Shown here piece by piece: positions 1 through 64,000 of a DNA stretch of 64,000 nt. Every line of letters begins with the position of its first letter. Position 1 is the stretch's first letter. Below the pieces are notes generated by a model, which was not told where the DNA came from, made no database searches, and was given only the letters and a program-made list of their open reading frames with translations. A program made the translations under genes and the position numbers. This DNA comes from Candidatus Zixiibacteriota bacterium (GTDB taxonomy: Bacteria > Zixibacteria > MSB-5A5 > GN15 > PGXB01), in NCBI GenBank assembly GCA_016933955.1, contig JAFGTT010000024.1:1-64000 (forward strand). Reading direction: 5' to 3'.

Positions 1-5
1 AAAAA

Positions 6-77
<72 letters not shown>

Positions 78-82
78 GTAAA

Positions 83-159
<77 letters not shown>

Positions 160-171
160 TTGGTGGTCATA

Positions 172-199
172 AATATATATCGGGAAATTGATTTGTCAA
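172..199 (-). promoter_or_regulatory. sigma70-like promoter of the tRNA-Gly/tRNA-Cys unit
   Basis: On the minus strand TTGACA (194-199) is followed after 16 bases by TATATT (172-177). The -10 box ends about 12 bases before the tRNA-Gly 5' end, the expected spacing for a tRNA promoter. Confidence 0.7.
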
Positions 200-652
200 C
201 TTTTTTGATTTTGAAATTTTCTTATATTTTGAGGGAAATACTTAATGGAAGAAGATTCTCTCAGACTTTTTCGGGGATTGCTATTTGACAGCCATTATAG
301 ATTTTATTTATGGTTCATACCAGGGCATCAGATCCGTAATTTTTTTCCGATAATAATCGGCCATATTTTGACCCTTCCGGACCTGCGATTCAAACAAATA
401 CAGACAAGAATAATGTTATGGCTTGGATGATTTATATAATTACGGGTAATTCATTTTATCGGGGCATTTGGGGGGATTATCGAAAATAACTTGTGTCGCG
501 ATGCCATCTTCAAACGGACATACCCGGTAATTATAATTATTAATTATGCTCGTATCGCTTTTTGTTTTATAATCTCTGCGGAATTACATTTCCATAACAA
601 TCGAAACAACTCGATATCTATTTTATCGGTTGATTTATTGCCGGGGCGATAA
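200..652. other. intergenic stretch, no convincing gene
   Basis: About 450 AT-rich bases lie between the tRNA promoter and the end of the DtxR-like gene. One 61-codon plus-strand frame (245-430) has a GAGGG nine bases before its ATG, but its product resembles nothing I recognise and no promoter is clear. I see no RNA gene, repeat array or terminator. Confidence 0.5.
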
Positions 653-1156
653 TTACTTGGATTTTTCAATATCTTTTAAAGGGATATCATCACAATGGCT
701 GCATTTATCACAATGATCAAGGTCTTTGCAATGATAACCGAATTCATCCAGCCATTTTATATTGACATGGGGGCAGTTTTCCACATATTCAACGAATTTG
801 ATTATTCGATTGATTATATTTTTCGATATGGCATGTTCCATTTTACAGGCGGCATCATCGGCTTCATCTTCATCAACATGCAGTACTTTTATCAGAAATT
901 CTTTCAGGGCCGTATGGCGATTGACAACATCATTGGCAATTCGTTTACCCGTCGGGGTCAGGCGGATTAACCCATATGGCTTATAATAAACAAGGTTTTT
1001 TTTGGCCAGTGATTGCAATGCTTTGGTTACCGCCGAATAAGTTATCCTGAGGCGTTTGGATATTTCCTTGGTACGAGCGGCCCCATTTTCTTTTTCAATA
1101 TGGAGTATCGCTTCGAGATAGTCTTCCTGACTCGATGTTAGGACTATTTTCGGCAA
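653..1156 (-). CDS. DtxR/MntR-family metal-dependent transcriptional regulator
   Basis: This 167-residue protein begins with the DtxR-type winged helix (SSQEDYLEAILHIEKE, then EISKRLRITYSAVTKALQSL and a wing ending LIRLTPTGKRIA). A helical dimerisation region follows, with HTALKEFLIKVL and EADDAACKMEHAIS. Family members repress or activate metal-uptake or metal-storage genes when Fe or Mn is bound. The start is TTG, chosen because GGAG lies nine bases upstream and homologues begin near this point. The tail carries five cysteines and several histidines (CPHVN, then HCKDLDHCDKCSHCDD), a probable extra metal site in place of an SH3-like domain. The porin-like gene next door has a palindrome over its promoter and is an obvious candidate target. 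The sensed metal is not known. Confidence 0.85.
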   Translation of the reverse strand: MPKIVLTSSQEDYLEAILHIEKENGAARTKEISKRLRITYSAVTKALQSLAKKNLVYYKPYGLIRLTPTGKRIANDVVNRHTALKEFLIKVLHVDEDEADDAACKMEHAISKNIINRIIKFVEYVENCPHVNIKWLDEFGYHCKDLDHCDKCSHCDDIPLKDIEKSK

Positions 1157-1184
1157 CCTCTATTACTCCAATTTATACCGATTT

Positions 1185-1213
1185 AATCTACCCAATAACC
1201 GATGACATGTCAA
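1185..1213 (-). promoter_or_regulatory. promoter of the DtxR-like regulator
   Basis: TTGACA (1208-1213) and TAGATT (1185-1190) are separated by 17 bases on the minus strand, about 28 bases before the TTG start. An inverted repeat ACCGAT (1198-1203) / ATCGGT (1218-1223) straddles the -35 box and may be an operator. It does not resemble the palindrome at the porin promoter. Confidence 0.6.
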
Positions 1214-1242
1214 GGTAATCGGTAAATAGTATTTCAATTGAC

Positions 1243-1290
1243 AAAAAAACAGGACGACCGGGCAATAATCTACCCGGCCGTCCTGTTTTA
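1243..1290 (-). terminator. intrinsic terminator of the porin-like gene
   Basis: On the minus strand a stem of about 15 base pairs (AAACAGGACGGCCGGG against CCCGGTCGTCCTGTTT, with one G-U pair) is followed by a run of seven T. It lies about 80 bases after the porin-like stop codon and before the regulator promoter. Confidence 0.88.
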
Positions 1291-1368
1291 ATAATAGGTG
1301 TAATATCTCTTTAATTACTATTCGCAGATTGGTTCAGGTCCCCCTTTATATAGGTAATATTCATTTTA

Positions 1369-2583
1369 TTAATCCACGCCGAATTGCAATCTCATCATTA
1401 ATCGATCGGCCTGAAACTCCTCATCATAGCCGGGCAGAGCGCCATCCTCAGCATATACCAGGCAGGTCTGATAATCGAATTTTATACGGGTATAGCCGGG
1501 GCCGATCCCAAAATCGACACCCACAGTCAGATATGAACTGGTGTAGTCACCGTCAAGGTCGGCGGCTTGATTCCACCATTGATACTGTACATATGGACGA
1601 ACATACTTGATATTATCGTTTTTCAGGGAAATACTATATCCCGCCTGGATATAAAATGCCCTCATTTTAAGATCTTCAAACGGGGCCTTGGTTACCTTGG
1701 CCATATTGCTGGAATCCTTCCAGATGGCCGAGTAGTAGGGAATATCGAGCAGATCTTTAAATCCCTTGCCTATATAACCCTCCCCCCTTATCAGAAAATT
1801 ATTGGCGTTATAATCAAATCCAAAACTGGCCCGATAACCGTCATATATCATTGTTTTGGGAATCCATGAATACAAGAAATCGTCTCTTCCCCCGTTGGGA
1901 TCGTGAACACTATCTTTGACCGAATACGAGGAATTCCAGCGCCACAAGGTAAAACTTCCGGCAAATGATAAACCTTCGACCGGAGTCCGATATTGAGCTC
2001 CGATATTAATATCATATTCGTCTTCAAGGGTACCTCCGGAACCCTCGGCCATTACGAGCTGAACCAGACAACCTGTCCCGTTTTCAAAATCTCTTTCATA
2101 CTCGATGATGGCTCCGAGTGGATGACAGGGGCTGAATTTTTTGGCGAACAGGGGCTTTTCGGCCGATAGTAATTCAATGCATTCCTGATGCATTTCAAAA
2201 CCCCGCAGGACATGCCCTTTGGTAAATCCGGCCTTGAGATACGGGAAAAATTTGTAAAGAACTCCGGCTTCCATGACCATAAACCCTCCATCCAGACAAA
2301 GGGCCGAGCCGACTTCAAGATTATATTCCAAATGGTCCCGATATTGACCGTCGACGACAATCATGGCATCGCGAATATCGAATCCATTATCGGCGGGTTT
2401 TTCGGATCCGGCGAAATATGTGGAGTCCCCGTTAAAAAAGGCGGTTCCCTGTAAAACGACAACCGCCGACACTTTCGGCAACTGAATCTCCTCATCCGAT
2501 TCCTGTTGACCGGCCAACAAAGATATATTGGCAGTCATTAAGAACATGGCAATTGCGATAACCCATTTAGCGATATTTCCCAT
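1369..2583 (-). CDS. porin-like outer-membrane beta-barrel protein
   Basis: This is a 404-residue protein with a signal peptide (MGNIAKWVIAIAMFLMTANI...LLAG). The rest alternates in beta-strand fashion and ends in the aromatic-rich pattern RLMMRLQFGVD expected of a barrel. The layout, with a long first strand region followed by YRDHLEYNLEVGSAL and VLYKFFPYLKAGFTKG, resembles phosphate-selective-porin (OprO/OprP) type proteins, but substrate cannot be read from sequence. The open frame extends 13 codons further upstream. The ATG at 2583 is preferred because AGAGGAG precedes it by eight bases and it begins the signal peptide. It is a single-gene unit with its own palindrome-bearing promoter and terminator. 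Control by the neighbouring DtxR-like regulator, and so a role in metal or metal-chelate uptake, is inference. Confidence 0.7.
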   Translation of the reverse strand: MGNIAKWVIAIAMFLMTANISLLAGQQESDEEIQLPKVSAVVVLQGTAFFNGDSTYFAGSEKPADNGFDIRDAMIVVDGQYRDHLEYNLEVGSALCLDGGFMVMEAGVLYKFFPYLKAGFTKGHVLRGFEMHQECIELLSAEKPLFAKKFSPCHPLGAIIEYERDFENGTGCLVQLVMAEGSGGTLEDEYDINIGAQYRTPVEGLSFAGSFTLWRWNSSYSVKDSVHDPNGGRDDFLYSWIPKTMIYDGYRASFGFDYNANNFLIRGEGYIGKGFKDLLDIPYYSAIWKDSSNMAKVTKAPFEDLKMRAFYIQAGYSISLKNDNIKYVRPYVQYQWWNQAADLDGDYTSSYLTVGVDFGIGPGYTRIKFDYQTCLVYAEDGALPGYDEEFQADRLMMRLQFGVD

Positions 2584-2628
2584 CTTTCGACTCCTCTGAC
2601 GAGAGCAACAATAAAAATTCACAAAATT

Positions 2629-2658
2629 ACATAATGTTAACTTTATACAACATTATGT
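2629..2658. promoter_or_regulatory. 10-10-10 palindrome, candidate operator
   Basis: ACATAATGTT (2629-2638) and AACATTATGT (2649-2658) form a perfect 10-base inverted repeat around a 10-base spacer. It covers the -10 box and likely start site of the porin-like gene, an ideal place for repressor binding. Confidence 0.7.
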
Positions 2659-2679
2659 CATACTTACAACAATTGTCAA
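2651..2679 (-). promoter_or_regulatory. promoter of the porin-like gene
   Basis: A consensus TTGACA (2674-2679) is followed after 17 bases by ATAATG (2651-2656), or after 16 by CATAAT, about 70 bases before the start codon. The -10 box lies inside the palindrome. Confidence 0.72.
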
Positions 2680-3313
2680 GTGTTTTTTCGAAAATTTACG
2701 GATGTTTTCTTGCCTGGATTGAATTTACGGATTACGCGGGATTTTTTATAATTCCGATTTTAATGAGGCAAGAGATACGTCAAAACACCTCTTGCGGCGC
2801 AACGATTTAAAATGGAATAATGAAAAGTCAATGTCTTCGTCTAATCGCAGACATGGGTTAACGGATATTTATCGTATTATGTATGCCACTCCGTTCGGGA
2901 GGCTATTGCCCGTTTATATCAGACCGTTGTATCCTGAATAGAAGCCTGCGGCCCGGATTTCGGTTTTATTCACGACCATTCTTCACAAGACCAATAATTA
3001 TCGCGGTCCTCATCCGAAGCCCCCCGCTCAATCCACCGCAGAAATGACGATTTAACCGATTGTCTGTTTAAACACAAATATCGCCGGCATGCATTTTCGG
3101 CCTTTGTGATTATCGGGGATGACTTAACTCGACTAAAGACAAACCAGTATAAAATTATTAAAGGCAATCGCATCCTATATCCGGGATTCCGAACCAGAGG
3201 CACAGACTGGTAAATATCATGATGATACCTATTAAAATCACGATTTCAATCGCATATTTTGCTCTGCCTGGTATCATAAACCTTTGAAAATGGTCACGTC
3301 GAAAGTATGTAAA
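2680..3313. other. intergenic stretch, only short inverted repeats
   Basis: About 630 bases contain no frame I can support. Small dyads are present, such as GCAAGAG...CTCTTGC near 2768-2795 and ATGTCT...AGACAT near 2830-2852. No transcription unit, tRNA or mobile element is recognisable. A 77-codon GTG frame at 2970-3203 lacks a ribosome binding site and looks random. Confidence 0.5.
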
Positions 3314-5185
3314 TTACCTGTTCAATAATGAATCCAGTCGGGGTATGTACCAGGGCATCAAAACCGCCATTTTATCACGATAATAAATGGCCTTTTCGCG
3401 ATCGCCCCGAATCCTATTTTCGAACATGCATAGATCTAAAATTGCAGTATAAACCAGAGTATCATGAGAATAGACTTCCTTCAACAACCGATAGCCATCA
3501 TCAAGATAGCCGTTATCTTTGAGAATATCGGACATATAGTATTTGGTATAGGGGAACAGGGTATCCGGAACTATCTGGGATGCCTGCCGGTAAGCATTGT
3601 AGGAGCCCTGAACATCGCCTTCTTTATTCTTATTGAAGCCTTCGGTGAAATAACCGACAAATGCCGGAGGGATATCCATTACCGGTGGTTTATCGATATC
3701 ATGATATCGCTTGAAGACATCATGCAAAAAGCCATCGAAATAAAACCCAATAGCCCGATAATTTTTCAAAAAGGCGCTATAAAGACATAATGATCGTTCA
3801 GCCGGGGCCGACGGTTTGGAGCCGGTTGAAAACATGATATAATCAGGTTTCTGACTGAGAACATAGGCGCTGTTAAACTTTCTTTCTTTCCAGGTAGTTT
3901 CCATGCCTGAAACCGGTTCTTCGGGATGGCGGGCGATAACGGAATCAGTCAGACCCAGCAGATCGATAATCCTGTGATCGTTCAATTCATAACCGACTAT
4001 GCCGATGGTCGATATCGCCAGACTGAAGTCGGATTTATCCACGGACTTTAAATTATCGGCAATGTGCTTCAATTTGGAGGTCAGCCCCACTTCATAGATA
4101 TAATAATATATAACGTGTTTTATGGGGATTATTGTCTGCCATATAATTAATAAAACCAGAATCCCGGTCGTGAGCGCCTTTTTCCGAATAAGCAGGGAAA
4201 GCCCGTAGACCATAAATAGAATAATCAAAGGCATTACGGGAACAAAAAAGCGATGGACTTTAAGGACATCACCCCCTATCAGGATTATATAAGCCAGATA
4301 ACAAATGGAAATCAGAGCTATGGATTTTACCGATTGGGAAGACTTTTTAAGATAATAAAGAGCCGGAAGAAGGAATACTCCGGCTCCTAGATAATGCCAG
4401 AAATACTTGGCCACATATTCCAACCCATCGGCAAGTTTATCAAGACTGAGTCCCGTTTTGGCATAAAAGGTATTAGGGATCACTCCACCGTAATAAACAA
4501 TTTTGAAAAACATATACGGCAGAAGAGAAAGAACATAAACCGATAATATTCCGACCAGAAGTGACGTTAGACGTCTATTAACAACCATTTCATAGATAAT
4601 TATTATCATAAAGAGAAGCCCGCCTTCGGGACGAAGCAGAGTTGCCAGTACCAGCAACGGACCGGTAAGATGCGACCGCTTCAGATAAAGATACAATGAG
4701 GCCGTCATGGCCGCGCTGAATGCGGCCGTTTCCAGACCGGAAATTGTCCAGTATGCAAAAGAGAGTGCGGATCCGAGAATAAGAGCAATCATACCTCGGT
4801 ATAGCCGCTCATTCCCGATAATCAAACCGGACAGGAAATAGAGTATGATTATAGTCCCCACACCACATATAACACCCATAATTTTGGAGAACAGGATAAT
4901 ATTGAATCCGACCATCCGGGCCAGAACCAGTATTATTGTCCAGAGGAAATTAGTATAACCCTCGATATGTTCTCCGGCATTGAAAACCAGTCCGTGACCG
5001 TCAAGATAATTTTCGACATATCTAAAACTGATATAGGCATCATCCTGGGTAAAATTAAACCAAACTGCCATGGCTATGTGAATAGCTATGGCTAATATCA
5101 GAAGGATCAGCCCGATTCGATAATCGGATTGAGAATGTTTGTGACTTTTTCCGGATCTTTTTTTTGATGCGCTACTGGTATGCAT
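3314..5185 (-). CDS. GT-C membrane glycosyltransferase with a C-terminal TPR-like tail
   Basis: This is a 623-residue protein. A basic N-terminus is followed by about ten membrane segments, and residues from about 500 onward are soluble and TPR-like (GYFTEGFNKNKEGDVQGSYNAYR). The first extracytoplasmic loop carries QDDAYISFRYVENYLDGHG with LVFNAGEHIEGYTNFLWT. This double motif is typical of GT-C enzymes related to AftB and family 39, where the acidic pair binds the polyprenyl-phosphate sugar donor. It probably adds a sugar to a glycan or protein outside the inner membrane. The start overlaps the glgA stop by one base (TGATG), so translation is coupled. Donor and acceptor are unknown. Confidence 0.75.
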   Translation of the reverse strand: MHTSSASKKRSGKSHKHSQSDYRIGLILLILAIAIHIAMAVWFNFTQDDAYISFRYVENYLDGHGLVFNAGEHIEGYTNFLWTIILVLARMVGFNIILFSKIMGVICGVGTIIILYFLSGLIIGNERLYRGMIALILGSALSFAYWTISGLETAAFSAAMTASLYLYLKRSHLTGPLLVLATLLRPEGGLLFMIIIIYEMVVNRRLTSLLVGILSVYVLSLLPYMFFKIVYYGGVIPNTFYAKTGLSLDKLADGLEYVAKYFWHYLGAGVFLLPALYYLKKSSQSVKSIALISICYLAYIILIGGDVLKVHRFFVPVMPLIILFMVYGLSLLIRKKALTTGILVLLIIWQTIIPIKHVIYYYIYEVGLTSKLKHIADNLKSVDKSDFSLAISTIGIVGYELNDHRIIDLLGLTDSVIARHPEEPVSGMETTWKERKFNSAYVLSQKPDYIMFSTGSKPSAPAERSLCLYSAFLKNYRAIGFYFDGFLHDVFKRYHDIDKPPVMDIPPAFVGYFTEGFNKNKEGDVQGSYNAYRQASQIVPDTLFPYTKYYMSDILKDNGYLDDGYRLLKEVYSHDTLVYTAILDLCMFENRIRGDREKAIYYRDKMAVLMPWYIPRLDSLLNR

Positions 5186-6654
5186 CAGTCTTTCAATTTA
5201 TAATACAGCTCTATATATCGACGCGCACTATTATCCCATGAAAAATCCCGACTCATTCCTTGTTTGACGATTTTGTGCCAGATCCTCCGCCGGCTATACA
5301 ACTGAACGGCTTTTCTAATGGCCGCCAGAAGTTCCATGGAATCGTATTTTTCAAAAACGAAACCGGTTCCGGTAAGGTTTCTTTCATCGAAATCGATTAC
5401 GGTATCGGCCAGACCGCCGGTTTTTCTGACAACCGGTACCGTCCCGTATTTCAGGCTGTACATTTGGTTCAGTCCGCAGGGTTCATACCTCGACGGCATC
5501 AAAAAAATATCGCATCCGGCCTCGATCAAATGAGCCAGACGGTTATCAAAGGTTAAGAAAGCCTTGAATCGGTCGGGATATTTTTTTTCAATACTGTTGA
5601 AGAAGTCATGATAATTTTCATCACCCGTACCCAGCAGGACAAATTGAAGATCAAGGCTCATAATGTCATCCATGATATCTTCAAGCAGGTCGAATCCCTT
5701 TTGAATATCAAGTCTGGAGATTACTCCAATTAAGGGCTGTTCGATTCGAAGAGGAAAATTGCACAGGTGCAGGAGCTCCAGCTTATTCTTTTTCTTGCCG
5801 GACAGGTTATCGATAAAGTAATGATGCGGTATTTGGGAGTCACGTTTCGGGGACCAGATAGTGTAATCGACGCCATTGATAATACCCACAATATCCCGGG
5901 ATCTCTCTTTCAGGACCCCCTGAAGACCCTTACCGAATTCATCGCTGTTCTGGATTTCTTCGGCATAAGTCGGCGAAACGGTTGTAATCCTGTCGGAATA
6001 GACTATGGCGGCCTTCATGAAATTGACATCGCCCCAGAATTCAAACGGTCCGGTTGCGGCAAACAGGGCAGGATCAAGATTCGTTTTTTCAAAGGCTGCC
6101 GCCGGAAATTTCCCCTGGTATCCCATATTATGTATCGTAAAGATGGATTTTACGCCCTGATAAAAGTTATCCAGGGAATATTCGGTTTTAAGGAAAGCCG
6201 GAACCAAGGCACTTTGCCAGTCATTGGCGTGTAAAATATCGGGGCGCCAATCCAATAATTTTAGCGTTCTGAGAACCGCCCGGCTGAAGAAAATAAATCG
6301 CTCGTCGTTATCCCTATAGTCGTTATCCGTGGCCGGATCGCGATATAATTCCTCGCGATCGAAAAAATAATCATTATCGATAAAATAATACTCCGGGTTA
6401 CCCTCGGTGTCCGGCAGAACAAACACTCTGCCCCTAAAATTATTCCGACCGACCGGAATATCCAATTCAATATTCAATCTTTTCAAACCCGGATACTGCC
6501 GTGTGATCTGACGATATTTCGGCATGAAGAGTTTAACGGAATGCCCTTGTTTAGTTACCGCCCGTGGTAAGGCACCTGAAACATCGGCCAGCCCGCCCGT
6601 TTTGGCAAACGGAACCGCTTCCGGCGTGATAAAGGCTATTTTCAAACCACCCAT
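5185..6654 (-). CDS. glgA: glycogen synthase (GT5)
   Basis: This 489-residue protein has the family length and the N-terminal ADP-glucose-binding motif KTGGLADVSGALP (KxGGL). The C-terminal half has ISRLDIQKGFDLL and the nucleotide-sugar site region MPSRYEPCGLNQMYS followed by KTGGLADTV. GlgA transfers glucose from ADP-glucose (or UDP-glucose in some lineages) to the non-reducing end of an alpha-1,4-glucan in the cytoplasm. It lies five bases after galT and is coupled to the downstream GT-C gene, so the three form one operon. No glgB or glgC is in the window. Confidence 0.95.
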   Translation of the reverse strand: MGGLKIAFITPEAVPFAKTGGLADVSGALPRAVTKQGHSVKLFMPKYRQITRQYPGLKRLNIELDIPVGRNNFRGRVFVLPDTEGNPEYYFIDNDYFFDREELYRDPATDNDYRDNDERFIFFSRAVLRTLKLLDWRPDILHANDWQSALVPAFLKTEYSLDNFYQGVKSIFTIHNMGYQGKFPAAAFEKTNLDPALFAATGPFEFWGDVNFMKAAIVYSDRITTVSPTYAEEIQNSDEFGKGLQGVLKERSRDIVGIINGVDYTIWSPKRDSQIPHHYFIDNLSGKKKNKLELLHLCNFPLRIEQPLIGVISRLDIQKGFDLLEDIMDDIMSLDLQFVLLGTGDENYHDFFNSIEKKYPDRFKAFLTFDNRLAHLIEAGCDIFLMPSRYEPCGLNQMYSLKYGTVPVVRKTGGLADTVIDFDERNLTGTGFVFEKYDSMELLAAIRKAVQLYSRRRIWHKIVKQGMSRDFSWDNSARRYIELYYKLKD

Positions 6655-6659
6655 AACAC

Positions 6660-7697
6660 CTACGAGTGAATGGAAACACCGAAAAGTTCTTCGGCCTGTG
6701 ATGTGTCGATTCTCCGCATAAAGTCAGCCGCATCCTCGGGAAGAGTGGGATTTATATAAAATCCCGAACCCCATTCGAAACCGGCAATCTTGGTTAATTT
6801 TGGAATAATTTCTATATGCCAATGATAGACTTCATCATAATCATGTCCGACCGGGGCCGAATGAAGAATATAATTAAAAGGCGGATTATTCAAAGCAATC
6901 CGGATACGGTTTAATATATCTTTCAGGGCTTCGGCCAAATAGCGATAGTTATCATCGGCAATGTCGGTCAGATGGGAAATGTGCTGTTTGGGCATCAGCC
7001 AGGTTTCAAACGGAAAACGTGAGGCAAATGGTTCGAAGGCCACGAAGTCTCCATAGTCGCTGACAATCCGAACCTTGTCATTCAATTCCTGCTTGATAAT
7101 ATCACAAAAAATACATCGCTCTTTAAAATTATGGTACCGCACAGCTCCGTTTATTTCTTCTTCCACTTTCTTGGGGATGATCGGTGTGGCAATGAGCTGG
7201 CTATGGGTATGTTCAAGCGATGCCCCAGCCGCTTCACCGTGATTTTTAAAAATTAAAATGTATTTGAATCGATGGTCTCTTTGAAGATCCAGCGTTCTTT
7301 CACGATAGGACCAGAGGACGTTTTTAATTTCATCAATGGTTAAATCGGCTAAGTCCCGGGCATGATCGGGAGTCTCGATAATGACTTCATGGGCCCCGAT
7401 TCCATTCATCTTATCATATATACCCTGGGGCTCGCGATCCAGTTTTCCTTCGACCCTGAGGGCAGGATATTTGTTCGAAATGACTCTAAGAAACCATCCG
7501 GCTTTGTTGGGTTCACTTCCGTTTTTCCGATAAGCCAGAATCTCCGGCGGGGTACTCGATTCGTTGCCCGGACAAAACGGGCACATCTTGGGCTCTTCGT
7601 GTTTAGGCAGATTGCCAAAACTCGACGGACGTTTACCCCGATCGGTGGATATGATCACCCATCGTCCCATTATCGGGTCTTTACGAAATTCCGGCAT
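6660..7697 (-). CDS. galT: galactose-1-phosphate uridylyltransferase
   Basis: This is a 345-residue HIT-superfamily enzyme. It shows RKDPIMGRWVIIS at the N-terminus, a CPFCPGN zinc-type motif, the HTHSQLIATP segment, a second RCIFCDI, and the catalytic-type HWHIEIIPKL (HxH) near residue 290. It exchanges UMP between UDP-glucose and galactose-1-phosphate in the Leloir pathway. Some uncultured-phylum homologues are annotated only as DUF4921/GalT-like, so activity on other hexose phosphates is possible. It is the first gene of the galT-glgA-GT-C run. The 127 bases upstream contain a weak CAGAC/GTCTG hairpin but no clear promoter. Confidence 0.9.
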   Translation of the reverse strand: MPEFRKDPIMGRWVIISTDRGKRPSSFGNLPKHEEPKMCPFCPGNESSTPPEILAYRKNGSEPNKAGWFLRVISNKYPALRVEGKLDREPQGIYDKMNGIGAHEVIIETPDHARDLADLTIDEIKNVLWSYRERTLDLQRDHRFKYILIFKNHGEAAGASLEHTHSQLIATPIIPKKVEEEINGAVRYHNFKERCIFCDIIKQELNDKVRIVSDYGDFVAFEPFASRFPFETWLMPKQHISHLTDIADDNYRYLAEALKDILNRIRIALNNPPFNYILHSAPVGHDYDEVYHWHIEIIPKLTKIAGFEWGSGFYINPTLPEDAADFMRRIDTSQAEELFGVSIHS

Positions 7698-7824
7698 CAG
7701 ACAACCCCAATCCCTTCAACGTTCGGGTAAACCAGACCGGGTCTGAATTTTAAGTCGCTGTTTAATAACATGTTTACTTCAACATATCGACATAAGCCAT
7801 CACAGCTGTAATAATTTGAGGAGA

Positions 7825-9114
7825 CTATTTCTGTTTGTCAAGGGCCTGAACGCTAATATTCTCCAATCTTTTCCGCATGGCATCGGATAATTTCATATCC
7901 CTTCGGGACATAGCCCGATCTATCGTTTCCATTGCTTTAACAAAGCTGTAGTTCATTTTGTGCCGGGGAGAATACCAGGTAAAGGGCGGAATTTCGCCAT
8001 CGGTTATTATCCCATCCGATATCAGATTACAGCATATACCGATATTTATTCCTGTATTTAAAAGAGTTCCGATGGCCGTCCGGGTAAAATCACCAATAAA
8101 AGACCCCACCTTGAGCCGACCGGTATCGATTTTCTGGCCATTGATATAACTGCTGACGGTCGCATAATTGTTCTTTAAATCCGAATTGGTCGTCATTGCT
8201 CCAAGGTTAATCCATTCGCCCAGATAGGCATGGCCGACAAAGCCGGCGTGATATTTATTGGTATAGCCCTGTATAATCGATTCCTCCAACTCTCCCCCAA
8301 CCCGGCAGACCGGTCCGATGGAAGAGGCCGTTATTTTGCCGCCGACCAGATGGCTTTCGCGACCGATATAGGTCGGCCCTACAAGATATGTATGAGGTTC
8401 GATGCGAACCTTACTCCCGACAAATATTGGCCCCGCGGATGCATCGATAACATTGCCGGGTAAAACGCTCGCATCAGAAGCGATATATATATTCTCAACT
8501 CCCAGGAAGTTCACCCCGGGGAATATCCGGCTTCTTTTTTCCATATTGTCATAACTGATCAGAAAGCCGTCGTCATCATTCTGATGACGGAAATATTCGA
8601 AATCATCTTTTATTTCGGATTCAATACTATCCACCAAGTCCCAGAGATGACCATACAGGTTGATTTCAATATCCATGGTTTCAGCGGATTGCCGGAATTT
8701 ATCAAAAAAACCGCCCAGATCACCATTCTTCAGAAGGGTATATTCTCTCTCAGGCAATGTGCCGATCATTTTAAAAGCGGCCACATCCTCCCCTGATTGA
8801 AGGATAACATTCCGGCCGGCCTTTTTCAGAGCTTCAAAAAAATCGAGATTCGGCCTGATAGCGCCATTAACAAAAATGATTTCGTCAAATCCCTTATCCT
8901 CAAAATCATTAACCGGGTAACGAGTCTGCTCGGCGGCAATTTGAGCGATTTCGGGCCGACAAAACAGGTATGGCGCGTAGCCGCCAAAAGAATTGATTAC
9001 CTTTTCAAAAATCGACCTGATACCCGGTCTCAGAAAAAATACCGGCCGGATCCAGGTTAAAGGATAAAAATCCTCATATTTATGATCTTCGTAGATTATC
9101 AAGCATTTCGCCAT
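7825..9114 (-). CDS. GlmU-like sugar nucleotidyltransferase/acyltransferase, alternative bacterial form
   Basis: This 429-residue protein begins like the Bacteroidota-type GlmU family (MAKCLIIYEDHKYEDFYPLTW, then RPGIRSIFEKV), not like the classical LxxGxGxRM pyrophosphorylase. From about residue 215 it runs into a left-handed beta-helix (GPIFVGSKVRIEPHTYLVGP, then YIGRESHLVGG and LGEWINLGAMTTNSDLKNNY). Family members are thought to make UDP-GlcNAc or to act as glucose-1-phosphate nucleotidyl/acetyltransferases for envelope precursors. Three in-frame ATGs lie close together; the third (9114) matches family starts and shortens the overlap with the upstream gene. No strong ribosome binding site is visible, which fits translational coupling. 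Confidence 0.8.
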   Translation of the reverse strand: MAKCLIIYEDHKYEDFYPLTWIRPVFFLRPGIRSIFEKVINSFGGYAPYLFCRPEIAQIAAEQTRYPVNDFEDKGFDEIIFVNGAIRPNLDFFEALKKAGRNVILQSGEDVAAFKMIGTLPEREYTLLKNGDLGGFFDKFRQSAETMDIEINLYGHLWDLVDSIESEIKDDFEYFRHQNDDDGFLISYDNMEKRSRIFPGVNFLGVENIYIASDASVLPGNVIDASAGPIFVGSKVRIEPHTYLVGPTYIGRESHLVGGKITASSIGPVCRVGGELEESIIQGYTNKYHAGFVGHAYLGEWINLGAMTTNSDLKNNYATVSSYINGQKIDTGRLKVGSFIGDFTRTAIGTLLNTGINIGICCNLISDGIITDGEIPPFTWYSPRHKMNYSFVKAMETIDRAMSRRDMKLSDAMRKRLENISVQALDKQK

Positions 9115-9571
9115 ATTGACCATCCATTTCAATATTATTTTTCATATCACACAACATAACCTGCTGACAACGATGCGTAACAGAGTTGCCAGAAGGTCTG
9201 TAAAGATTTATGATTGGCATGAAGTAATACCCTATCGACCGGGCAGGGATGAATTTTATACCTTGTGCACCGAATCCATGGCAATTTGAGTTAGCTCTAT
9301 ATATCCATTTCAGGAAAGCAATACCAGTTCCGATGAATGCAACCGAATGTAGAATTCCAATGATTCGCTGACGATTGTCATTAGCTTCTGCCTCTGACAT
9401 CGAAATCGTGCCGGAGTTAAGAAGATTCATCTGCATAAAATCTGATATCTGAGAAAGTATGCTGATACCCAATGAAATCCATAAAATAGCCTTCAAAAAT
9501 TTCGTCAACAATGTGGGGTCTTGGGTGTAATGATATTCTTGAGTATTATAATTCATTCCCAATTGGGACAT
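9080..9571 (-). CDS. DUF4328-like small membrane protein, tail possibly frameshifted
   Basis: This 163-residue frame has two to three hydrophobic segments (KFLKAILWISLGISIL, then IGILHSVAFIGTGIAFL). It also has the DUF4328 signature FLKWIYRANSN followed by GIKFIPARSIGYYFMPIINLYRP. Function of the family is unknown. AGGAG lies six bases before the ATG. After NLYRP the reading becomes uncharacteristic and runs 35 bases or more into the next gene. In another frame the DNA reads WQLCYASLSAGYVV and stops just before that gene. A sequencing error or natural frameshift near 9190 is therefore possible. QueT lies 17 bases upstream. Confidence 0.65.
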   Translation of the reverse strand: MSQLGMNYNTQEYHYTQDPTLLTKFLKAILWISLGISILSQISDFMQMNLLNSGTISMSEAEANDNRQRIIGILHSVAFIGTGIAFLKWIYRANSNCHGFGAQGIKFIPARSIGYYFMPIINLYRPSGNSVTHRCQQVMLCDMKNNIEMDGQYGEMLDNLRRS

Positions 9572-9588
9572 TATTTTCTCCTATACAT

Positions 9589-10086
9589 CTAACGAATTTT
9601 CGAAAATATGCCCTTTCTTGTACTCAAATAAATCAACAGCGGCATGCCCAATAGATAACATGAAGCCAGTTCGCCCAGTCCAATCATCTGGACCACGAAT
9701 AGATAAGACATACCGGTTATCGGGGCAAGATAGGCCGCCACTCCGAAGGCATTCAAAAGAACCGGCGGAAGAGGCGCCAAGGCCATGCCCGTTTTACTGC
9801 TTTTCAACCGGGAACAGAGATATGTTAAATATGCCGCCGCGAGGGTAATTAAAGAACCAAAGATAATATCCTGGAGTCCGTTTCCGCCGAAAATATTAGC
9901 CACCAGACATCCCACAAAGAGACCGATAATTGAAGGCGGATAGATGAAAGGCAAAACCGTCAGCGATTCGGAAATCCGGACCTGATAGACTCCATAACTT
10001 ATCGGGGCCAGGACAATGGTCAGCACCGCATACAGCGCGGCAATAAGACCGGTATAAGCAACATCTCTGGCATTTAACAAGCCCAT
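9589..10086 (-). CDS. queT: QueT-type ECF transporter S component (queuosine precursor uptake)
   Basis: This is a 165-residue, six-helix membrane protein with the QueT signature VRISESLTVLPFIYPPSIIG, followed by FVGCLVANIFGGNGLQDIIFGSL. Family members bind a queuosine precursor such as preQ0 or preQ1 and work with a shared ECF T-subunit and ATPases, none of which are encoded here. Many relatives sit behind a preQ1 riboswitch. I looked for one upstream and did not find a match. Instead the start codon lies inside a short perfect hairpin (see the separate entry). No good ribosome binding site is visible. Confidence 0.8.
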   Translation of the reverse strand: MGLLNARDVAYTGLIAALYAVLTIVLAPISYGVYQVRISESLTVLPFIYPPSIIGLFVGCLVANIFGGNGLQDIIFGSLITLAAAYLTYLCSRLKSSKTGMALAPLPPVLLNAFGVAAYLAPITGMSYLFVVQMIGLGELASCYLLGMPLLIYLSTRKGIFSKIR

Positions 10087-10138
10087 ATTGGGCTAAATAG
10101 GCCATAGACCGTTAATAGTCAACTAAAAACTGGGCTAA
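10080..10138 (-). promoter_or_regulatory. start-codon hairpin with duplicated arm before queT
   Basis: On the minus strand AGCCCA-ATA-TGGGCT (10080-10094) is a perfect 6-base stem that contains the queT ATG. A second copy of TTAGCCCA lies 42 bases further upstream (10131-10138) and could pair with the same TGGGCT arm. Two mutually exclusive pairings are thus possible. Function is not established. Confidence 0.35.
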
Positions 10139-10174
10139 CTTATTGAAACTCTGTGTAAAGAGGCCGTCACGAAT

Positions 10175-10783
10175 TTAAATTACTTTTAAATGACCGACTT
10201 TTTCCACCGGGATGCTGATCGTTTTTTCCTGACAACGGTTTGTCATAACCAGCATCCATGAATCCGATTCGACATTCAGGGATACAGCGAATAATCCTGA
10301 ATAAATTTGCTTTTTATTTTTAAGAGTCACCATCAATTCCGTATTGCTAAACATTGCCCGCAGAAATGTAGCGATTATCAAATCTTTCTCCGGACTAAAG
10401 GCCGTAGCCTTCTCAGAAGATAAAATCCGGCCGACACTTAGATTATTCTTTTTACAACAAGGAATAGCAGATATTATTTTTAATTCGATATTCCGGAGTT
10501 TTAATCTCAGGGCCGGTGACTTGCAAAGGCATGATCGCCGCAAACAGAAACCTATCAATTCCTGCTCATCCTCGGTAAAATTGAGAGCCGGCAATGAAAT
10601 ATCGCGAGCCAGCCGATAGCCATTATCGTAATAGATGGGGATATTCATACTGGATAAGGCCAGAATATCCCTGAAAACGGTCCGTTTTGAAACCCCGCAC
10701 TCCTGCTGCAATTCTTCCAATGTAAGTTTTTTTCGGGTCCTGAACAGGTTGACGATGAATAACAATCTTTCCGCTTTGGACAT
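10175..10783 (-). CDS. HTH/WYL-type transcriptional regulator, short form
   Basis: This 202-residue protein starts with an HTH_11 domain (ERLLFIVNLFRTRKKLTLEE, then CGVSKRTVFRDILAL and IYYDNGYRL). The remainder matches the start of a WYL region but lacks a recognisable WYL triad and the C-terminal WCX extension found in the paralogue next door (316 residues). The ATG is preceded by GGGAG. A perfect dyad CTGACA-5-TGTCAG lies about 45 bases upstream and may be an autoregulatory site. WYL proteins sense nucleic acid or nucleotide ligands and often control stress or defence genes. No defence gene is adjacent here. Confidence 0.75.
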   Translation of the reverse strand: MSKAERLLFIVNLFRTRKKLTLEELQQECGVSKRTVFRDILALSSMNIPIYYDNGYRLARDISLPALNFTEDEQELIGFCLRRSCLCKSPALRLKLRNIELKIISAIPCCKKNNLSVGRILSSEKATAFSPEKDLIIATFLRAMFSNTELMVTLKNKKQIYSGLFAVSLNVESDSWMLVMTNRCQEKTISIPVEKVGHLKVI

Positions 10784-10828
10784 AACTCCCCACTCCCTAA
10801 AAAAGCAAACCCAAGTTAATACTCACCC

Positions 10829-10845
10829 CTGACATCTCCTGTCAG
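10829..10845. promoter_or_regulatory. CTGACA-N5-TGTCAG dyad upstream of the short WYL-type regulator
   Basis: This perfect 6-base inverted repeat with a 5-base spacer lies 46 bases before the start codon on the minus strand. It is a candidate operator or a leader hairpin; the sequence alone does not decide. Confidence 0.4.
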
Positions 10846-10992
10846 TGAAAATGCAAGAATTTCTATTTTTTGCCCTGTTTATGATTGAAGCGCGGATTAT
10901 TATTTAATATGCCCCAGCTTTTGACTGACTGATGTGATTCTTGGTGTGATAACCTGCAGTAAAAAAGGTGTTTATTAAATCTGGCGGATCCA

Positions 10993-11943
10993 CTATTTAT
11001 AAGTCTGTAATATTGCTTTTGCCCTCCTTTTGATTTCGTTTTTCAGAATATCGGGTTTAATCACCCGAACCTCTCCTCCATAACCCAGCAACCAGCGGCA
11101 GATTTCTTCAATACCCCTGACAGTCACCTGATATTTGATTCGATCATTGTCAAATCTTGAGACCTTTTCTCCGGGATGATGCCGACTCATGCCGACAATC
11201 CGGGCCGCTTTTCCGCTGAAAACGGCCTCGATTTCCACTGGATCGCCACTGAAAACTCCCCAACTGCCGGCAAAGTATTCGGCCGGGTTAATATCGGGGC
11301 GGGGATGAAAGTGTTCATCGGTAACGGAAATTTTCAAAATACGATCTATACGAAATGTTCTCAGCGCCTTGCGTAATTGACAAAAGGCGACAAAATAAAA
11401 GGCCTTTTCAATAAAAATCAGGAAATACGGCTCCACCGGACGGGTGATGATACCGCTCTGGATTGAATTGTACGTCAATTCCAGGACCTGATGATTTTCG
11501 ATTCCTCTTTCCACCGCGGCATAGAATTTATCAGAAAAATTGACGCTCTGGGTTGATTTGATATCAATCCTTGTTTTGGGTCGAGAATATTTCTTTTTTT
11601 CTTTGACGGCCGGTGGAAGGCAGGCTTCGATTTTGCCTTTTATCGATTTAATCAGATTATACCCGGGACCACCTTTGTAAAGCGGCGATGATTCCAAGGC
11701 GGTTATCAGCGTGAGATACTCATCGATATTAAAATTCAGGGGCGGCAGGAAATTATCACTGGCGTATTTATAACCTCGATCGTAATAAATCGGGATATTG
11801 GCCTCCGATAAGGCGACGATATCGCGATAAACGGTCCTTTCAGTTACTCCGCATTCTCTGGCCAGCCTACCGGCATTGAGACTTCGTCTGGTTCGCAGTA
11901 AATTCAGGATGTAGAGCAGTCTGTCATACTTAGCCATCCCCAT
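10993..11943 (-). CDS. HTH/WYL-domain transcriptional regulator (DeoR/YafY type)
   Basis: This 316-residue protein has the full three-part layout. It has an HTH_11 (DRLLYILNLLRTRRSLNAGR, then CGVTERTVYRDIVAL), a WYL domain at about residues 140-215 (VLELTYNSIQSGIITRPVEP, then FYFVAFCQLRKALRTFRIDRI), and a WCX extension ending EEICRWLLGYGGEVRVIKP. It is paralogous to the shorter regulator downstream, 209 bases away. The promoter overlaps a perfect palindrome. The -10 box ends only six bases before the ATG, so the message may be leaderless. It is divergent from the envelope-protein operon beginning at 12156, which is the likeliest target besides itself. Confidence 0.87.
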   Translation of the reverse strand: MGMAKYDRLLYILNLLRTRRSLNAGRLARECGVTERTVYRDIVALSEANIPIYYDRGYKYASDNFLPPLNFNIDEYLTLITALESSPLYKGGPGYNLIKSIKGKIEACLPPAVKEKKKYSRPKTRIDIKSTQSVNFSDKFYAAVERGIENHQVLELTYNSIQSGIITRPVEPYFLIFIEKAFYFVAFCQLRKALRTFRIDRILKISVTDEHFHPRPDINPAEYFAGSWGVFSGDPVEIEAVFSGKAARIVGMSRHHPGEKVSRFDNDRIKYQVTVRGIEEICRWLLGYGGEVRVIKPDILKNEIKRRAKAILQTYK

Positions 11944-11949
11944 AGGTCT

Positions 11950-11986
11950 ATTTTACATCCCTCCAAAGATAAAGTCAATTATCTTT
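11950..11986 (-). promoter_or_regulatory. WYL regulator promoter with the -35 box inside an 8-6-8 palindrome
   Basis: AAAGATAA (11965-11972) and TTATCTTT (11979-11986) are perfect inverted repeats. The six-base spacer reads TTGACT on the minus strand, a -35 box. It is followed after 17 bases by TAAAAT (11950-11955), so transcription should begin at or next to the ATG at 11943. Confidence 0.65.
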
Positions 11987-11997
11987 TACTCCACAGG

Positions 11998-12017
11998 ATA
12001 TGGGACCCACCCCATAT
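11998..12017. promoter_or_regulatory. ATATGGG-N6-CCCATAT dyad in the divergent intergenic region
   Basis: This is a perfect seven-base inverted repeat midway between the divergent WYL regulator and the plus-strand envelope operon. It is a candidate operator or small hairpin. About 140 further bases to the next gene hold no riboswitch that I recognise. Confidence 0.35.
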
Positions 12018-12155
12018 TTTTGCTGTTGGACGATTTCCCCATTGATAGAGCTATCAGTCTGTCCTGCCTTCGGTTACGGCGCCAGTAAATTCGGGCACCG
12101 GCTTTGCTCGGATTAAAAACAAAAACTGTGAAATATTCATTACGGGGGAGAATTT

Positions 12156-14222
12156 ATGGAAGAAAATACTGTCACAATCCGAAGACCGGTCAGGCATCAA
12201 CGCCTAACCAACTCCTTTTTTCTTAAATATGGTCTGAAATTCCTGCTGGGCTTTATTATAATCTCCATTTTCCTGACAACGGTCAGGTGCACTATCAAAA
12301 AGCCCGAATCACCCACCTGGACTACGAATCTAACCATTCCGACTGTCAACCGAACTTACCTGATGCCCGAGATCATCGACAAAATCGACCAGCCCGGATT
12401 GACCATTGATACTCTCACCGGCGATATAATGTACACCTTCGAAACGGAACTAGATACTATCGATGTATCCGAGGATTTGTCCAGCCCGCAGACAACCCGT
12501 GTCATCTCGAATACCGTTGGACTGGTCACCATTAATCCCGATGAACCGCCTCCCTCAACGGTAAGCGCTTTTGATATTGGCCTGGGTCTGGGAATCGGCG
12601 ACATCCCCTTTGGATGGTTGCCTGATATGGTCGTTAATGTTCCCGATATCGACGGCTTCAGCTGGGCAAATATCACATCCGGGGCAGTTTATGTTAGAAT
12701 TGTGAATGATTTCCCGGTTGATTTCGATACGGTCAGGGTAGAATTATTCGACCTCATCACCTCGCAGACAATCACCACGGCATCATTTCCCAATTACCCG
12801 GGTCAGCCTGCTATTGAAGCCGGGGCCACCGATTCCATCCAGATTGGTCTGAGCGGGAAAAATATATCAAACCAGCTTCGTCTAATTATTTATGCCTTCA
12901 CTACCGGTGGATCGGGATTGTCTTTATCGGAAAGCCAGATTTCATCTTCCGTTTCGTTTGCCAATGGTTTAATTGTATCGGCGGCTCAGGCGGAAGTCCC
13001 GGAGATTGTAAAGGATTTTTCGGAAGCCTTTACCGTTTCATCCGAACACACCGTTACTTCCGCGATTATTGAATCCGGAAATGTACAATTCACCCTGCAA
13101 AACGGCTCTAATATTAATGCTAATCTGGATATTACTATTCCTGATTTCTCCCTTGGAGGTATTCCTTTTTCAATTAATCGGACCGTCCTCGCCAATAATA
13201 CATCCGTGGTCAATATAGATCTGGCGGGGTATGACTTCTCACCAAGCGACCAGACCATGCCGCAAGCAGTAGATATTAACGTGTCCGCCCGGATTGACTC
13301 TACGGCACCCAACGAGGTTCTCATTTATTCCACCGATGCTTTCCTGGTAACATCATTTATTTCGCGTCTGGATTTCTCGTCATTGACCGGCATAATTGAT
13401 TCCACCGAGGCCACTTTCGATGATATTGATGTCGACGTCGATTTGCCAAAGGGATTTGATTCCCTTCAACTGGTCAGCGCTGTCCTGGAAGTGGCAATCG
13501 AAAACGCCATCGAATTTCCCGGCGCTCTAGATATAACCATCACCGGTGACGGTGGTCAGACCCTGAATATAGCCGGGATAATCGACCCCGGAACATCGGC
13601 AAATCCGGTGACCACTTATATAATCGATTCCAATCTGGCGGCCTTTTTGAATCCCGTCCCGGCCTATCTGACGGTCAGCGGCCTGGCCTACTTCGGTGAT
13701 GGCAGTTCCAGCGGGACCATTACAACACAATCCCATATCGTCCCGCGCCTCAGGCTAACATCGCCTCTGGAATTGATTATTAATCGGGCAACCTTTGCCG
13801 GTGACACTACCTCGGAGGATATCGATACCGAGGATATCGATCTGGTCACCGATCACCTGATCGAGGCCACTTTCACACCGACCATAATTAATCATCTCCC
13901 GATTGGCGTGGAGGTTGAGTTCTATATGGATGGTAATCCCGACCATCTCAATGCCGAGCAGGCCCGGGTCGTGATCGGTCCACTGGCGGTCGAGGCCGGG
14001 CAGGTTGCGTCGGGGAACACCGTTACTGAGGCCACCGAATCAGTCTTGTCCATAGTCCTCGACAGCAGTGACGCTCAGGTACTCAACAATGAAAATATTT
14101 ACACCACCCAGACCATCACCCTGGTCGGTTCGGCCGGCCAGCCGGTTAAAATAACCGGCACTGATTATGTCACGGTACAGGGGTTGGTCGAGGTGGAATA
14201 CAAATTCGACGGCGAATTTTAA
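12156..14222 (+). CDS. large envelope protein of unknown function
   Basis: This 688-residue protein has one N-terminal membrane segment (LKFLLGFIIISIFLTTVRC) ending in a cysteine, so it may be a lipoprotein, although TVRC is a poor lipobox. The mature part starts KKPESPTWTTNLTIPTVNR, a pattern I associate with uncharacterised FCB-group proteins. It is entirely beta-rich, with repeated modules rich in Asp, Thr and Ile (DIDVDVDLP, TSEDIDTEDIDLVTDHLIEATFTPTI). It has no catalytic motif. A strong site (GGGGGAG, five bases before ATG) fixes the start. It opens an operon with the PorV/TraF-like barrel protein and the M6 protease, suggesting a shared surface or secretion role. I do not recognise a family. 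Confidence 0.7.
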   Translation: MEENTVTIRRPVRHQRLTNSFFLKYGLKFLLGFIIISIFLTTVRCTIKKPESPTWTTNLTIPTVNRTYLMPEIIDKIDQPGLTIDTLTGDIMYTFETELDTIDVSEDLSSPQTTRVISNTVGLVTINPDEPPPSTVSAFDIGLGLGIGDIPFGWLPDMVVNVPDIDGFSWANITSGAVYVRIVNDFPVDFDTVRVELFDLITSQTITTASFPNYPGQPAIEAGATDSIQIGLSGKNISNQLRLIIYAFTTGGSGLSLSESQISSSVSFANGLIVSAAQAEVPEIVKDFSEAFTVSSEHTVTSAIIESGNVQFTLQNGSNINANLDITIPDFSLGGIPFSINRTVLANNTSVVNIDLAGYDFSPSDQTMPQAVDINVSARIDSTAPNEVLIYSTDAFLVTSFISRLDFSSLTGIIDSTEATFDDIDVDVDLPKGFDSLQLVSAVLEVAIENAIEFPGALDITITGDGGQTLNIAGIIDPGTSANPVTTYIIDSNLAAFLNPVPAYLTVSGLAYFGDGSSSGTITTQSHIVPRLRLTSPLELIINRATFAGDTTSEDIDTEDIDLVTDHLIEATFTPTIINHLPIGVEVEFYMDGNPDHLNAEQARVVIGPLAVEAGQVASGNTVTEATESVLSIVLDSSDAQVLNNENIYTTQTITLVGSAGQPVKITGTDYVTVQGLVEVEYKFDGEF

Positions 14223-14276
14223 TGGTGCACCATGAGTCACTATCATGAGTCGAAATACAAATCCTTTGGGGGAAAT

Positions 14277-15521
14277 ATGAAAATCAAAATTATGATAATT
14301 GGTTTATTGCTTATGGCCATATCGGGCTCGGTCCATGCCGTCGGTTTGTCCTCGGCCCGGGCGGTCGCCATGGGCGGGGCCCATATGGGTCTGGCGCGCG
14401 GAAGTGACGCCGCTCTCTATAATCCCGCTAATATCGGTCTGGCCGGATACCGCCAGAATGGCCTGGTTCTGGCCGGAGTTGGGGCGGAGATTGTCAATAA
14501 CAGCTTTACTCTGGCGGATTATAATGATTACACCGGGGCCATTTTGACCGAGGATGATAAGTCAGTCATTCTGGGCAAGATTCCCTCGGAAGGATTGGTG
14601 ATTTCGGCCGAGGCTGAGGCTGGAGCGATGTCCCTGGCCATGGGTTCAATGGTGCTATCGATAAACGGGTTTGCCGCTACCGAGGCCAATCTGGGAAAAG
14701 ACGCCCTGGAATTATTCCTGATGGGTAATCAGGTCAATGACACTTTTTCGCTGGAGGGAATGTATAGCGAGGCTATCGCCTATGCTTCGGCCGGGCTTTC
14801 CTTTGGGCAATCCATATACAAATCGGGAACCCGGCAGTTGTCTCTCGGTGCGACCGTTAAATATATCCGCGGTCTGGCCTATGAAAAGGTGATCGAATTG
14901 CGCGGCGGGGTGGTTACGCTGGCCACCGGTTTTGAAGGCGAAGGAACCATGATTGCCCGAACAGCCGTCGGTGGAACCGGTTATGCGGTCGATATCGGAG
15001 CGGCCCTGAGATTGAATGATAGCTATACCGCAGGTATCACCTTCAGCAATTTTATCAGCAATATCACCTGGAACAATGAAACTCAGGAACACTACTATCA
15101 TTTTGAATTCGACACTCTGACGATTGACAACATGGAAGATGATTCCATAGTCGTATCTGACGATTACAGTGAAGATATTGACGACTTCAAATCCACTTTG
15201 CCGTCGGTCATGCGCATCGGTCTGGCCAACACCAGCGGAAAATTGCTCTGGGCGATCGACTATATCCAGGGTTTTAAACTGGCGGCCGGCGCCTCCTCCA
15301 AACCACGTCTGGCGGGCGGGATCGAATATCATTTAATCGGTTTCCTGCCCCTGCGGGCCGGATACGCCACCGGTGGCGGCAAAGGCTCGGTTGTTTCCGG
15401 CGGTCTGGGATTGAACCTGCCACTGTTTTATCTGGATTTGGCCGTATCCAATCACAGCTCCTTCGATTTCGAGGCCTCCAAAGGTCTTCATCTGGCGGCC
15501 TCGGTCGGCCTGAGATTCTAA
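14277..15521 (+). CDS. PorV/TraF-like (DUF5723-type) outer-membrane beta-barrel protein
   Basis: This is a 414-residue protein with a clear signal peptide (KIMIIGLLLMAISGSVHA). It is followed by SSARAVAMGGAHMGLARGSD and AALYNPANIGL, the N-terminal signature shared by FadL/PorV/TraF-like barrels. The body has regular amphipathic strands and ends in LHLAASVGLRF with a terminal Phe, as expected for BAM-dependent insertion. The open frame extends 15 codons upstream, but GGGGGAA directly before the ATG at 14277 and the signal peptide decide the start. It sits 54 bases after the large envelope protein and 13 before the M6 protease. In type IX secretion PorV shuttles cargo with a C-terminal sorting domain, and the adjacent protease has one. 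A similar pairing here is inference. Confidence 0.75.
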   Translation: MKIKIMIIGLLLMAISGSVHAVGLSSARAVAMGGAHMGLARGSDAALYNPANIGLAGYRQNGLVLAGVGAEIVNNSFTLADYNDYTGAILTEDDKSVILGKIPSEGLVISAEAEAGAMSLAMGSMVLSINGFAATEANLGKDALELFLMGNQVNDTFSLEGMYSEAIAYASAGLSFGQSIYKSGTRQLSLGATVKYIRGLAYEKVIELRGGVVTLATGFEGEGTMIARTAVGGTGYAVDIGAALRLNDSYTAGITFSNFISNITWNNETQEHYYHFEFDTLTIDNMEDDSIVVSDDYSEDIDDFKSTLPSVMRIGLANTSGKLLWAIDYIQGFKLAAGASSKPRLAGGIEYHLIGFLPLRAGYATGGGKGSVVSGGLGLNLPLFYLDLAVSNHSSFDFEASKGLHLAASVGLRF

Positions 15522-15534
15522 CCGGAGTCCCCTG

Positions 15535-17262
15535 ATGATGAAGAATCTTATGGCTATCCTGACCAGACAAATAATCAGGAAACTGGCGATTTATATATTG
15601 ACCGGTCTCCTGTCGACCGCTTGGGCAATGCCCCCTAATCCCGTGACACTTGAACAACACCTGAGGGCAGGCAAGGCTCTGCCATATTATCTCGATCAGC
15701 GGCCGATGTTACTCAGCCGGGGTATCGGAGCGGCTTCGAAAAAGTTAATCCCGACGTCCAAAGCATCGATTTCAGGGCAGTTTCGCGCCCTGGCCATCTT
15801 AATCCAGTTTTCCGATAAAACCGCCTCGGTGGCGGCGGAGAATTTCGATACCCTCTTGTTTGTCGATAAAGCCAATACTGTCCGGAATTATTATTACACC
15901 GTATCATATGGTCAACTCGATATTGTCACAGTAAATCTTCCTTCGTCTCTGAATTGGATTTCGGCACCACAGACCTATGCTTATTATTGCAATAGTCAAA
16001 ATGGAACCGGCGCCTATCCCCAGAATACCCAGAAATTATGCGAGGATATGGTTACCCTGGTCGATCCCTGGGTGGATTTTTCACAATACGACAATGATGA
16101 TGATGGAGAAGTCGATGCCCTGATATTAATCCATACCGGTCCGGGTGCGGAATATACTCACCAGAACAGCGATATCTGGTCTCACAAATGGAGTACCATG
16201 ATGTCTGTATATAAAGATGGCGTGAGAATCAGGGATTACGATATTCAGCCCGAATACTGGCTTGTACCGGGGGATATGACATGCGGTGTATATTGCCATG
16301 AACTCGGCCACATTTTTGGCTTACCCGATCTTTATGATACCGATTATTCTTCGCGTGGAATAGGCCGTTGGTCAGTTATGAGTTACGGCAGTTGGAATGG
16401 GCCGAGTGGACTGGGGGCCTGTCCGGCGGAACTGGATGCCTGGTCACGAATCGAACTCGGATTTAAGGAACATATTAATGTCATATCCAATACCAGTAAT
16501 GTTCTTATTGATAATGTCGAAGACGGTGGAAATATTTATCGCCTCTGGAATAACGGGACAATCGGCAATGAGTACTACCTGGTGGAAAACCGGCAGAAGG
16601 TTGGTTACGATACATATTTGCCGGGTGCGGGGTTGCTTATCTGGCATATTGATGAGAATCTGTTGGGTTCCATGGCTCCTAACGATAATGAATGGTACCC
16701 GGGGCATACCTCCGGCGGACATTTCGGGGTTGCCCTGGAGCAGGGGGATGGCCTTTTCCAGCTGGAAAAACTTCTATCCTCAGGTGATTGGGGCGATCCC
16801 TTTCCTGGAAATTCGGGCAATACTGCCTTTACCGCTTTTTCGTCGCCAAGTTCGAATTCCTATGCCGATGTTATGACGTCTGTATCGGTCAGTGATATAT
16901 CAGACGCATCGTTGACCATGACAGCCGATTTCCAGATATCGTACACCAGTGATGTTAATAATCCGGAATCCAATCTGATGCCGAATTGTCTGATTCTGGA
17001 TCAAAATTATCCAAATCCCTTTAATCCTTCAACTCGAATTCGTTTTGAATTACCTGCGCCCAGCCGCCTGACTTTATCTGTTTATAATATATTGGGGAGG
17101 AAAGTCGTTGAATTGGCCGGGGGTAATTACCCTGCCGGATCGACGGAAATTATCTGGGAAGGATTTGATGCCTCCGGGCAACCGGTATCCTCAGGTATAT
17201 ACTTCTACGAAATCGTTACCGATTACACACGGCAGGTCAGGAAAATGATTCTGGTAAAATAA
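15535..17262 (+). CDS. secreted M6-family metalloprotease with a type IX-like C-terminal sorting domain
   Basis: This 575-residue protein has a signal peptide to about Ala31, then an M6 catalytic domain. The zinc site is H255-E256-x-x-H259 within CHELGHIFGLPDLYD, with the third ligand Asp/His region just after and the Met-turn GRWSVMSYG. A calcium-like DNDDDGEVD lies near residue 187. From about residue 482 a C-terminal module reads LDQNYPNPFNPSTRIRFELP and ends SSGIYFYEIVTDYTRQVRKM. This is the Por/type A (FlgD-like Ig) sorting domain used for type IX or related surface export. The start is one of two adjacent ATGs behind CCGGAG. It is last in the 12156-17262 operon. It probably degrades extracellular protein; substrates are unknown. 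Confidence 0.92.
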   Translation: MMKNLMAILTRQIIRKLAIYILTGLLSTAWAMPPNPVTLEQHLRAGKALPYYLDQRPMLLSRGIGAASKKLIPTSKASISGQFRALAILIQFSDKTASVAAENFDTLLFVDKANTVRNYYYTVSYGQLDIVTVNLPSSLNWISAPQTYAYYCNSQNGTGAYPQNTQKLCEDMVTLVDPWVDFSQYDNDDDGEVDALILIHTGPGAEYTHQNSDIWSHKWSTMMSVYKDGVRIRDYDIQPEYWLVPGDMTCGVYCHELGHIFGLPDLYDTDYSSRGIGRWSVMSYGSWNGPSGLGACPAELDAWSRIELGFKEHINVISNTSNVLIDNVEDGGNIYRLWNNGTIGNEYYLVENRQKVGYDTYLPGAGLLIWHIDENLLGSMAPNDNEWYPGHTSGGHFGVALEQGDGLFQLEKLLSSGDWGDPFPGNSGNTAFTAFSSPSSNSYADVMTSVSVSDISDASLTMTADFQISYTSDVNNPESNLMPNCLILDQNYPNPFNPSTRIRFELPAPSRLTLSVYNILGRKVVELAGGNYPAGSTEIIWEGFDASGQPVSSGIYFYEIVTDYTRQVRKMILVK

Positions 17263-17315
17263 TCGGTGGTGTTTTTTCCGGTGAGCCGTCTTCTCCCCCA
17301 CGGCTCGCCTGTTGC

Positions 17316-17354
17316 GATAAAGGCCTCTGACAGCAATGCCGGAGGCCTTTTATC
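17316..17354. terminator. bidirectional intrinsic terminator
   Basis: GATAAAGGCCTC (17316-17327) pairs with GAGGCCTTTTATC (17342-17354), giving T-rich ends on both strands between convergent genes. A second hairpin (GTGAGCCGT / ACGGCTCGC, 17281-17309) lies just before it on the protease side. Confidence 0.8.
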
Positions 17355-17356
17355 AT

Positions 17357-17572
17357 TCAGCCGCGTGGTTGCAGCGAGTCAGTCTCATCAGGTGTAAGCT
17401 CTTCCTGGCCGGTTTGCTTATTCCGCTTGTGCTTCATATAACAATGCTTACATCGTTTGGGGTCTTCCGTGTACCCCCGCTCAGCAAAATACTCCTGAGC
17501 ATTGCTGGTAAAGACAAACTCCTGACCACACTCGACACAGATCAGAATTTTAGGTCCAAATTCGGAACCCAT
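17357..17572 (-). CDS. small zinc-ribbon protein
   Basis: This 71-residue protein has two CxxC knuckles, ICVECGQEFVF and RCKHCYMKHK, around AEERGYTEDP-like sequence, matching the uncharacterised zf-trcl type zinc-ribbon family. It probably binds one zinc and may contact nucleic acid or protein; the role is unknown. GAGGGGG lies four bases before the ATG. The last codon nearly touches the shared terminator. A good promoter lies about 90 bases upstream, so it is a single-gene unit. Confidence 0.85.
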   Translation of the reverse strand: MGSEFGPKILICVECGQEFVFTSNAQEYFAERGYTEDPKRCKHCYMKHKRNKQTGQEELTPDETDSLQPRG

Positions 17573-17879
17573 GTTTCCCCCTCATCAATTTGAAAACTTC
17601 CCTGTTATCTCCGACGTGTATCGAACCGCAGATTCAGGTGTAAAAACGTCCTTTAATGACTTTATAATTATTTAAAAAACATTAGTCAAGGGAAAAAAGC
17701 AATTTTGTCTGTAAAATAAGACCGTCAGATAGTACATCAGGGATTGGAATAGTCGAATTATCAGTTTATCAAAGGCATTTTCCACATAAGTACACGTTTT
17801 TAAAAGCCAACAGGAAAATTTTTCCCATAATTTATTGTCAAAAAAGGGCTGAAATCTCGTTTATTTGTCTATTTAAATA
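17573..17879. other. intergenic stretch, promoter only
   Basis: About 300 AT-rich bases separate the zinc-ribbon gene from the end of the dockerin-bearing protease. Apart from the zinc-ribbon promoter (17661-17689) I see no gene, hairpin terminator or repeat. Confidence 0.5.
17661..17689 (-). promoter_or_regulatory. promoter of the zinc-ribbon gene
   Basis: TTGACT (17684-17689) and TATAAA (17661-17666) are separated by 17 bases on the minus strand. The predicted 5' untranslated region is about 80 bases. Confidence 0.65.
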
Positions 17880-19586
17880 TCAATCGCGATATCCGCACGG
17901 TTCCGGTCCGCTTTTATATAGATAGGATACAAGATAAGATACATCCAGAATATTAATCTGCCCGTTGCAATTGGTATCACCCATATAATAAGCGTATTTG
18001 GGAGGGAGACCGTTTTTATACAGGTAATTCATAAGATAAGTGACATCAAGTATATTAACCGCCCCGGAACCATCAACATCTCCAAATGGGTGTATCTCCG
18101 TATCGAATACGTATGGGTTATCATCCTGCCACTGAGAAACAACACAGGGTATAAAAACCATGGAGTCGTATCGGGCAAAATCATAAATGGCGCAATCCGT
18201 TTTCCCTACAGATGAGACAGCACACCCCGTTGTCAGGTCGGCGATATCATCGTCAAAAGTAATATATGAAAAACCCCATTTGACGGAATTACTGCCGTCA
18301 AACCTGAGCATTAACAGCCCGTTTCCGGAAGGATTATTCACCGTCAGGATATAATTGCTGGCCAGGCCATCAGGGGGCCGATAGGCTGTCAATCCGGTAA
18401 ACTCACAAGTTAACACAACCTGGTCAATCAGTATATGAGGATAATCGGCCCCATCATCGTAATAGGCTGTATCAGCTCGATCTTGAGTGAAATAGTTCCA
18501 TGCTGTGAATTCCGGGAAAATCGCCTGAACTGTTTTCCCAAATGGGTAGAGGGCAGAATCAAGTGACGGCAGGACATCATACCAGCGCAAATATTCCCAA
18601 ACATTCCGGATAATGCCTATTCCGAATTTCTCGACCAGATAGGTTGGCCAGATAAAGGTGCTGTAATCATGATAGGTCCACGAAAAATAGTTGGTGTCTA
18701 TCAAAGATGTATCGGGGTAATTAAAGAAATACGGCAAATAGCAGTAATGATCGTTGACCTCATCATAGGTTTTATTTTCAAAAAAGACAGCAGTCCCCTC
18801 GGTCCACCAGAGATCCGGTGATGGTTTATAGGCATAAGCCATCTGCGTCGCATGAAAGTACTCATGAGCACAGGTAACTTTCAAAGCCCCGACAACAGGC
18901 CCTTCGGGATCATCATTGGGCGGAGCAAAGGCCATAGTGTTATGAATTTCGATATGCGAACTCCAGTCACCCCATGAAGAATCACCGGCGCTTTCCCTGA
19001 CGGTGCCGCCGTAATAATTGCCAATCCTGAAAACGAAAAAATCATAAAGAGAATCACCGTCATCGGGAGGGGGAAGAAAACCGAGGTCGATTTGATAAAA
19101 CCTGTAGGCGCTGTCAGCATACTGACCTATTCGTTCGATATAATCGGGGATGCTGTCGGCATCCAGATCCTCGAGAGGAACGGAGTTAAGTCCTGAAGTA
19201 TCATAATGAATGGCGAATTTACCGTCCAGAGAAATAAAGGTTAATTGCAGGGTCGGCCGCGCCAGGTATGAGCTTAATACGGCCTGTTGATCCGGATTGA
19301 GAAGGTCCCAATTATCAATGGCTTCATTGATAAGGGGTGTGCCGCTTTTCATCGGGCTGACCACTTGCGATTTATAGCGGTCGGGCAAAGCCTCAGGAGC
19401 GTACATTGTCTGCAAATTGTAATAAATCCTGTCGGCCCGCGTTATTAACCCGCGACTATAATCCTCGGATATAAGTTCAGCCGCGCCGTCGGCCTTATAA
19501 TTGGGGCCCGCCCCGGCCATCAATACTCCCACCGGCAAAAAAACCAGAATTAGGAATAAAACCAAACCCATGTGAAGATAATTCAT
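17880..19586 (-). CDS. secreted MXAN_6640-like putative metalloprotease with a C-terminal dockerin pair
   Basis: This 568-residue protein begins with a signal peptide (MGLVLFLILVFLPVGVLMAG). A zinc-protease-like site VTCAHEYFHATQ is followed about 18 residues later by WWTEGTAVFFEN, giving HExxH plus a downstream Glu as in the MXAN_6640 family. A calcium-type DLDADSIPDYIE lies near residue 145. The last 65 residues hold two dockerin-like repeats, GDVDGSGAVNILDVTYLMNY and GDTNCNGQINILDVSYLVSY. Such tails are frequent on secreted proteins of Zixibacteria-like genomes, where no cellulosome is known. ATG at 19586 is chosen over the upstream GTG because GAGG precedes it by about ten bases. It is followed by no clear terminator. 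Confidence 0.82.
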   Translation of the reverse strand: MNYLHMGLVLFLILVFLPVGVLMAGAGPNYKADGAAELISEDYSRGLITRADRIYYNLQTMYAPEALPDRYKSQVVSPMKSGTPLINEAIDNWDLLNPDQQAVLSSYLARPTLQLTFISLDGKFAIHYDTSGLNSVPLEDLDADSIPDYIERIGQYADSAYRFYQIDLGFLPPPDDGDSLYDFFVFRIGNYYGGTVRESAGDSSWGDWSSHIEIHNTMAFAPPNDDPEGPVVGALKVTCAHEYFHATQMAYAYKPSPDLWWTEGTAVFFENKTYDEVNDHYCYLPYFFNYPDTSLIDTNYFSWTYHDYSTFIWPTYLVEKFGIGIIRNVWEYLRWYDVLPSLDSALYPFGKTVQAIFPEFTAWNYFTQDRADTAYYDDGADYPHILIDQVVLTCEFTGLTAYRPPDGLASNYILTVNNPSGNGLLMLRFDGSNSVKWGFSYITFDDDIADLTTGCAVSSVGKTDCAIYDFARYDSMVFIPCVVSQWQDDNPYVFDTEIHPFGDVDGSGAVNILDVTYLMNYLYKNGLPPKYAYYMGDTNCNGQINILDVSYLVSYLYKSGPEPCGYRD

Positions 19587-19718
19587 ATAATCCACAGCCT
19601 CAATAACTTAGGGCAAGTAAAGTGCGGCGGCGCAGAGATCTTCTTCCCCCAGTACAATTTAACTTTAAACCCATTTTTGTCAAGTATATTAAATTATACG
19701 TCACTCTCAGCCAGGCGT

Positions 19719-21332
19719 TTACATCATATATTGGCCGACTCCAAAAGAAACCTGCCAGCTTTTCGTCCGACCGGCATAGGCGAAATCAACCCGGACGACC
19801 TTTGAACCGGAAAACTTGGCAACACCGAGTCGCAATCCGGCCCCGACTGACCAGAGCATATTATGGACCTGAAATTCATCCCCGGATGACCAGCTCTGGC
19901 CCATATCAAAGAATTGAACCACGCCCAGATGAGTGGTAAAAACTTCCAGCCCGGAAAAGAATCGGTTTTCCAGAGTAAACACGAATCTTCGATCACCATC
20001 CTGAAAATTTTTATTATAGCCTCTAACACCGTTGTTTTCGCCCAGATAAAGCGCCCTTGAGTCATCCTGACGCCAATCCCTGGTATAACTTCCCCGCATC
20101 ATTATGGTCAGCCATGGTAACCTGTTGTTATAATATAATATCGAATAATGTTGTCGTTTTCTGAAGTCAACCGGGCCATCCAGCCACCAATCCCAGTCAA
20201 ATGTCATAAAAAAGTAATTACAGCCGGGTTTGGCAGAATACCTGTTAGAGATGTTGATATGATTTAGGAGTTTATGTCCGCTTCCGGCGTCAATTACCCA
20301 GCCATATCCCACCGAGGCCGAGGTGATCAGGGCAATATCTTCGATATTATCAATCTCGTTAATTCGCTTTGTCTTTACATAATGGTAGTTGCCGATTACC
20401 GCACTCGGCTCGATTTTCCAAAAGACACTATCACTCGGAAATGCGAAATTCAGATTTTCCTCGTAAAGCCGGCGATTGGAAATTCTGGTATCCTGATATG
20501 AAATTTCCATCCCGGCGGTCACCTTTTGGGAATAATTGCCAAACCGATAATTGGCATGGGCTGTTATCTCACTGCCGGAGACATCGTCCTGTCCGATAAT
20601 TTTGCCTCCGGAATAAAAATCATCCCTTCGATTTATATCCGCCAGATACAATTGATATTGGAATCTGGAATTCAGAGAATAAAACGGTTTCCCAAAAAAC
20701 AGCGCTTTCAGGCCAACCGCGGGGCTTTCGTCGTAGAACAACTCCAGGTAGTGCCGCGTTCCAAACAATCTTCTTTCGGAAAAAGTCAGATGCGCATAAT
20801 CTTCATCAAAATCCCGAAAGAAATAATTCATATCGATATACTGCCCGGTACCCAGAAGGTTGGTTTCCTTGAGAGCCAGTTGATAGGTTACTTCCCCCGA
20901 GTTGCGATGGACTGAAAATCCGCCCGTCAACGTCCAGACATCGGTGGTGACTACTCGCATAATATTGCGCCCGCTCGGATCAATCCCGAATTCGACTGAG
21001 GCTGTGGATATAAATCGCAGGGCCCGGAGATTCCGCTCGGTTTCATCGGCCAATTCCCTTGAGAATGGCTCGCCCGGCTTTTGAAGGACTTCCCGGCTGA
21101 CGACATAACTCCGTGTATAAATATGTAATTTATTGGCCCATCGATAAATCCAGGTGTCATAACGCGGTAAATCGGTGTCAAAAATATTGTTATTTTCGAT
21201 TATAATCGTATCAATCAACGGGCCAAATTCCTTGGATTCGGGCATAGTAAGACGGGATGTTGCGGCTTTTACCTGGATCACCATCAGGATAGCCATTATA
21301 AAACATATAAGATTCAGGTCGTTATTTTTCAT
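19719..21332 (-). CDS. Omp85/BamA-like outer-membrane protein with one POTRA-like domain
   Basis: This 537-residue protein has a signal peptide (ICFIMAILMVIQVKA). A single POTRA-like stretch at about residues 37-135 follows (IDTIIIENNNIFDTD, then LRALRFISTASVEFG). The rest is a beta-barrel containing LGENNGVRGYNKNFQDGDRR, the conserved VRGY motif of Omp85 lid loops. It ends in SFGVGQYMM. It is shorter than BamA, which has five POTRA domains, so it is more likely an accessory insertase, TamA-like or patatin-like-associated barrel than the main BAM. It lies upstream of the dockerin protease in the same orientation, with about 130 bases between them. Partner proteins are unknown. Confidence 0.78.
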   Translation of the reverse strand: MKNNDLNLICFIMAILMVIQVKAATSRLTMPESKEFGPLIDTIIIENNNIFDTDLPRYDTWIYRWANKLHIYTRSYVVSREVLQKPGEPFSRELADETERNLRALRFISTASVEFGIDPSGRNIMRVVTTDVWTLTGGFSVHRNSGEVTYQLALKETNLLGTGQYIDMNYFFRDFDEDYAHLTFSERRLFGTRHYLELFYDESPAVGLKALFFGKPFYSLNSRFQYQLYLADINRRDDFYSGGKIIGQDDVSGSEITAHANYRFGNYSQKVTAGMEISYQDTRISNRRLYEENLNFAFPSDSVFWKIEPSAVIGNYHYVKTKRINEIDNIEDIALITSASVGYGWVIDAGSGHKLLNHINISNRYSAKPGCNYFFMTFDWDWWLDGPVDFRKRQHYSILYYNNRLPWLTIMMRGSYTRDWRQDDSRALYLGENNGVRGYNKNFQDGDRRFVFTLENRFFSGLEVFTTHLGVVQFFDMGQSWSSGDEFQVHNMLWSVGAGLRLGVAKFSGSKVVRVDFAYAGRTKSWQVSFGVGQYMM

Positions 21333-21487
21333 ACCGACAGCCAGTCTTTTTTATATACTTCGACAGTCTTTTCTCCGGAATTTTCGCAGTCTACATATCT
21401 TCATAAATACCATAGACTTTATCGGTTAAGGGAACCGGTCATTATTCCGAAATAATATAAGAAATAAACTGCTTCAAGAAAATATCA

Positions 21488-23218
21488 ATGGCCAGAAAAA
21501 AAATCGGTGATATCCTGATCGAAAAAGAGCTGATAACCCGGGCTCAGCTTGAACAGGCACTCAAAGAACAATCCACAACCGGCAGGAAAATCGGCCAGAT
21601 TCTGGTCGAATCGGGATATATTACCGAGGACCAACTGGTGGAAACTATCTCGGAACGATTAAAAATACCCAAGCTGTCAATCGACAGTATCGTTATTGAT
21701 CCCATGGTAATCAATCTTGTCCCGGTGGAAGTCGCCCGTCGTTACGGTTTGATTCCCATATTTAAAATCGCCGATGGTCTGACAGTGGCCATGTCTGACC
21801 CGTTGAATATTATTGCCATTGAGGAATTGAAATATATTACCAGGTGCGATATCAAGCGGGTCGTGGCTCTTCGCTCGGAAATCGATGCGGCTATTGACCA
21901 GTATTACTCGGTGGCTGATTCCATGCACGGGGTCATCGGCATCTATCATGAAGCGGTCGAGGAAGAACCGGTTGAGAATATAGCCGAGGGAATGGCCGTG
22001 GCCGGCGATGATGCCCCGGTCGTCCAACTGGTTAATTTGTTGATCAACCAGGCAGTAAAGGATAAAGCCTCGGATATACATATCGAACCGGATGAGAACC
22101 AGCTCAGGGTCCGTTTTAGGGTCAACGGCGTCATGAAAGAAGAAGCCTCGCCGCCAAAAAATCTGCAATCCGAGATAATCTCCCGGATTAAGGTGGCCGC
22201 CAATCTTGATGTCTCTGAAAAAAGACTGCCCCAGGATGGCAGGTTGTTTCTGCGCGTGGACGGGGCCGATATCGATCTGCGGGTATCCACCCTGCCGACC
22301 ATTCACGGGGAAAAAGTGGTCATTCGTATACTTGACCGCCGGATTCTTAATTTCGGGCTTGATGCTCTCGGTTTCACGCCCGATTTACTGGCCAACTGGC
22401 AGGAACTGATAAAGAAAAAAGAAGGCCTGATTCTTATCACGGGTCCCACTTCAAGCGGAAAAACGACCACCCTTTATTCCGTTTTACGGGAAGTCAATTC
22501 TATCGAAAAGAATATAATTACCGTCGAGGACCCGGTGGAATATTCGTTGCAGATGATTAACCAGGTTCAAACCAATGAAAAAGCCGGCCTGACATTCGCT
22601 CACAGCCTGCGGTCAATTCTTCGACAGAATCCGGATATAATCATGATCGGAGAAATCCGCGATACCGAAACGGCTATTATGGCGATGCGGTCGGCTCTGA
22701 CAGGACATCTGGTCTTTTCCACCATGCATACCAATGACGCTCCCGGCAGTATCGCCCGACTGGTCGATATGGGAATTGAAAAATATCTAGTGGCCTCGGC
22801 TTTGAAAGGGATTCTCGCGCAGCGTTTATTGCGGACCAATTGCCCCCATTGCAAAGAAGAATATCAACCTCAGGAATATCAACTGCATTTGGCCGGTCTG
22901 ACCGGATTAAGGGAAAGCGCCAAATTCTATCGCGGAACAGGATGCAGCCGTTGTCGAATGACCGGATTTAAGGGCTTAACCGGCATTTTCGAACTGGTTG
23001 TGGTGGATGATATCGTGTCCGAAATGATTGCTACCGGCGCTTCGGACGGTCAAATTCGGCAACAAGCCCTTAGCCGCGGTTACCGACCATTATTCGAGGC
23101 CGGTATTGCCAAGGTCAAGTCAGGTGAGGTCTGCCTTGAGGAACTACTTCGAGTAATCAGCATCAGCAAACATACCGACCAAGAAATTCTGCCGGAAGGT
23201 GTCCCGGTCAATGTCTAA
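21488..23218 (+). CDS. gspE: type II secretion/type IV pilus assembly ATPase (GspE/PilB type)
   Basis: This is a 576-residue ATPase. An N-terminal MshEN domain (KIGDILIEKELITRAQLEQA, then GQILVESGYITEDQLVETIS) precedes the catalytic domain. That domain has Walker A GPTSSGKTTTLYS near residue 320, the Asp-box EDPVEYS, Walker B IIMIGEIRDTETA and the His-box GHLVFSTMHTND. A four-cysteine zinc module (CPHCKEEY and CSRCRMTG) follows near residues 455-495. It powers pseudopilus assembly at the inner membrane. It heads a nine-gene plus-strand operon. No retraction ATPase PilT is seen, which fits secretion or a non-retracting pilus. Confidence 0.93.
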   Translation: MARKKIGDILIEKELITRAQLEQALKEQSTTGRKIGQILVESGYITEDQLVETISERLKIPKLSIDSIVIDPMVINLVPVEVARRYGLIPIFKIADGLTVAMSDPLNIIAIEELKYITRCDIKRVVALRSEIDAAIDQYYSVADSMHGVIGIYHEAVEEEPVENIAEGMAVAGDDAPVVQLVNLLINQAVKDKASDIHIEPDENQLRVRFRVNGVMKEEASPPKNLQSEIISRIKVAANLDVSEKRLPQDGRLFLRVDGADIDLRVSTLPTIHGEKVVIRILDRRILNFGLDALGFTPDLLANWQELIKKKEGLILITGPTSSGKTTTLYSVLREVNSIEKNIITVEDPVEYSLQMINQVQTNEKAGLTFAHSLRSILRQNPDIIMIGEIRDTETAIMAMRSALTGHLVFSTMHTNDAPGSIARLVDMGIEKYLVASALKGILAQRLLRTNCPHCKEEYQPQEYQLHLAGLTGLRESAKFYRGTGCSRCRMTGFKGLTGIFELVVVDDIVSEMIATGASDGQIRQQALSRGYRPLFEAGIAKVKSGEVCLEELLRVISISKHTDQEILPEGVPVNV

Positions 23219-24425
23219 AACATTTACATATACAGCCCGGACCCATGATGGACAGCGGCAGACAGGTTCGGTGCAGGCCGATGACAGCAAACATGTGGCG
23301 GCCATACTTGCCAGGAAACAGCTGATTCCGACCCGTATTAAACTGAAAAGAAATACCGAAAAAGCCGGGTTGTTCGGTTTTATGAAAAGCCACCGGTATG
23401 AAGACCTGATTTTATTTACGCGAAACCTGGGGACGCTTTATCGAGCCGGTATACCCATTTTGCAGGCTCTTGCTATTATAAAAATCGGGGATGAAAAAAG
23501 TTATTTCAACAAGGCGCTGGCCAAAATACGCAGTAATATTAATTCCGGACGCTCGCTGGCCGATTCCATGGCCGAATTCCCGGATATCTTCCCCAAAATC
23601 TACATCGCTTCCATCGCCGCTGGTGAGCAATCGGGAACTCTGGAACAGATTATGGAATCACTGGGGAATATGCTGGAAAAAGATCTGGCCTTAAACCGGC
23701 AAATTAAATCTTCAATTCGCTATCCCATATTTATCGTTGCCGCAATTACCGGAGCCTTCGTGGTTCTGATCAGTTTTGTAATCCCGAGGTTTATTAATTT
23801 TTATTCCAAGATGGGGGCGGAATTACCGCTTCCGACCAGAATGCTGATCTGGATAAATCAGACTATTTCCCATTACTGGATACCGGCCATGGCCATGGCC
23901 GTCATATTGTTTTTCCTTTTCAGAAAAATTCGGTCGACGCCCGGTGGCAAACACTTCCTTGACATGAAAATTCTGACTCTGCCGATATTCGGAGACCTTA
24001 TTGTCAAGGGAAATGTCGCCCGTTTTTCCTATATCTTTCAGGTCCTTCTGAAAAGCGGTATGCCGGTTGTTCGAACCCTCGATATGTTATCGGGGGTGGT
24101 TAAAAACAGCCAATTGACCATGGAGATAAAATCAATGGCCGATTCCTTCCGCGAGGGACGGGAGTTGAGCAGTCTGGGAAACAAACTGACTTTCTTCCCC
24201 GAAATGGCTATCCACATGATCCGGGTGGGACTGGAAAGCGGTTCTCTTGAAAGTATGCTGGAAGAAGTATCCAATCATTATAGCAAGGAAGTGGATTACA
24301 AATCCCGTCATCTGACAGCCGTTCTGGAGCCGATTCTGACCATTGTCCTGGGCGGTTTCGTGCTAATTGTCGCCCTGGCTATCTTCTTGCCAATGTGGAA
24401 CTTAATCCAGGTATTCAAGGGATAG
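23211..24425 (+). CDS. gspF: type II secretion/type IV pilus inner-membrane platform protein (GspF/PilC)
   Basis: This 404-residue protein has two T2SSF domains, around residues 60-185 (FTRNLGTLYRAGIPILQALA) and 265-390 (FSYIFQVLLKSGMPVVRTLD). The three expected membrane segments include PIFIVAAITGAFVVLISFV and LTIVLGGFVLIVALAIFLPM. It connects the ATPase to pseudopilin polymerisation. The ATG at 23211 overlaps the gspE stop by eight bases. The alternative GTG at 23199 is less likely because GGAAGG lies correctly only for the ATG. Confidence 0.92.
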   Translation: MSKTFTYTARTHDGQRQTGSVQADDSKHVAAILARKQLIPTRIKLKRNTEKAGLFGFMKSHRYEDLILFTRNLGTLYRAGIPILQALAIIKIGDEKSYFNKALAKIRSNINSGRSLADSMAEFPDIFPKIYIASIAAGEQSGTLEQIMESLGNMLEKDLALNRQIKSSIRYPIFIVAAITGAFVVLISFVIPRFINFYSKMGAELPLPTRMLIWINQTISHYWIPAMAMAVILFFLFRKIRSTPGGKHFLDMKILTLPIFGDLIVKGNVARFSYIFQVLLKSGMPVVRTLDMLSGVVKNSQLTMEIKSMADSFREGRELSSLGNKLTFFPEMAIHMIRVGLESGSLESMLEEVSNHYSKEVDYKSRHLTAVLEPILTIVLGGFVLIVALAIFLPMWNLIQVFKG

Positions 24426-24505
24426 GGGAAATTAAGACAATGCCTGTTTTTACCGATAATGACAATGAACGAAACAATTCAATTAAATCAATTAAAGGAG
24501 TTGAA

Positions 24506-24943
24506 ATGCGGCTGAAAAAACTATCCAACCGGGGTGGATTCACGCTTATTGAACTGGTTATCATAATCGTGGTCCTCGGCATTCTTGCCGCGGTGGCGAT
24601 TCCCAAGTATTCGAATATATCGTCCGAGGCCAAAGAAGCGGCCGCCAGAGGCGCTCTAGGGGCACTGAGGTCCGGCATTTCGATCTGGTACGCCAATAAA
24701 GCGGTCGAAACCGGGACACCATCATGGCCAACCCTTGACACCCTGACAATGGAGGACATGGTCATGGAACAGGGTATTCCGGCTAATCCTTATCAATACG
24801 ACGCGAATGCGGCGGACAGCATAATCGATGGCAGTGCTCTGGCCAAGGGAACCGTCAGCGGGACACGCGGCGGCTGGGCTTATAATCCCAATACCGGGGA
24901 AATATGGCTCAACAGCAATATCGCGGGAGAAAATAACTGGTAA
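24506..24943 (+). CDS. type IV pilin-like/GspG-type pseudopilin 1
   Basis: This 145-residue prepilin has the class III leader RLKKLSNRGG followed by FTLIELVIIIVVLGILAAVA. Cleavage is expected at G|F, with the invariant Glu5. The C-terminal half has WYANKAVETGTPSWPTLDTL and ends GGWAYNPNTGEIWLNSN, as in major pilins of this architecture. AAAGGAG five bases before the ATG at 24506 fixes the start. Processing is expected from the prepilin peptidase encoded at 55209-55994. It is the best candidate for the major subunit. Confidence 0.88.
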   Translation: MRLKKLSNRGGFTLIELVIIIVVLGILAAVAIPKYSNISSEAKEAAARGALGALRSGISIWYANKAVETGTPSWPTLDTLTMEDMVMEQGIPANPYQYDANAADSIIDGSALAKGTVSGTRGGWAYNPNTGEIWLNSNIAGENNW

Positions 24944-24944
24944 A

Positions 24945-25388
24945 ATGAAACTGCCGCATCAACACGGTTTTACACTGATTGAATTGGTGATAATTATTGT
25001 CGTCCTCGGAATCATTGCCGCGGTGGCGATTCCAAAATTCGGCAGTATGACACAGAATTCGAAAATAAGCGCCACCAAGGACGAGATGCTGAGAATAAAG
25101 ACGGCCATAATCGGAGATGCCCGGGTGATATCCGGAGGCCAATATATCGACCGGGGTTTTGAAGGAGATGTGGGTTTTCCTCCTTCACGACTGGTGGATC
25201 TGGTCATCAGGCCCGACAGTATTCCGGTTTATGACCGGATTACCAGGCTGGGCTGGAATGGGCCGTACCTTGACAGTTCACTGCAGAATTACGCGACTGA
25301 CAGCTGGGGTAGCGCTTATGTGTATGATCCCAACAACAGGACCGTAACCTCCACGGGCGTGACGCCCAACATTGTAACAACGTTCTGA
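24945..25388 (+). CDS. GspG-like pseudopilin 2
   Basis: This is a 147-residue prepilin with a short leader (MKLPHQHG) and FTLIELVIIIVVLGIIAAVAI, nearly identical in its first 20 mature residues to pseudopilin 1. The body reads GDARVISGGQYIDRGFEGDV, then WNGPYLDSS and TDSWGSAYVYDPN, resembling the GspG DxWG(x)xY calcium-loop region. It begins one base after the stop of pseudopilin 1. It is paralogous to the N-terminal half of the third pseudopilin. Confidence 0.87.
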   Translation: MKLPHQHGFTLIELVIIIVVLGIIAAVAIPKFGSMTQNSKISATKDEMLRIKTAIIGDARVISGGQYIDRGFEGDVGFPPSRLVDLVIRPDSIPVYDRITRLGWNGPYLDSSLQNYATDSWGSAYVYDPNNRTVTSTGVTPNIVTTF

Positions 25389-25391
25389 AGT

Positions 25392-26537
25392 ATGGAAAAA
25401 AGGCTGAAATCACAACAGGGTTTGACCCTGATTGAGTTGGTGATGGTCATAATCATCATCGGAATTCTAGCCGGGGTGGCAATGAAATCAATGGATTCGG
25501 TAATTGAAACCGGCCGGGTCGAATCAACCAAAACCGAACTGAATGCCCTGGCCAAAGCCATAGCCGGGGACCCGGATCTGATAAACAACGGCACCCGGGC
25601 CGATTTTGGATATGTCGGCGATGTCGGTTCCTTGCCGCCTGATCTTGATGCCCTGATTTCAACGCCGGGCGGTTTTGCCACCTGGAACGGACCGTATATC
25701 AGCAGCAATTTTACGCAAACACCGGATGATTTTAAAAAGGATGCCTGGGGTGTTCTGTACATATACGGAGGCGGTACCAGCATTACATCGACCGGATCGG
25801 GTTCCACTATCACGCGTCAATTCGCCTCGGCGGTATCGGATTTGACCAGTAATACCATCCAGGGATCGGTTATGGATGCTGAAGGGATACCGCCGGGAAT
25901 TTACAGCACCGGCGTAAATATCGTACTTGAATATCCTGACGGTGCTGGAGCCATGACTTCGACCGCGGTCAATCCCTCCCCCAATGGCAATTACAGTATT
26001 TCCGGCCTTCCAATCGGCCATCACATTATGACCACTGTTAATACCACCACCGGCGATACGGTGGTATCTTATGTCACGGTATTACCAAAATCAAGTGTCG
26101 TTAATAATATCCGTTTCGGATCGGCCCTCTGGGGGGCAGGAAACTCATCCAGCGGAAGCGGCCTGCAATATGTGACCGGTTCGGCTGTCCTCAATGGCAC
26201 TTATGGCCAAAATATATATTTTCAGATTTATAACAATACCGGCGCCAATGTTTCCATATCATGGATCAAGGTAACCTACGACCATGTCCCGGCGGCTTAT
26301 TTCGAGCGAGTTCGCTGGGGTAGTAACACTGTGGCCAATCGGACCAATCCGAGGTATGGTTCGGGAGATCAGGTCGATTTCAGCAGTACCATGGGAATCA
26401 ACAACGGTTCATCACAGACGATCCGGCTGGAGCGGTTTCGTGATGCCCAAACAGGAAGTGCCGGTTATGAATACATGAACGGAACTAATGTGACAATTAT
26501 GTTCAGCGACAATAGCGAAATAACCTTCAGCATATAA
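25392..26537 (+). CDS. multidomain pseudopilin 3 with extra beta-sandwich domains
   Basis: This 381-residue protein starts as a prepilin (KSQQG, then LTLIELVMVIIIIGILAGVA; cleavage before Leu rather than Phe). It continues with a GspG-like globular part to about residue 135 (GYVGDVGSLPPDLDALI, WNGPYISS, KKDAWGVLYIYGGG). Residues about 155-242 look like a carboxypeptidase-regulatory/Ig-like fold (IQGSVMDAEGIPPGIYSTG, then NYSISGLPIGHHIMTTV). Residues 243-381 form a further beta-rich domain (YFQIYNNTGANVSISWIKVT to ITFSI). Minor pseudopilins with such large C-terminal additions usually sit at a fibre tip. It may present the fibre to a substrate. It starts four bases after pseudopilin 2. Confidence 0.83.
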   Translation: MEKRLKSQQGLTLIELVMVIIIIGILAGVAMKSMDSVIETGRVESTKTELNALAKAIAGDPDLINNGTRADFGYVGDVGSLPPDLDALISTPGGFATWNGPYISSNFTQTPDDFKKDAWGVLYIYGGGTSITSTGSGSTITRQFASAVSDLTSNTIQGSVMDAEGIPPGIYSTGVNIVLEYPDGAGAMTSTAVNPSPNGNYSISGLPIGHHIMTTVNTTTGDTVVSYVTVLPKSSVVNNIRFGSALWGAGNSSSGSGLQYVTGSAVLNGTYGQNIYFQIYNNTGANVSISWIKVTYDHVPAAYFERVRWGSNTVANRTNPRYGSGDQVDFSSTMGINNGSSQTIRLERFRDAQTGSAGYEYMNGTNVTIMFSDNSEITFSI

Positions 26538-26545
26538 ACCAGAAA

Positions 26546-28150
26546 ATGACGACAGTAGACATTCAGAATAAAACCGGAATGGCCATCCAGTCATCGGGGA
26601 ATAAAACAGGGTCAATCAATATCCGAACCGATTGGAAAAAGCAAATTAGATTCGGCCGGACAATCACTATTTTTCTCGACAACAACGCTCTTCAACTGGC
26701 AACTGCGAAGCATTATGGATATCGATCGTGCATACTCGATGTCAATAAAATTTATATTCCCCAAACCCCGGTATCGGAAGATGACCGCAGGAGATTTCTT
26801 GGCGAAGAAATAAACAGGTACATAAAAACACATAAGGGAATCCTGACCAATTATGTTTTGGGAGTGGGCGGATCGGAATCGGCCTTTCGCCTGATAACTC
26901 TGCCCCGGATGAAGCAAAAAGAACTTAATGAGGCTTTGTTCTGGGAGGGCAGCAAGCGAATTCCATTCGGGCTCGAAAACGCTTATTACGGATTCAACAT
27001 AATCGAACGCAGGAAAACCGATCTCGGCGAGGATTTTTCCTGCGCCCTGATAGCGGTTCTCAAGGAAGAAATCGATCAGAAACTGGACATTATCGAACCT
27101 TTGGATTTGAACCCAAACGCCGCTTATCACGAGTTAGAGGCAATCGGCCATATGCTTCCGCACACGGCCGACTTCGATCCCGGCCGTACCTATGCCCTTA
27201 TAAATATTAAGAAACAAAAATCCGTGATTTCCTTCTATCGCGGCAGATATCTGGAGTTCATGCATATTTGCTCGGTCGGTTCGGACACTCTTTCCGGCGG
27301 TCCGGCAACTCCGACAACGTATGAATATTTCACCGAATCTCTGGTTACTGAAATTCAAAATTCGCTTGATTATTATGTCGGCCAATTTTCCAACACCTCG
27401 GCCGACAAGGTTTACATTTATGGTGACTTATCCTACTCAACAGAATTAATCGAGAATCTTTCCGATCGATTCGGAATTGAATTTCGACGTTTTCCGCTTG
27501 AGGGTTGGTCCGGAATTCACCCTGTTCTGGCGGATCGATATGAGCAAATCCCGGTTTCGCTCAGTGCCGTAGCCATGAGCCTGGCGGAATACAATTTGAT
27601 CGATTTCCTTCCACCGGCGATCAGGGAACAGAAAGTCAATCGGAAATTCGCGGCTTTGATGATACCTGTTTTTATCGTCATTACGGCTTTCCTGATGGCA
27701 ATCTGGTCGGGCCTGAAACTGCAGACTGATATCGAAAATTACAAATTGCGGGCGCAGAATGAACAGGTCGAGACTTTCCGTAATTCGGCGGTTTATAACA
27801 TGTACAACCAGATCAAACTCCAGATGTCGGCCGATAACGATTTGCTGAAAAAACTGAAATCCGAACCAACCATCCTCCATCTGAATATGAAAGAACTCTC
27901 ACGGCTTTTGCCACAGGGTATAAAGTTAAATTTGTACGATCTTCAGGATGGCGATAGCAGGAAGACCCTGGTCATATCCGGCCAGACGCTTTCTGCAGAT
28001 CCGCCGCCGGAAGTCGTTCTGGCGGAATTCATAGCCCGCCTGGAAAGTTCTCCCTTCTATAACAACATCACTCTCCAGCGTCACAGCAAACAACCCCGGG
28101 GCGACCGGTTCGCCATTGATTTCCAGATTGAAATGGATGCCGTGTTATGA
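26546..28150 (+). CDS. PilM-PilN fusion, pilus/secretion alignment subcomplex
   Basis: This is a 534-residue protein. Residues about 35-355 have the PilM/GspL actin-like pattern (TITIFLDNNALQLATAKHYG, then LPRMKQKELNEALFWEGSKR and DKVYIYGDLSYSTELIE). One membrane helix follows at about 368-388 (FAALMIPVFIVITAFLMAIW). A periplasmic PilN-like part then has a coiled coil and a ferredoxin-like end (LLPQGIKLNLYDLQDGDSRK, then EFIARLESSPFYNNITLQ). In most type IV pili PilM and PilN are separate; GspL of type II secretion has both parts in one chain. The fusion thus bridges the two systems. It overlaps the next gene by four bases. Confidence 0.83.
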   Translation: MTTVDIQNKTGMAIQSSGNKTGSINIRTDWKKQIRFGRTITIFLDNNALQLATAKHYGYRSCILDVNKIYIPQTPVSEDDRRRFLGEEINRYIKTHKGILTNYVLGVGGSESAFRLITLPRMKQKELNEALFWEGSKRIPFGLENAYYGFNIIERRKTDLGEDFSCALIAVLKEEIDQKLDIIEPLDLNPNAAYHELEAIGHMLPHTADFDPGRTYALINIKKQKSVISFYRGRYLEFMHICSVGSDTLSGGPATPTTYEYFTESLVTEIQNSLDYYVGQFSNTSADKVYIYGDLSYSTELIENLSDRFGIEFRRFPLEGWSGIHPVLADRYEQIPVSLSAVAMSLAEYNLIDFLPPAIREQKVNRKFAALMIPVFIVITAFLMAIWSGLKLQTDIENYKLRAQNEQVETFRNSAVYNMYNQIKLQMSADNDLLKKLKSEPTILHLNMKELSRLLPQGIKLNLYDLQDGDSRKTLVISGQTLSADPPPEVVLAEFIARLESSPFYNNITLQRHSKQPRGDRFAIDFQIEMDAVL

Positions 28151-28707
28151 AAACAAGATATATCATCAGTCTGATTATTCTGCTGGCTGTTCTGGCCGCC
28201 TGGTTTTTCTTTCTGGTTTCTCCGGAAATAAAAAAACAAAAGGAATTGAAGGCATCGCTGGCATCATCGGAATTAATATTGAATGATTATCGGAATATCA
28301 TGGATAGATTTCCCCAATATTTTAAGGCCCAGCAAACCCTTTCGGAAAGACGTAAAAACCTTCTGTCCAAGTTATATACCCGGGAAGATCTCCTCAAGCT
28401 ATTCGATCGTATAACCCGGGAGTCGGAAAGACACAACCTGAATCTGGTGGAAATATCACCATCCGTTGAAGAATTGCTGGAACTGAATCGAACCATGCCG
28501 ACCAATGACCAGCCGCATTTATTGAATATAATAATCCGGCAACGGGGAAAATTTAAAGACATCGGGCAGTATATAAAATTCATTGAGGCCCAGGATTTCT
28601 ATCGCGGCACTAATCATTGCCGTGTCAGTAATCCGACCGATGGCAGGTCTTTTGCCGATGTTACTTATGGTTTCAAGGCCATCCTGGGAACAATAAAGGA
28701 TAATTGA
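28147..28707 (+). CDS. PilO/GspM-like protein
   Basis: This 186-residue protein has a short cytoplasmic start, one membrane helix (YIISLIILLAVLAAWFFFLV), a coiled coil (KKQKELKASLASSELILNDY) and a ferredoxin-like domain ending in DFYRGTNHCRVSN. This is the layout of PilO, which pairs with PilN in the periplasm. It overlaps both neighbours (ATGA at 28147; TGATG at 28705-28709), showing tight translational coupling. Confidence 0.78.
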   Translation: MKTRYIISLIILLAVLAAWFFFLVSPEIKKQKELKASLASSELILNDYRNIMDRFPQYFKAQQTLSERRKNLLSKLYTREDLLKLFDRITRESERHNLNLVEISPSVEELLELNRTMPTNDQPHLLNIIIRQRGKFKDIGQYIKFIEAQDFYRGTNHCRVSNPTDGRSFADVTYGFKAILGTIKDN

Positions 28708-29153
28708 TGAATGCAGATAAAAGAAAAAAAATAATATATGCCGTTTTTGTCGTAGCGGTGGCCTGGGGTATATACAATTTCACCGGGAAGAACAGCCGGG
28801 ATTTAAAACAGGAACCGGTTTCACCACCGGTACGAGCTGAGATAGCCAGATCGACTCCCCCGGCACGGGCAATTGATATTGAAAAATATGAATCCCTGCC
28901 CTGGGGGCAGGATCCTTTTCTGCAACCCGGAGATGTTGATCGACCGGATGAGGTTGCCGCTGAATCACCGCGATGGGTGCTGGGCGGAATCCTGTACAGC
29001 CGGGACAATCCTTCCGCAGTGATAAATAATCGCATCGTCCGCACGGGTGATTCCGTCAATGGGGCCATAATAGTCGATATCATGGAAAAATCCGTTGCTC
29101 TTGATAAAGATGGATTGCAATTCAAATTGACACTGTCAAAGGGAATATCATGA
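28707..29153 (+). CDS. PilP/GspC-like protein
   Basis: This is a 148-residue protein with one N-terminal membrane helix (IIYAVFVVAVAWGIYNF) and a proline-rich linker. A small beta domain follows (WVLGGILYSRDNPSAVINNR, IVRTGDSVNGAIIVDIMEKS, VALDKDGLQFKLTL), as in the HR domain of GspC or the PilP beta-sandwich. It should link the inner-membrane subcomplex to the secretin. PFLQPGD is close to the PF(x)P motif common in PilP. Start ATG 28707 overlaps the previous stop; AAAGGA lies upstream. Confidence 0.78.
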   Translation: MNADKRKKIIYAVFVVAVAWGIYNFTGKNSRDLKQEPVSPPVRAEIARSTPPARAIDIEKYESLPWGQDPFLQPGDVDRPDEVAAESPRWVLGGILYSRDNPSAVINNRIVRTGDSVNGAIIVDIMEKSVALDKDGLQFKLTLSKGIS

Positions 29154-30430
29154 AATACGCGCTTTTTTCTGTTACAATAGTTTACTGGCTGGCCATGGCA
29201 TTGGCCGTGGCGGGGCCGCTTGATTCCAAAGAAAAAATCTCTCTTCAATTTGAGGATGTTCCCATTACCACCGTCCTCAATATGATTGCCCAGCAATATA
29301 ATCTTAATCTGGTTCAATCCGGTGAAATCAATGAAAACATCAGCGTCAAATTAGAAAATGTAAATCTCGAAGATGCTCTCAATGCTATTCTTGCATCCAA
29401 CGGTTACAATTTCTATTTCAGCGGCGACATTATTGTTATCAAGCCCGTTACCATGGACGCCGTCGGTGAAACCGAGATCAAGATTATTGAACTTAAATAT
29501 ATTTCACCGGCATCGGCGGTCAAAGCCGCCGAAGATCTCCTGTCGCCCAAGGGAAAGATCAGGATAATTGAGGGCGGTACCCAGACCACGACGTCAATAG
29601 GGTCCCCCATCCCCACCAAGCTGGCCGTTGTCGATCTGGCCGGAGTGACGGAGCGAGTCGCGGCCTTTATCGCTCAACTGGATCGGCCGGAACCATTGAT
29701 TGCCATTGAGGTCAGGATGGTCGAGATCAATATGGATCAGAGCGACCAGGTCGGTTTCAAATGGCCCACCAGTCTCAAGGGCCGGGCTCACGGGGTTTAT
29801 CTGGAGAGCGAATCATCGGATGGAAGCAGTTCTTCCTCGGAAGCTGTGGGCCAGATAGCCCTGCCGGATGGTAAATGGGAATGGGGAAAACTATCGGTCG
29901 GCGAACTCAGCCTGGTATTGGATTTTTTACAGAATAGCGGGCACTCCAAATTGATATCCGATCCCCGTATAACCACCATTAACAATCATCAGGCCGAGAT
30001 CAAAGCTACCACGGTGGTTCCGATTCAGACAATCAATCGCTTCAGTGAGGGCGGTTCTGTCCAAGATATCGTTACCTTCCAGGATGAAGAAATCGGCATC
30101 ACTCTTTTGGTGACTCCTCATATAGCCGATGACAATGAGATAATTCTTGATGTCCAGCCCACCGTGGCTGAAATAATCGGTTATTCCGGTTCAGCTGATA
30201 ATCAGAAACCGATTACGTCGGAACGTTCGGTTCGAACCAAAATCGCCGTCAGGGATGGCGAAACGGCCGTCCTGGGCGGCTTGTTGAAAGAAAATAAAAT
30301 CGAAACAGAACAAAAGCTGTTTTTCCTGGGATCTTTGCCGATTCTCGGCAACCTTTTCAAACATCGGCTGGTGGAGACATCGACCACCGATCTGATGATA
30401 ATGATTACTCCCAAAATATCCGGGAACTAA
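29150..30430 (+). CDS. secretin (PilQ/GspD family), short form
   Basis: This 426-residue protein has a signal peptide (VTIVYWLAMALAVAG) and an STN/N0-like domain (ISLQFEDVPITTVLNMIAQQ to IIVIKP). One N1-like domain (IIELKYISPASAVKAAEDLL) and the secretin core follow. The core has DFLQNSGHSKLISDPRITT, the VPIQTI strand, VTFQDEEIGITLLVTPHI, SERSVRTKIAVRDGETAVLGG and LPILGNLFKHR. It should form the outer-membrane gate of this system. At 426 residues it is smaller than typical PilQ or GspD because there are few N-domains. The stop codon overlaps, tail to tail, the stop of the convergent minus-strand gene. Confidence 0.92.
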   Translation: MKYALFSVTIVYWLAMALAVAGPLDSKEKISLQFEDVPITTVLNMIAQQYNLNLVQSGEINENISVKLENVNLEDALNAILASNGYNFYFSGDIIVIKPVTMDAVGETEIKIIELKYISPASAVKAAEDLLSPKGKIRIIEGGTQTTTSIGSPIPTKLAVVDLAGVTERVAAFIAQLDRPEPLIAIEVRMVEINMDQSDQVGFKWPTSLKGRAHGVYLESESSDGSSSSSEAVGQIALPDGKWEWGKLSVGELSLVLDFLQNSGHSKLISDPRITTINNHQAEIKATTVVPIQTINRFSEGGSVQDIVTFQDEEIGITLLVTPHIADDNEIILDVQPTVAEIIGYSGSADNQKPITSERSVRTKIAVRDGETAVLGGLLKENKIETEQKLFFLGSLPILGNLFKHRLVETSTTDLMIMITPKISGN

Positions 30431-30885
30431 CGGCGAGCACGAGCCAGCATAAAACGCCTGGAACGATTGAAGAAAACATAAAGAGTCAGGATCAGCAATC
30501 CCAGATCGCGAAGGAGCAGGGACAGGGCACTGCTTTTGGCCTTGGAGCTGACCGAAAAACAGCCGCACTCGAGATCGACCCCGCGGACGAGATTGATGCT
30601 GATGGCTACGATAAAAACGATTACGAGAAGATTGAGAATCAGAAGACTCCCCTCCTTGAACACTCCCAAAACCAGAAAGAGACCACAGAGTAATTCCACC
30701 CATGGTAGAATCAGGGCCGTCAGGTTTATCAACGACCCGGGGACCAGGTGATAATTGTACATAATCCGGGCAAAATCCCCCGGAGACCATATTTTATCCA
30801 GCGAAGCATAAATGAAAATAAGCCCGATAGCCAGCCGAACCAGCAACCCAAGATAGTCATTATTCAATATTTTATCACCGTTCAT
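30427..30885 (-). CDS. MauE/DoxX-family membrane protein
   Basis: This is a 152-residue protein with four membrane helices (LLVRLAIGLIFIYASLDKI, then LILPWVELLCGLFLVLGVF, LLILNLLVIVFIVAISINLV and LLLRDLGLLILTLYVFF). A conserved LECGCF sits at a membrane boundary, the pattern of MauE/DoxX-type redox-associated proteins that handle periplasmic thiols. It overlaps the upstream rhodanese gene by four bases (ATGA). A joint role in periplasmic thiol or sulfur chemistry is plausible but not shown. Confidence 0.8.
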   Translation of the reverse strand: MNGDKILNNDYLGLLVRLAIGLIFIYASLDKIWSPGDFARIMYNYHLVPGSLINLTALILPWVELLCGLFLVLGVFKEGSLLILNLLVIVFIVAISINLVRGVDLECGCFSVSSKAKSSALSLLLRDLGLLILTLYVFFNRSRRFMLARARR

Positions 30886-31388
30886 TTCCCGTCCCCGCTT
30901 TCAATCGGCAAATTGGCTCGCTCCCACTCACGCCAGCCGCCGTAAAAAACAAAAATATTGCTGTAGCCATCATACTTCATATCGCGCCCCAGAAAGAGAG
31001 ACAGTTCACATTCCGAGCCGGAGCAGTAAATTACTACGACCCTGTTTTTGGGAATTTCATCAAGACGCCCGCAATAGTCATCAATATAATCGTAGGGGAT
31101 ATTTATCGATCCCCTGATTCTTCCCACCGCAAAATCCTCCGGATCACGAGCATCAACAAAGACTACTCCAGGCAACTGAAATTTGGCCGCAGCCTCATCA
31201 AGAGATATAAAAGGTGGATCATTTTCGTCAGCCGACGGTGGCAAGACCACCTCACTGGAACCGTCAACCGACGGCCAGTTGCCCTGAAAAGAAATTTTGT
31301 GGGGAGATACGGTATTAACCAGGATGGCTATAATGATGGCCAGAATCAATATTACAAGAGCCTGTTTTATGCCAATTTTCATCATCAT
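30882..31388 (-). CDS. membrane-anchored rhodanese-domain protein
   Basis: This 168-residue protein has an N-terminal membrane anchor (ALVILILAIIIAILVNTV) and a rhodanese domain facing the periplasm. The domain has FISLDEAAAKFQLPGVVFVD, ARDPEDFAVGRIRGSINIPY and the active loop VIYCSGSECELS, so catalytic Cys is present. It ends VFYGGWREWERANLPI. Such domains transfer sulfane sulfur or sense it. The open frame begins at a TTG at 31400; three consecutive ATGs (31388, 31385, 31382) are likelier starts. It has its own promoter and is co-transcribed with the MauE-like gene. Confidence 0.85.
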   Translation of the reverse strand: MMMKIGIKQALVILILAIIIAILVNTVSPHKISFQGNWPSVDGSSEVVLPPSADENDPPFISLDEAAAKFQLPGVVFVDARDPEDFAVGRIRGSINIPYDYIDDYCGRLDEIPKNRVVVIYCSGSECELSLFLGRDMKYDGYSNIFVFYGGWREWERANLPIESGDGK

Positions 31389-31437
31389 TATTACAACCAA
31401 TCATATCCATAGGTTCAGACAAAGTATACAGGCGGCA

Positions 31438-31466
31438 AATATTAATAATTTCATCCCGGTTGTCAA
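31438..31466 (-). promoter_or_regulatory. promoter of the rhodanese-MauE pair
   Basis: TTGACA (31461-31466) is followed after 17 bases by AATATT (31438-31443) on the minus strand, about 50 bases before the start codons. Confidence 0.6.
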
Positions 31467-31506
31467 TGAAATTGGCATTCTATCCGATGCGAAATATGAA
31501 AAAACA

Positions 31507-31536
31507 TAAAAAAAGACCGGCTCATAGCCGGTCTTA
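31507..31536 (-). terminator. intrinsic terminator of the small-protein unit
   Basis: On the minus strand AAGACCGGCT and AGCCGGTCTT form a perfect 10-base stem around a 3-base loop, followed by a run of about seven T. It lies 60 bases after the stop of the 60-codon gene. Confidence 0.9.
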
Positions 31537-31597
31537 ACCGAAACTTTTTAATCCACATATCTGATTAGCGACTCATTTTTCGGGGCGAAAAAACATG

Positions 31598-31780
31598 TCA
31601 GTTTGATTTAACCTGTAATTCCTTATTCCACTTTAAATCAAGTAAATTGAATTTCCCCGCCAGAATTCTGGAAACCACGGCCACGAATTTCTCAGGGCTT
31701 AAATTCTGAAGACCGTATGGATGCCAGCAATCTTTAGTTCCAGAACTGGCGAATTGCTCTGCTTCTTTTCTCGGGGGCAT
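31598..31780 (-). CDS. 60-residue protein of unknown function
   Basis: This small protein begins MPPRKEAEQFASSGTKDCWH and continues with an amphipathic helix (LSPEKFVAVVSRILAGKFNL) and a basic tail. GGGAG lies six bases before the ATG. A consensus promoter about 175 bases upstream and a strong terminator 60 bases downstream frame it as a complete single-gene unit, so I regard it as real although I know no homologue. The long leader contains a perfect Shine-Dalgarno sequence not used for this start. No signal peptide or metal motif is visible. Confidence 0.62.
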   Translation of the reverse strand: MPPRKEAEQFASSGTKDCWHPYGLQNLSPEKFVAVVSRILAGKFNLLDLKWNKELQVKSN

Positions 31781-31844
31781 AATTTTCTCCCACTTAGCCT
31801 ATTACTACGGTTAAAAATCAAATGAAGGGCTAAAAACTGGGGTT

Positions 31845-31895
31845 TAACTCTAAGTCGGCATCACCTCCTTAAACTCCCAACAGAAGATCTGTTTA
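31845..31895 (-). promoter_or_regulatory. leader with a perfect Shine-Dalgarno and a three-codon frame
   Basis: On the minus strand AAGGAGGTGATG is followed by CCGACTTAG, giving the minimal frame Met-Pro-Thr-stop. Upstream CCTTTAAAC and downstream GAGTTAAACC can each pair with the GTTTAAGG that contains the Shine-Dalgarno. Alternative structures could thus hide or expose it. This looks like an attenuator or translational switch for the 60-residue gene; the signal is unknown. Confidence 0.4.
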
Positions 31896-31960
31896 AAGGT
31901 GCTTCACTAACCCAAAAAAGAATATGGCGGCAAGAATAAGTGGGTATTCTATTTGTTTAT

Positions 31961-31989
31961 AGTATGCCACGGTTTGAATTGAATGTCAA
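31961..31989 (-). promoter_or_regulatory. promoter of the small-protein unit
   Basis: TTGACA (31984-31989) is followed after 17 bases by CATACT (31961-31966) on the minus strand, with ATAAAC next to it. Transcription would start near 31954 and give a leader of about 175 bases. Confidence 0.65.
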
Positions 31990-32256
31990 GTTTTAAAAGC
32001 GTTTTATTTGAATTAAAATATCATTTCGATCGTACTAATAAGGCGTATCATGTTGTCCGCCTTATCATTATATTACCTTGACGCCTTTGTGATTTTATAA
32101 GAAACGGTACGAATTCCACCGCCAATACTTGTAATCAGCATGAGATTTCCACGGTTTTATTTATAAACGCGAATATTTAATATTTCGAGAATATTCCTTC
32201 TGAAATTAGTACCGAACGATACTGATTATATTTCGAATTACCTTGAGGCGAGTCGA

Positions 32257-32784
32257 TTACTTTTTTAGAATCTGTCTGACCGAGTCGGGAGAAATTTTAT
32301 ATTTCTCGGAAAGCTCGATGATAATCTCATCGATAGATACCCTCAACTCATAACGGGTCAAATCGCCCGGGAGATCATTTATACGGCGATCATAGTCATC
32401 CCGGATGCGTTCATGAGTATCATCCTGCTTTTGAGGTCTTACCGTCGATGGGGTCGATATATTATTTTTCTTTTTTAATGCTTCCTCCTGTTCCTGGATC
32501 CTGGACGTCAACACGCTTTCCTGGGCGGTGTAAAACGTATTAAGGCTGTCAATCCTATCCTGATAAAATTTCTCAAGATATTGAATTGAATCAATATAAA
32601 CCCGGGTGGAATCATCAAACTGCCGCAGGATTATACTATCCCTGGTTTGAAAATATTCTTCTTTCAAGGCCTCTCTGTCCGCCTGCTCTCTTTTGGCACT
32701 GAGATGCGATTTATAAACAGATAAACCTGCAATTATGGATATCAAAACAATTGCCAATAAGATTTTCAGAATAAGTTTACCCAT
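32257..32784 (-). CDS. membrane-anchored coiled-coil protein, function unknown
   Basis: This 175-residue protein has one N-terminal membrane helix (LILKILLAIVLISIIAGLSVY). A highly charged coiled coil follows (residues about 30-110, e.g. REALKEEYFQTRDSIILRQF), then a linker and a small helical end (RVSIDEIIIELSEKYKISPD). No enzyme motif is present. It may be an inner-membrane tethered scaffold facing the periplasm or cytoplasm. About 270 bases of AT-rich DNA without features separate it from the small-protein promoter. It stands alone before the glycan cluster. Confidence 0.6.
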   Translation of the reverse strand: MGKLILKILLAIVLISIIAGLSVYKSHLSAKREQADREALKEEYFQTRDSIILRQFDDSTRVYIDSIQYLEKFYQDRIDSLNTFYTAQESVLTSRIQEQEEALKKKNNISTPSTVRPQKQDDTHERIRDDYDRRINDLPGDLTRYELRVSIDEIIIELSEKYKISPDSVRQILKK

Positions 32785-32865
32785 ATTTAATCCCTGTTGT
32801 ATCAGGAATTATAGGCTGGTCCCAAATGGATGTCAATATTGAAAATAACTACCCTTAGTAGCGCC

Positions 32866-32899
32866 ATAATAAAAGCCCGACTCATCCCTGAAACGGGCC
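32866..32899 (-). terminator. probable terminator of the glycan cluster
   Basis: On the minus strand GCCCG and CGGGC enclose a 14-base loop and are followed by TTTTATTAT. It lies about 90 bases after the last gene of the 32986-44517 cluster. The stem is short, so strength is uncertain. Confidence 0.5.
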
Positions 32900-32985
32900 A
32901 AAATCCGCCCGGGCACTATGTATGCGGCCAGGCCACCGTTTTTTTCTGCCAATTCTTCATAAATGCGTAAGATTAAAATGGAAAT

Positions 32986-33711
32986 CTATTTTTTAATTCC
33001 CAAGATAAGATACAGCCAAGGGCGAATCATCGACCACCAGCCGATCACCGGTTTAATTTTTGAATAATTTTTCCTCCTCTGTGGATAAACCATTGAAACC
33101 GGGACCTCGGCCATTCGATATTTTCCCTTTAATACATGATATTGAAGATAATATTCCATTTCGTACTTATTCAACCAGGGCTGATCGATTCGGAAACGCG
33201 GATCGTCAAATAAGGAAAGTCGGTACGCCCTGAAACCGCAGGTGATATCGGTTCCTCGGTAACCGGTAAAAAGATTCACGATTACGGTAAAAACCCGGAT
33301 CATGACTCTGCGAAAATACGGTAGATTGGGCGATTTTCCTCCTTCAAGATAACGGGAGCCCTGGACATAATCGGCCCGCCCGGAAACAATCGGATCCAAA
33401 ACCCGCCCGATTTCTTCGGGCAACATCTTTCCGTTGGCGGCCATGACGACCATAATATCATAATCAGTTGAACGCCCATAGTTGATAGCATCCCGTATAC
33501 CGGCGCCAATACCGAGATTGTGGTCATGATGAATTAAGCCAACGTCCTGCTGTCGGAGGAACTCAAGACTGCCATCATCGGAGCCGTCATCGACCACAAG
33601 AATATCATAATTTCTTACCCGTGGAAAACGCCCGATCAAATTCTGCAGTTTTTTCCCTTCATTGTATGAAAATAAGGCGACCAGGATTTTGTTGACCGGT
33701 GCTGTCATCAA
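32986..33711 (-). CDS. GT2 glycosyltransferase, polyprenyl-phosphate-sugar synthase type (copy A)
   Basis: This 241-residue GT-A protein has VALFSYNEGKKLQNLIGRFP, the donor-site VVDDGSDDGSLEFLR, LGIGAGIRDAINYG and a lid region RGTDITCGFRAYRLSLFDDP. The layout resembles dolichyl/undecaprenyl-phosphate mannose or glucose synthases without a large membrane part. It would charge the lipid carrier used by GT-C enzymes outside the membrane. It is paralogous to the GT2 at 38618-39355 and is last in the cluster. It overlaps the acyltransferase by four bases. Confidence 0.83.
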   Translation of the reverse strand: MMTAPVNKILVALFSYNEGKKLQNLIGRFPRVRNYDILVVDDGSDDGSLEFLRQQDVGLIHHDHNLGIGAGIRDAINYGRSTDYDIMVVMAANGKMLPEEIGRVLDPIVSGRADYVQGSRYLEGGKSPNLPYFRRVMIRVFTVIVNLFTGYRGTDITCGFRAYRLSLFDDPRFRIDQPWLNKYEMEYYLQYHVLKGKYRMAEVPVSMVYPQRRKNYSKIKPVIGWWSMIRPWLYLILGIKK

Positions 33712-34385
33712 TCATCCTGCTGGGTGTACGGCCACCATATATAGGGACGGTCAAAGGCATCAATACGACAGGTTAAATCTTTCACCGGTTTGATAACCCG
33801 TGCTGGATTTCCGGCCGCCACCATCATTTCGGGAATATCACTCACCACCACCGACCCGGCCCCGATCAGCGCCCCGGTTCCGATTTTTACCGCCGGGAGA
33901 AAGGTGCAGTTGGCCCCAATCTTGGCATAGTCACTGACAATCGCCCCGCCGCCGCATTCCTTGTATTTCGGGCAGTTCATCGGATGCGGATCATCGGTAA
34001 AAACGGTATTCGGCCCGATAAAAATAAAATTTCCCAAGCTTACCATTTCCAGAAAACAGCCGGAATGAATCCGGCAATTATTACCGATTTTATTTTCGAA
34101 TTCCAGAACGGCATTGGTCCCGACCGAGACATTATCGCCGATGATATTATCTTCTCGAATCGACGCTCCCTGCCCGGTTTGAAAATCGTCGCCGATCTTG
34201 TTCCCCGCATATATGACGGTGAAAGGACGAATTACAGCATTGCGTCCGATAGCCAGCGATATCTCCCCGTCGCTTTTCCCCCGCGCCGGTTGACCCAGCA
34301 CGGCTGGTCCATATATAATCGAACCATCACCGATACTGACGTTATCGTAAATTCTGACATCGCCGACAATTTTGGCATCTATCAC
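33708..34385 (-). CDS. left-handed beta-helix acyltransferase (WlbB/FdtC-like)
   Basis: This 225-residue protein consists of hexapeptide repeats (IVGDVRIYDNVSIGDGSIIY, NKIGNNCRIHSGCFLEMVSL, NFIFIGPNT). It has the catalytic-type loop VFTDDPHPMNCPKYKECGGG and ends PEMMVAAGNPARVIKPVKDL. Relatives acetylate the 3-amino group of UDP-sugars. It overlaps the oxidoreductase gene by four bases (ATGA), a pairing typical of amino-sugar pathways (WlbA/WlbB). A matching aminotransferase is not in the window, so the exact sugar is open. Confidence 0.82.
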   Translation of the reverse strand: MIDAKIVGDVRIYDNVSIGDGSIIYGPAVLGQPARGKSDGEISLAIGRNAVIRPFTVIYAGNKIGDDFQTGQGASIREDNIIGDNVSVGTNAVLEFENKIGNNCRIHSGCFLEMVSLGNFIFIGPNTVFTDDPHPMNCPKYKECGGGAIVSDYAKIGANCTFLPAVKIGTGALIGAGSVVVSDIPEMMVAAGNPARVIKPVKDLTCRIDAFDRPYIWWPYTQQDD

Positions 34386-35398
34386 AGGTCAACCACCTTT
34401 CCGCCCTGTTTAAGAGAACGGCCGGCCGCCTCAAGTATTTTTACCACCCGGTATCCGGCCTGCCCGTCAGTCAGCGGGCGCCGGTCGTTTTCAATGGAAT
34501 CAATAAACTCCCCGGCTACCAGATTCAGGGCCTCGGTCAATTCCAGACGGGGAGCGAGCATATCCCCTGTCCTGTACTGTACCAGAAGATCGTAAGCCTC
34601 TTCCCGCCGTTTAATATAATCGATACCCTTATTGTACACTTTAACCTTTTCGGATGGTTCGACATCATCATAAACAATCATTTTTCGTGATCCACAGATC
34701 AGGGTTTTGCGCACTTTTACCGGGGCCAGCCAGTTGACATGGATATGTCCCATTAATCCAGCATCATACATCACCGAAATATAGGCGATATTCTCGATCC
34801 CGGTATCGAAATGGGCCATTCCGGTCGCAGAAATGGTTCGGGGTTTTTTATTTATCAGATGATCCATAATCGAGACATCGTGCGGCGCCAGATCCCAGAT
34901 GACATTTATATCATTCTGAAAAAGACCAAGATTGACCCGAACCGAATCGAAATAATAAATTTCCCCCAGTTCATCATTGGCGATGATTTCCTTTATCTTG
35001 CGAACCGCCCCGGTATAAATAAAAGTATGATCGACCATGAGCGTAAGGTTTTTCTTTTCGGCGGTTTCTATCAAAACCTCGGCCTGCTCTAAAGTCGAAG
35101 TCATCGGCTTTTCCACCAGCAGATGTTTACCGTTTTCCAGAGCCTCCATAGCCAGAGTGAAATGTGATGAAACGGGGGTAGCAATAATAATGGCATCAAT
35201 CTCAGGATGGTGCAGAATATCATCGGCTTTCGAAGTAATTAATTCAATATTGGGATACAGGCGAGAAATATATTCCAGCCTTTTTTCTCTCTTGTCGGCC
35301 ACTCCAAAAACACGGGCGTTTTTAAGCGAATTGAAATTCCTTACCAGATTGGGTCCCCAGTATCCGCATCCAATGACACCGATATTTATCATATTCAC
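34382..35398 (-). CDS. Gfo/Idh/MocA-family oxidoreductase (WlbA-like)
   Basis: This 338-residue protein has the N-terminal NAD-binding motif GVIGCGYWGPNLVRNFNSL, the EKP motif in HLLVEKPMTSTLEQAEVL, and the catalytic-type His in DLAPHDVSIMDHLI. Close family members oxidise the 3-hydroxyl of a UDP-sugar as the first step to a 3-amino sugar. It is translationally coupled to the acyltransferase and lies three bases after the GT39-like gene, so all belong to one transcript. Confidence 0.83.
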   Translation of the reverse strand: MNMINIGVIGCGYWGPNLVRNFNSLKNARVFGVADKREKRLEYISRLYPNIELITSKADDILHHPEIDAIIIATPVSSHFTLAMEALENGKHLLVEKPMTSTLEQAEVLIETAEKKNLTLMVDHTFIYTGAVRKIKEIIANDELGEIYYFDSVRVNLGLFQNDINVIWDLAPHDVSIMDHLINKKPRTISATGMAHFDTGIENIAYISVMYDAGLMGHIHVNWLAPVKVRKTLICGSRKMIVYDDVEPSEKVKVYNKGIDYIKRREEAYDLLVQYRTGDMLAPRLELTEALNLVAGEFIDSIENDRRPLTDGQAGYRVVKILEAAGRSLKQGGKVVDL

Positions 35399-35400
35399 TC

Positions 35401-37635
35401 CTAATAGTAATACCTGCTTTCGTCAAATCGCTTGACCTCTATAATAATACGATACCGACCTTCCTGGTAACCGGTCGAGGGCGAAAGGTCACTTGAATCG
35501 GCCCTCTTGGAAACGTCATCGGCAATATAATACGAAATCGCGGAATCGGAGGAAAGTTTATAATCGACCCATATCCGGGGATCGCCTTTTTCCACGAATC
35601 TTTCTATCGAATGATGGGTCAGGCTGGGGATATTTAACGAGTCGACTCCTCCGATTTTATAATTACCATACAAGTTAAGGAATTCACCTTTGGCTTTCAT
35701 TTCTGCCCCGGTGCCTATGGAAATATCAATAAATCCATGACAATCCAGATAACCGTTGAAAACTGAAGTATTGATCGGAATGAAACGCCACGCCCGCATC
35801 TCTTCCTGCCCAAAATCGTACAAAGTCTCAAAAACATTATAAGTCATTTTGTTGTAATAAAACCTGTTTATCGGCGGGCGGTGAATATAAAGAGGTGCAT
35901 TATCACCGTTTAAGGTAATGATAAACGGACTATGGCAATTTTTACTGGTCGTTAAATCAATTCCCACTCTGACCAGGTCGTTTTCGCCCAGACGGAAATC
36001 AGGCGGAAAATAAATACGTAGGCCCGCTTTTTGATCGGGTTTATCCAACCGGCAACTCCATTCTGTCCATGAATCGGCGGGATGTCCCACAAACAGCAAT
36101 AAAGCCAATAATATTATGATGGGAATGGTAATCGATTTGAGGGCCGCCCGATGACCGATTCGCGATGATACGGCCACGAGAAGAACTATTCCCAGGGCTA
36201 CCAGAATAATCGCTTTTAAAACGACTAACGCAATTACTCCCGGTTTGACGCCCAATAAAGGAATAAACCACTTTTCCGGGAAAAGGAGAATAAACAATAT
36301 TCCGGCAACAAAAAGCAGCCATCCCCATAAATTCTTCACATTGACTTTTTCATGAATGTACGACCCAACTGCAATTAATGCGCCCGAAGCGGCTATTATC
36401 AGAAAAGGCATGGGATTGAGATTGTACCTGGCCAGAGAATGAAAGATGATATGCAATAATGTATAATAAAGAGGAATCGAAAGCAAAAATATCCGCCCTT
36501 TGCCGGGTCCTGTTATGAACATAAAGGCACCGAACAGCCCGCCTATGACGATTATTAAGTGCCAGGCCGAATTCAGACTACTCCCCAAAATAAACCTCTG
36601 GTTGAAATCATTGTACGGCTTGCCCCAGAGTCTGATTGTTTTTTTCAGGAGAAGATGTCCGTATGAAAACAGATTGGTTTTTATTGAATATGCCGTTGGA
36701 GCTATCCAGAAATCAACATCGGTATAATCCAAATCGTAACCTTCATATTTTATTGAAGAACTGGATCGAATATTGGCATCGGAATATTCCGGATCACGAA
36801 TAGAAAAACTACCATAGTAGATACTATTAATTATAATCCAGGGAATCACAATAATGGCAAACATAATCGCCGAACCCGATAGTCCAATAATTGACCTGCG
36901 ACGTTCTTGCCATAAATCATATATAACACCTAATCCGAATGGAAGACACAGCAGAGCTGCCGTCGGTTTTGTCAGAAACAGGATTCCGAGAATCAACCCG
37001 GCCATATCAGGATAGCGATAGTCTCCCTTTTCGTACCAGCACAGGATCAAATATAAAATCAGAAGAATAAACATGATGGTCAGCGGCTCCGGAGAAACCA
37101 TTCCGGCCATCAGAATAAACGGCTGATAGAAGATAAACAGTACCGCTGCCAGAACAGCCGCCCTAATATCGAACAACTTCACCGAAATGAGTATCAGTAG
37201 CAGAAGCGAAAGACAATCAATAAATATATTAAGTATTCTGACCAGTAAAAAATCATCCCCGGAATTGGCGGCGAATATTGCGGATAGAGATAGCGGATAA
37301 ACCGGTCCGGAGAGAAAGATATAATCCTGGGCTTCATGAACAGAGGGAATATTATAGTACAACCATTCGATCTGTTCGCCTTCGATATATTCATTCATAG
37401 TATGATCGAATCGTGCCCGATAGAACGATGAATCGGCGGGCGAGTCAAGTTCCGGATGACCAAATCTCTCCGGATTCTCCAGATAACCGATCAGGCCGAG
37501 GGCGGCCGAGGAGTAAATACGGGCATCCCACATTACCGGCAATTGGGGAACGGCCAAAATAAAAACAAGTCTCACCAGAGCGCAGACAATCAGCGCGGCC
37601 GGAACCAGATGTCTTAATTTAATCCTCAATGACAT
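35401..37635 (-). CDS. GT39-like GT-C membrane glycosyltransferase
   Basis: This 744-residue protein has about twelve membrane helices and then a soluble periplasmic domain from about residue 510. The first large loop reads MWDARIYSSAALGLIGYLEN, with further Asp/Glu residues before YIFLSGPVYPLSLSAIFA, the place of the catalytic Asp in family 39/ArnT enzymes. The C-terminal part (SKNCHSPFIITLNGDNAPLY and on) looks like a beta-sandwich. It probably moves a sugar from polyprenyl phosphate to a surface glycan or protein. It lies in the middle of the cluster, 26 bases after the epimerase. Confidence 0.75.
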   Translation of the reverse strand: MSLRIKLRHLVPAALIVCALVRLVFILAVPQLPVMWDARIYSSAALGLIGYLENPERFGHPELDSPADSSFYRARFDHTMNEYIEGEQIEWLYYNIPSVHEAQDYIFLSGPVYPLSLSAIFAANSGDDFLLVRILNIFIDCLSLLLLILISVKLFDIRAAVLAAVLFIFYQPFILMAGMVSPEPLTIMFILLILYLILCWYEKGDYRYPDMAGLILGILFLTKPTAALLCLPFGLGVIYDLWQERRRSIIGLSGSAIMFAIIVIPWIIINSIYYGSFSIRDPEYSDANIRSSSSIKYEGYDLDYTDVDFWIAPTAYSIKTNLFSYGHLLLKKTIRLWGKPYNDFNQRFILGSSLNSAWHLIIVIGGLFGAFMFITGPGKGRIFLLSIPLYYTLLHIIFHSLARYNLNPMPFLIIAASGALIAVGSYIHEKVNVKNLWGWLLFVAGILFILLFPEKWFIPLLGVKPGVIALVVLKAIILVALGIVLLVAVSSRIGHRAALKSITIPIIILLALLLFVGHPADSWTEWSCRLDKPDQKAGLRIYFPPDFRLGENDLVRVGIDLTTSKNCHSPFIITLNGDNAPLYIHRPPINRFYYNKMTYNVFETLYDFGQEEMRAWRFIPINTSVFNGYLDCHGFIDISIGTGAEMKAKGEFLNLYGNYKIGGVDSLNIPSLTHHSIERFVEKGDPRIWVDYKLSSDSAISYYIADDVSKRADSSDLSPSTGYQEGRYRIIIEVKRFDESRYYY

Positions 37636-37661
37636 GGCCGGTCATTCAAGTTCGGTATCTA

Positions 37662-38615
37662 TTACCTGATACTCCGATACCATTCAATCGTTTGTCGAAG
37701 CCCCTCTCGCAGCGTAAATTGCGGTTGCCAGCGAAGCCGGGTCCGGGCCCGTTCGATATTGAGAACACGGCGGCGGATATTGTCAATATCTCGCCGGTCA
37801 ATATGTTCGCACTGGAATTCCTTGCCGCTTAATTCCGCCAGCACCCGAACCAGGTCGATAATACTGGTTTCGGAACCGGTTCCGATATTGAAAACCATCC
37901 CCTCGGAGCGAGGCGAAAGAAGCGCCATCAGGGTTCCTTCGACGGCATCATCGATAAAAGTGAAATCCCGCGTTTGATGCCCGTCACCATGAATCTGGGG
38001 TGCCTGTCCCCGGTCTATGGCAGCGATGAATTTAGAGATCACTCCGCAATAGGGATTCGCCGGATTTTGTTTGGGCCCGTAAATATTGGAATATCGCACC
38101 ACCGTGACCGGGACAAAATAGGTTTCATAAAAAGCGTAGCAGTAATTTTCACCGGCCAGTTTTGAGACCGAGTAAGGTGAAAATGTCAGCGGGCTTTCAT
38201 CTTCCATAATCGGCAATATCCTGGGATTACCGTAAATCGAGGCCGATGAGGAATAGACGATCCTGGTCGGTTTAGTTTCCCGGGCGGCCATAAGAATATT
38301 CAGGGTGCCCCCGATATTGGTCATAAAATCTTCCCGCGGGTCCCTGGTTGATATGATAATATTGCGGGCGGCCAGATGAGCAACATAATTAACCCGCTTC
38401 ATCAATTGCAGAACCAGATCATAATCAGTCACCGAACCCTTAACGAATTCAAAGTCAATATCCGGATCGATGTTCTTCACATCCCCGGTAAACAAATCAT
38501 CCAGAACAATGACTTTTCCGCCGGAACGAACAATACGTCCGACCACATTGCATCCGATAAAACCGGCGCCGCCGGTAACCAGGACTGTTTTGCCCGTAAA
38601 ATCGACTTTTATCAC
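37662..38615 (-). CDS. NAD-dependent sugar epimerase/dehydratase (extended SDR)
   Basis: This 317-residue protein begins with the Rossmann motif VLVTGGAGFIGCNVVGRIVR. It carries the catalytic pieces YSSSASIYG and YSVSKLAGENYCYAF (YxxxK), and later RDFTFIDDAVEGTL. It is in the UDP-glucose 4-epimerase group, but the product could be another nucleotide sugar. The open frame runs 18 codons further upstream into the preceding gene. The GTG at 38615 is preferred because GAGG lies about nine bases ahead and the preceding stop ends there. Confidence 0.86.
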   Translation of the reverse strand: MIKVDFTGKTVLVTGGAGFIGCNVVGRIVRSGGKVIVLDDLFTGDVKNIDPDIDFEFVKGSVTDYDLVLQLMKRVNYVAHLAARNIIISTRDPREDFMTNIGGTLNILMAARETKPTRIVYSSSASIYGNPRILPIMEDESPLTFSPYSVSKLAGENYCYAFYETYFVPVTVVRYSNIYGPKQNPANPYCGVISKFIAAIDRGQAPQIHGDGHQTRDFTFIDDAVEGTLMALLSPRSEGMVFNIGTGSETSIIDLVRVLAELSGKEFQCEHIDRRDIDNIRRRVLNIERARTRLRWQPQFTLREGLRQTIEWYRSIR

Positions 38616-38617
38616 GT

Positions 38618-39355
38618 TTATTTCCTCAACCTTAATCCCAGATAAACCATCGGCTTGGCCAGCCGCCACCAGTCACGGAAAGGTTTCATCTTGGTGAATT
38701 GCTTTCGGTGATCGTGATAATATATGGTAATCGGGACTTCCTTAAACCGTATTTTTTTATCGATCACCGCTTTGAATAATATATATGGTTCCAGTTCATA
38801 CCTGTCAAGCCATTCCTGTTCGGTGTTAAAAGCAGGATCATCAAAAAGACTCAGCCGGAAAGCTCTGAATCCATTGGTGGCGTCGGTGATTCTCCTGAGT
38901 ACAAGGATTGAAAACAGCATTGAATAAAGTTGCGTGGTCACTTTCCGAAAAGGCCGGTCATTGATCACTCGCCCGCCTTCCATCCTTCGCGAGCCCTGGA
39001 TGAAATCATACTCACCTGTTTCAATCGGCCCGACCACCCTTTTCAACTCCTCCGGTTCGTGCTGATCATCACCAGACAGAATCGTCCCGATATCAAAACC
39101 GTTTTTCCGACCGTATTCTATCCCGGTTCTAATGGCCGCTCCGACCCCGCGATTAATCTCATGCCGGATAACCGTTGCGCCGGCCGCCGCGGCTTCCACA
39201 TAAGTGGTATCGGAAGAACAATCATCGACCACCAGGATGGTGTTGACATAATTTACGGCCTTGATCTTTTGCACCACCCGGCCGATCTTGCCGCTCTCAT
39301 TGTAGGCCGGCAATATCGCCAGTATTTTCTCAGTCGTTTGATTTGGAGTTGTCAT
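38618..39355 (-). CDS. GT2 glycosyltransferase, polyprenyl-phosphate-sugar synthase type (copy B)
   Basis: This 245-residue GT-A enzyme is paralogous to the one at 32986-33711. It has ILAILPAYNESGKIGRVVQK, VVDDCSSDTTYVEAAAAGA, the metal-site region TILSGDDQHEPEEL and the lid RITDATNGFRAFRLSLFDDP. The full DDQ/DxD set makes it a good Dol-P-mannose/Und-P-sugar synthase candidate. It overlaps the 3' end of the flippase-like gene by 26 bases. With copy A it could supply two different lipid-linked sugars. Confidence 0.85.
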   Translation of the reverse strand: MTTPNQTTEKILAILPAYNESGKIGRVVQKIKAVNYVNTILVVDDCSSDTTYVEAAAAGATVIRHEINRGVGAAIRTGIEYGRKNGFDIGTILSGDDQHEPEELKRVVGPIETGEYDFIQGSRRMEGGRVINDRPFRKVTTQLYSMLFSILVLRRITDATNGFRAFRLSLFDDPAFNTEQEWLDRYELEPYILFKAVIDKKIRFKEVPITIYYHDHRKQFTKMKPFRDWWRLAKPMVYLGLRLRK

Positions 39356-40355
39356 TTTCCTGCAGGGCCGCCTGTTCCAGCTGTTTCAGGGAAAGCCCTT
39401 CCCGATAAAGATAAACAAAGCCCATCAGGGTAATGGGAATGAACTGCGCGGCATGGAGCACAATGGCGCATGATACCGCCTTGTCGGTCCCGACCCCGAA
39501 CATATGTAAAGTCCAGACCACTCCCCCGTGATATACTCCGATAAATCCCGGAGAGGATGGAATCAAAATGGAAATGGAAACGACCACCAAAAGGACATAG
39601 GAAGCATAAACCGGCAGATCAATATGAAAAACCCAGAAAACAAATATATTCGAAATACCCATGCAAAGCCAGAGGAAGATGGTGTGTCCCGACACCCAGG
39701 CCATTTTACGCCAATCCTTGAGAAACAACAGCCCCCGCGAAAATTTAACGATGGTATTCCGGATGATATCGTTAATGCGAGCGGGCAGGAAAAAAAGATA
39801 TTTCGTCAGCAACCGGCCCGAACCTTCGGGTTTCGTCACTATGGCAAGCGCAAAGATCAGACCGGCAATTGCGACTGCCAGCGATAGGGCCACCCCAAGT
39901 TTAAATTTATCGTCGATTTCAATCGGGACAAAAATCAGAATCACCACCAGAATTAATAAAAGAGCCAGTAGATCAAACACCATCCGCTCGACAAATATAG
40001 TCGCCAGTGAGGCCGATTTGGTTATTCGATTTTCATTATAAGCCAGAGCGTAAGCACGAACGAATTCGCCCAGTCTGAGCGGCAGAACGTTGTTGGCCAT
40101 AAACCCGATACAGGTGGCAGAAAGGAGCTTACCGTACTTAAGCCGCGCGATTGGCTGGATCATGTATTTCCATCGCTCCGCTCTTTGAAACATGGCAAAG
40201 ACCACGAAAAACAAATTGGGTAAAAGCCAGAGATACTGGGCATCCTTCAAAATGGAGGCCAGTTCCCGGAAATTGACATTTCTAAAAATCAGATAAAGAA
40301 AGACAACGGAAATTATAATCCCGAGAATAATAGACCAGAATTTCTTCTTTGCCAT
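39330..40355 (-). CDS. LPG-synthase-like/UPF0104 multi-pass membrane protein
   Basis: This is a 341-residue protein with about eight membrane helices. It shows the family pattern NNVLPLRLGEFVRAYALAYN and ASLATIFVERMVFDLLALLL near residues 70-130, and later IPSSPGFIGVYHGGVVWTLH. Relatives include AglD and the membrane half of MprF, and several are suspected lipid or polyprenyl-phosphate flippases. Here it sits between GT4 and GT2 genes, where moving a lipid-linked sugar across the membrane would fit. An upstream TTG (40364) overlaps the GT4 stop; the ATG at 40355 is favoured by GGGG nine bases before. Confidence 0.8.
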   Translation of the reverse strand: MAKKKFWSIILGIIISVVFLYLIFRNVNFRELASILKDAQYLWLLPNLFFVVFAMFQRAERWKYMIQPIARLKYGKLLSATCIGFMANNVLPLRLGEFVRAYALAYNENRITKSASLATIFVERMVFDLLALLLILVVILIFVPIEIDDKFKLGVALSLAVAIAGLIFALAIVTKPEGSGRLLTKYLFFLPARINDIIRNTIVKFSRGLLFLKDWRKMAWVSGHTIFLWLCMGISNIFVFWVFHIDLPVYASYVLLVVVSISILIPSSPGFIGVYHGGVVWTLHMFGVGTDKAVSCAIVLHAAQFIPITLMGFVYLYREGLSLKQLEQAALQENDNSKSND

Positions 40356-40360
40356 TTCGG

Positions 40361-41473
40361 TCAACCCCGTCCCGCAACATTTTCAAGAATCTGCAAAAAT
40401 TCCCGGGCGGCCTGATCCCAGTTAAATCGTTTGACCCATTCCAGGCCTCCCTTTTCCAACCGCGAGCGGTTGGTTTCGTCCGTCAGGATCATAATCAATT
40501 TCCCGGATAATTCCTCAATATTGCCATAACGGTACAGATACCCGGTTTGATCGGGAACCACTGAATCCCGCAACCCGGGCGAATCGGCCGCTATAACACA
40601 GGTCCCGCAGGCATTGGCTTCGATATTGGTCAAGCCCCAGCCTTCCTTAGAAGAAGGATAAACCGCGACATGAGATCGACGCATATATTCCACTTTATCG
40701 GCACTGCTTACAAAACCCGGAAATTCCACCCTGTCCCTTATTTTAAGGGCACCCGCCAGTTCCTTTAAGGACGTGAGATAATCGCCCGTTCCAACAATTT
40801 TCAATGTCGCCTCAGGGATAACCTTTAACACCTTTTCAAAGGCCTGGATTAAATGTTGGATTCCCTTATATTTTTTTATTCGTCCGAGATAAAGGATGGT
40901 CGGTCTGGAATATTTCTTAACCAGGGGATCGAAATTATATAATTCACCGTCAATACCGCAGTGAATCACCGAAATATCATTCTCCGGAATTCCCCGTTGG
41001 GCGATATCCTGGGCGGTCGATTTCGAAATGACATTGAATTTCCGCCCTCGATAAAGCCGAACCATCGGTTTTTCGGAAAGATAAATATACAGCCCCAGAA
41101 GGAAATTGATTTCCCGGAAAACAGTCGTCGAAAAAAGATGCGGAACAACCACCAGAGTCGGTAATTTAAGATAAAGAGGGGTATAAAATGGAATTTTATT
41201 TATATCCTCAATTAAAACCTCGAATTTTTCCCGCCTTACCAAACGTCGCAGGTGGCGGGGAGCAATCAGGTTGAAATTGTACCGGTTGCCGCGCCTGATA
41301 ATCCTGAGACCGTCGATAGTTTCTTCTGGGAGGCAGTTTTTGTACCCGGAACAAAAGAGGGTGATTTCATGACCCATCGCGGCCAGGCGGTGAAGCAGTT
41401 CCTGGAGATGAACCTCTGCTCCACCTGCCATTGGATTGGTCAAATCCTGCCAGTTAAGGGCGAGAATTTTCAT
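40361..41473 (-). CDS. GT4 glycosyltransferase
   Basis: This 370-residue GT-B enzyme starts ILALNWQDLTNPMAGGAEVH. It has the C-terminal donor site with ILYLGRIKKYKGIQHLIQAF, KIVGTGDYLTSLKELA and the E-x7-E region VYPSSKEGWGLTNIEANACG. It transfers a nucleotide-activated sugar in the cytoplasm, probably onto a lipid-linked intermediate. Its start overlaps the DUF2723 stop by one base (TGATG). It is cytoplasmic, with no membrane helix except a possible amphipathic stretch near 125. Confidence 0.87.
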   Translation of the reverse strand: MKILALNWQDLTNPMAGGAEVHLQELLHRLAAMGHEITLFCSGYKNCLPEETIDGLRIIRRGNRYNFNLIAPRHLRRLVRREKFEVLIEDINKIPFYTPLYLKLPTLVVVPHLFSTTVFREINFLLGLYIYLSEKPMVRLYRGRKFNVISKSTAQDIAQRGIPENDISVIHCGIDGELYNFDPLVKKYSRPTILYLGRIKKYKGIQHLIQAFEKVLKVIPEATLKIVGTGDYLTSLKELAGALKIRDRVEFPGFVSSADKVEYMRRSHVAVYPSSKEGWGLTNIEANACGTCVIAADSPGLRDSVVPDQTGYLYRYGNIEELSGKLIMILTDETNRSRLEKGGLEWVKRFNWDQAAREFLQILENVAGRG

Positions 41474-44400
41474 CAGTGTCGCCCCTCGACAGTATCTTTA
41501 TCGGTATCGATGTTTTGAATCTGCCGAAGGAGTTCTTTAGATTCATAATCATCGGGGTGTCGGGCCACCCAGTCGGTGACAATAATCCTCAACCGTGAAT
41601 AATATTTCTCCTGGTAATAAATCCGTACCAGGGACCGGAATATATCGGCATAATCAGGATATAACCGATAAGCCTGTTCCATAAGTTCGATAGCTTCATT
41701 GGTATGTCCGGTCATTTTGGCGGCCAGACCGCCGTTATAATAAAGCTTCCTTTTATCCTTCAGCGGGCAATTGCTGATATAGGTCATAAGAGTATCGAAG
41801 CGCCCCATATAGCCAAGCATCTGGGCGGTATACACATAAATATCTTCCGACTCGGGCAAAACTTCCATTCCCATTCTTATATGTTTCACTGCCCCTTCAT
41901 AGTTATCAGCCCTTTTCATGGAATCGGCCAGGACTATGAAACCCTGGGCATAATTGTTGGACAGACGCCGGCTGGTTTCATCCTTGTACACGCTCGGCTC
42001 GGCAATACCGCGATATTCAAATTCATGTTCATACATTCTCTGCGTAAAATCATAGTCTATCTGATCCTTGCCTTCCGTCGGAGTCAGGCGATATACCATG
42101 CCTTCGAGAATAAGATGGTCATTAAGCGATCGTCCCCGGAAACGGCGGCTGTTATCGGGAACCGTAACCGCGAAACCGAAAGGTCTTTTCCAATTATTGG
42201 CAGTGATAATATAATCAACGACCTGATCCTGAATGCGGTAAGGATTCCCTTCTGAGATCATATAACCCCGCAAACTCTCAATCTGATCATCGGTCAGATC
42301 AATGGAAATCCCGTGTTGATCCCGTAATTGTTTGGTGTACCAATCGGCATTGGCCAGGGAAAGATTTACCACCTTGACATCCGATCGGATCCCATAAACT
42401 TCCTGGATACACCATAGCGGAAAAGTATCATTGTCGCCATTGGTGATAAAAATCATATTTTCACGACAGGACTTCAGATAATTATTGGCGTAATCATATG
42501 GTAAGTAATTTCGGGAGCGATCATTGATGAAATAATTGTGTTTCAGTGGAATGAGAGGCATCAGAACCAGAAGCGAAGCTATCCCGAAAGCCGTTTTTCT
42601 GATTCCGGCCGAGGCCTGCGAAACCGCATCTCGAACCAAATCGATGAAACCGGCGATACCCAACCCGACCGCCAATCCGAATAGAATAAAGGCCGGGGTG
42701 AAAAAATAATCCCGATCGCGTACTTCAAGGTAATTAAAACCAGTGACCGGATTCTGGCGGGTTCCATCGGCGAAATTCATATACAGCACAAACCCGGCCG
42801 AGCAAATCAGAAATAAAACCAGAAAAGGCAAGCCAAGATCCGGCCTCCTCCTGATGGTCTCCCAGATACCGAACAGTCCCAGAATCAGAATAACAAAAAA
42901 TTTTGGTCCGGTCAGTCCGTACTGCTCTTTGAAGAATCCCCAGAAACCCATCCGGATATGATCACCGAATTGATTTTCCCATTCCGCCCGCCGGTCAAAC
43001 ATCCGCGAGGTCATCGACTGAGAGCCATATTGCTTGCGTTCCAGATAATTGACCACCGAGGCGAATGAACGCGATGGATTATTTTCATCAATATTTGGAT
43101 TTCGGGATGAACGAACCGGGATATAAACATGGATAGAATAACCAATTATGGCCAGGAGCATTATCGCCATAGCTGTTTTCCAATTCCCGTCTTTAAGAAA
43201 CAGAGCGGTCCCAATAATTATCATTATTCCAACACCCAAACCTATCACGAATTCCCAAAAACCAAAAATAATCAGTGAAATAGATCCCAGGGCAATAAGA
43301 ATAAGCCAGTTGACCCTACGCCATAAAACCAATGCCAGGAGACCGATAATGATGGCGGTGAATATCATAAAGGTCATATAACCGGTGTGAGCGAAAATCC
43401 GGCCTATGGCATATAATACTGCCGGAGTCAGCGCATAAATGGCGGGAATCAACCATAACTTGATATTAGCGGCCTTATCTCGGGCGGATAGATATTTAAC
43501 AAGGCAAAATATTCCCCAAATCACGAGTGCTACAAGCCCAATCCAGCCAAGCGGTAAATGTCCGACAACGGCAAGGGAGCTCGACAGGCCTGCACCGGTC
43601 AGACTTTTTGAAATTGCCCCGACAATAATAAAGTATGACGGCCATGCCGCAATCATAAATAAAATTAGCGTGATAACAGTTGAGCGGGCGATTTTCTCCA
43701 TCGAAACAGAATGGAATAAAAATATTATTAAAATAACCAGGACCGGCAAATGGTAGGGGATTTCTCCGGGACGAGCCGAAATAAGCAGGGCCAGGAATAA
43801 CTCCAGAAAGAAAAAGAGAGATACAATGGCCCATTCATTTGTCCCGGATTCGGACTTGAATACGAAATACAAACCCACAACCGGAATGATAATAAAAAGA
43901 GTCAGGTGAATACCGACACCCAGCATGGCGATATAGGCGGCCAGAAGCATGAGGCGACTTCCGGGCGGCGATTCCCGGCAATCCAGATACTTAAGTGCCA
44001 GCCAGTAAATGACCATCATGAACAGGATAGCCGCCGCATAGACTTCGGCCTCCACGGAATTCGACCAGTTGGTATTGGAAAACGCCATGAACAGCGCCCC
44101 GGTAAAACCTCCGATATAGGCAATCAATCGGTTTTGAGGATTCTTCCTGTCACCGAACCAGTAACCAATTAGTCTCACCACCACCAGATAGCCAACCGCC
44201 GCCGCCACCGCCGAAGAAAAAACGGAAAAAAAGTTTATCCGGGCGGCAATATCGACGAAAAATGGGATAATGGAAAATATACGGCCCCAAATAATATAAA
44301 GAGGCGATCCGGGCGGATGAGGAATACCGAGAATATGGGAACAGGCCACGAATTCTCCGCAATCCCAGAAAGAAAACGTCGGCGCCATGGTCTTCATATA

Positions 44401-44517
44401 TACAATTAAGGCAATCAAAAAAACCAGGACGGCCAGAGCCGCATTGACCCGGTCGAATTTGGTACTTGAATGACTGCTTAATTGCTTGCCGTTCACCGTT
44501 CGTTGTCCTGACCCCAT
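41473..44517 (-). CDS. DUF2723 (TMEM260-like) GT-C membrane protein with C-terminal TPR
   Basis: This is a protein of about 1014 residues. The N-terminal DUF2723 region reads VYMKTMAPTFSFWDCGEFVA, then CSHILGIPHPPGSPLYIIWG. About fifteen membrane helices follow, then FITNGDNDTFPLWCIQEVYG, and a TPR-like tail from about residue 850 (GAVKHIRMGMEVLPESEDIY, NEAIELMEQAYRLYPDYADI). The eukaryotic relative TMEM260 is an O-mannosyltransferase, so protein O-glycosylation is a reasonable guess. The frame is open to a TTG at 44601 with AAGGA ahead of it, giving 28 more residues. ATG 44517 is chosen because the extension looks non-conserved, but the choice is uncertain. It is first in the cluster. Confidence 0.8.
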   Translation of the reverse strand: MGSGQRTVNGKQLSSHSSTKFDRVNAALAVLVFLIALIVYMKTMAPTFSFWDCGEFVACSHILGIPHPPGSPLYIIWGRIFSIIPFFVDIAARINFFSVFSSAVAAAVGYLVVVRLIGYWFGDRKNPQNRLIAYIGGFTGALFMAFSNTNWSNSVEAEVYAAAILFMMVIYWLALKYLDCRESPPGSRLMLLAAYIAMLGVGIHLTLFIIIPVVGLYFVFKSESGTNEWAIVSLFFFLELFLALLISARPGEIPYHLPVLVILIIFLFHSVSMEKIARSTVITLILFMIAAWPSYFIIVGAISKSLTGAGLSSSLAVVGHLPLGWIGLVALVIWGIFCLVKYLSARDKAANIKLWLIPAIYALTPAVLYAIGRIFAHTGYMTFMIFTAIIIGLLALVLWRRVNWLILIALGSISLIIFGFWEFVIGLGVGIMIIIGTALFLKDGNWKTAMAIMLLAIIGYSIHVYIPVRSSRNPNIDENNPSRSFASVVNYLERKQYGSQSMTSRMFDRRAEWENQFGDHIRMGFWGFFKEQYGLTGPKFFVILILGLFGIWETIRRRPDLGLPFLVLFLICSAGFVLYMNFADGTRQNPVTGFNYLEVRDRDYFFTPAFILFGLAVGLGIAGFIDLVRDAVSQASAGIRKTAFGIASLLVLMPLIPLKHNYFINDRSRNYLPYDYANNYLKSCRENMIFITNGDNDTFPLWCIQEVYGIRSDVKVVNLSLANADWYTKQLRDQHGISIDLTDDQIESLRGYMISEGNPYRIQDQVVDYIITANNWKRPFGFAVTVPDNSRRFRGRSLNDHLILEGMVYRLTPTEGKDQIDYDFTQRMYEHEFEYRGIAEPSVYKDETSRRLSNNYAQGFIVLADSMKRADNYEGAVKHIRMGMEVLPESEDIYVYTAQMLGYMGRFDTLMTYISNCPLKDKRKLYYNGGLAAKMTGHTNEAIELMEQAYRLYPDYADIFRSLVRIYYQEKYYSRLRIIVTDWVARHPDDYESKELLRQIQNIDTDKDTVEGRH

Positions 44518-44636
44518 GGCTAAGCCATTATACAAAATAAACTTAGAATATAAACATTTTTTCTGTTTTGTCCAGCAAGAAAACCGCCCGAATGGCCGCA
44601 AAAGTATTCCTTATTGACTTACCCGAATGCAGAGCC

Positions 44637-44667
44637 AAAAAAAAGCCGCCCGGATAGTGGGCGGCTT
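44637..44667 (-). terminator. intrinsic terminator of the riboflavin-nusB operon
   Basis: On the minus strand GCCGCCC and GGGCGGC pair around a 7-base loop and are followed by eight T. It lies just after nusB and before the DUF2723 gene. Confidence 0.9.
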
Positions 44668-44689
44668 CGACATTCAATTCCCTTATCTA

Positions 44690-45094
44690 TCATGCATGTT
44701 CATGGAGAACCCGGTCGAGGATGCCATTGACAAAGGATGCCGATTCCAGTGTACTGTATTTTTTGGCCAGTTCCACGGCCTCATTAATGGCCACCTTCAT
44801 GGGGATATCAGGCATGAATTTAACCTCACCGATGGCCATCCTGAGGATATTTTTATCGACAATGGCGATTCGTTCGATTTTCCAATTGGTCGCCAGCCTC
44901 TGGATATAATCATCGATTTCAACAAGATTGGCGACCACTCCATGAAATAACTGCCGGGCAAAAAGCAACGTTTTTTCGTCCAATCCGCCATTCTTGATAA
45001 TATTCTCGTAAATCTCTTCTGACGACTGCTCTCCCTGCTCGAAAGCATAGAGGGCTTTCAGGACATATTCACGACCGCGACGTCTGCTACTCAT
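44690..45094 (-). CDS. nusB: transcription antitermination factor NusB
   Basis: This is a 134-residue helical protein with the family start [20 protein letters not shown], then LIEIDDYIQ-like ([20 protein letters not shown]) and the signature [20 protein letters not shown] followed by VNGILDRVL. It binds boxA RNA with NusE/S10 and aids rRNA antitermination. It overlaps ribH by four bases (ATGA) and so is made from the FMN-controlled riboflavin transcript, unless an internal promoter exists. Confidence 0.94.
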
Positions 45095-45567
45095 TTCTTG
45101 TCAATTTCCCGATAAAGATTGGCCATTTCAATACCGGCCTGAGCCGCATCCCAGCCCTTATTTCCAGCCTTGGTTCCCGCCCGTTCAATGGCCTGTTCCA
45201 GTGTATCGGCCGTAATCAGGCCATATATTACCGGAATCCCGCTATCCAGAGCGGTTTTGGCGATACCTTTAGTTGCTTCGCTGGCAATATAATCAAAATG
45301 AGGCGTATCGCCCTTTATAACCGCCCCAAGACATAACACGGCATCATATTTTCCGCTCTTAACCAGCCTGGCGGCGGCATAGGGGATTTCAAAAGCTCCC
45401 GGCACCCAGGCCACGGAGATATCGTTTATATCCGCCTGATGTCTGACCAGACAATCCAACGCCCCCTCGAGAAGCTTGGAAGTCAAAAGGTTGTTGAAAC
45501 GGCTCACAACCATGGCGAATTTGAGGCCCCGGGCGTTCAGATTTCCTGCAATTTCTTTGTAATTCAT
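45091..45567 (-). CDS. ribH: 6,7-dimethyl-8-ribityllumazine synthase
   Basis: This 158-residue protein has [39 protein letters not shown], the ligand-site [20 protein letters not shown] and [20 protein letters not shown] followed by GNKG. It condenses 5-amino-6-ribitylaminouracil with dihydroxybutanone phosphate and usually forms an icosahedral shell. Length and motifs are normal. It lies eight bases after ribBA. Confidence 0.96.
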
Positions 45568-45575
45568 AACCGCTC

Positions 45576-46787
45576 CTATAATATGGACAACATATGTCCC
45601 AGTTTATCACGCTTGGTGGTCAGGTATTTCCGATTGAATTCGGTCGGTTGAGTTTGTATGGGAATGCGGTCGATTATTTTCAACCCATATCCCTCAAGAC
45701 CGATCACTTTTTTGGGATTATTGGTCATCAACCGAATGGAACTCAATCCGAGATCCACCAGAATCTGTGCCCCAATACCATAATCGCGGAGATCGGCCTT
45801 GAATCCGAGTTCATGGTTGGCCTCGACGGTATCGCGGCCGTCATCCTGAAGTTTATAAGCCCTGATTTTATTGGCCAGTCCGATTCCGCGCCCTTCCTGG
45901 CGCATATAAAGTAGCACTCCGGTCCCCTCTTTTTCGATCATGCGCAAGGCGCTGGCCAGCTGATCGCCGCAGTCACATCGAAGCGAACCCAGCATATCCC
46001 CGGTCAGGCATTGCGAATGAACCCGGACCAAGACATTGTCTTTTCCGGCCACATCACCCTTAACCAGAGCCAGATGATGATGATCGTCGATCTGCGATTC
46101 ATACAGGTGCAGATTGAAATGGCCATATTTGGTCGGAAAGTCGACCACGACAATTTTATTTACCAGTTTTTCTTTATGCCGACGATACTCAATCAGATGT
46201 TTGACGGTAATCAGTTTTAAATTAAATTCCCGAGCCACCTCTCGAAGACGCGGCAGACGGGCCATGGTTCCGTCATGATCCATAATCTCACAGAGAACCC
46301 CGATCGGTTTCAATCCGGCCATCCGTGCCAAATCCACCGTGGCTTCGGTATGACCGGCCCGGGACAAGACCCCTCCGTCACGAGCCTGGATAGGGAAAAT
46401 ATGACCCGGCCGGCAGAGATCCTCGGGGAGGCTGTTGTCATCGGCCATAATTTGAATTGTCCGGGCCCGGTCTCCGGCCGAAATTCCCGTGGTTACTCCT
46501 TTGCTTCCGCATCCGTCCACCGATACGGTAAACCGGGTACCATGCAGGGCGGTATTGGTATCCACCATCGGGTGCAATTTCAACCGATCAATCCGTTCTC
46601 TCTTCAGGGGAACACAGATAAGTCCGCGCCCGTGCATGGCCATAAAATTGATGGCTTCCGGGGTTACATTCTCCGCGCCCATGATAAAATCGCCTTCATT
46701 TTCCCTGTCCTCATCATCGACGACAATTACCATGCGGCCCTTTTTTATTTCTTCAATTGCTTCAGGAATGCTGTCAAAATCACTCAT
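45576..46787 (-). CDS. ribBA: bifunctional DHBP synthase/GTP cyclohydrolase II
   Basis: This is a 403-residue fusion. The RibB half (residues 1-200) has [39 protein letters not shown] and [15 protein letters not shown]. The RibA half has the zinc site [18 protein letters not shown] and [20 protein letters not shown]. It feeds both branches of riboflavin synthesis. The open frame begins 16 codons earlier, but GGAG six bases before the ATG at 46787 ([11 protein letters not shown]) decides the start. It sits 19 bases after ribE. Confidence 0.96.
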
Positions 46788-46806
46788 TGTATCTCCAGTG
46801 TAATTA

Positions 46807-47439
46807 TCACCAACCGCTTTCATGCAGTTTTTCAATTGTTATTGTTTGTTTTTTATCGCTCAACATGTTCGTGACATATTTGCCGAGAATATCGAATTCC
46901 AGATTAACTTCATCATTGATTTTGAAATCACCGACTGTGGTTTCTTTCGTCGTATAGGGAATCAGGTTGACTGTAAAAATATCACCCTTGACTTCATTGA
47001 CAGTCAGGGAAATGCCGTTGATGGCAATCGCCCCTTTTCCTACCAGAAGTCTGCTAAAATCATCCGAATAGCTGATCGCCAGTTTTAGAGATTCGCCTAT
47101 GTGTTGAAGAAGGGCAATCCTGCCCCGGCAGTCGATATGTCCGGAGACAAAATGCCCGCCCAGACGGCTTGTAGGAAGCAACGCCCGCTCAAGATTGATT
47201 CTGGCCCCGGTTTTATAATTATTCAGGATGGTCAACCTGATTGTTTCCTGGGAAGCCTCAACGGTAAATCGATTATTATTTATTTCCGTCACCGTCAGGC
47301 AACAGCCATCGACCGCAATGGATTCCCCCATAATCAGGCCATCGAACGGTTTATCAGGATCTATCGAAAGAAGTTTGTAATTGCCGCGAGTTCTAATATT
47401 ATGAACAATCCCGACGGTCTCTATAATACCGGTAAACAT
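46807..47439 (-). CDS. ribE: riboflavin synthase alpha subunit
   Basis: This is a 210-residue protein with two lumazine-binding repeats: [31 protein letters not shown] and [20 protein letters not shown] in the first, then [19 protein letters not shown] and [20 protein letters not shown] in the second. It dismutates two lumazines to riboflavin. Two ATGs lie in a row overlapping the ribD stop; the second, giving the usual MFTGI start, is preferred. AGAGGAG precedes it. Confidence 0.95.
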
Positions 47440-48530
47440 CATTTGCTCCTCTTAGGGTAACCGACAAACAGTAGATCCGGTTCATATTCGGTATAATAAT
47501 GGGCATTGCGATAACTTATGGCATCAGCCATTCTTTTTAAAGCCAGATCACCTACGGCATTTATCCCCTTGCCGATAATTTTGGGGGCTATGAAAATATA
47601 ATGTTTATCCACCAGCCCCTCTTTCAAAAGGGATGTTGCCAAGCGATTGCCGCCTTCGATCAAAAGAGACGTAATTCCGAATCGACCGGCTTTATCCAGC
47701 AGGTCATCGAGAGATACCCCCCCCCTGCCCTTTTTTACCGACCAGACGATAATATTTTTCAACTTCAAGGATGCCGCTGTGGATGCCGAGGTGGCCACAA
47801 TTGTCCGGGCGTCGGAATTATTTTTAAACAGCTTTATGGATTTGGAAAAGGCCGCCCCGGCGGAGATAATTAGGCGGTACGGATTGGGGCCTTTTATCAG
47901 GCGTACCGTTAATTCCGGATTGTCGATATTAACGGTTCCGACCCCAACCCCCACAGCATCGCATTCCGACCGTAGTCGGTGAACCAATCGGCGGGCCTTG
48001 GATCCAGTCACCCAGCGCGAATCTCCTGAAACGGCGGCGATACGTCCGTCGAGCGTCTGTGCGGTTTTAAGAATAACAAACGGCCGCCCGGTGGTAATAT
48101 ATTTAAGGTAAACCTCGTTGAGGAGTTCTGATTCCCGGCGTAGAATACCGAAATTAATTTTAATACCGGCTTTTCGCAGTTCCCTGGCCCCCTGTCCGGA
48201 GACAACCGGATTGGGATCGGTCAGGGCAAAAACCACTCTTTTTATTCCGGCTTTAATGATTTCCTGTGTGCACGGGCTGGTCCGGCCATAATGACAACAC
48301 GGTTCCAGGTTGACATAGAGCGTGGCCCCGCGGGCATTATCCCTTGCTTCGGCCAAAGCGTTGATTTCAGCATGAGGCATCCCCGCACGTTTATGATACC
48401 CGCGTCCGACAATCTGAGCGTCCTTTACAATAACCGCTCCGACCATCGGATTCGGTGACGTTCTTCCCCTGGCGCGCTCGGCTAATTCCAGAGCAAGTTG
48501 CATGTATTCGGCATCACGGCTTGCGGCCAT
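47439..48530 (-). CDS. ribD: bifunctional riboflavin deaminase/reductase
   Basis: This 363-residue protein starts with the deaminase domain (SPNPMVGAVIVKD, zinc site HAEINALAEA and EPCCHYGRTSPCTQEIIKAG). It continues with the reductase (RPFVILKTAQTLDGRIA, TGSKARRLVHRLRSECDAVG, LLIEGGNRLATSLL). It carries out steps two and three of riboflavin synthesis. The ATG at 48530 comes right after the T-run of the riboswitch terminator. The only Shine-Dalgarno-like bases (GGGG) are the terminator's own right arm, so ligand-dependent folding could affect translation too. Confidence 0.95.
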   Translation of the reverse strand: MAASRDAEYMQLALELAERARGRTSPNPMVGAVIVKDAQIVGRGYHKRAGMPHAEINALAEARDNARGATLYVNLEPCCHYGRTSPCTQEIIKAGIKRVVFALTDPNPVVSGQGARELRKAGIKINFGILRRESELLNEVYLKYITTGRPFVILKTAQTLDGRIAAVSGDSRWVTGSKARRLVHRLRSECDAVGVGVGTVNIDNPELTVRLIKGPNPYRLIISAGAAFSKSIKLFKNNSDARTIVATSASTAASLKLKNIIVWSVKKGRGGVSLDDLLDKAGRFGITSLLIEGGNRLATSLLKEGLVDKHYIFIAPKIIGKGINAVGDLALKRMADAISYRNAHYYTEYEPDLLFVGYPKRSK

Positions 48531-48557
48531 AAAAAAACCCCAATAAATCAATCGGGG
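48531..48557 (-). terminator. FMN-riboswitch terminator abutting the ribD start codon
   Basis: On the minus strand CCCCGAT and ATTGGGG pair around a 6-base loop (48538-48557) and are followed by TTTTTTT (48531-48537), then directly by the ribD ATG. The left arm (within CGCCCCG, 48553-48559) is complementary to the aptamer's CGGGGCG (48712-48718). Confidence 0.8.
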
Positions 48558-48592
48558 CGTTAAACACCGGACGGTATAAAATTACCTTCATT

Positions 48593-48721
48593 CTTCTCCC
48601 ATCCGGACTATACCGTCGGCATCGGAATTCCACCGATTCTGCCCCGACCGAGTAACCTACCCGGTAGACTGGGGCTCGCGGGCTTTTACCGCCGGCCGAG
48701 GAATTTCACCTCGCCCCGAAG
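48593..48721 (-). ncRNA. FMN riboswitch (RFN element)
   Basis: The minus strand carries the conserved RFN blocks in order: CTTCGGGGCGAGGTGAAATTCC, GGCGGTAAAAGCCCGCGAGC, GGTGGAATTCCGATGCCGAC and GGTATAGTCCGGATGGGAGA. It binds FMN and shuts the rib operon when FMN is plentiful. Downstream, TATACCGTC (48570-48578) is exactly complementary to GACGGTATA inside the aptamer (48609-48617). The terminator's left arm can pair with the aptamer 5' strand. Either pairing could form the ligand-free state. Confidence 0.96.
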
Positions 48722-48782
48722 AACTGTTGCCAATATAACCAAGATGATGACAAAATCAAGCAGAAAAATCAGGCTGAAAATC

Positions 48783-48816
48783 AAAAAACACCCGAATGCG
48801 TAAAGGCAATCGGGTG
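48783..48816 (-). terminator. intrinsic terminator of the multi-GAF protein gene
   Basis: On the minus strand CACCCGA and TCGGGTG pair, with an inner TGC/GCA helix, and are followed by TTTTTT. It begins ten bases after the stop codon of the 48826-50874 gene. Confidence 0.85.
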
Positions 48817-48825
48817 AAATACTTA

Positions 48826-50874
48826 TTAAATCAAATCCGGCGAGGTTTGTTCGGGAATCATTTCATCCTTATTAATCATCGATATTATCTGATTGGTCGA
48901 CTCTTCCATGGATTCCATAACCCGGCGTGAAATATCGTCCGGCGTCATACCTCGGACCCTCAGTAAATCAAGTGATCCCCGCAGGCTGGTTACAGGTGAT
49001 TTGAGTCGATTCAGAATATCCCCGTTATGAATATCCGGAATCGACTTATCCGGCAAATTCACACGGTCGTTCATGAGAGCCCGTCCTAGCCTCTGGATTT
49101 TAATTCCACCCGCCACTCTGGAGGCTATTTCCTTGCAGAATAATATGGTTGAGGCGTCATAAGAATAGCGCATCCAATTTCGCATCTCGCCCAGGGTTAT
49201 TAAGCCAAACGTAATTCCATTGACGGCAATGGGGACAATCAGGACCGATTGCATACCCTCGAATACCAGAACGCGGGCCTCGTTTTCATCCATATTGGAG
49301 GATGCGTCTTTCTGATTTATCAATAACGGTTGATTTTCCCGGATGGCCATACAGTGCCAGGGAGTCAGGGTCTCGGCCAAGGTGGTTTTTTCGACATTGA
49401 TACGATCAAAAGGCCGGATTGTTTTCAATTGGCAGGTTGATAATTCCGTTCGCTCCCGATTGAGCATGGAAACCCTTATCATGGTGGTGCGAATATTTTC
49501 CATAAGAGTATCAGCCGCCGCTTCCAGAAGAGAATTAATATCGGAACTTGCCTCCACCCTGGCATTAAAAGAAGAAAGAGCGCCAAGATAACGATCTCTG
49601 ACGAATACGATACTGCGGCCGATTTCGGATTCAACCGCCGGGGCCATGACAGCAGCCAGCATTTCGGCCCGTTGAAGCAGACGATGACTAAAGAAGTTCG
49701 GCCTTGAATTACCAAGGGTGATCACCGCGATAACCCGCCCATAACTCACCAGGGGAAGGGCCATCAGGCATTTCTGCCCGCAACTCAAGAATAATGAGTC
49801 AATATTCTGTCCACCGGAGGATGTCACGTCTTCAATTATCAGACTCCGGTGAGATGAAAAAACTTCATCTATCTGGGTATTTTCAATTGGGAGATGAGAA
49901 CCCTGATCGAGAAGCACCCGGCTGTTCAGACCGGTGGTAAAACAACGCATGTTTTTGCTGAAACGATCAAGAATAGCCAGTGACATGTACTCCGCCCCCA
50001 ATGCGCTTTTTAATAGCATCTGAATTTCATTAAGACTGGATTTGATATCTTTCCTCCGGGCCACCAGGCCTTTCATATGCATAATATAATGCCTGGTTTC
50101 CTCCAAAAATTGCTGTTTCAGGCTGATGAACTGAGCGGTCAAACGATATTTAAAGGCTCTTTCGATTTTCCTCAAAATGACCTGTTCCTCGGCCGTCATC
50201 AGGGCTCGTCCGGATTTCCAGAAATAGACTACTCCGCGCGTCAGGTTATTTATCTGAAGCGGAATATGACCATCGGCGCCGAGTTCATCCTGGATTCTTA
50301 GTAAATCTTCTATCCCGGCCGTGGCCGGTATCGGCCGGGCGGATATTTTATTCGACAAATCAGTATCAATATTGAAACCGTGACTCCAGAGGTAATTTTC
50401 ATGCCGGCGCTTTTTCTTGAATACGGCCGCCGATGAGAAATTTAATTCGGCACAAATTATCCGGGGGACAGTATTAAAAATGCGATTGATTTTATCATTC
50501 TCCAGAATTTCCCAGATAATCTTAAGAAGTGCCTCCTGTTGATGTATCTCCCGTTCCATTTGACCGTTCCTTTTCTTTTTAAGCGGCAGCCAGATCGAGA
50601 CACCTCCGATCATCAGAGCGACCCCGGCCACAATCCCGATTGCCTCGGCCAGATCCAGGTAAACCGGTTCGGACAAAAAAGGGACATTTCCGAACACACT
50701 CTGGTGTTTTAAAAGACGCAAAATAGAAACCAGAAGCAGGGCCGAAATTCCCGAAATGGTGTATTTATAACTTTCTCTATTATTTTCAAAAGTTTTGTCT
50801 TTTATCCTGCTCAGAAGCCTTAGAAGAATAACAAAAACGAGGGTAAAACACAGATCGAGTATAAATTGCGTCAT
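48826..50874 (-). CDS. membrane-bound multi-GAF protein with a degenerate histidine-kinase-like tail
   Basis: This 682-residue protein has two or three N-terminal membrane helices (FILDLCFTLVFVILLRLLSR, YTISGISALLLVSILRLL, EAIGIVAGVALMIGGVSIWL). GAF-like domains follow at about residues 125-235, 275-410 and 430-590 (ALPLVSYGRVIAVITLGNSR and VLIVPIAVNGITFGLITLGE are clear). The last 70 residues (ILNRLKSPVTSLRGSLDLLR) resemble a HisKA helix hairpin, but Asn stands where the phospho-accepting His should be and no ATPase domain follows. It is therefore probably a sensor or scaffold, not a kinase. It is a single-gene unit, divergent from the lipoprotein gene. Confidence 0.78.
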   Translation of the reverse strand: MTQFILDLCFTLVFVILLRLLSRIKDKTFENNRESYKYTISGISALLLVSILRLLKHQSVFGNVPFLSEPVYLDLAEAIGIVAGVALMIGGVSIWLPLKKKRNGQMEREIHQQEALLKIIWEILENDKINRIFNTVPRIICAELNFSSAAVFKKKRRHENYLWSHGFNIDTDLSNKISARPIPATAGIEDLLRIQDELGADGHIPLQINNLTRGVVYFWKSGRALMTAEEQVILRKIERAFKYRLTAQFISLKQQFLEETRHYIMHMKGLVARRKDIKSSLNEIQMLLKSALGAEYMSLAILDRFSKNMRCFTTGLNSRVLLDQGSHLPIENTQIDEVFSSHRSLIIEDVTSSGGQNIDSLFLSCGQKCLMALPLVSYGRVIAVITLGNSRPNFFSHRLLQRAEMLAAVMAPAVESEIGRSIVFVRDRYLGALSSFNARVEASSDINSLLEAAADTLMENIRTTMIRVSMLNRERTELSTCQLKTIRPFDRINVEKTTLAETLTPWHCMAIRENQPLLINQKDASSNMDENEARVLVFEGMQSVLIVPIAVNGITFGLITLGEMRNWMRYSYDASTILFCKEIASRVAGGIKIQRLGRALMNDRVNLPDKSIPDIHNGDILNRLKSPVTSLRGSLDLLRVRGMTPDDISRRVMESMEESTNQIISMINKDEMIPEQTSPDLI

Positions 50875-50981
50875 ATGACTCCTCGCGGCATAATTTTAGC
50901 ACCGACGGGCCTTTATCCTTTAATCGGCAATATCGCCGTCTCCCTTAGCCTGCCCGACAAAACCGATTTTCCCCCATAAAA

Positions 50982-50997
50982 ATGGGATATATCCCAT
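50982..50997. promoter_or_regulatory. perfect 16-base palindrome ATGGGATATATCCCAT
   Basis: It lies in the 285-base divergent gap between the multi-GAF gene and the lipoprotein gene, about 110 bases from the former and 160 from the latter. It is a candidate operator. No clear promoter pair could be assigned around it. Confidence 0.4.
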
Positions 50998-51159
50998 TAT
51001 TTATCAGGAGTTTGATTTATCAGAAATCCGCACAATCGCCATAATCGCCTGCCTTACTATTACTTATGATAACAACACGAGTTGGCATCGAGGTTGCAGA
51101 TGAGATCGCCAAAGTTATCTAAAACATCCAAAATCTCGCTCGTTGCGGGGGGAGGCAAA

Positions 51160-51936
51160 ATGAAAAAGTCTTTCTTGATTATTCTTATCATAATGATTGC
51201 GGGGTCGATTCCGCTGGTGTGGATGGGCTGTTCGGATTCAACCACCTCGGTGGAATACACCGCCCCCGAGGAACCCGGCCTGACGGAGTATTTCCCCATG
51301 AAAACCGGAAGCAGTATTCAATACGCTGAATACAACCATGTTATCAATGATACCGGTTATTATATATACACCATCGGGGGATCAGCCACGGTGGGTACTC
51401 ACCAGGGACATTACTGGATCAAAAGCAACCTGGAATTTCCCGCTCAAGTCGATAGCGGCGTTGTCTATTATGAGGGTGAAGCGCTGTATTATATCGAGGA
51501 TGCCGCCGACATTCCGGAAAAGCTGCTGGAGGCTCCTTTCACGGTTGGCCGCGCCTGGGTAAGGTACGATGCTTCTCAGATCAGCCTTGAATATAATATC
51601 ATCGACAGTATCCTTAATAACAATGATTCCAAGTATGATGACAATTACAATGGTCTGGGCGGTGATGACGGCGGTGAGATCGATGACAATAATATGAACG
51701 GTGCCACTAAGAGTTTTCCGACACTCGGCGCCAATTATTTCCAAATTTCCGCCTGCGAGGATATCGTTCTTGAGCAGGGTGTTGCCATTGACGAATGCCT
51801 CCGGGTTGAAAACAAAAACGGCAGGGCCACGAATTATTACTGGTATGCGCCCGGAACCGGACTCGTAAAATATGTTCTCGGGGTCAATATTGACACTTAC
51901 CCCGATGGCGAGGTGGTCGGCGAAATTATACTCTAA
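51160..51936 (+). CDS. lipoprotein of unknown function with an Asp/Asn-rich loop
   Basis: This 258-residue protein has a lipoprotein signal (LIILIIMIAGSIPLVWMGC; lipobox WMGC). The globular part starts LTEYFPMKTGSSIQYAEYNH, a pattern seen in uncharacterised FCB-group lipoproteins that assess text-like 'YFPL..GN.W.Y' motifs. Around residue 155 an Asp/Asn/Gly-rich segment (DSKYDDNYNGLGGDDGGEID) looks calcium-binding. The frame is open 26 codons upstream, but GGGGGGAGG five bases before the ATG at 51160 sets the start. It is a single-gene unit ending in a terminator. Confidence 0.72.
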   Translation: MKKSFLIILIIMIAGSIPLVWMGCSDSTTSVEYTAPEEPGLTEYFPMKTGSSIQYAEYNHVINDTGYYIYTIGGSATVGTHQGHYWIKSNLEFPAQVDSGVVYYEGEALYYIEDAADIPEKLLEAPFTVGRAWVRYDASQISLEYNIIDSILNNNDSKYDDNYNGLGGDDGGEIDDNNMNGATKSFPTLGANYFQISACEDIVLEQGVAIDECLRVENKNGRATNYYWYAPGTGLVKYVLGVNIDTYPDGEVVGEIIL

Positions 51937-51972
51937 GGCATCTGCCATCTTCTTTAAATGCTGTTGATTAAT

Positions 51973-52006
51973 AAACCGGAAGACGTCGTTAGACTCCTTC
52001 CGGTTT
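51973..52006. terminator. bidirectional terminator between convergent genes
   Basis: AAACCGGAAG (51973-51982) pairs with CTTCCGGTTT (51997-52006), with T-rich sequence on the plus side and A-rich on the other. It serves the lipoprotein gene and the minus-strand operon ending in rnhC. Confidence 0.8.
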
Positions 52007-52038
52007 ATTTATTTCAGGTTTAAAACTAAAACGAAATT

Positions 52039-52704
52039 TCAGCCGATAACCTTGCGGTAATTTTTAAAATGAATTTTGGCGATCTTGGCAAGAATATCCT
52101 GTCCGCTCCTGGCCACAATTTCAGCCGCCGCCTGATCAACCAGGGGCCCTGCCCCCTTGGGTAATTCTACCTGAAACAGACCCGACAATTTTTTCATCTG
52201 GGTAACGAAGGCCGCCCGGGCCATAATAGAAGCCGCGGCCACTTGGGTAATAGCCTCTCCCCTGACTTCCTGAAGAAGCCTGATTTTTCGTCCCTCTTTC
52301 ATAAGCGCCCCCTCGATAAAATCATCACGGCCGAATTTGTCCGATATGGCCAGATCAATGTCATTGGATGAGGCGATATTTTCAATAACCCGGCTGTGCC
52401 CCCAAGCCAAAAGTTTATTGAGGTTTTTTATCCTGGCATAGAGTTGATTATATTTTTCCGGACCTATAATGACTACCGAATGAATAAAATTATCAGACAG
52501 CCATCGGCTGATTTCCAGAACCCGACTATCCGTCAGTCTCTTGGAATCCCGCACCCCGTAATCGAGCATCCGCTCGGCGGCGATATGGTCCGCCAGGACC
52601 CCGGCGATAACCAGAGGCCCGAAGAAGTCTCCTTTTCCGGATTCATCGATTCCGAGGATTTTATTGTAAACCGGAGTATTAATTGGCCCGTTCGATATAT
52701 TCAC
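52039..52704 (-). CDS. rnhC: ribonuclease HIII-type (RNase H2 superfamily), no N-terminal domain
   Basis: This protein of about 221 residues has the HIII-type active-site start KILGIDESGKGDFFGPLVIA (Asp-Glu pair with GKGD). It continues with VRDSKRLTDSRVLEISRWL, AWGHSRVIENI and the Asp in LAISDKFGRDDF, then ITQVAAASIMARAAFV. It cuts the RNA strand of RNA-DNA hybrids. Typical RnhC has about 80 extra residues at the front (TBP-like substrate-binding domain), absent here. The frame is open to 52767, but that part overlaps efp coding sequence. GTG 52704 is a plausible coupled start, still overlapping efp by 26 bases. Confidence 0.83.
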   Translation of the reverse strand: MNISNGPINTPVYNKILGIDESGKGDFFGPLVIAGVLADHIAAERMLDYGVRDSKRLTDSRVLEISRWLSDNFIHSVVIIGPEKYNQLYARIKNLNKLLAWGHSRVIENIASSNDIDLAISDKFGRDDFIEGALMKEGRKIRLLQEVRGEAITQVAAASIMARAAFVTQMKKLSGLFQVELPKGAGPLVDQAAAEIVARSGQDILAKIAKIHFKNYRKVIG

Positions 52705-53239
52705 CAGTCCGCGTGTCGATTTTGATTTTGTCCCCTTCCTTGACAAAAAGAGGCACCTTGACCTCATAGCCGGTTTCGACTTTGGCCGGTTTCATAACAT
52801 TAGTAACCGTATCACCTTTAACGGCCGGTTCGGTTTCCATCACGGTAAGGACAACCGAGGCTGGAAGATCGACCGATATCGGTTTCCCCTCGAAAAGCAA
52901 TACCGTATATTCCGTGTTTTCCATCAAATACCAGCGTGTATCACCGAGATTTTCAGAGTCAATCTGAATCTGTTCGAATGTCCCGCTATCCATGAAGAAA
53001 TATTCATTATCCTGGCAGTAAAGGTACTGCATAGTTCGGTTTTCAAGATCCGGCTCATCAAATGATTCGGTTGTCAGAAACGATTTTTCAATTACCTGTC
53101 CGGTGATGAGATGTTTCATTTTGGCCTTAACATGCGGACGTCCCCGACCCATCTTGACATGCATAAAATCAACTACCGTGTAGGGGCCGCCTTCATACAT
53201 GATTTTTTTCCCTTTTCTGATTTCGCCCGCAGTAATCAT
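52679..53239 (-). CDS. efp: elongation factor P
   Basis: This is a 186-residue protein of normal length with three beta domains (MITAGEIRKGKKIMYEGGPY; FLTTESFDEPDLENRTMQYL; ending KVPLFVKEGDKIKIDTRTGE and YIERAN). EF-P rescues ribosomes stalled at polyproline. The tip residue that is Lys34 in E. coli is Arg32 here (VKMGRGRPHVKAK), so lysylation by EpmA is not possible. Arg32 could be rhamnosylated or used unmodified. GGAGG four bases before the ATG at 53239 selects this start over an upstream one. It lies 60 bases after the histidine kinase. Confidence 0.95.
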   Translation of the reverse strand: MITAGEIRKGKKIMYEGGPYTVVDFMHVKMGRGRPHVKAKMKHLITGQVIEKSFLTTESFDEPDLENRTMQYLYCQDNEYFFMDSGTFEQIQIDSENLGDTRWYLMENTEYTVLLFEGKPISVDLPASVVLTVMETEPAVKGDTVTNVMKPAKVETGYEVKVPLFVKEGDKIKIDTRTGEYIERAN

Positions 53240-53299
53240 TATACCTCCATCAATTTCCAGGTCTGAATATAGATAATTGAACGAAAAAGGCAACGGTTT

Positions 53300-55144
53300 T
53301 TATACTTTTGAAGCGGTTTCGGCAATTGCCGGTAGAAATGTATTTTGGGGCATTGACCTGGGCAGGAAAATACAAAATTCTGTCCCTTTTCCGATTTCGG
53401 TATCAAAATCGATGGAACCCTGATGAAGAGATATTATTTTCCGGGCCAGCGGTAATCCCAATCCGGATCCCGAGGGGTTACCCGAAAAGAACGGGGCGAA
53501 TATTTTGTCCCGGTAGTCTTCGGGTATTCCCGGCCCATTATCCACAATATGAAGTGCCAGAGAATGACCCGATTCGGAGAATTCAAAGCTGACCCGTCCG
53601 GCTTTGTCTTTGAAGGACTGACAGGCATTATCGACAATGTTCCCGACCGCCTGCTTCAGAAGCAGAAAATCCCCGGTGATTTCAGAGAGGATCTTATCCT
53701 GAGGCAGTATTTCGAATCGAACATTCGGATATTTTTCCATGGCGGTCGCAATTATTATTTTGACCATATCCAGCACATTCAGTCGATCGCATTCGATTTC
53801 AAGAGGGCGGGCGTACTCCAGAAAACGGGCCACCAGTGATTCGGCTTCGATCGCTTCGCGGAGAAGATGCTCGGTATTCTGGCGAAGGGAATCATCTTTC
53901 ACGGCCTTCTTATTAATCAACCGTGAAAAACCGACTAAGGCGGTTATGGAATTTCTCAACTGATGAGCCAGACCGGCCGACATCTCGCCCAGGGTGGCCA
54001 GATGTCTTTTAAGATCAAGCTCTTCCTGTAGTTTGACAAACTCGGTCTGATCGTTGAGAATAATCGCACTACCGATTGGATAACCTTTGCTGTCAATCAT
54101 CCGGGTCAGGGAAATATTGAGAATCCGCTCACCTTCCTTTTTCTTTAAAACCACCGTTTGCCTGTAAACATTATCCCGGGTTTCATAGAATTTTTCAACT
54201 GGCGGAATCAATTCCGGCTGGTCGTGGAAAAACACCGAATAATCGACACTATTGCCATCCCACCCGTTGAGATCCAGAATCGCGATGGCCGCCTGGTTGA
54301 CTGTCGACACGAGATGATTTGTATCCAGAGTGATTATTCCGGTATCAATCGATTTAAGGATATAATTATTATAGACTTCCAAATCCTCGGCCCGGCGGGA
54401 GGTCAGATCATTTAAACGAACCAGCTCTTTTTCTTTGTCTTTTAAATCTGCGATTATATTTTCATAAGACAGAATCAATTGTGACATATCGTCCCGATCC
54501 GAACTTATCAGCCGACCCGATTTTTCGGCTTTCTCGCGGAGTCTCTTATAGGGATAAATAACCATCCTTAAAAATTTGATCGTGGCATACAAAATGATGA
54601 CAATTCCAAGCAAACCGACATAGAGCAGAATCCGGCCCGCATTCTCAAGGGAACTCAGTAGATTATTGCTTTTAGTAACTGAAATAAGGTAATCGGAACC
54701 GGCGTATTCCATCGGGTATATAACTGTATTGACAATATCGCCCCGATGGTGATTATAAACCGGTCGATTTTCCAGAACCGGCCGGAGGATCCGCGTTGTC
54801 AGAGTACTGTCCATGGCCCGCAGGTCGGAATCAAGACTATCCTCGCCGTAGATTGCCATAGCCCGATTGAAATCGAGCTGAACAAAGGAGATCCGGTCAA
54901 GATTATAGCTCTTCTGAATCGCTCCGACTACCAAATCAGGAATCCTGCCATAGCCGAAGCGCTGGACGTTATCAGCCAAAATCACCGACGCTTCCAAAAG
55001 CTCATCTTCAACCTGAAATCGAATCGAATTTCTAACCCTGAAAAGAGTGTAATGCGAGGCGAAATTCAGGATAACCAGGACCAGAATAATCAGTGCCAGT
55101 CCCAGCCTGATTTCCAGTTGAAAATCTTTGGGTTTATCAGCCAT
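53300..55144 (-). CDS. PAS-containing sensor histidine kinase (NtrB-like)
   Basis: This 614-residue protein has one membrane helix near the N-terminus, a periplasmic sensor of about 120 residues, a second helix (GRILLYVGLLGIVIILYATI), and a HAMP-like coiled coil. A PAS domain (YNNYILKSIDTGIITLDTNH) follows, then HisKA with LGEMSAGLAHQLRNSITALV (phospho-accepting His present). The ATPase end has VGNIVDNACQSF, DNGPGIPEDYRDKIFAPFFS and GSGLGLPLARKII. It is an active-looking kinase. No response regulator is adjacent. It is transcribed in the heat-shock gene run between the prepilin peptidase and efp. Confidence 0.92.
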   Translation of the reverse strand: MADKPKDFQLEIRLGLALIILVLVILNFASHYTLFRVRNSIRFQVEDELLEASVILADNVQRFGYGRIPDLVVGAIQKSYNLDRISFVQLDFNRAMAIYGEDSLDSDLRAMDSTLTTRILRPVLENRPVYNHHRGDIVNTVIYPMEYAGSDYLISVTKSNNLLSSLENAGRILLYVGLLGIVIILYATIKFLRMVIYPYKRLREKAEKSGRLISSDRDDMSQLILSYENIIADLKDKEKELVRLNDLTSRRAEDLEVYNNYILKSIDTGIITLDTNHLVSTVNQAAIAILDLNGWDGNSVDYSVFFHDQPELIPPVEKFYETRDNVYRQTVVLKKKEGERILNISLTRMIDSKGYPIGSAIILNDQTEFVKLQEELDLKRHLATLGEMSAGLAHQLRNSITALVGFSRLINKKAVKDDSLRQNTEHLLREAIEAESLVARFLEYARPLEIECDRLNVLDMVKIIIATAMEKYPNVRFEILPQDKILSEITGDFLLLKQAVGNIVDNACQSFKDKAGRVSFEFSESGHSLALHIVDNGPGIPEDYRDKIFAPFFSGNPSGSGLGLPLARKIISLHQGSIDFDTEIGKGTEFCIFLPRSMPQNTFLPAIAETASKV

Positions 55145-55208
55145 AATTTATTCTAAGTATCGTCAGGATGTCGAATTGATTGAGAGACCGGGCTATCCGA
55201 TCAAGGCA

Positions 55209-55994
55209 TCAAATCGGAAAAAAGTTGTTTATGTAATAGGCAATAACCCGGTCACCGTAAAGAATGGCGATAAAGGCGGCGGCGGCCAGAAAAGGGCCGA
55301 AAGGTATAACCCGGTTGGCTCTGAGTTTCTTTGAAAAATACAGCAAAACAAGCGACACGAGCAAACCTACTAAGGCACTTCCAAAAAAGATAAAGATAAC
55401 CTTCTGCCAGCCCAGAAAGGCTCCCAGCATGGCCGCCATCTTTATATCGCCCCCGCCCATGCTTTCCTTTTTAAACAGCCAGTCGCCTAGGAGGGCTATA
55501 ATATATAATACCCCTCCACCTACCAGCAGGCCGACGGCCGAAGGAATAATCCCCAACCCGCCGGGAAGAAAGGATAGGGCGAGACCGATGACCATTCCGG
55601 GCAGAGTTATCAAATCCGGGATAATCTGGAAATCCAGATCGATAAAGAAAATGATTATCAACAGAGACGACAGAAAAGCATAAATATAAAAATCAATTCT
55701 TGGTCCTAAATGCCAGTACAGGAACAGGTAAATCAGTCCGTTGAGGAGTTCCATCAGCGGATAGCGCCGGGAAATTCTTTCCCCGCAATGACGGCATTTC
55801 CCCCGCAGAATCAGGTAGCTGATGACCGGAATGTTGTCATAGAATTTTATTCCCTTCCGGCATTTCGGACAGATGGAGCGGGTAAAAATAAAATTCATAT
55901 TCCTGGGAATCCGGTAGATCAAGACATTGAGAAAAGAACCGACGGCCAGACCCAGAATAAAAATCAATATATATAAATATAAAGGTAACATCAT
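55209..55994 (-). CDS. prepilin peptidase/N-methyltransferase (GspO/PilD)
   Basis: This is a 261-residue aspartyl protease with about eight membrane helices. The N-terminal methylase part has GSFLNVLIYRIPRNMNF and two CxxC pairs (CPKCRKGIKFYDNIP, CRHCGERISRRYP). The protease aspartates are in FFIDLDFQIIPDLITLPGM and GGGDIKMAAMLGAFLGW. It cleaves and methylates prepilins, almost certainly the three encoded at 24506-26537. Two ATGs occur at the start (55994, 55991). It lies 25 bases after rsmE, away from its pilus operon. Confidence 0.93.
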   Translation of the reverse strand: MMLPLYLYILIFILGLAVGSFLNVLIYRIPRNMNFIFTRSICPKCRKGIKFYDNIPVISYLILRGKCRHCGERISRRYPLMELLNGLIYLFLYWHLGPRIDFYIYAFLSSLLIIIFFIDLDFQIIPDLITLPGMVIGLALSFLPGGLGIIPSAVGLLVGGGVLYIIALLGDWLFKKESMGGGDIKMAAMLGAFLGWQKVIFIFFGSALVGLLVSLVLLYFSKKLRANRVIPFGPFLAAAAFIAILYGDRVIAYYINNFFPI

Positions 55995-56019
55995 TCAATA
56001 TATCGGCGGAAAGGACGGA

Positions 56020-56763
56020 CTACCTGAGTTCGCCAAGCAAAAACATTATTATGGCCGAGGCTGTGGGTGAAGCATTTTCGGTCCTGAGAATTCTTTTCCC
56101 CAAAGAGACAATTGGGCAATGATATTCCCGGGCGATTTCGATTTCTCCCCGCGAAAAACCGGCCTCCGGTCCAACAAGAATCATTACGGGACGGTCGTGA
56201 TCATTCAATTCCATTTTATCGACGGCGACGTCCGGAAAACCGGGATCGAACAGGATCAATCGGACCGAATCATGATAGCGATTTAAAATATCCTCAAAAT
56301 GGGCGAAATCCCGGATTTCAGGCAAAAAGGCCCGCCCGGATTGCTTCATAGCAGCCAGAGCCACTTTCTGCCACCTGGATAATTTGCTTTTCCGACGCTT
56401 TTCGTCTTCAAGTTTCACCTTTGACTTTTCGGTAATCATGGGGATAAAGGCAGTTAGGCCCAGTTCGGTTCCCCGCTCAATGACATCATCGAATTTATAA
56501 CCGGTCGATATCCCGGCCGCAAGAATCACCGGGGTGAGAGTCTCATTATGATGCCGGGCCACATTCAGGATACTGCAATCAATTTTGCCGGCGGACGATT
56601 TTTCGATAATGCATTTATAACCATTACCCAGACCATCAACGACCATAAGACCACTGCCTTTGGTGAGGCGCATAACATTTTTAATATGATGGGCCTCGGG
56701 ACCGGTTATGATCAACCAGTCGGCAACTATATTTTCCGGCGAAGTGTAATAAACCGAGTTCAT
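56020..56763 (-). CDS. rsmE: 16S rRNA m3U1498 methyltransferase
   Basis: This 247-residue SPOUT-class methyltransferase has HHIKNVMRLTKGSGLMVVDG at the N-terminal PUA-like part, ERGTELGLTAFIPMITEKSK and ALAAMKQSGRAFLPEI. The knot is formed by ILVGPEAGFSRGEIEIAREY and SLGKRILRTENASPTA. It overlaps the prmA stop by four bases. The usual prmA-rsmE neighbourhood after dnaJ is kept. Confidence 0.94.
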   Translation of the reverse strand: MNSVYYTSPENIVADWLIITGPEAHHIKNVMRLTKGSGLMVVDGLGNGYKCIIEKSSAGKIDCSILNVARHHNETLTPVILAAGISTGYKFDDVIERGTELGLTAFIPMITEKSKVKLEDEKRRKSKLSRWQKVALAAMKQSGRAFLPEIRDFAHFEDILNRYHDSVRLILFDPGFPDVAVDKMELNDHDRPVMILVGPEAGFSRGEIEIAREYHCPIVSLGKRILRTENASPTASAIIMFLLGELR

Positions 56764-57650
56764 TTTTTAAAAACCGTTATAGCCAGCCATTGGCCTGCGC
56801 GGCTGAGTTCGTATCTGGCAATATTGTTATAATCAGGCAGTAATCTTAAAATGGCGTCCTGATCCTCAATAAGAAGACCTGATAAAATAATAATCCCGCC
56901 CGGCCTGACTGCGGTATTGATCTGATCGTATAATTCCACGACGGTGTTCTTAATAATATTGGCAACCAGAATATCATAAGGGGGATCATCTTTAACCAAT
57001 TCCATTGATCCATGATCTATTTCGACCAACCCGGCCACGCCGTTGATGACGATGTTTTCCAGAGCGTTATCAATGGCCAGACGGTCGATATCCAATCCCT
57101 TGACACGAGCGGCCCCCAGACGGGCGGCCGTAACAGCCAGTATTCCTGAGCCGCAACCCAGATCCAGAACAGCCTGACCTTTCCGGACATGCTTTAATAA
57201 CTCGACAAGGCAAAGCCGGGTTGTTTCATGGCTTCCAGTACCAAAGGCCATCTTTGGTTCAATAATTATATCGTAACGGGTGTCGGCACTTCGAGAATAC
57301 CAGGGAGGCCGAATTTCCAACGGCCCGACCCTGATGGGCCCGACCGATTTTCGGTATTCCTCTTCCCAGGAAATATTAGCGATAGTCCGCGTTCTTATCA
57401 ATGATGTCGAGAAATCAAGCGGTGGGGCTATTTGATTGATATAATTTGTCAGGTTCTTTTGGTAATTTTTCCCGCTTCCGGATGGAACATAAAATCGAAT
57501 ATCTGTCTCTGTACCGCTGTTCCTTTCTTCAAGTTCCAGTCCGTTGGCATGATTTTCGATTATATAATTGCAAACGGCGTCGAGAATATCCCTGGGAATG
57601 GTTATTGAAACTTCAAAATAATATTCCGGCTTGGTCTGACCGGCTGTCAT
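56760..57650 (-). CDS. prmA: ribosomal protein L11 methyltransferase
   Basis: This 296-residue protein has the SAM-binding core KMAFGTGSHETTRLCLVELL, then AVLDLGCGSGILAVTAARLG and LVANIIKNTVVELYDQI. It trimethylates ribosomal protein L11. The frame opens at an upstream TTG inside dnaJ; the ATG at 57650, two bases past the dnaJ stop, is likelier. It overlaps rsmE by four bases. Confidence 0.93.
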   Translation of the reverse strand: MTAGQTKPEYYFEVSITIPRDILDAVCNYIIENHANGLELEERNSGTETDIRFYVPSGSGKNYQKNLTNYINQIAPPLDFSTSLIRTRTIANISWEEEYRKSVGPIRVGPLEIRPPWYSRSADTRYDIIIEPKMAFGTGSHETTRLCLVELLKHVRKGQAVLDLGCGSGILAVTAARLGAARVKGLDIDRLAIDNALENIVINGVAGLVEIDHGSMELVKDDPPYDILVANIIKNTVVELYDQINTAVRPGGIIILSGLLIEDQDAILRLLPDYNNIARYELSRAGQWLAITVFKK

Positions 57651-57651
57651 A

Positions 57652-58812
57652 TTACATTCCAAGTGTTTCTTTTAATTTCTGGAAAAAGGATTTGTCCGAT
57701 TCCGGAGGCATAAAAGTCTGGGATTTTTCCAGGCATTCCAGATGGTTACGATCCTCGGCCGATAATTGGGTCGGGGTCCAGATATGAACTCTGACCATTT
57801 GATCGCCATGCCCGTTCGAATTTAAATGAGGGAGCCCTTTTCCCTTAAGACGGAAGACCTTTCCGGTCTGCGTCCCTTGCGGGATTTTCAGCATGTGGTT
57901 CTCATTCAGAGTGGGAATAGAGACCTCCCCCCCAAGTGCCGCCGCGGTAAATGAGATGGGAATTTCGCAAATGATATTATCGCCCTGACGGGTAAAATGA
58001 GCATGCTCTTTTTCTTCAAAAACAACAATCAAATCACCGGGGACTCCCCTGCCCCTGGCGGCATTACCCTTTCCCTCAAGCGTCATATAATTACCCGAAG
58101 AAACTCCCGGCGGGACCTTTACCCTGATACTGGAGACTGTCTGAACCCGTCCTTCTCCCCGACAGGCCTGACAGGGATTGGTGATAATTTCTCCTGCCCC
58201 CCGGCATCGCGGACAGGTCCTGACCTGTTGAATTGTTCCCAGAAAAGTCTTGGATATAGTACGAATCTGCCCCGCCCCGCGGCAATCGGGACAGGTCTGT
58301 TTCGAGGCCCCGGCGGCTACTCCGCTGCCTCCGCAATCGGTACATTCCTCATATCGTTTGACTTTCAGCTTCTTTTCCACGCCAGTGGCAATTTCTTCCA
58401 GAGTAAGAGCAATCCGGGCGCGTAAATCTTCACCGCGATTATAGGCCTCGCGTTGTCGCCGCCCGCCGCCGAAAAACTCATCAAAACCGAACCCGAATCC
58501 CCCGAAATCACGCATGAATGCCCGCAAGGCATCGCTCAGGGCGAACCCGCCAAAATCGAACCCACCACCACCGAAGCCGCCCGCACCGGACAGACCGGCA
58601 TGGCCGAATTGATCATAGGTCTGGCGTTTCCGGCCATCCTTGAGAACCTCGTAGGCTTCGGTGGCCTCCTTGAATTTCTCCTCGGCCGTGCTGTCGCCGG
58701 GATTTCGATCAGGATGATATTTTAAAGCCAGTTTACGATAGGCTGATTTTATTTCATCTTCCGAGGCCCCGCGGCCAACACCCAGAATTTCATAATAGTC
58801 GCGTCTTGCCAT
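57652..58812 (-). CDS. dnaJ: chaperone DnaJ
   Basis: This is a 386-residue protein with a J-domain ([20 protein letters not shown] and the [13 protein letters not shown] motif) and a Gly/Phe-rich segment ([14 protein letters not shown], including [20 protein letters not shown]). Four zinc repeats follow ([32 protein letters not shown]), then the substrate-binding C-terminus. It stimulates DnaK ATPase. It lies 44 bases after dnaK. Confidence 0.97.
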
Positions 58813-58856
58813 TAATGTATTACTTTATCATATTGCTGTAATCGCTTATTATAAAA

Positions 58857-60800
58857 TTACTTGTCGTCCTTCTCATCCACAACCTCAAAATCGGCATCGA
58901 CCGCCCCGTCATCCTTTCCACTCCCCTCAGAATCGGCCTGGGTTGGTTCCGATTCCGGTTGAGGGCCACCCTGTTCCGGGCCGGGGCCACCGGGCTGTGA
59001 GGCGGTTTGTTTGTATATCTCCTCGGCCAGTTTGTGCGACGCCTGCATCAATTCCTCTTTGGCCTGATTGATATTCTCAGCGGAATCGGAGGTCAGGAGA
59101 CCTTTGAGTTTTTCAATTTTCTCGTTAATCGTTTTCTTTTCTTGTTCGCTGATTTTATCTCCGTAATCTTTCAATGACTTTTCGGTAGTGTATATCAATT
59201 GATCGGCCTCATTGCGGGCTTTGATGATTGCTTCCTTGGTCTTATCATCCTCGGCATGCAGTTCGGCATCTTTGACCATTTTATCAATCTCCTGCTCCGA
59301 CAGCCCCGAGGATGACTGTATCCTGATGGACTGCTCTTTACCTGTCCCCAGATCTTTAGCTGAAACATGAACGATACCGTTGGCATCAATATCAAACGAC
59401 ACCTCGATTTGAGGTATTCCCCGGGGAGCCGGCGGAATCCCCACCAGATCAAAACGGCCCAGAGTCCGGTTATCGACAGCCAGTTGCCGCTCTCCCTGAA
59501 GAACATGAATACTGACCGCCGGTTGATTATCCGAGGCCGTGGAGAAAATCTGACTCTTACGGGTTGGAATAGTCGTATTGCGGTCAATCAATTTGGTCAT
59601 GACTCCGCCCAGGGTTTCAATCCCCAGCGAGAGCGGCGTCACATCAAGCAAAACCACATCCTTCATATCCCCGGAAAGAACTCCGGCCTGAATAGCGGCC
59701 CCGACCGCCACCACCTCATCAGGATTGACTCCTTTATGCGGCTCTTTTCCAAACAATTCTTTTACGATATCATGAACCTTGGGCATTCGAGTCTGGCCAC
59801 CAACCAGAATAACTTCGTCGATTTCCGAGGCCGATAATTTGGCGTCTTCCAAGGCCTTGCGGCAGGGGCCGATGGTTCGCTGAAGAAGATCATCGGTCAG
59901 TTGTTCCAGTTTGGCCCGGCTGAGGGTCAAGTCAAGATGTTTGGGTCCGTTCTGGTCGGCCGTGATGAAGGGTAAATTGATATTGGTCTGCATGGTTCCG
60001 GAAAGCTCGCATTTCGCTTTTTCGGCGGCCTCTTTCAGTCGTTGCAAAGCCATTCGATCCTGGCGCAGATCAATCCCATTGCTCTTTTTGAACTCATCAG
60101 CCATCCAGTCAATAATCCGTTGATCGAAATCATCCCCCCCCAGATGCCCGTCACCGTTGGTGGAACGGACTTCAAAAACCCCGTCACCCAGCTCCAGAAT
60201 GGAAATATCGAAAGTCCCGCCTCCGAGATCATAAACGGCTATTTTCTCGTTCTTCTTCTTTTGAAGGCCATAGGCCAGCGATGCCGCGGTTGGTTCGTTT
60301 ATTATCCGCAACACCTCCAGTCCGGCAATCCGGCCAGCATCCTTGGTGGCCTGGCGCTGCGAATCATTGAAATATGCCGGGACCGTAATGACTGCCTGTT
60401 TGACTTCGGTCCCGAGATAGTCCTCGGCGCTCTTTTTCAAAGACTGGAGAATCATGGCCGAAATCTGCGGCGGGGCATAACGCTGGTCGCCTATAATAAC
60501 CACTACTTCACCCTTTTCATCCGCTGCAACCTTATAGGGAACGATCTTTTCCTCGCTGCCGACTTCATGATGGCGGCGTCCCATAAACCGTTTGATGGAA
60601 AATACGGTTGATTCCGGGTTGGTTACGGCCTGTCTTTTGGCGGCCGAACCGACCAGTCGTTCACCGCTTTTGGTAAAGGCCACAATTGAAGGAGTCGTCC
60701 GCCCGCCTTCCTGGTTGGGTATAACCACCGGATCATTTCCCTCAAGAACAGCCACACACGAATTGGTTGTCCCCAGATCGATACCAATAACCTTGCCCAT
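58857..60800 (-). CDS. dnaK: chaperone DnaK (Hsp70)
   Basis: This 647-residue protein starts [20 protein letters not shown], with [40 protein letters not shown] and [20 protein letters not shown]. It ends with an acidic tail ([14 protein letters not shown]). The insert of Gram-negative-type Hsp70 is present in the nucleotide-binding domain (ETAA region [20 protein letters not shown]). AAAGGAG seven bases ahead of the ATG. It is expressed from the HrcA-controlled operon. Confidence 0.98.
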
Positions 60801-60853
60801 TTTTTATCTCCTTTATTCCACACTCAAATTATCATTATTTGTTATTCTATATC

Positions 60854-61537
60854 TCAATTAGAATCAGAATCGCTATTATTTGTCTTATCCCCGGTTCCAC
60901 GGCTTACCACTACCCGCGAATAGCGGATTACCCGCCCATTGAGTCTGTATCCCCGGGCGATTTCCTGGGCCACGACACCCTCAGGATATTCATCGGAATC
61001 GATCTGAAGCATGGCCTCGTGTAGATCCGGATTAAAGGGCTGCCCGACAGCGTCGATAGGCGTCAATCCGGCTTTTTCCATAATACCATAAAGACTGGTA
61101 TAAATCATTTCTGTCCCGGCCAACAGGGCCTTAAAATCGGCCGATTCCGAAGCCGCCTTCAGCGCCCGCTCAAAATTGTCAATGACTTCGAGTAATTCCG
61201 AAATCAAGTTTTCATTGGCCTGTTTCGTGAGCTCGGCATATTGTCGGGCCATTCGTTTCTTATAATTATCGAATTCAGCCGCCAGCCGCAAATACCGATC
61301 CTCGAGTGCATTGATTTTCAGTTCATATTCGGCTTTGAGCTTTTCGGTATCCTGTTCGACAACGGCCCCGGTTTTATTTCCCCGGATATTCTCATCAGAA
61401 ACCGGGGATTCGAGCTTTGAATTTTCTGAATCTACGGCAGGATTTTTCTGATCATCCGTATCCGGCGCAGTTTGAGATTCCTTTTTATCCCTGATCTCCA
61501 CTTCGATTTTATTCCCTTTATCGGATTTATTTCCCAT
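60854..61537 (-). CDS. grpE: nucleotide exchange factor GrpE
   Basis: This 227-residue protein has a long acidic, disordered N-terminus, the long coiled coil (LKAEYELKINALEDRYLRLA, EFDNYKKRMARQYAELTKQ) and the beta wing LTPIDAVGQPFNPDLHEAM, ending VAQEIARGYRLNGRVIRYSR. It releases ADP from DnaK. GAGGG precedes the ATG. It lies seven bases after hrcA. Confidence 0.96.
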   Translation of the reverse strand: MGNKSDKGNKIEVEIRDKKESQTAPDTDDQKNPAVDSENSKLESPVSDENIRGNKTGAVVEQDTEKLKAEYELKINALEDRYLRLAAEFDNYKKRMARQYAELTKQANENLISELLEVIDNFERALKAASESADFKALLAGTEMIYTSLYGIMEKAGLTPIDAVGQPFNPDLHEAMLQIDSDEYPEGVVAQEIARGYRLNGRVIRYSRVVVSRGTGDKTNNSDSDSN

Positions 61538-61544
61538 TTATCCC

Positions 61545-62576
61545 TCACGATTCGGACAATGATTTGGTCAATGATTTAGCGGTCATCTCCACAATTGAAA
61601 TCAGCCGTGAATATGGCATACGAGTCGGACCGATAATTCCAATAATCCCGGATAATTTACCGGCCTGGTATGATGAGGTAACTACTGAGCAATTCTGGAC
61701 CTGATCCAGCGAATTTTCACTCCCGATAGTGATAACAATACCTTCACCGAACACCTTTGATTCCAGCAACTCCTTGAGGGCTTGCTTTTCCTCAAGGAAA
61801 CTGACAAACTCCGTGAGTTTATCCCGATCGGCGAACTCCGGCTGGGATATCAAATTGTTGGTTCCGGTGATAAAAATTCCCTGGCCCGATTCATTTGTCC
61901 AGATGTCTATCTCCGGGTCGATAAAAAGTTTGATCAGTCTCGGCGAGCAGGCCGTATCGGACAGGTGTTCATTGATTGTCTTCCGGATATGGCCCAGAGA
62001 CAATCCGGCCAGCCTTTCATTTAAGATATTTTGCATCTGAATCAGGTCGGCAGAATTGATATCCGATTCGACCTCCATCAGAATCGATCTGGCCAGACCG
62101 GATTCTATGGTCAGAACAATCAAAATCTTACCGTCGGCCACCGGGATAATATCGATCCGATCAAGTTTCCCTTCTTCGAAAGTCGGGGCCAACCCGATTC
62201 CAAGCTGGCTGGTTATCTCCCCCAGAACCTTGCTGGCTTGAGCAAGAACAGCATCAATACCCTTGTTGCCTTTCTTAATAATATTGGCAATCTTGATTTC
62301 TTCTTCTGAAGTCAGCGGTTCCTGCTTGAGAAGCATATCCACAAAAACCCGATACCCACTGTCGGTCGGAATCCGCCCAGCTGAGGTATGCGGCTGGTGA
62401 ATCAATCCCATCTCCTCCAGATCCTGCATGGTATTGCGAATAGTGGCCGGGGATAAACCCATACGGTACTTATTGGCAATAATCCGCGATCCAACCGGAT
62501 CGGCGGTTTTAATATAGTGGTCAATCAGGTTCTGGAGAACCTGTTTTTCTCTATCTGTCAGGTTTTCAAAGGCCAT
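61545..62576 (-). CDS. hrcA: heat-inducible transcription repressor HrcA
   Basis: This is a 343-residue protein with the N-terminal winged helix (LTDREKQVLQNLIDHYIKTA, DPVGSRIIANKYRMGLSPAT and IRNTMQDLEEMGLIHQPHTS). A dimerisation/inserted domain follows, ending GIIGIIGPTRMPYSRLISIV. It binds CIRCE and represses the operon; GroEL normally helps keep it active. It is autoregulated through the CIRCE 36 bases upstream of its start. No groES/groEL is in the window. Confidence 0.97.
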   Translation of the reverse strand: MAFENLTDREKQVLQNLIDHYIKTADPVGSRIIANKYRMGLSPATIRNTMQDLEEMGLIHQPHTSAGRIPTDSGYRVFVDMLLKQEPLTSEEEIKIANIIKKGNKGIDAVLAQASKVLGEITSQLGIGLAPTFEEGKLDRIDIIPVADGKILIVLTIESGLARSILMEVESDINSADLIQMQNILNERLAGLSLGHIRKTINEHLSDTACSPRLIKLFIDPEIDIWTNESGQGIFITGTNNLISQPEFADRDKLTEFVSFLEEKQALKELLESKVFGEGIVITIGSENSLDQVQNCSVVTSSYQAGKLSGIIGIIGPTRMPYSRLISIVEMTAKSLTKSLSES

Positions 62577-62612
62577 CTTACTTTTTATTATACAATAACT
62601 TAATTCAAAAGT

Positions 62613-62639
62613 TTGGCAATCTCCTCGTAAGAGTGCTAA
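62613..62639 (-). promoter_or_regulatory. CIRCE operator, one arm imperfect
   Basis: On the minus strand TTAGCACTC is followed by a 9-base spacer and GATTGCCAA. The consensus is TTAGCACTC-N9-GAGTGCTAA, so the left arm is perfect and the right arm matches 7 of 9. It directly follows the promoter, as expected for HrcA repression. Confidence 0.88.
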
Positions 62640-62641
62640 AC

Positions 62642-62669
62642 ATTGTACATAATTTTACTCTTTAGTCAA
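62642..62669 (-). promoter_or_regulatory. sigma70-type promoter of the hrcA operon
   Basis: TTGACT (62664-62669) is followed after 16 bases by TACAAT (62642-62647) on the minus strand. Transcription would start at the edge of CIRCE. Confidence 0.75.
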
Positions 62670-62735
62670 GGAATAATTTACGTAATAATCCGGTTAGACT
62701 GATAACGAAAATTTTGATTTAAACCGAAAACCGGT

Positions 62736-63092
62736 TCATGGCTGTGATTGTTTGGTGGAATCCCGCGTTGTATTATCATCCGGGACTTTATCATCAGGAG
62801 GCGTTTTATCGGTCGCAGGTACCGTTTTGCGCTTACTTTCCACCCGGTCATCGATTCCATTGTTATTCTTGTCAACGAAATCGTTATAGTCTCTTGGATT
62901 TTCCTGAAGGGATTGTTGGTTTATGACCCGGTTCGATGGCTGATTGGTCGACTGGCTGTCATCCTTGTTTTCGACCATCACTTTCGGATCGGGATTCTTT
63001 TTGACCTTTTTGGAACTGGTCTTATCCACACCAAAAGCAATTCCGCTGAACACCAGAGAAAGGATCAAAACATTTATCAATATTTTCTTCAT
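62736..63092 (-). CDS. small secreted protein with an EF-hand-like loop
   Basis: This is a 118-residue protein with a signal peptide (MKKILINVLILSLVFSGIAF, cleaved near GVDK). The mature part is highly charged and low in hydrophobic residues. It holds one loop DKNNNGIDDRVE (D1, N3, N5, G6, E12), like a calcium-binding EF-hand or thrombospondin-3 motif. It may be disordered apart from that loop. A weak hairpin follows the stop codon. Function is unknown. It lies 61 bases downstream of the PEGA protein and may share its transcript. Confidence 0.65.
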   Translation of the reverse strand: MKKILINVLILSLVFSGIAFGVDKTSSKKVKKNPDPKVMVENKDDSQSTNQPSNRVINQQSLQENPRDYNDFVDKNNNGIDDRVESKRKTVPATDKTPPDDKVPDDNTTRDSTKQSQP

Positions 63093-63153
63093 ACTGCTAT
63101 TCCTGTCAAATAATTTAAATAATATATCGACCGGGTCAACTTAAAACTTGTCC

Positions 63154-64000
63154 TTATTTCCCTTTCTTGTATGCTCCTCCTCTTGAACCGGAGGACTGGG
63201 TTTTCATGGAACCGGCCGAGGAAGTCGACCCTGATGATGAGGTCGACTTACTCCTATAATCGGGACTGTCGGATGATTTCGATGAACCACTCGAACCGCC
63301 TGAAGATTTACTCCGGGTGGATGATGATGACGGCTTGGAATCGCCGGATTTATTCACCTTATCCGACTGCCTGGAATTGGAGGATTCACCTGATTTCGAG
63401 GAACTGCCGGAGGATTTACTGCGGGTGGTTTTATTATCGATATAGTCTGATCCTGATTTGCTTCCCGATCTCGTTTTGTAATCGGTTGATCGGGTATTCC
63501 TATCGGCATCATTGCCACTTTTGGATTTACCGCTTCCGCGATAACTCGAACCGGTTTTATCCGATGAAACTTTGGCCGAGGTAGAATAGCCGTCATATTT
63601 CGACCTGACCGTTTTCTCTTCGGCAATTTTATAGCGGCTGCCGGGGACGGACTGGCTCACGATCGGTTGCTGGGTTTTCTTCATCGTCACCTGTTTTTCA
63701 TAATCAGGATAACCATTTTTCGCCGGATTGAGATACCCCTGTTTCTGAACCTCTTTAAATCGCGACTTCACGGTCGAAGTGGTCTTAATTAAAGTTTCGT
63801 CCAGGACTATCGATTTCCTACGGGTGACATCGACCCGGTCTTCCCAGCAATAACCATAATGGTCATAGATTGTGACATAGTGCCACCCATAATAGATTCT
63901 GGGAATGAATAGAGGTGCCACTCCCCAGTAAACACCATCGATATAAATAGTGGCTCCGAAGGGGTAATCGATATACATGGCGCCATAGAATCCCCAATCC
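63154..64000 (-). CDS. PEGA-like domain protein with a Ser/Lys-rich tail, 5' end outside the window
   Basis: The reading frame is open to the window edge, so the N-terminus (probably a signal peptide) is missing. The first in-frame ATG at 63978 is internal to a PEGA-like domain: DYPFGATIYIDGVYWGVAPL, then YYGWHYVTIYDHYGYCWEDR. This is a carbohydrate/cell-wall-associated beta fold. The last 150 residues are low complexity (repeats of SKSSGSSS and SDKVNKSGDSKPSS) and end GGAYKKGK. Such tails are flexible and surface exposed or bind polyanions. Function is unknown. Confidence 0.7.
   Translation of the reverse strand, partial: DWGFYGAMYIDYPFGATIYIDGVYWGVAPLFIPRIYYGWHYVTIYDHYGYCWEDRVDVTRRKSIVLDETLIKTTSTVKSRFKEVQKQGYLNPAKNGYPDYEKQVTMKKTQQPIVSQSVPGSRYKIAEEKTVRSKYDGYSTSAKVSSDKTGSSYRGSGKSKSGNDADRNTRSTDYKTRSGSKSGSDYIDNKTTRSKSSGSSSKSGESSNSRQSDKVNKSGDSKPSSSSTRSKSSGGSSGSSKSSDSPDYRSKSTSSSGSTSSAGSMKTQSSGSRGGAYKKGK

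Follow-up and report, generated by a model that had tools for sequence, protein, structure and literature searches.

A gene at positions 25392-26537 (+ strand) of the window, as we call the whole stretch of 64,000 nucleotides of Candidatus Zixiibacteriota DNA analysed here, encodes a modular prepilin of 381 amino acids. By analogy with known tip pilins this protein, X3, is probably a minor (pseudo)pilin that displays two added beta domains, D2 and D3, at the tip of a filament. X3 belongs to a family that is encoded either within one operon for a pilus- or secretion-like machine or in a detached array of paralogous genes, and in the arrays the last domain has been exchanged at a fixed position.

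The X3 gene is a conserved open reading frame with an ATG start codon that lies immediately 3' of the stop codon of the second pseudopilin gene, G2. Full-length orthologues with 54-64% identity are present in ten other genomes of the window's family. The protein begins with the class III prepilin signal MEKRLKSQQG/LTLIE, in which the leader peptide (25392-25421) is predicted to be cleaved between Gly10 and Leu11 and Glu15 becomes position 5 of the mature pilin; both G10 and E15 are invariant across 31 aligned relatives. This region matched N_methyl (PF07963) above the cut-off (26.0 against 21.2 bits) and T2SSG below it. Moreover, Gly at -1, Glu at +5 and a hydrophobic helix place X3 in the type 4 pilin superfamily. 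The mature pilin module (residues 11-146; 25422-25829) consists of a long N-terminal helix reaching to residue 58 and a small head. As stated in the original prediction, this N-terminal part repeats the second pseudopilin (24945-25388), with 38% identity over X3 residues 4-144 (E 5e-21). In contrast, the model of the major pseudopilin GspG (TIGR01710, NCBIfam) reached 30.6 bits against a cut-off of 88.85, and the match spans the N-terminal 50 positions only. A scan for promoters and terminators gave nothing usable.

The two extra beta domains that had been proposed for the remainder of the protein were recovered in a structural model. AlphaFold2, run with the alignment of 31 sequences, yielded a mean pLDDT of 86.5 and a pTM of 0.58, with a helix at residues 13-58, the small head, a beta domain at 154-237 and a second one at 258-380 (a fold from the single sequence was poor, with a pLDDT of 43, and was not used). 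In the model, the added residues 154-380 follow the pilin module and are beta almost throughout. The first domain, D2 (residues 152-245; 25845-26126), was assigned as a CarboxypepD_reg/CNA_B-like beta domain. Its match to CarboxypepD_reg over residues 155-240 remains below the cut-off (17 bits against 32.3, E 0.0076) and recurs in several X3 homologues. The fold backs the carboxypeptidase-regulatory-like assignment, since Foldseek against the PDB aligned D2 with 4v4c_B over 92 columns at 2.7 Å rmsd (probability 1.00) and also returned DUF3823 proteins and CNA_B-type domains of Gram-positive pilins. A Gly/Ser-rich linker (residues 246-256; 26127-26159) follows, which has the lowest conservation in X3 and coincides with a dip in pLDDT. 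The moderate pTM is consistent with domains that shift relative to each other about this linker. Behind it lies D3 (residues 257-381; 26160-26534), the domain that is swapped in array paralogues; its residues 271-380 were modelled as all-beta with pLDDT values mostly of 90-98. Foldseek with full-length X3 gave top matches with query TM scores mostly of 0.15-0.21 and rmsd values above 12 Å. Because of these poor superpositions we counted the D2 match alone as evidence and took nothing firm from them for D3. The addition of a C-terminal domain that is not pilus-specific to a pilin module corresponds to the definition of a modular type 4 pilin (PMC8179133). For the X3 family this assignment is based on CarboxypepD_reg, below cut-off and backed by the fold, and on Laminin_G_3, above cut-off in paralogues.

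The original prediction also described the C-terminal beta-rich domain as being of unknown fold. No Pfam or NCBIfam family matched D3 at or above its cut-off. The nearest match is archaellin (PF01917), found in 7 of 19 D3 sequences with a best E of 3.7e-5 and 24.6 bits against a gathering cut-off of 29.5; these alignments run C-terminus to C-terminus. The window's own D3 gave no such match, and archaellin was absent from the PDB profile search with the D3 profile. An archaellin-type head was therefore not assigned, as the gathering cut-off was not reached, and we regard a kinship of D3 with archaellin as a lead only. CBM_3 matched more weakly still, in 3 of the 19 sequences. None of the searches of PDB sequences, whether with X3, with D3 or with its profile, revealed a convincing relative of D3: matches to polyubiquitin and MSH6 were judged to be chance, those to CBM3 were weak, and a PHROGs match in one member (best E 0.003) was discarded. 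Across 40 genomes D3 was found essentially only on X3-type proteins.

Leucine after the cleavage site had been considered atypical, which did not hold up. Among 141 relatives, position +1 is F in 92, Y in 29, I in 9, M in 6, L in 2 and H, V or W in one each, and with this spread the G-Leu site of X3 carries little meaning. GspK is, like X3, a large minor pilin and is proposed to sit at the tip of the T2SS, but it lacks Glu5 and its extra domain is alpha and interrupts the sheet of the pilin, whereas X3 has Glu5 and appended all-beta domains. As Glu5 is present, X3 is not forced into the outermost position, unlike GspK. No GspK family matched X3 in Pfam or NCBIfam at E<=1. We thus rejected the identification of X3 as GspK, the finding that would have undone the tip-subunit idea. 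Two family members lack the usual Glu at +5, namely those at 4989-5747 (-) of L128 (GFSLVTI) and at 4310-5524 (-) of L142 (GFTMIDV), a feature that they share with GspK and with PilA of Streptococcus sanguinis.

In the operon E-F-G1-G2-X3-LN-O-P-D (21488-30430, all genes on the + strand), X3 is flanked by G2 and by a gene for a fusion of PilM and PilN (LN). Pfam and NCBIfam identified an assembly ATPase of the PilB/GspE type with an MshEN N-domain (21488-23218), a GspF/PilC platform protein (23199-24425) and the pseudopilin G1 (24506-24943); G2 is by sequence similarity a paralogue of the X3 pilin module. Downstream of X3 are LN, GspL-like by family match (26546-28150), a PilO/GspM-like protein assigned from weak matches and its conserved position (28147-28707), a PilP/GspC/T2SSB-like periplasmic protein with a CdsD_C match (28704-29153) and a short secretin of 426 amino acids with STN and Secretin domains, scoring best as PilQ (29150-30430). 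Canonical T2SS models (NCBIfam) were not reached by GspE (582.9 bits, cut-off 630), GspF (334.6, cut-off 424) or GspD (176.7, cut-off 351), nor were the canonical T4aP models by PilB (602, cut-off 676) or PilQ (212, cut-off 284). The operon contains neither GspH, I, J and K pseudopilins nor PilT. As E, F and the secretin score between the T4P and the T2SS models without reaching any cut-off, we filed the machine as neither. The same arrangement recurs within the window's family and class.

Gene order suggests that this E-F-LN machine is the partner of X3; apart from this machine, the genome encodes a standard T4P that has pilins of its own and a PilB-PilT-PilC cluster on contig 10. Besides, contig 1 carries PilM-N-O-like genes and a second secretin, contig 32 two PilA-like pilins and contig 12 a cluster of minor pilins in which PilX_N was matched. 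The gene at 55353-55676 (-) is the sole Peptidase_A24 match in the genome, so both filament systems probably share this one prepilin peptidase. Upstream of the operon lie genes for a Peptidase_M6 protein with a Por_Secre_tail/FlgD_ig end (15535-17262, +), an HExxH protein with a dockerin domain (17880-19595, -) and a probable outer-membrane protein (19719-21332, -). The last of these is a conserved operon neighbour, as are the DoxX/MauE-like and rhodanese-like genes downstream (30427-31400, -; names read from sequence), and these flanking genes are kept even where X3 is gone from the operon. The HExxH/dockerin gene also adjoins the operon in the relatives L037 and L071.

This setting invites a different reading, in which the machine would be a type II secretion-like piston and X3 a periplasmic substrate receptor, with D2-D3 or the swapped domains binding export proteins and pushing them through the secretin. 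TcpB and CofB, which are three-domain minor pilins, can indeed carry secreted proteins (PMC9565799). The lack of a retraction ATPase in the operon, a platform protein that scores higher as GspF than as PilC and the two likely secreted zinc peptidases encoded upstream, the second recurring in two relatives, also point this way. On the other hand, most genomes checked lack the peptidase genes next to the operon, the short secretin scores best as PilQ, and the GspH/I/J/K set is missing from the operon. Moreover, glycans are the usual ligands of the LamG and ConA-like domains that replace D3 in relatives. We consider the piston rather unlikely and continue to favour a recognition domain displayed at a filament tip.

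Profile searches with the X3 family gave matches in 106 of 132 Zixibacteria genomes, and most matching public contigs are titled Zixibacteria or Candidatus Zixiibacteriota. One public contig titled Ignavibacterium sp. (DYGG01000011.1, L033) matches in the same way as a contig of the window's family (genome G002) and is probably mislabelled. X3 belongs to the operon both in the window's clade and among class-level genomes from several families; a single X3 occupies the same operon slot in seven of the eight class-level genomes examined, and the eighth, L113, has two operon copies. Within the same order, L128 has three X3 copies. Most other genomes of the order and, within the family of the window itself, G001, G005 and G006 lack X3 in the operon and carry a standalone array of X3-type genes instead. 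These arrays are unlinked to machine genes and usually comprise four genes, with a range of 2-6 that is partly limited by contig ends; G010 has two X3 copies on a short contig. At L043 and L038 the arrays adjoin a pyridoxal-5-phosphate-synthase-like gene and an Rrf2-like regulator, as read from the sequence starts. Around G2 we compared 30 loci: X3 lies between G2 and LN in 10, none of whose genomes shows an array, and LN directly follows G2 in 20, whose genomes all have array-type matches elsewhere. In the genomes checked, operon X3 and the array are thus mutually exclusive. This exclusion is the main reason to think that the array proteins serve the same machine. Likewise, G2 is single-copy in nearly all genomes, which argues that one machine serves either form.

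In a tree built from the pilin module and D2 of 141 proteins, the four array positions and the operon copies form separate clades, with SH-aLRT support of 99, 100, 77 and 100 for positions 1 to 4 and 98 for the operon clade. That the operon copy is the ancestral state is the simplest reading of this unrooted tree. Position 1 has a GY- start and usually no D3, and at position 4 D3 is missing in 29 of 29 proteins. The last domain at position 2 is of the X3 type in 16 proteins, type C in 11, LamG in 3, type D in one and absent in 2, which corresponds to at least 9 changes between D3 types. Position 3 has the X3 type in 21, LamG in 4 and no last domain in 2, which requires 4 changes or more. Among the proteins of the operon clade, 22 have X3-type D3 and 2 have none, without any exchange. 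Labels for LamG and type C were partly assigned from sequence patterns and from reading the tails, so that a few errors are possible that would leave the picture unchanged. Laminin_G_3 matches in array paralogues are strong (E 4e-19 to 6e-31), and LamG and ConA-like domains are usually glycan binders. DUF2341 precedes LamG at L123 (Pfam) and at the near-identical L135 (by reading). Types C, of 160 residues, and D are unnamed domains; an hhalign comparison showed type C to be unrelated to X3-type D3, and it matched nothing in Pfam or the PDB. Two position-2 members, L069:2388-4355 (656 aa) and L117:4861-6969 (703 aa), contain extra repeats (xxLSFxxEDIxxYD) of beta-propeller-like look in front of the last domain, which in the L069 protein is of type C.

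The reading of D3 as a recognition domain is founded on these replacements, in which LamG/ConA-like or other domains take the place of D3 while the pilin and D2 scaffold stays constant. The original prediction had suggested checking whether the added domains vary between strains like an adhesin. In the window's clade they do not: pairs of the 11 operon orthologues are on average 86% identical in the first helix, 68% in the pilin body, 58% in D2 and 55% in D3, so D3 is conserved and not hypervariable. The adhesin-like variation is domain replacement between paralogous lineages and not rapid drift of X3. The proposal of a tip subunit that binds a substrate or surface is thus supported, albeit not proven, by the swaps in relatives. 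Conservation within the clade and confinement to X3-type proteins, as far as seen, mean that D3 could be structural. X3 and its paralogues might then be priming or structural subunits whose D2-D3 mainly cap or space the filament, with neutral turnover of D3, and array positions 1 and 4 work without D3. We judge this improbable, as the swaps concentrate at one or two positions and bring in recognisable ligand-binding folds, and we retain ligand recognition as the probable function of D3.

Similar architectures have been described for other tip pilins. In S. sanguinis, PilB is a pilin with a vWA module and PilC a pilin with Ig-like and ConA-like lectin modules; both bind host proteins and glycans, PilC being a proven glycan binder, and models place them at the tip (PMC8179133, PMC9934059). 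Like X3 they carry grafted C-terminal modules on an N-terminal pilin module, are encoded with other pilins and are predicted to form a tip complex, and the module order of PilC is that of the LamG-bearing X3 relatives. Furthermore, PF13385 and PF13620 rank with the most frequent domains known to be added to modular pilins (PMC8179133). A sequence relation of X3 to PilC and PilB is undetectable beyond the pilin N-terminus, the D3 of X3 itself is not a known lectin, and the machine is of a Gram-negative type with a secretin. The literature examined describes no arrays of four positions in which the last domain is exchanged. The type IVb pilins CofB and TcpB share the plan of pilin, beta domain and beta-sandwich and form a tip trimer that carries or binds a secreted protein (PMC9565799, PMC8179133); they gave no PDB sequence match to X3 and were not among the top Foldseek matches, nor was there any sign of a partner gene like CofJ or TcpF. 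The HIJK set of four minor pilins in the T2SS recalls the four-gene arrays. In Myxococcus xanthus, one Kil/Tad filament has several alternative minor-pilin tip sets with added domains, but pilins and machine are of the Tad type and the variants are whole heterotrimer sets (PMC12075869), in contrast to the last-domain swaps at a fixed position in X3 arrays. Because of the analogy with PilB/PilC and CofB/TcpB, D3 most likely lies at the filament end with D2 as a spacer. X3 could instead be a decorated co-major pilin throughout the filament body, given its Glu5, a pilin module close to G2 and flexible Gly/Ser linkers; this is highly improbable, as modelling of PilB showed a bulky module to clash within the filament body (PMC8179133) and the small pilins G1 and G2 are already available as body candidates.

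For a tip-displayed X3 we propose the following mechanism. The prepilin peptidase would cleave X3 after Gly10, and the E-F-LN-O-P machine would take up the pilin module into a filament assembled beneath the short secretin. D2 would serve as a beta spacer and D3 as the effector domain at the far end, recognising probably a polysaccharide, a glycoprotein or another surface polymer; an exported protein is a less likely ligand. Within the window's lineage a single X3 with a single conserved D3 would fulfil this role. In most of the order, duplication may have led to separate sets of usually four subunits, apparently a tip complex on the same machine, in which positions 1 and 4 would mostly be bare scaffold and D3 would be exchanged at position 2 or, less often, at position 3.

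Modular pilins as a kind are already known from scattered cases and database surveys. As far as the open-access literature shows, the phylum-spanning family, the mutual exclusion of operon copy and array and the last-domain exchange at a fixed array position are new; no description of Zixibacteria pili was found there. More tentatively, the Zixibacteria may possess a distinct tip of a type 4 filament, in which four paralogous modular pilins replace HIJK and PilY1, one position is a slot for the exchange of ligand domains and the original effector domain is a distant relative of the archaellin head. If so, the swap of a single terminal domain would change the recognition specificity of the filament of a whole phylum. 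Within one family, spread over most sampled genomes of the phylum, a clear series leads from a lone gene in the operon to a separate set that usually has four members. With the effector domain replaced at one fixed position while the scaffold stays constant, this amounts to a natural experiment on how filament tips acquire new specificity. Two questions thereby become testable, namely whether the modules added to pilins determine which ligand is bound and whether sets of this kind stand in for the four-pilin complex usually present at the tip.
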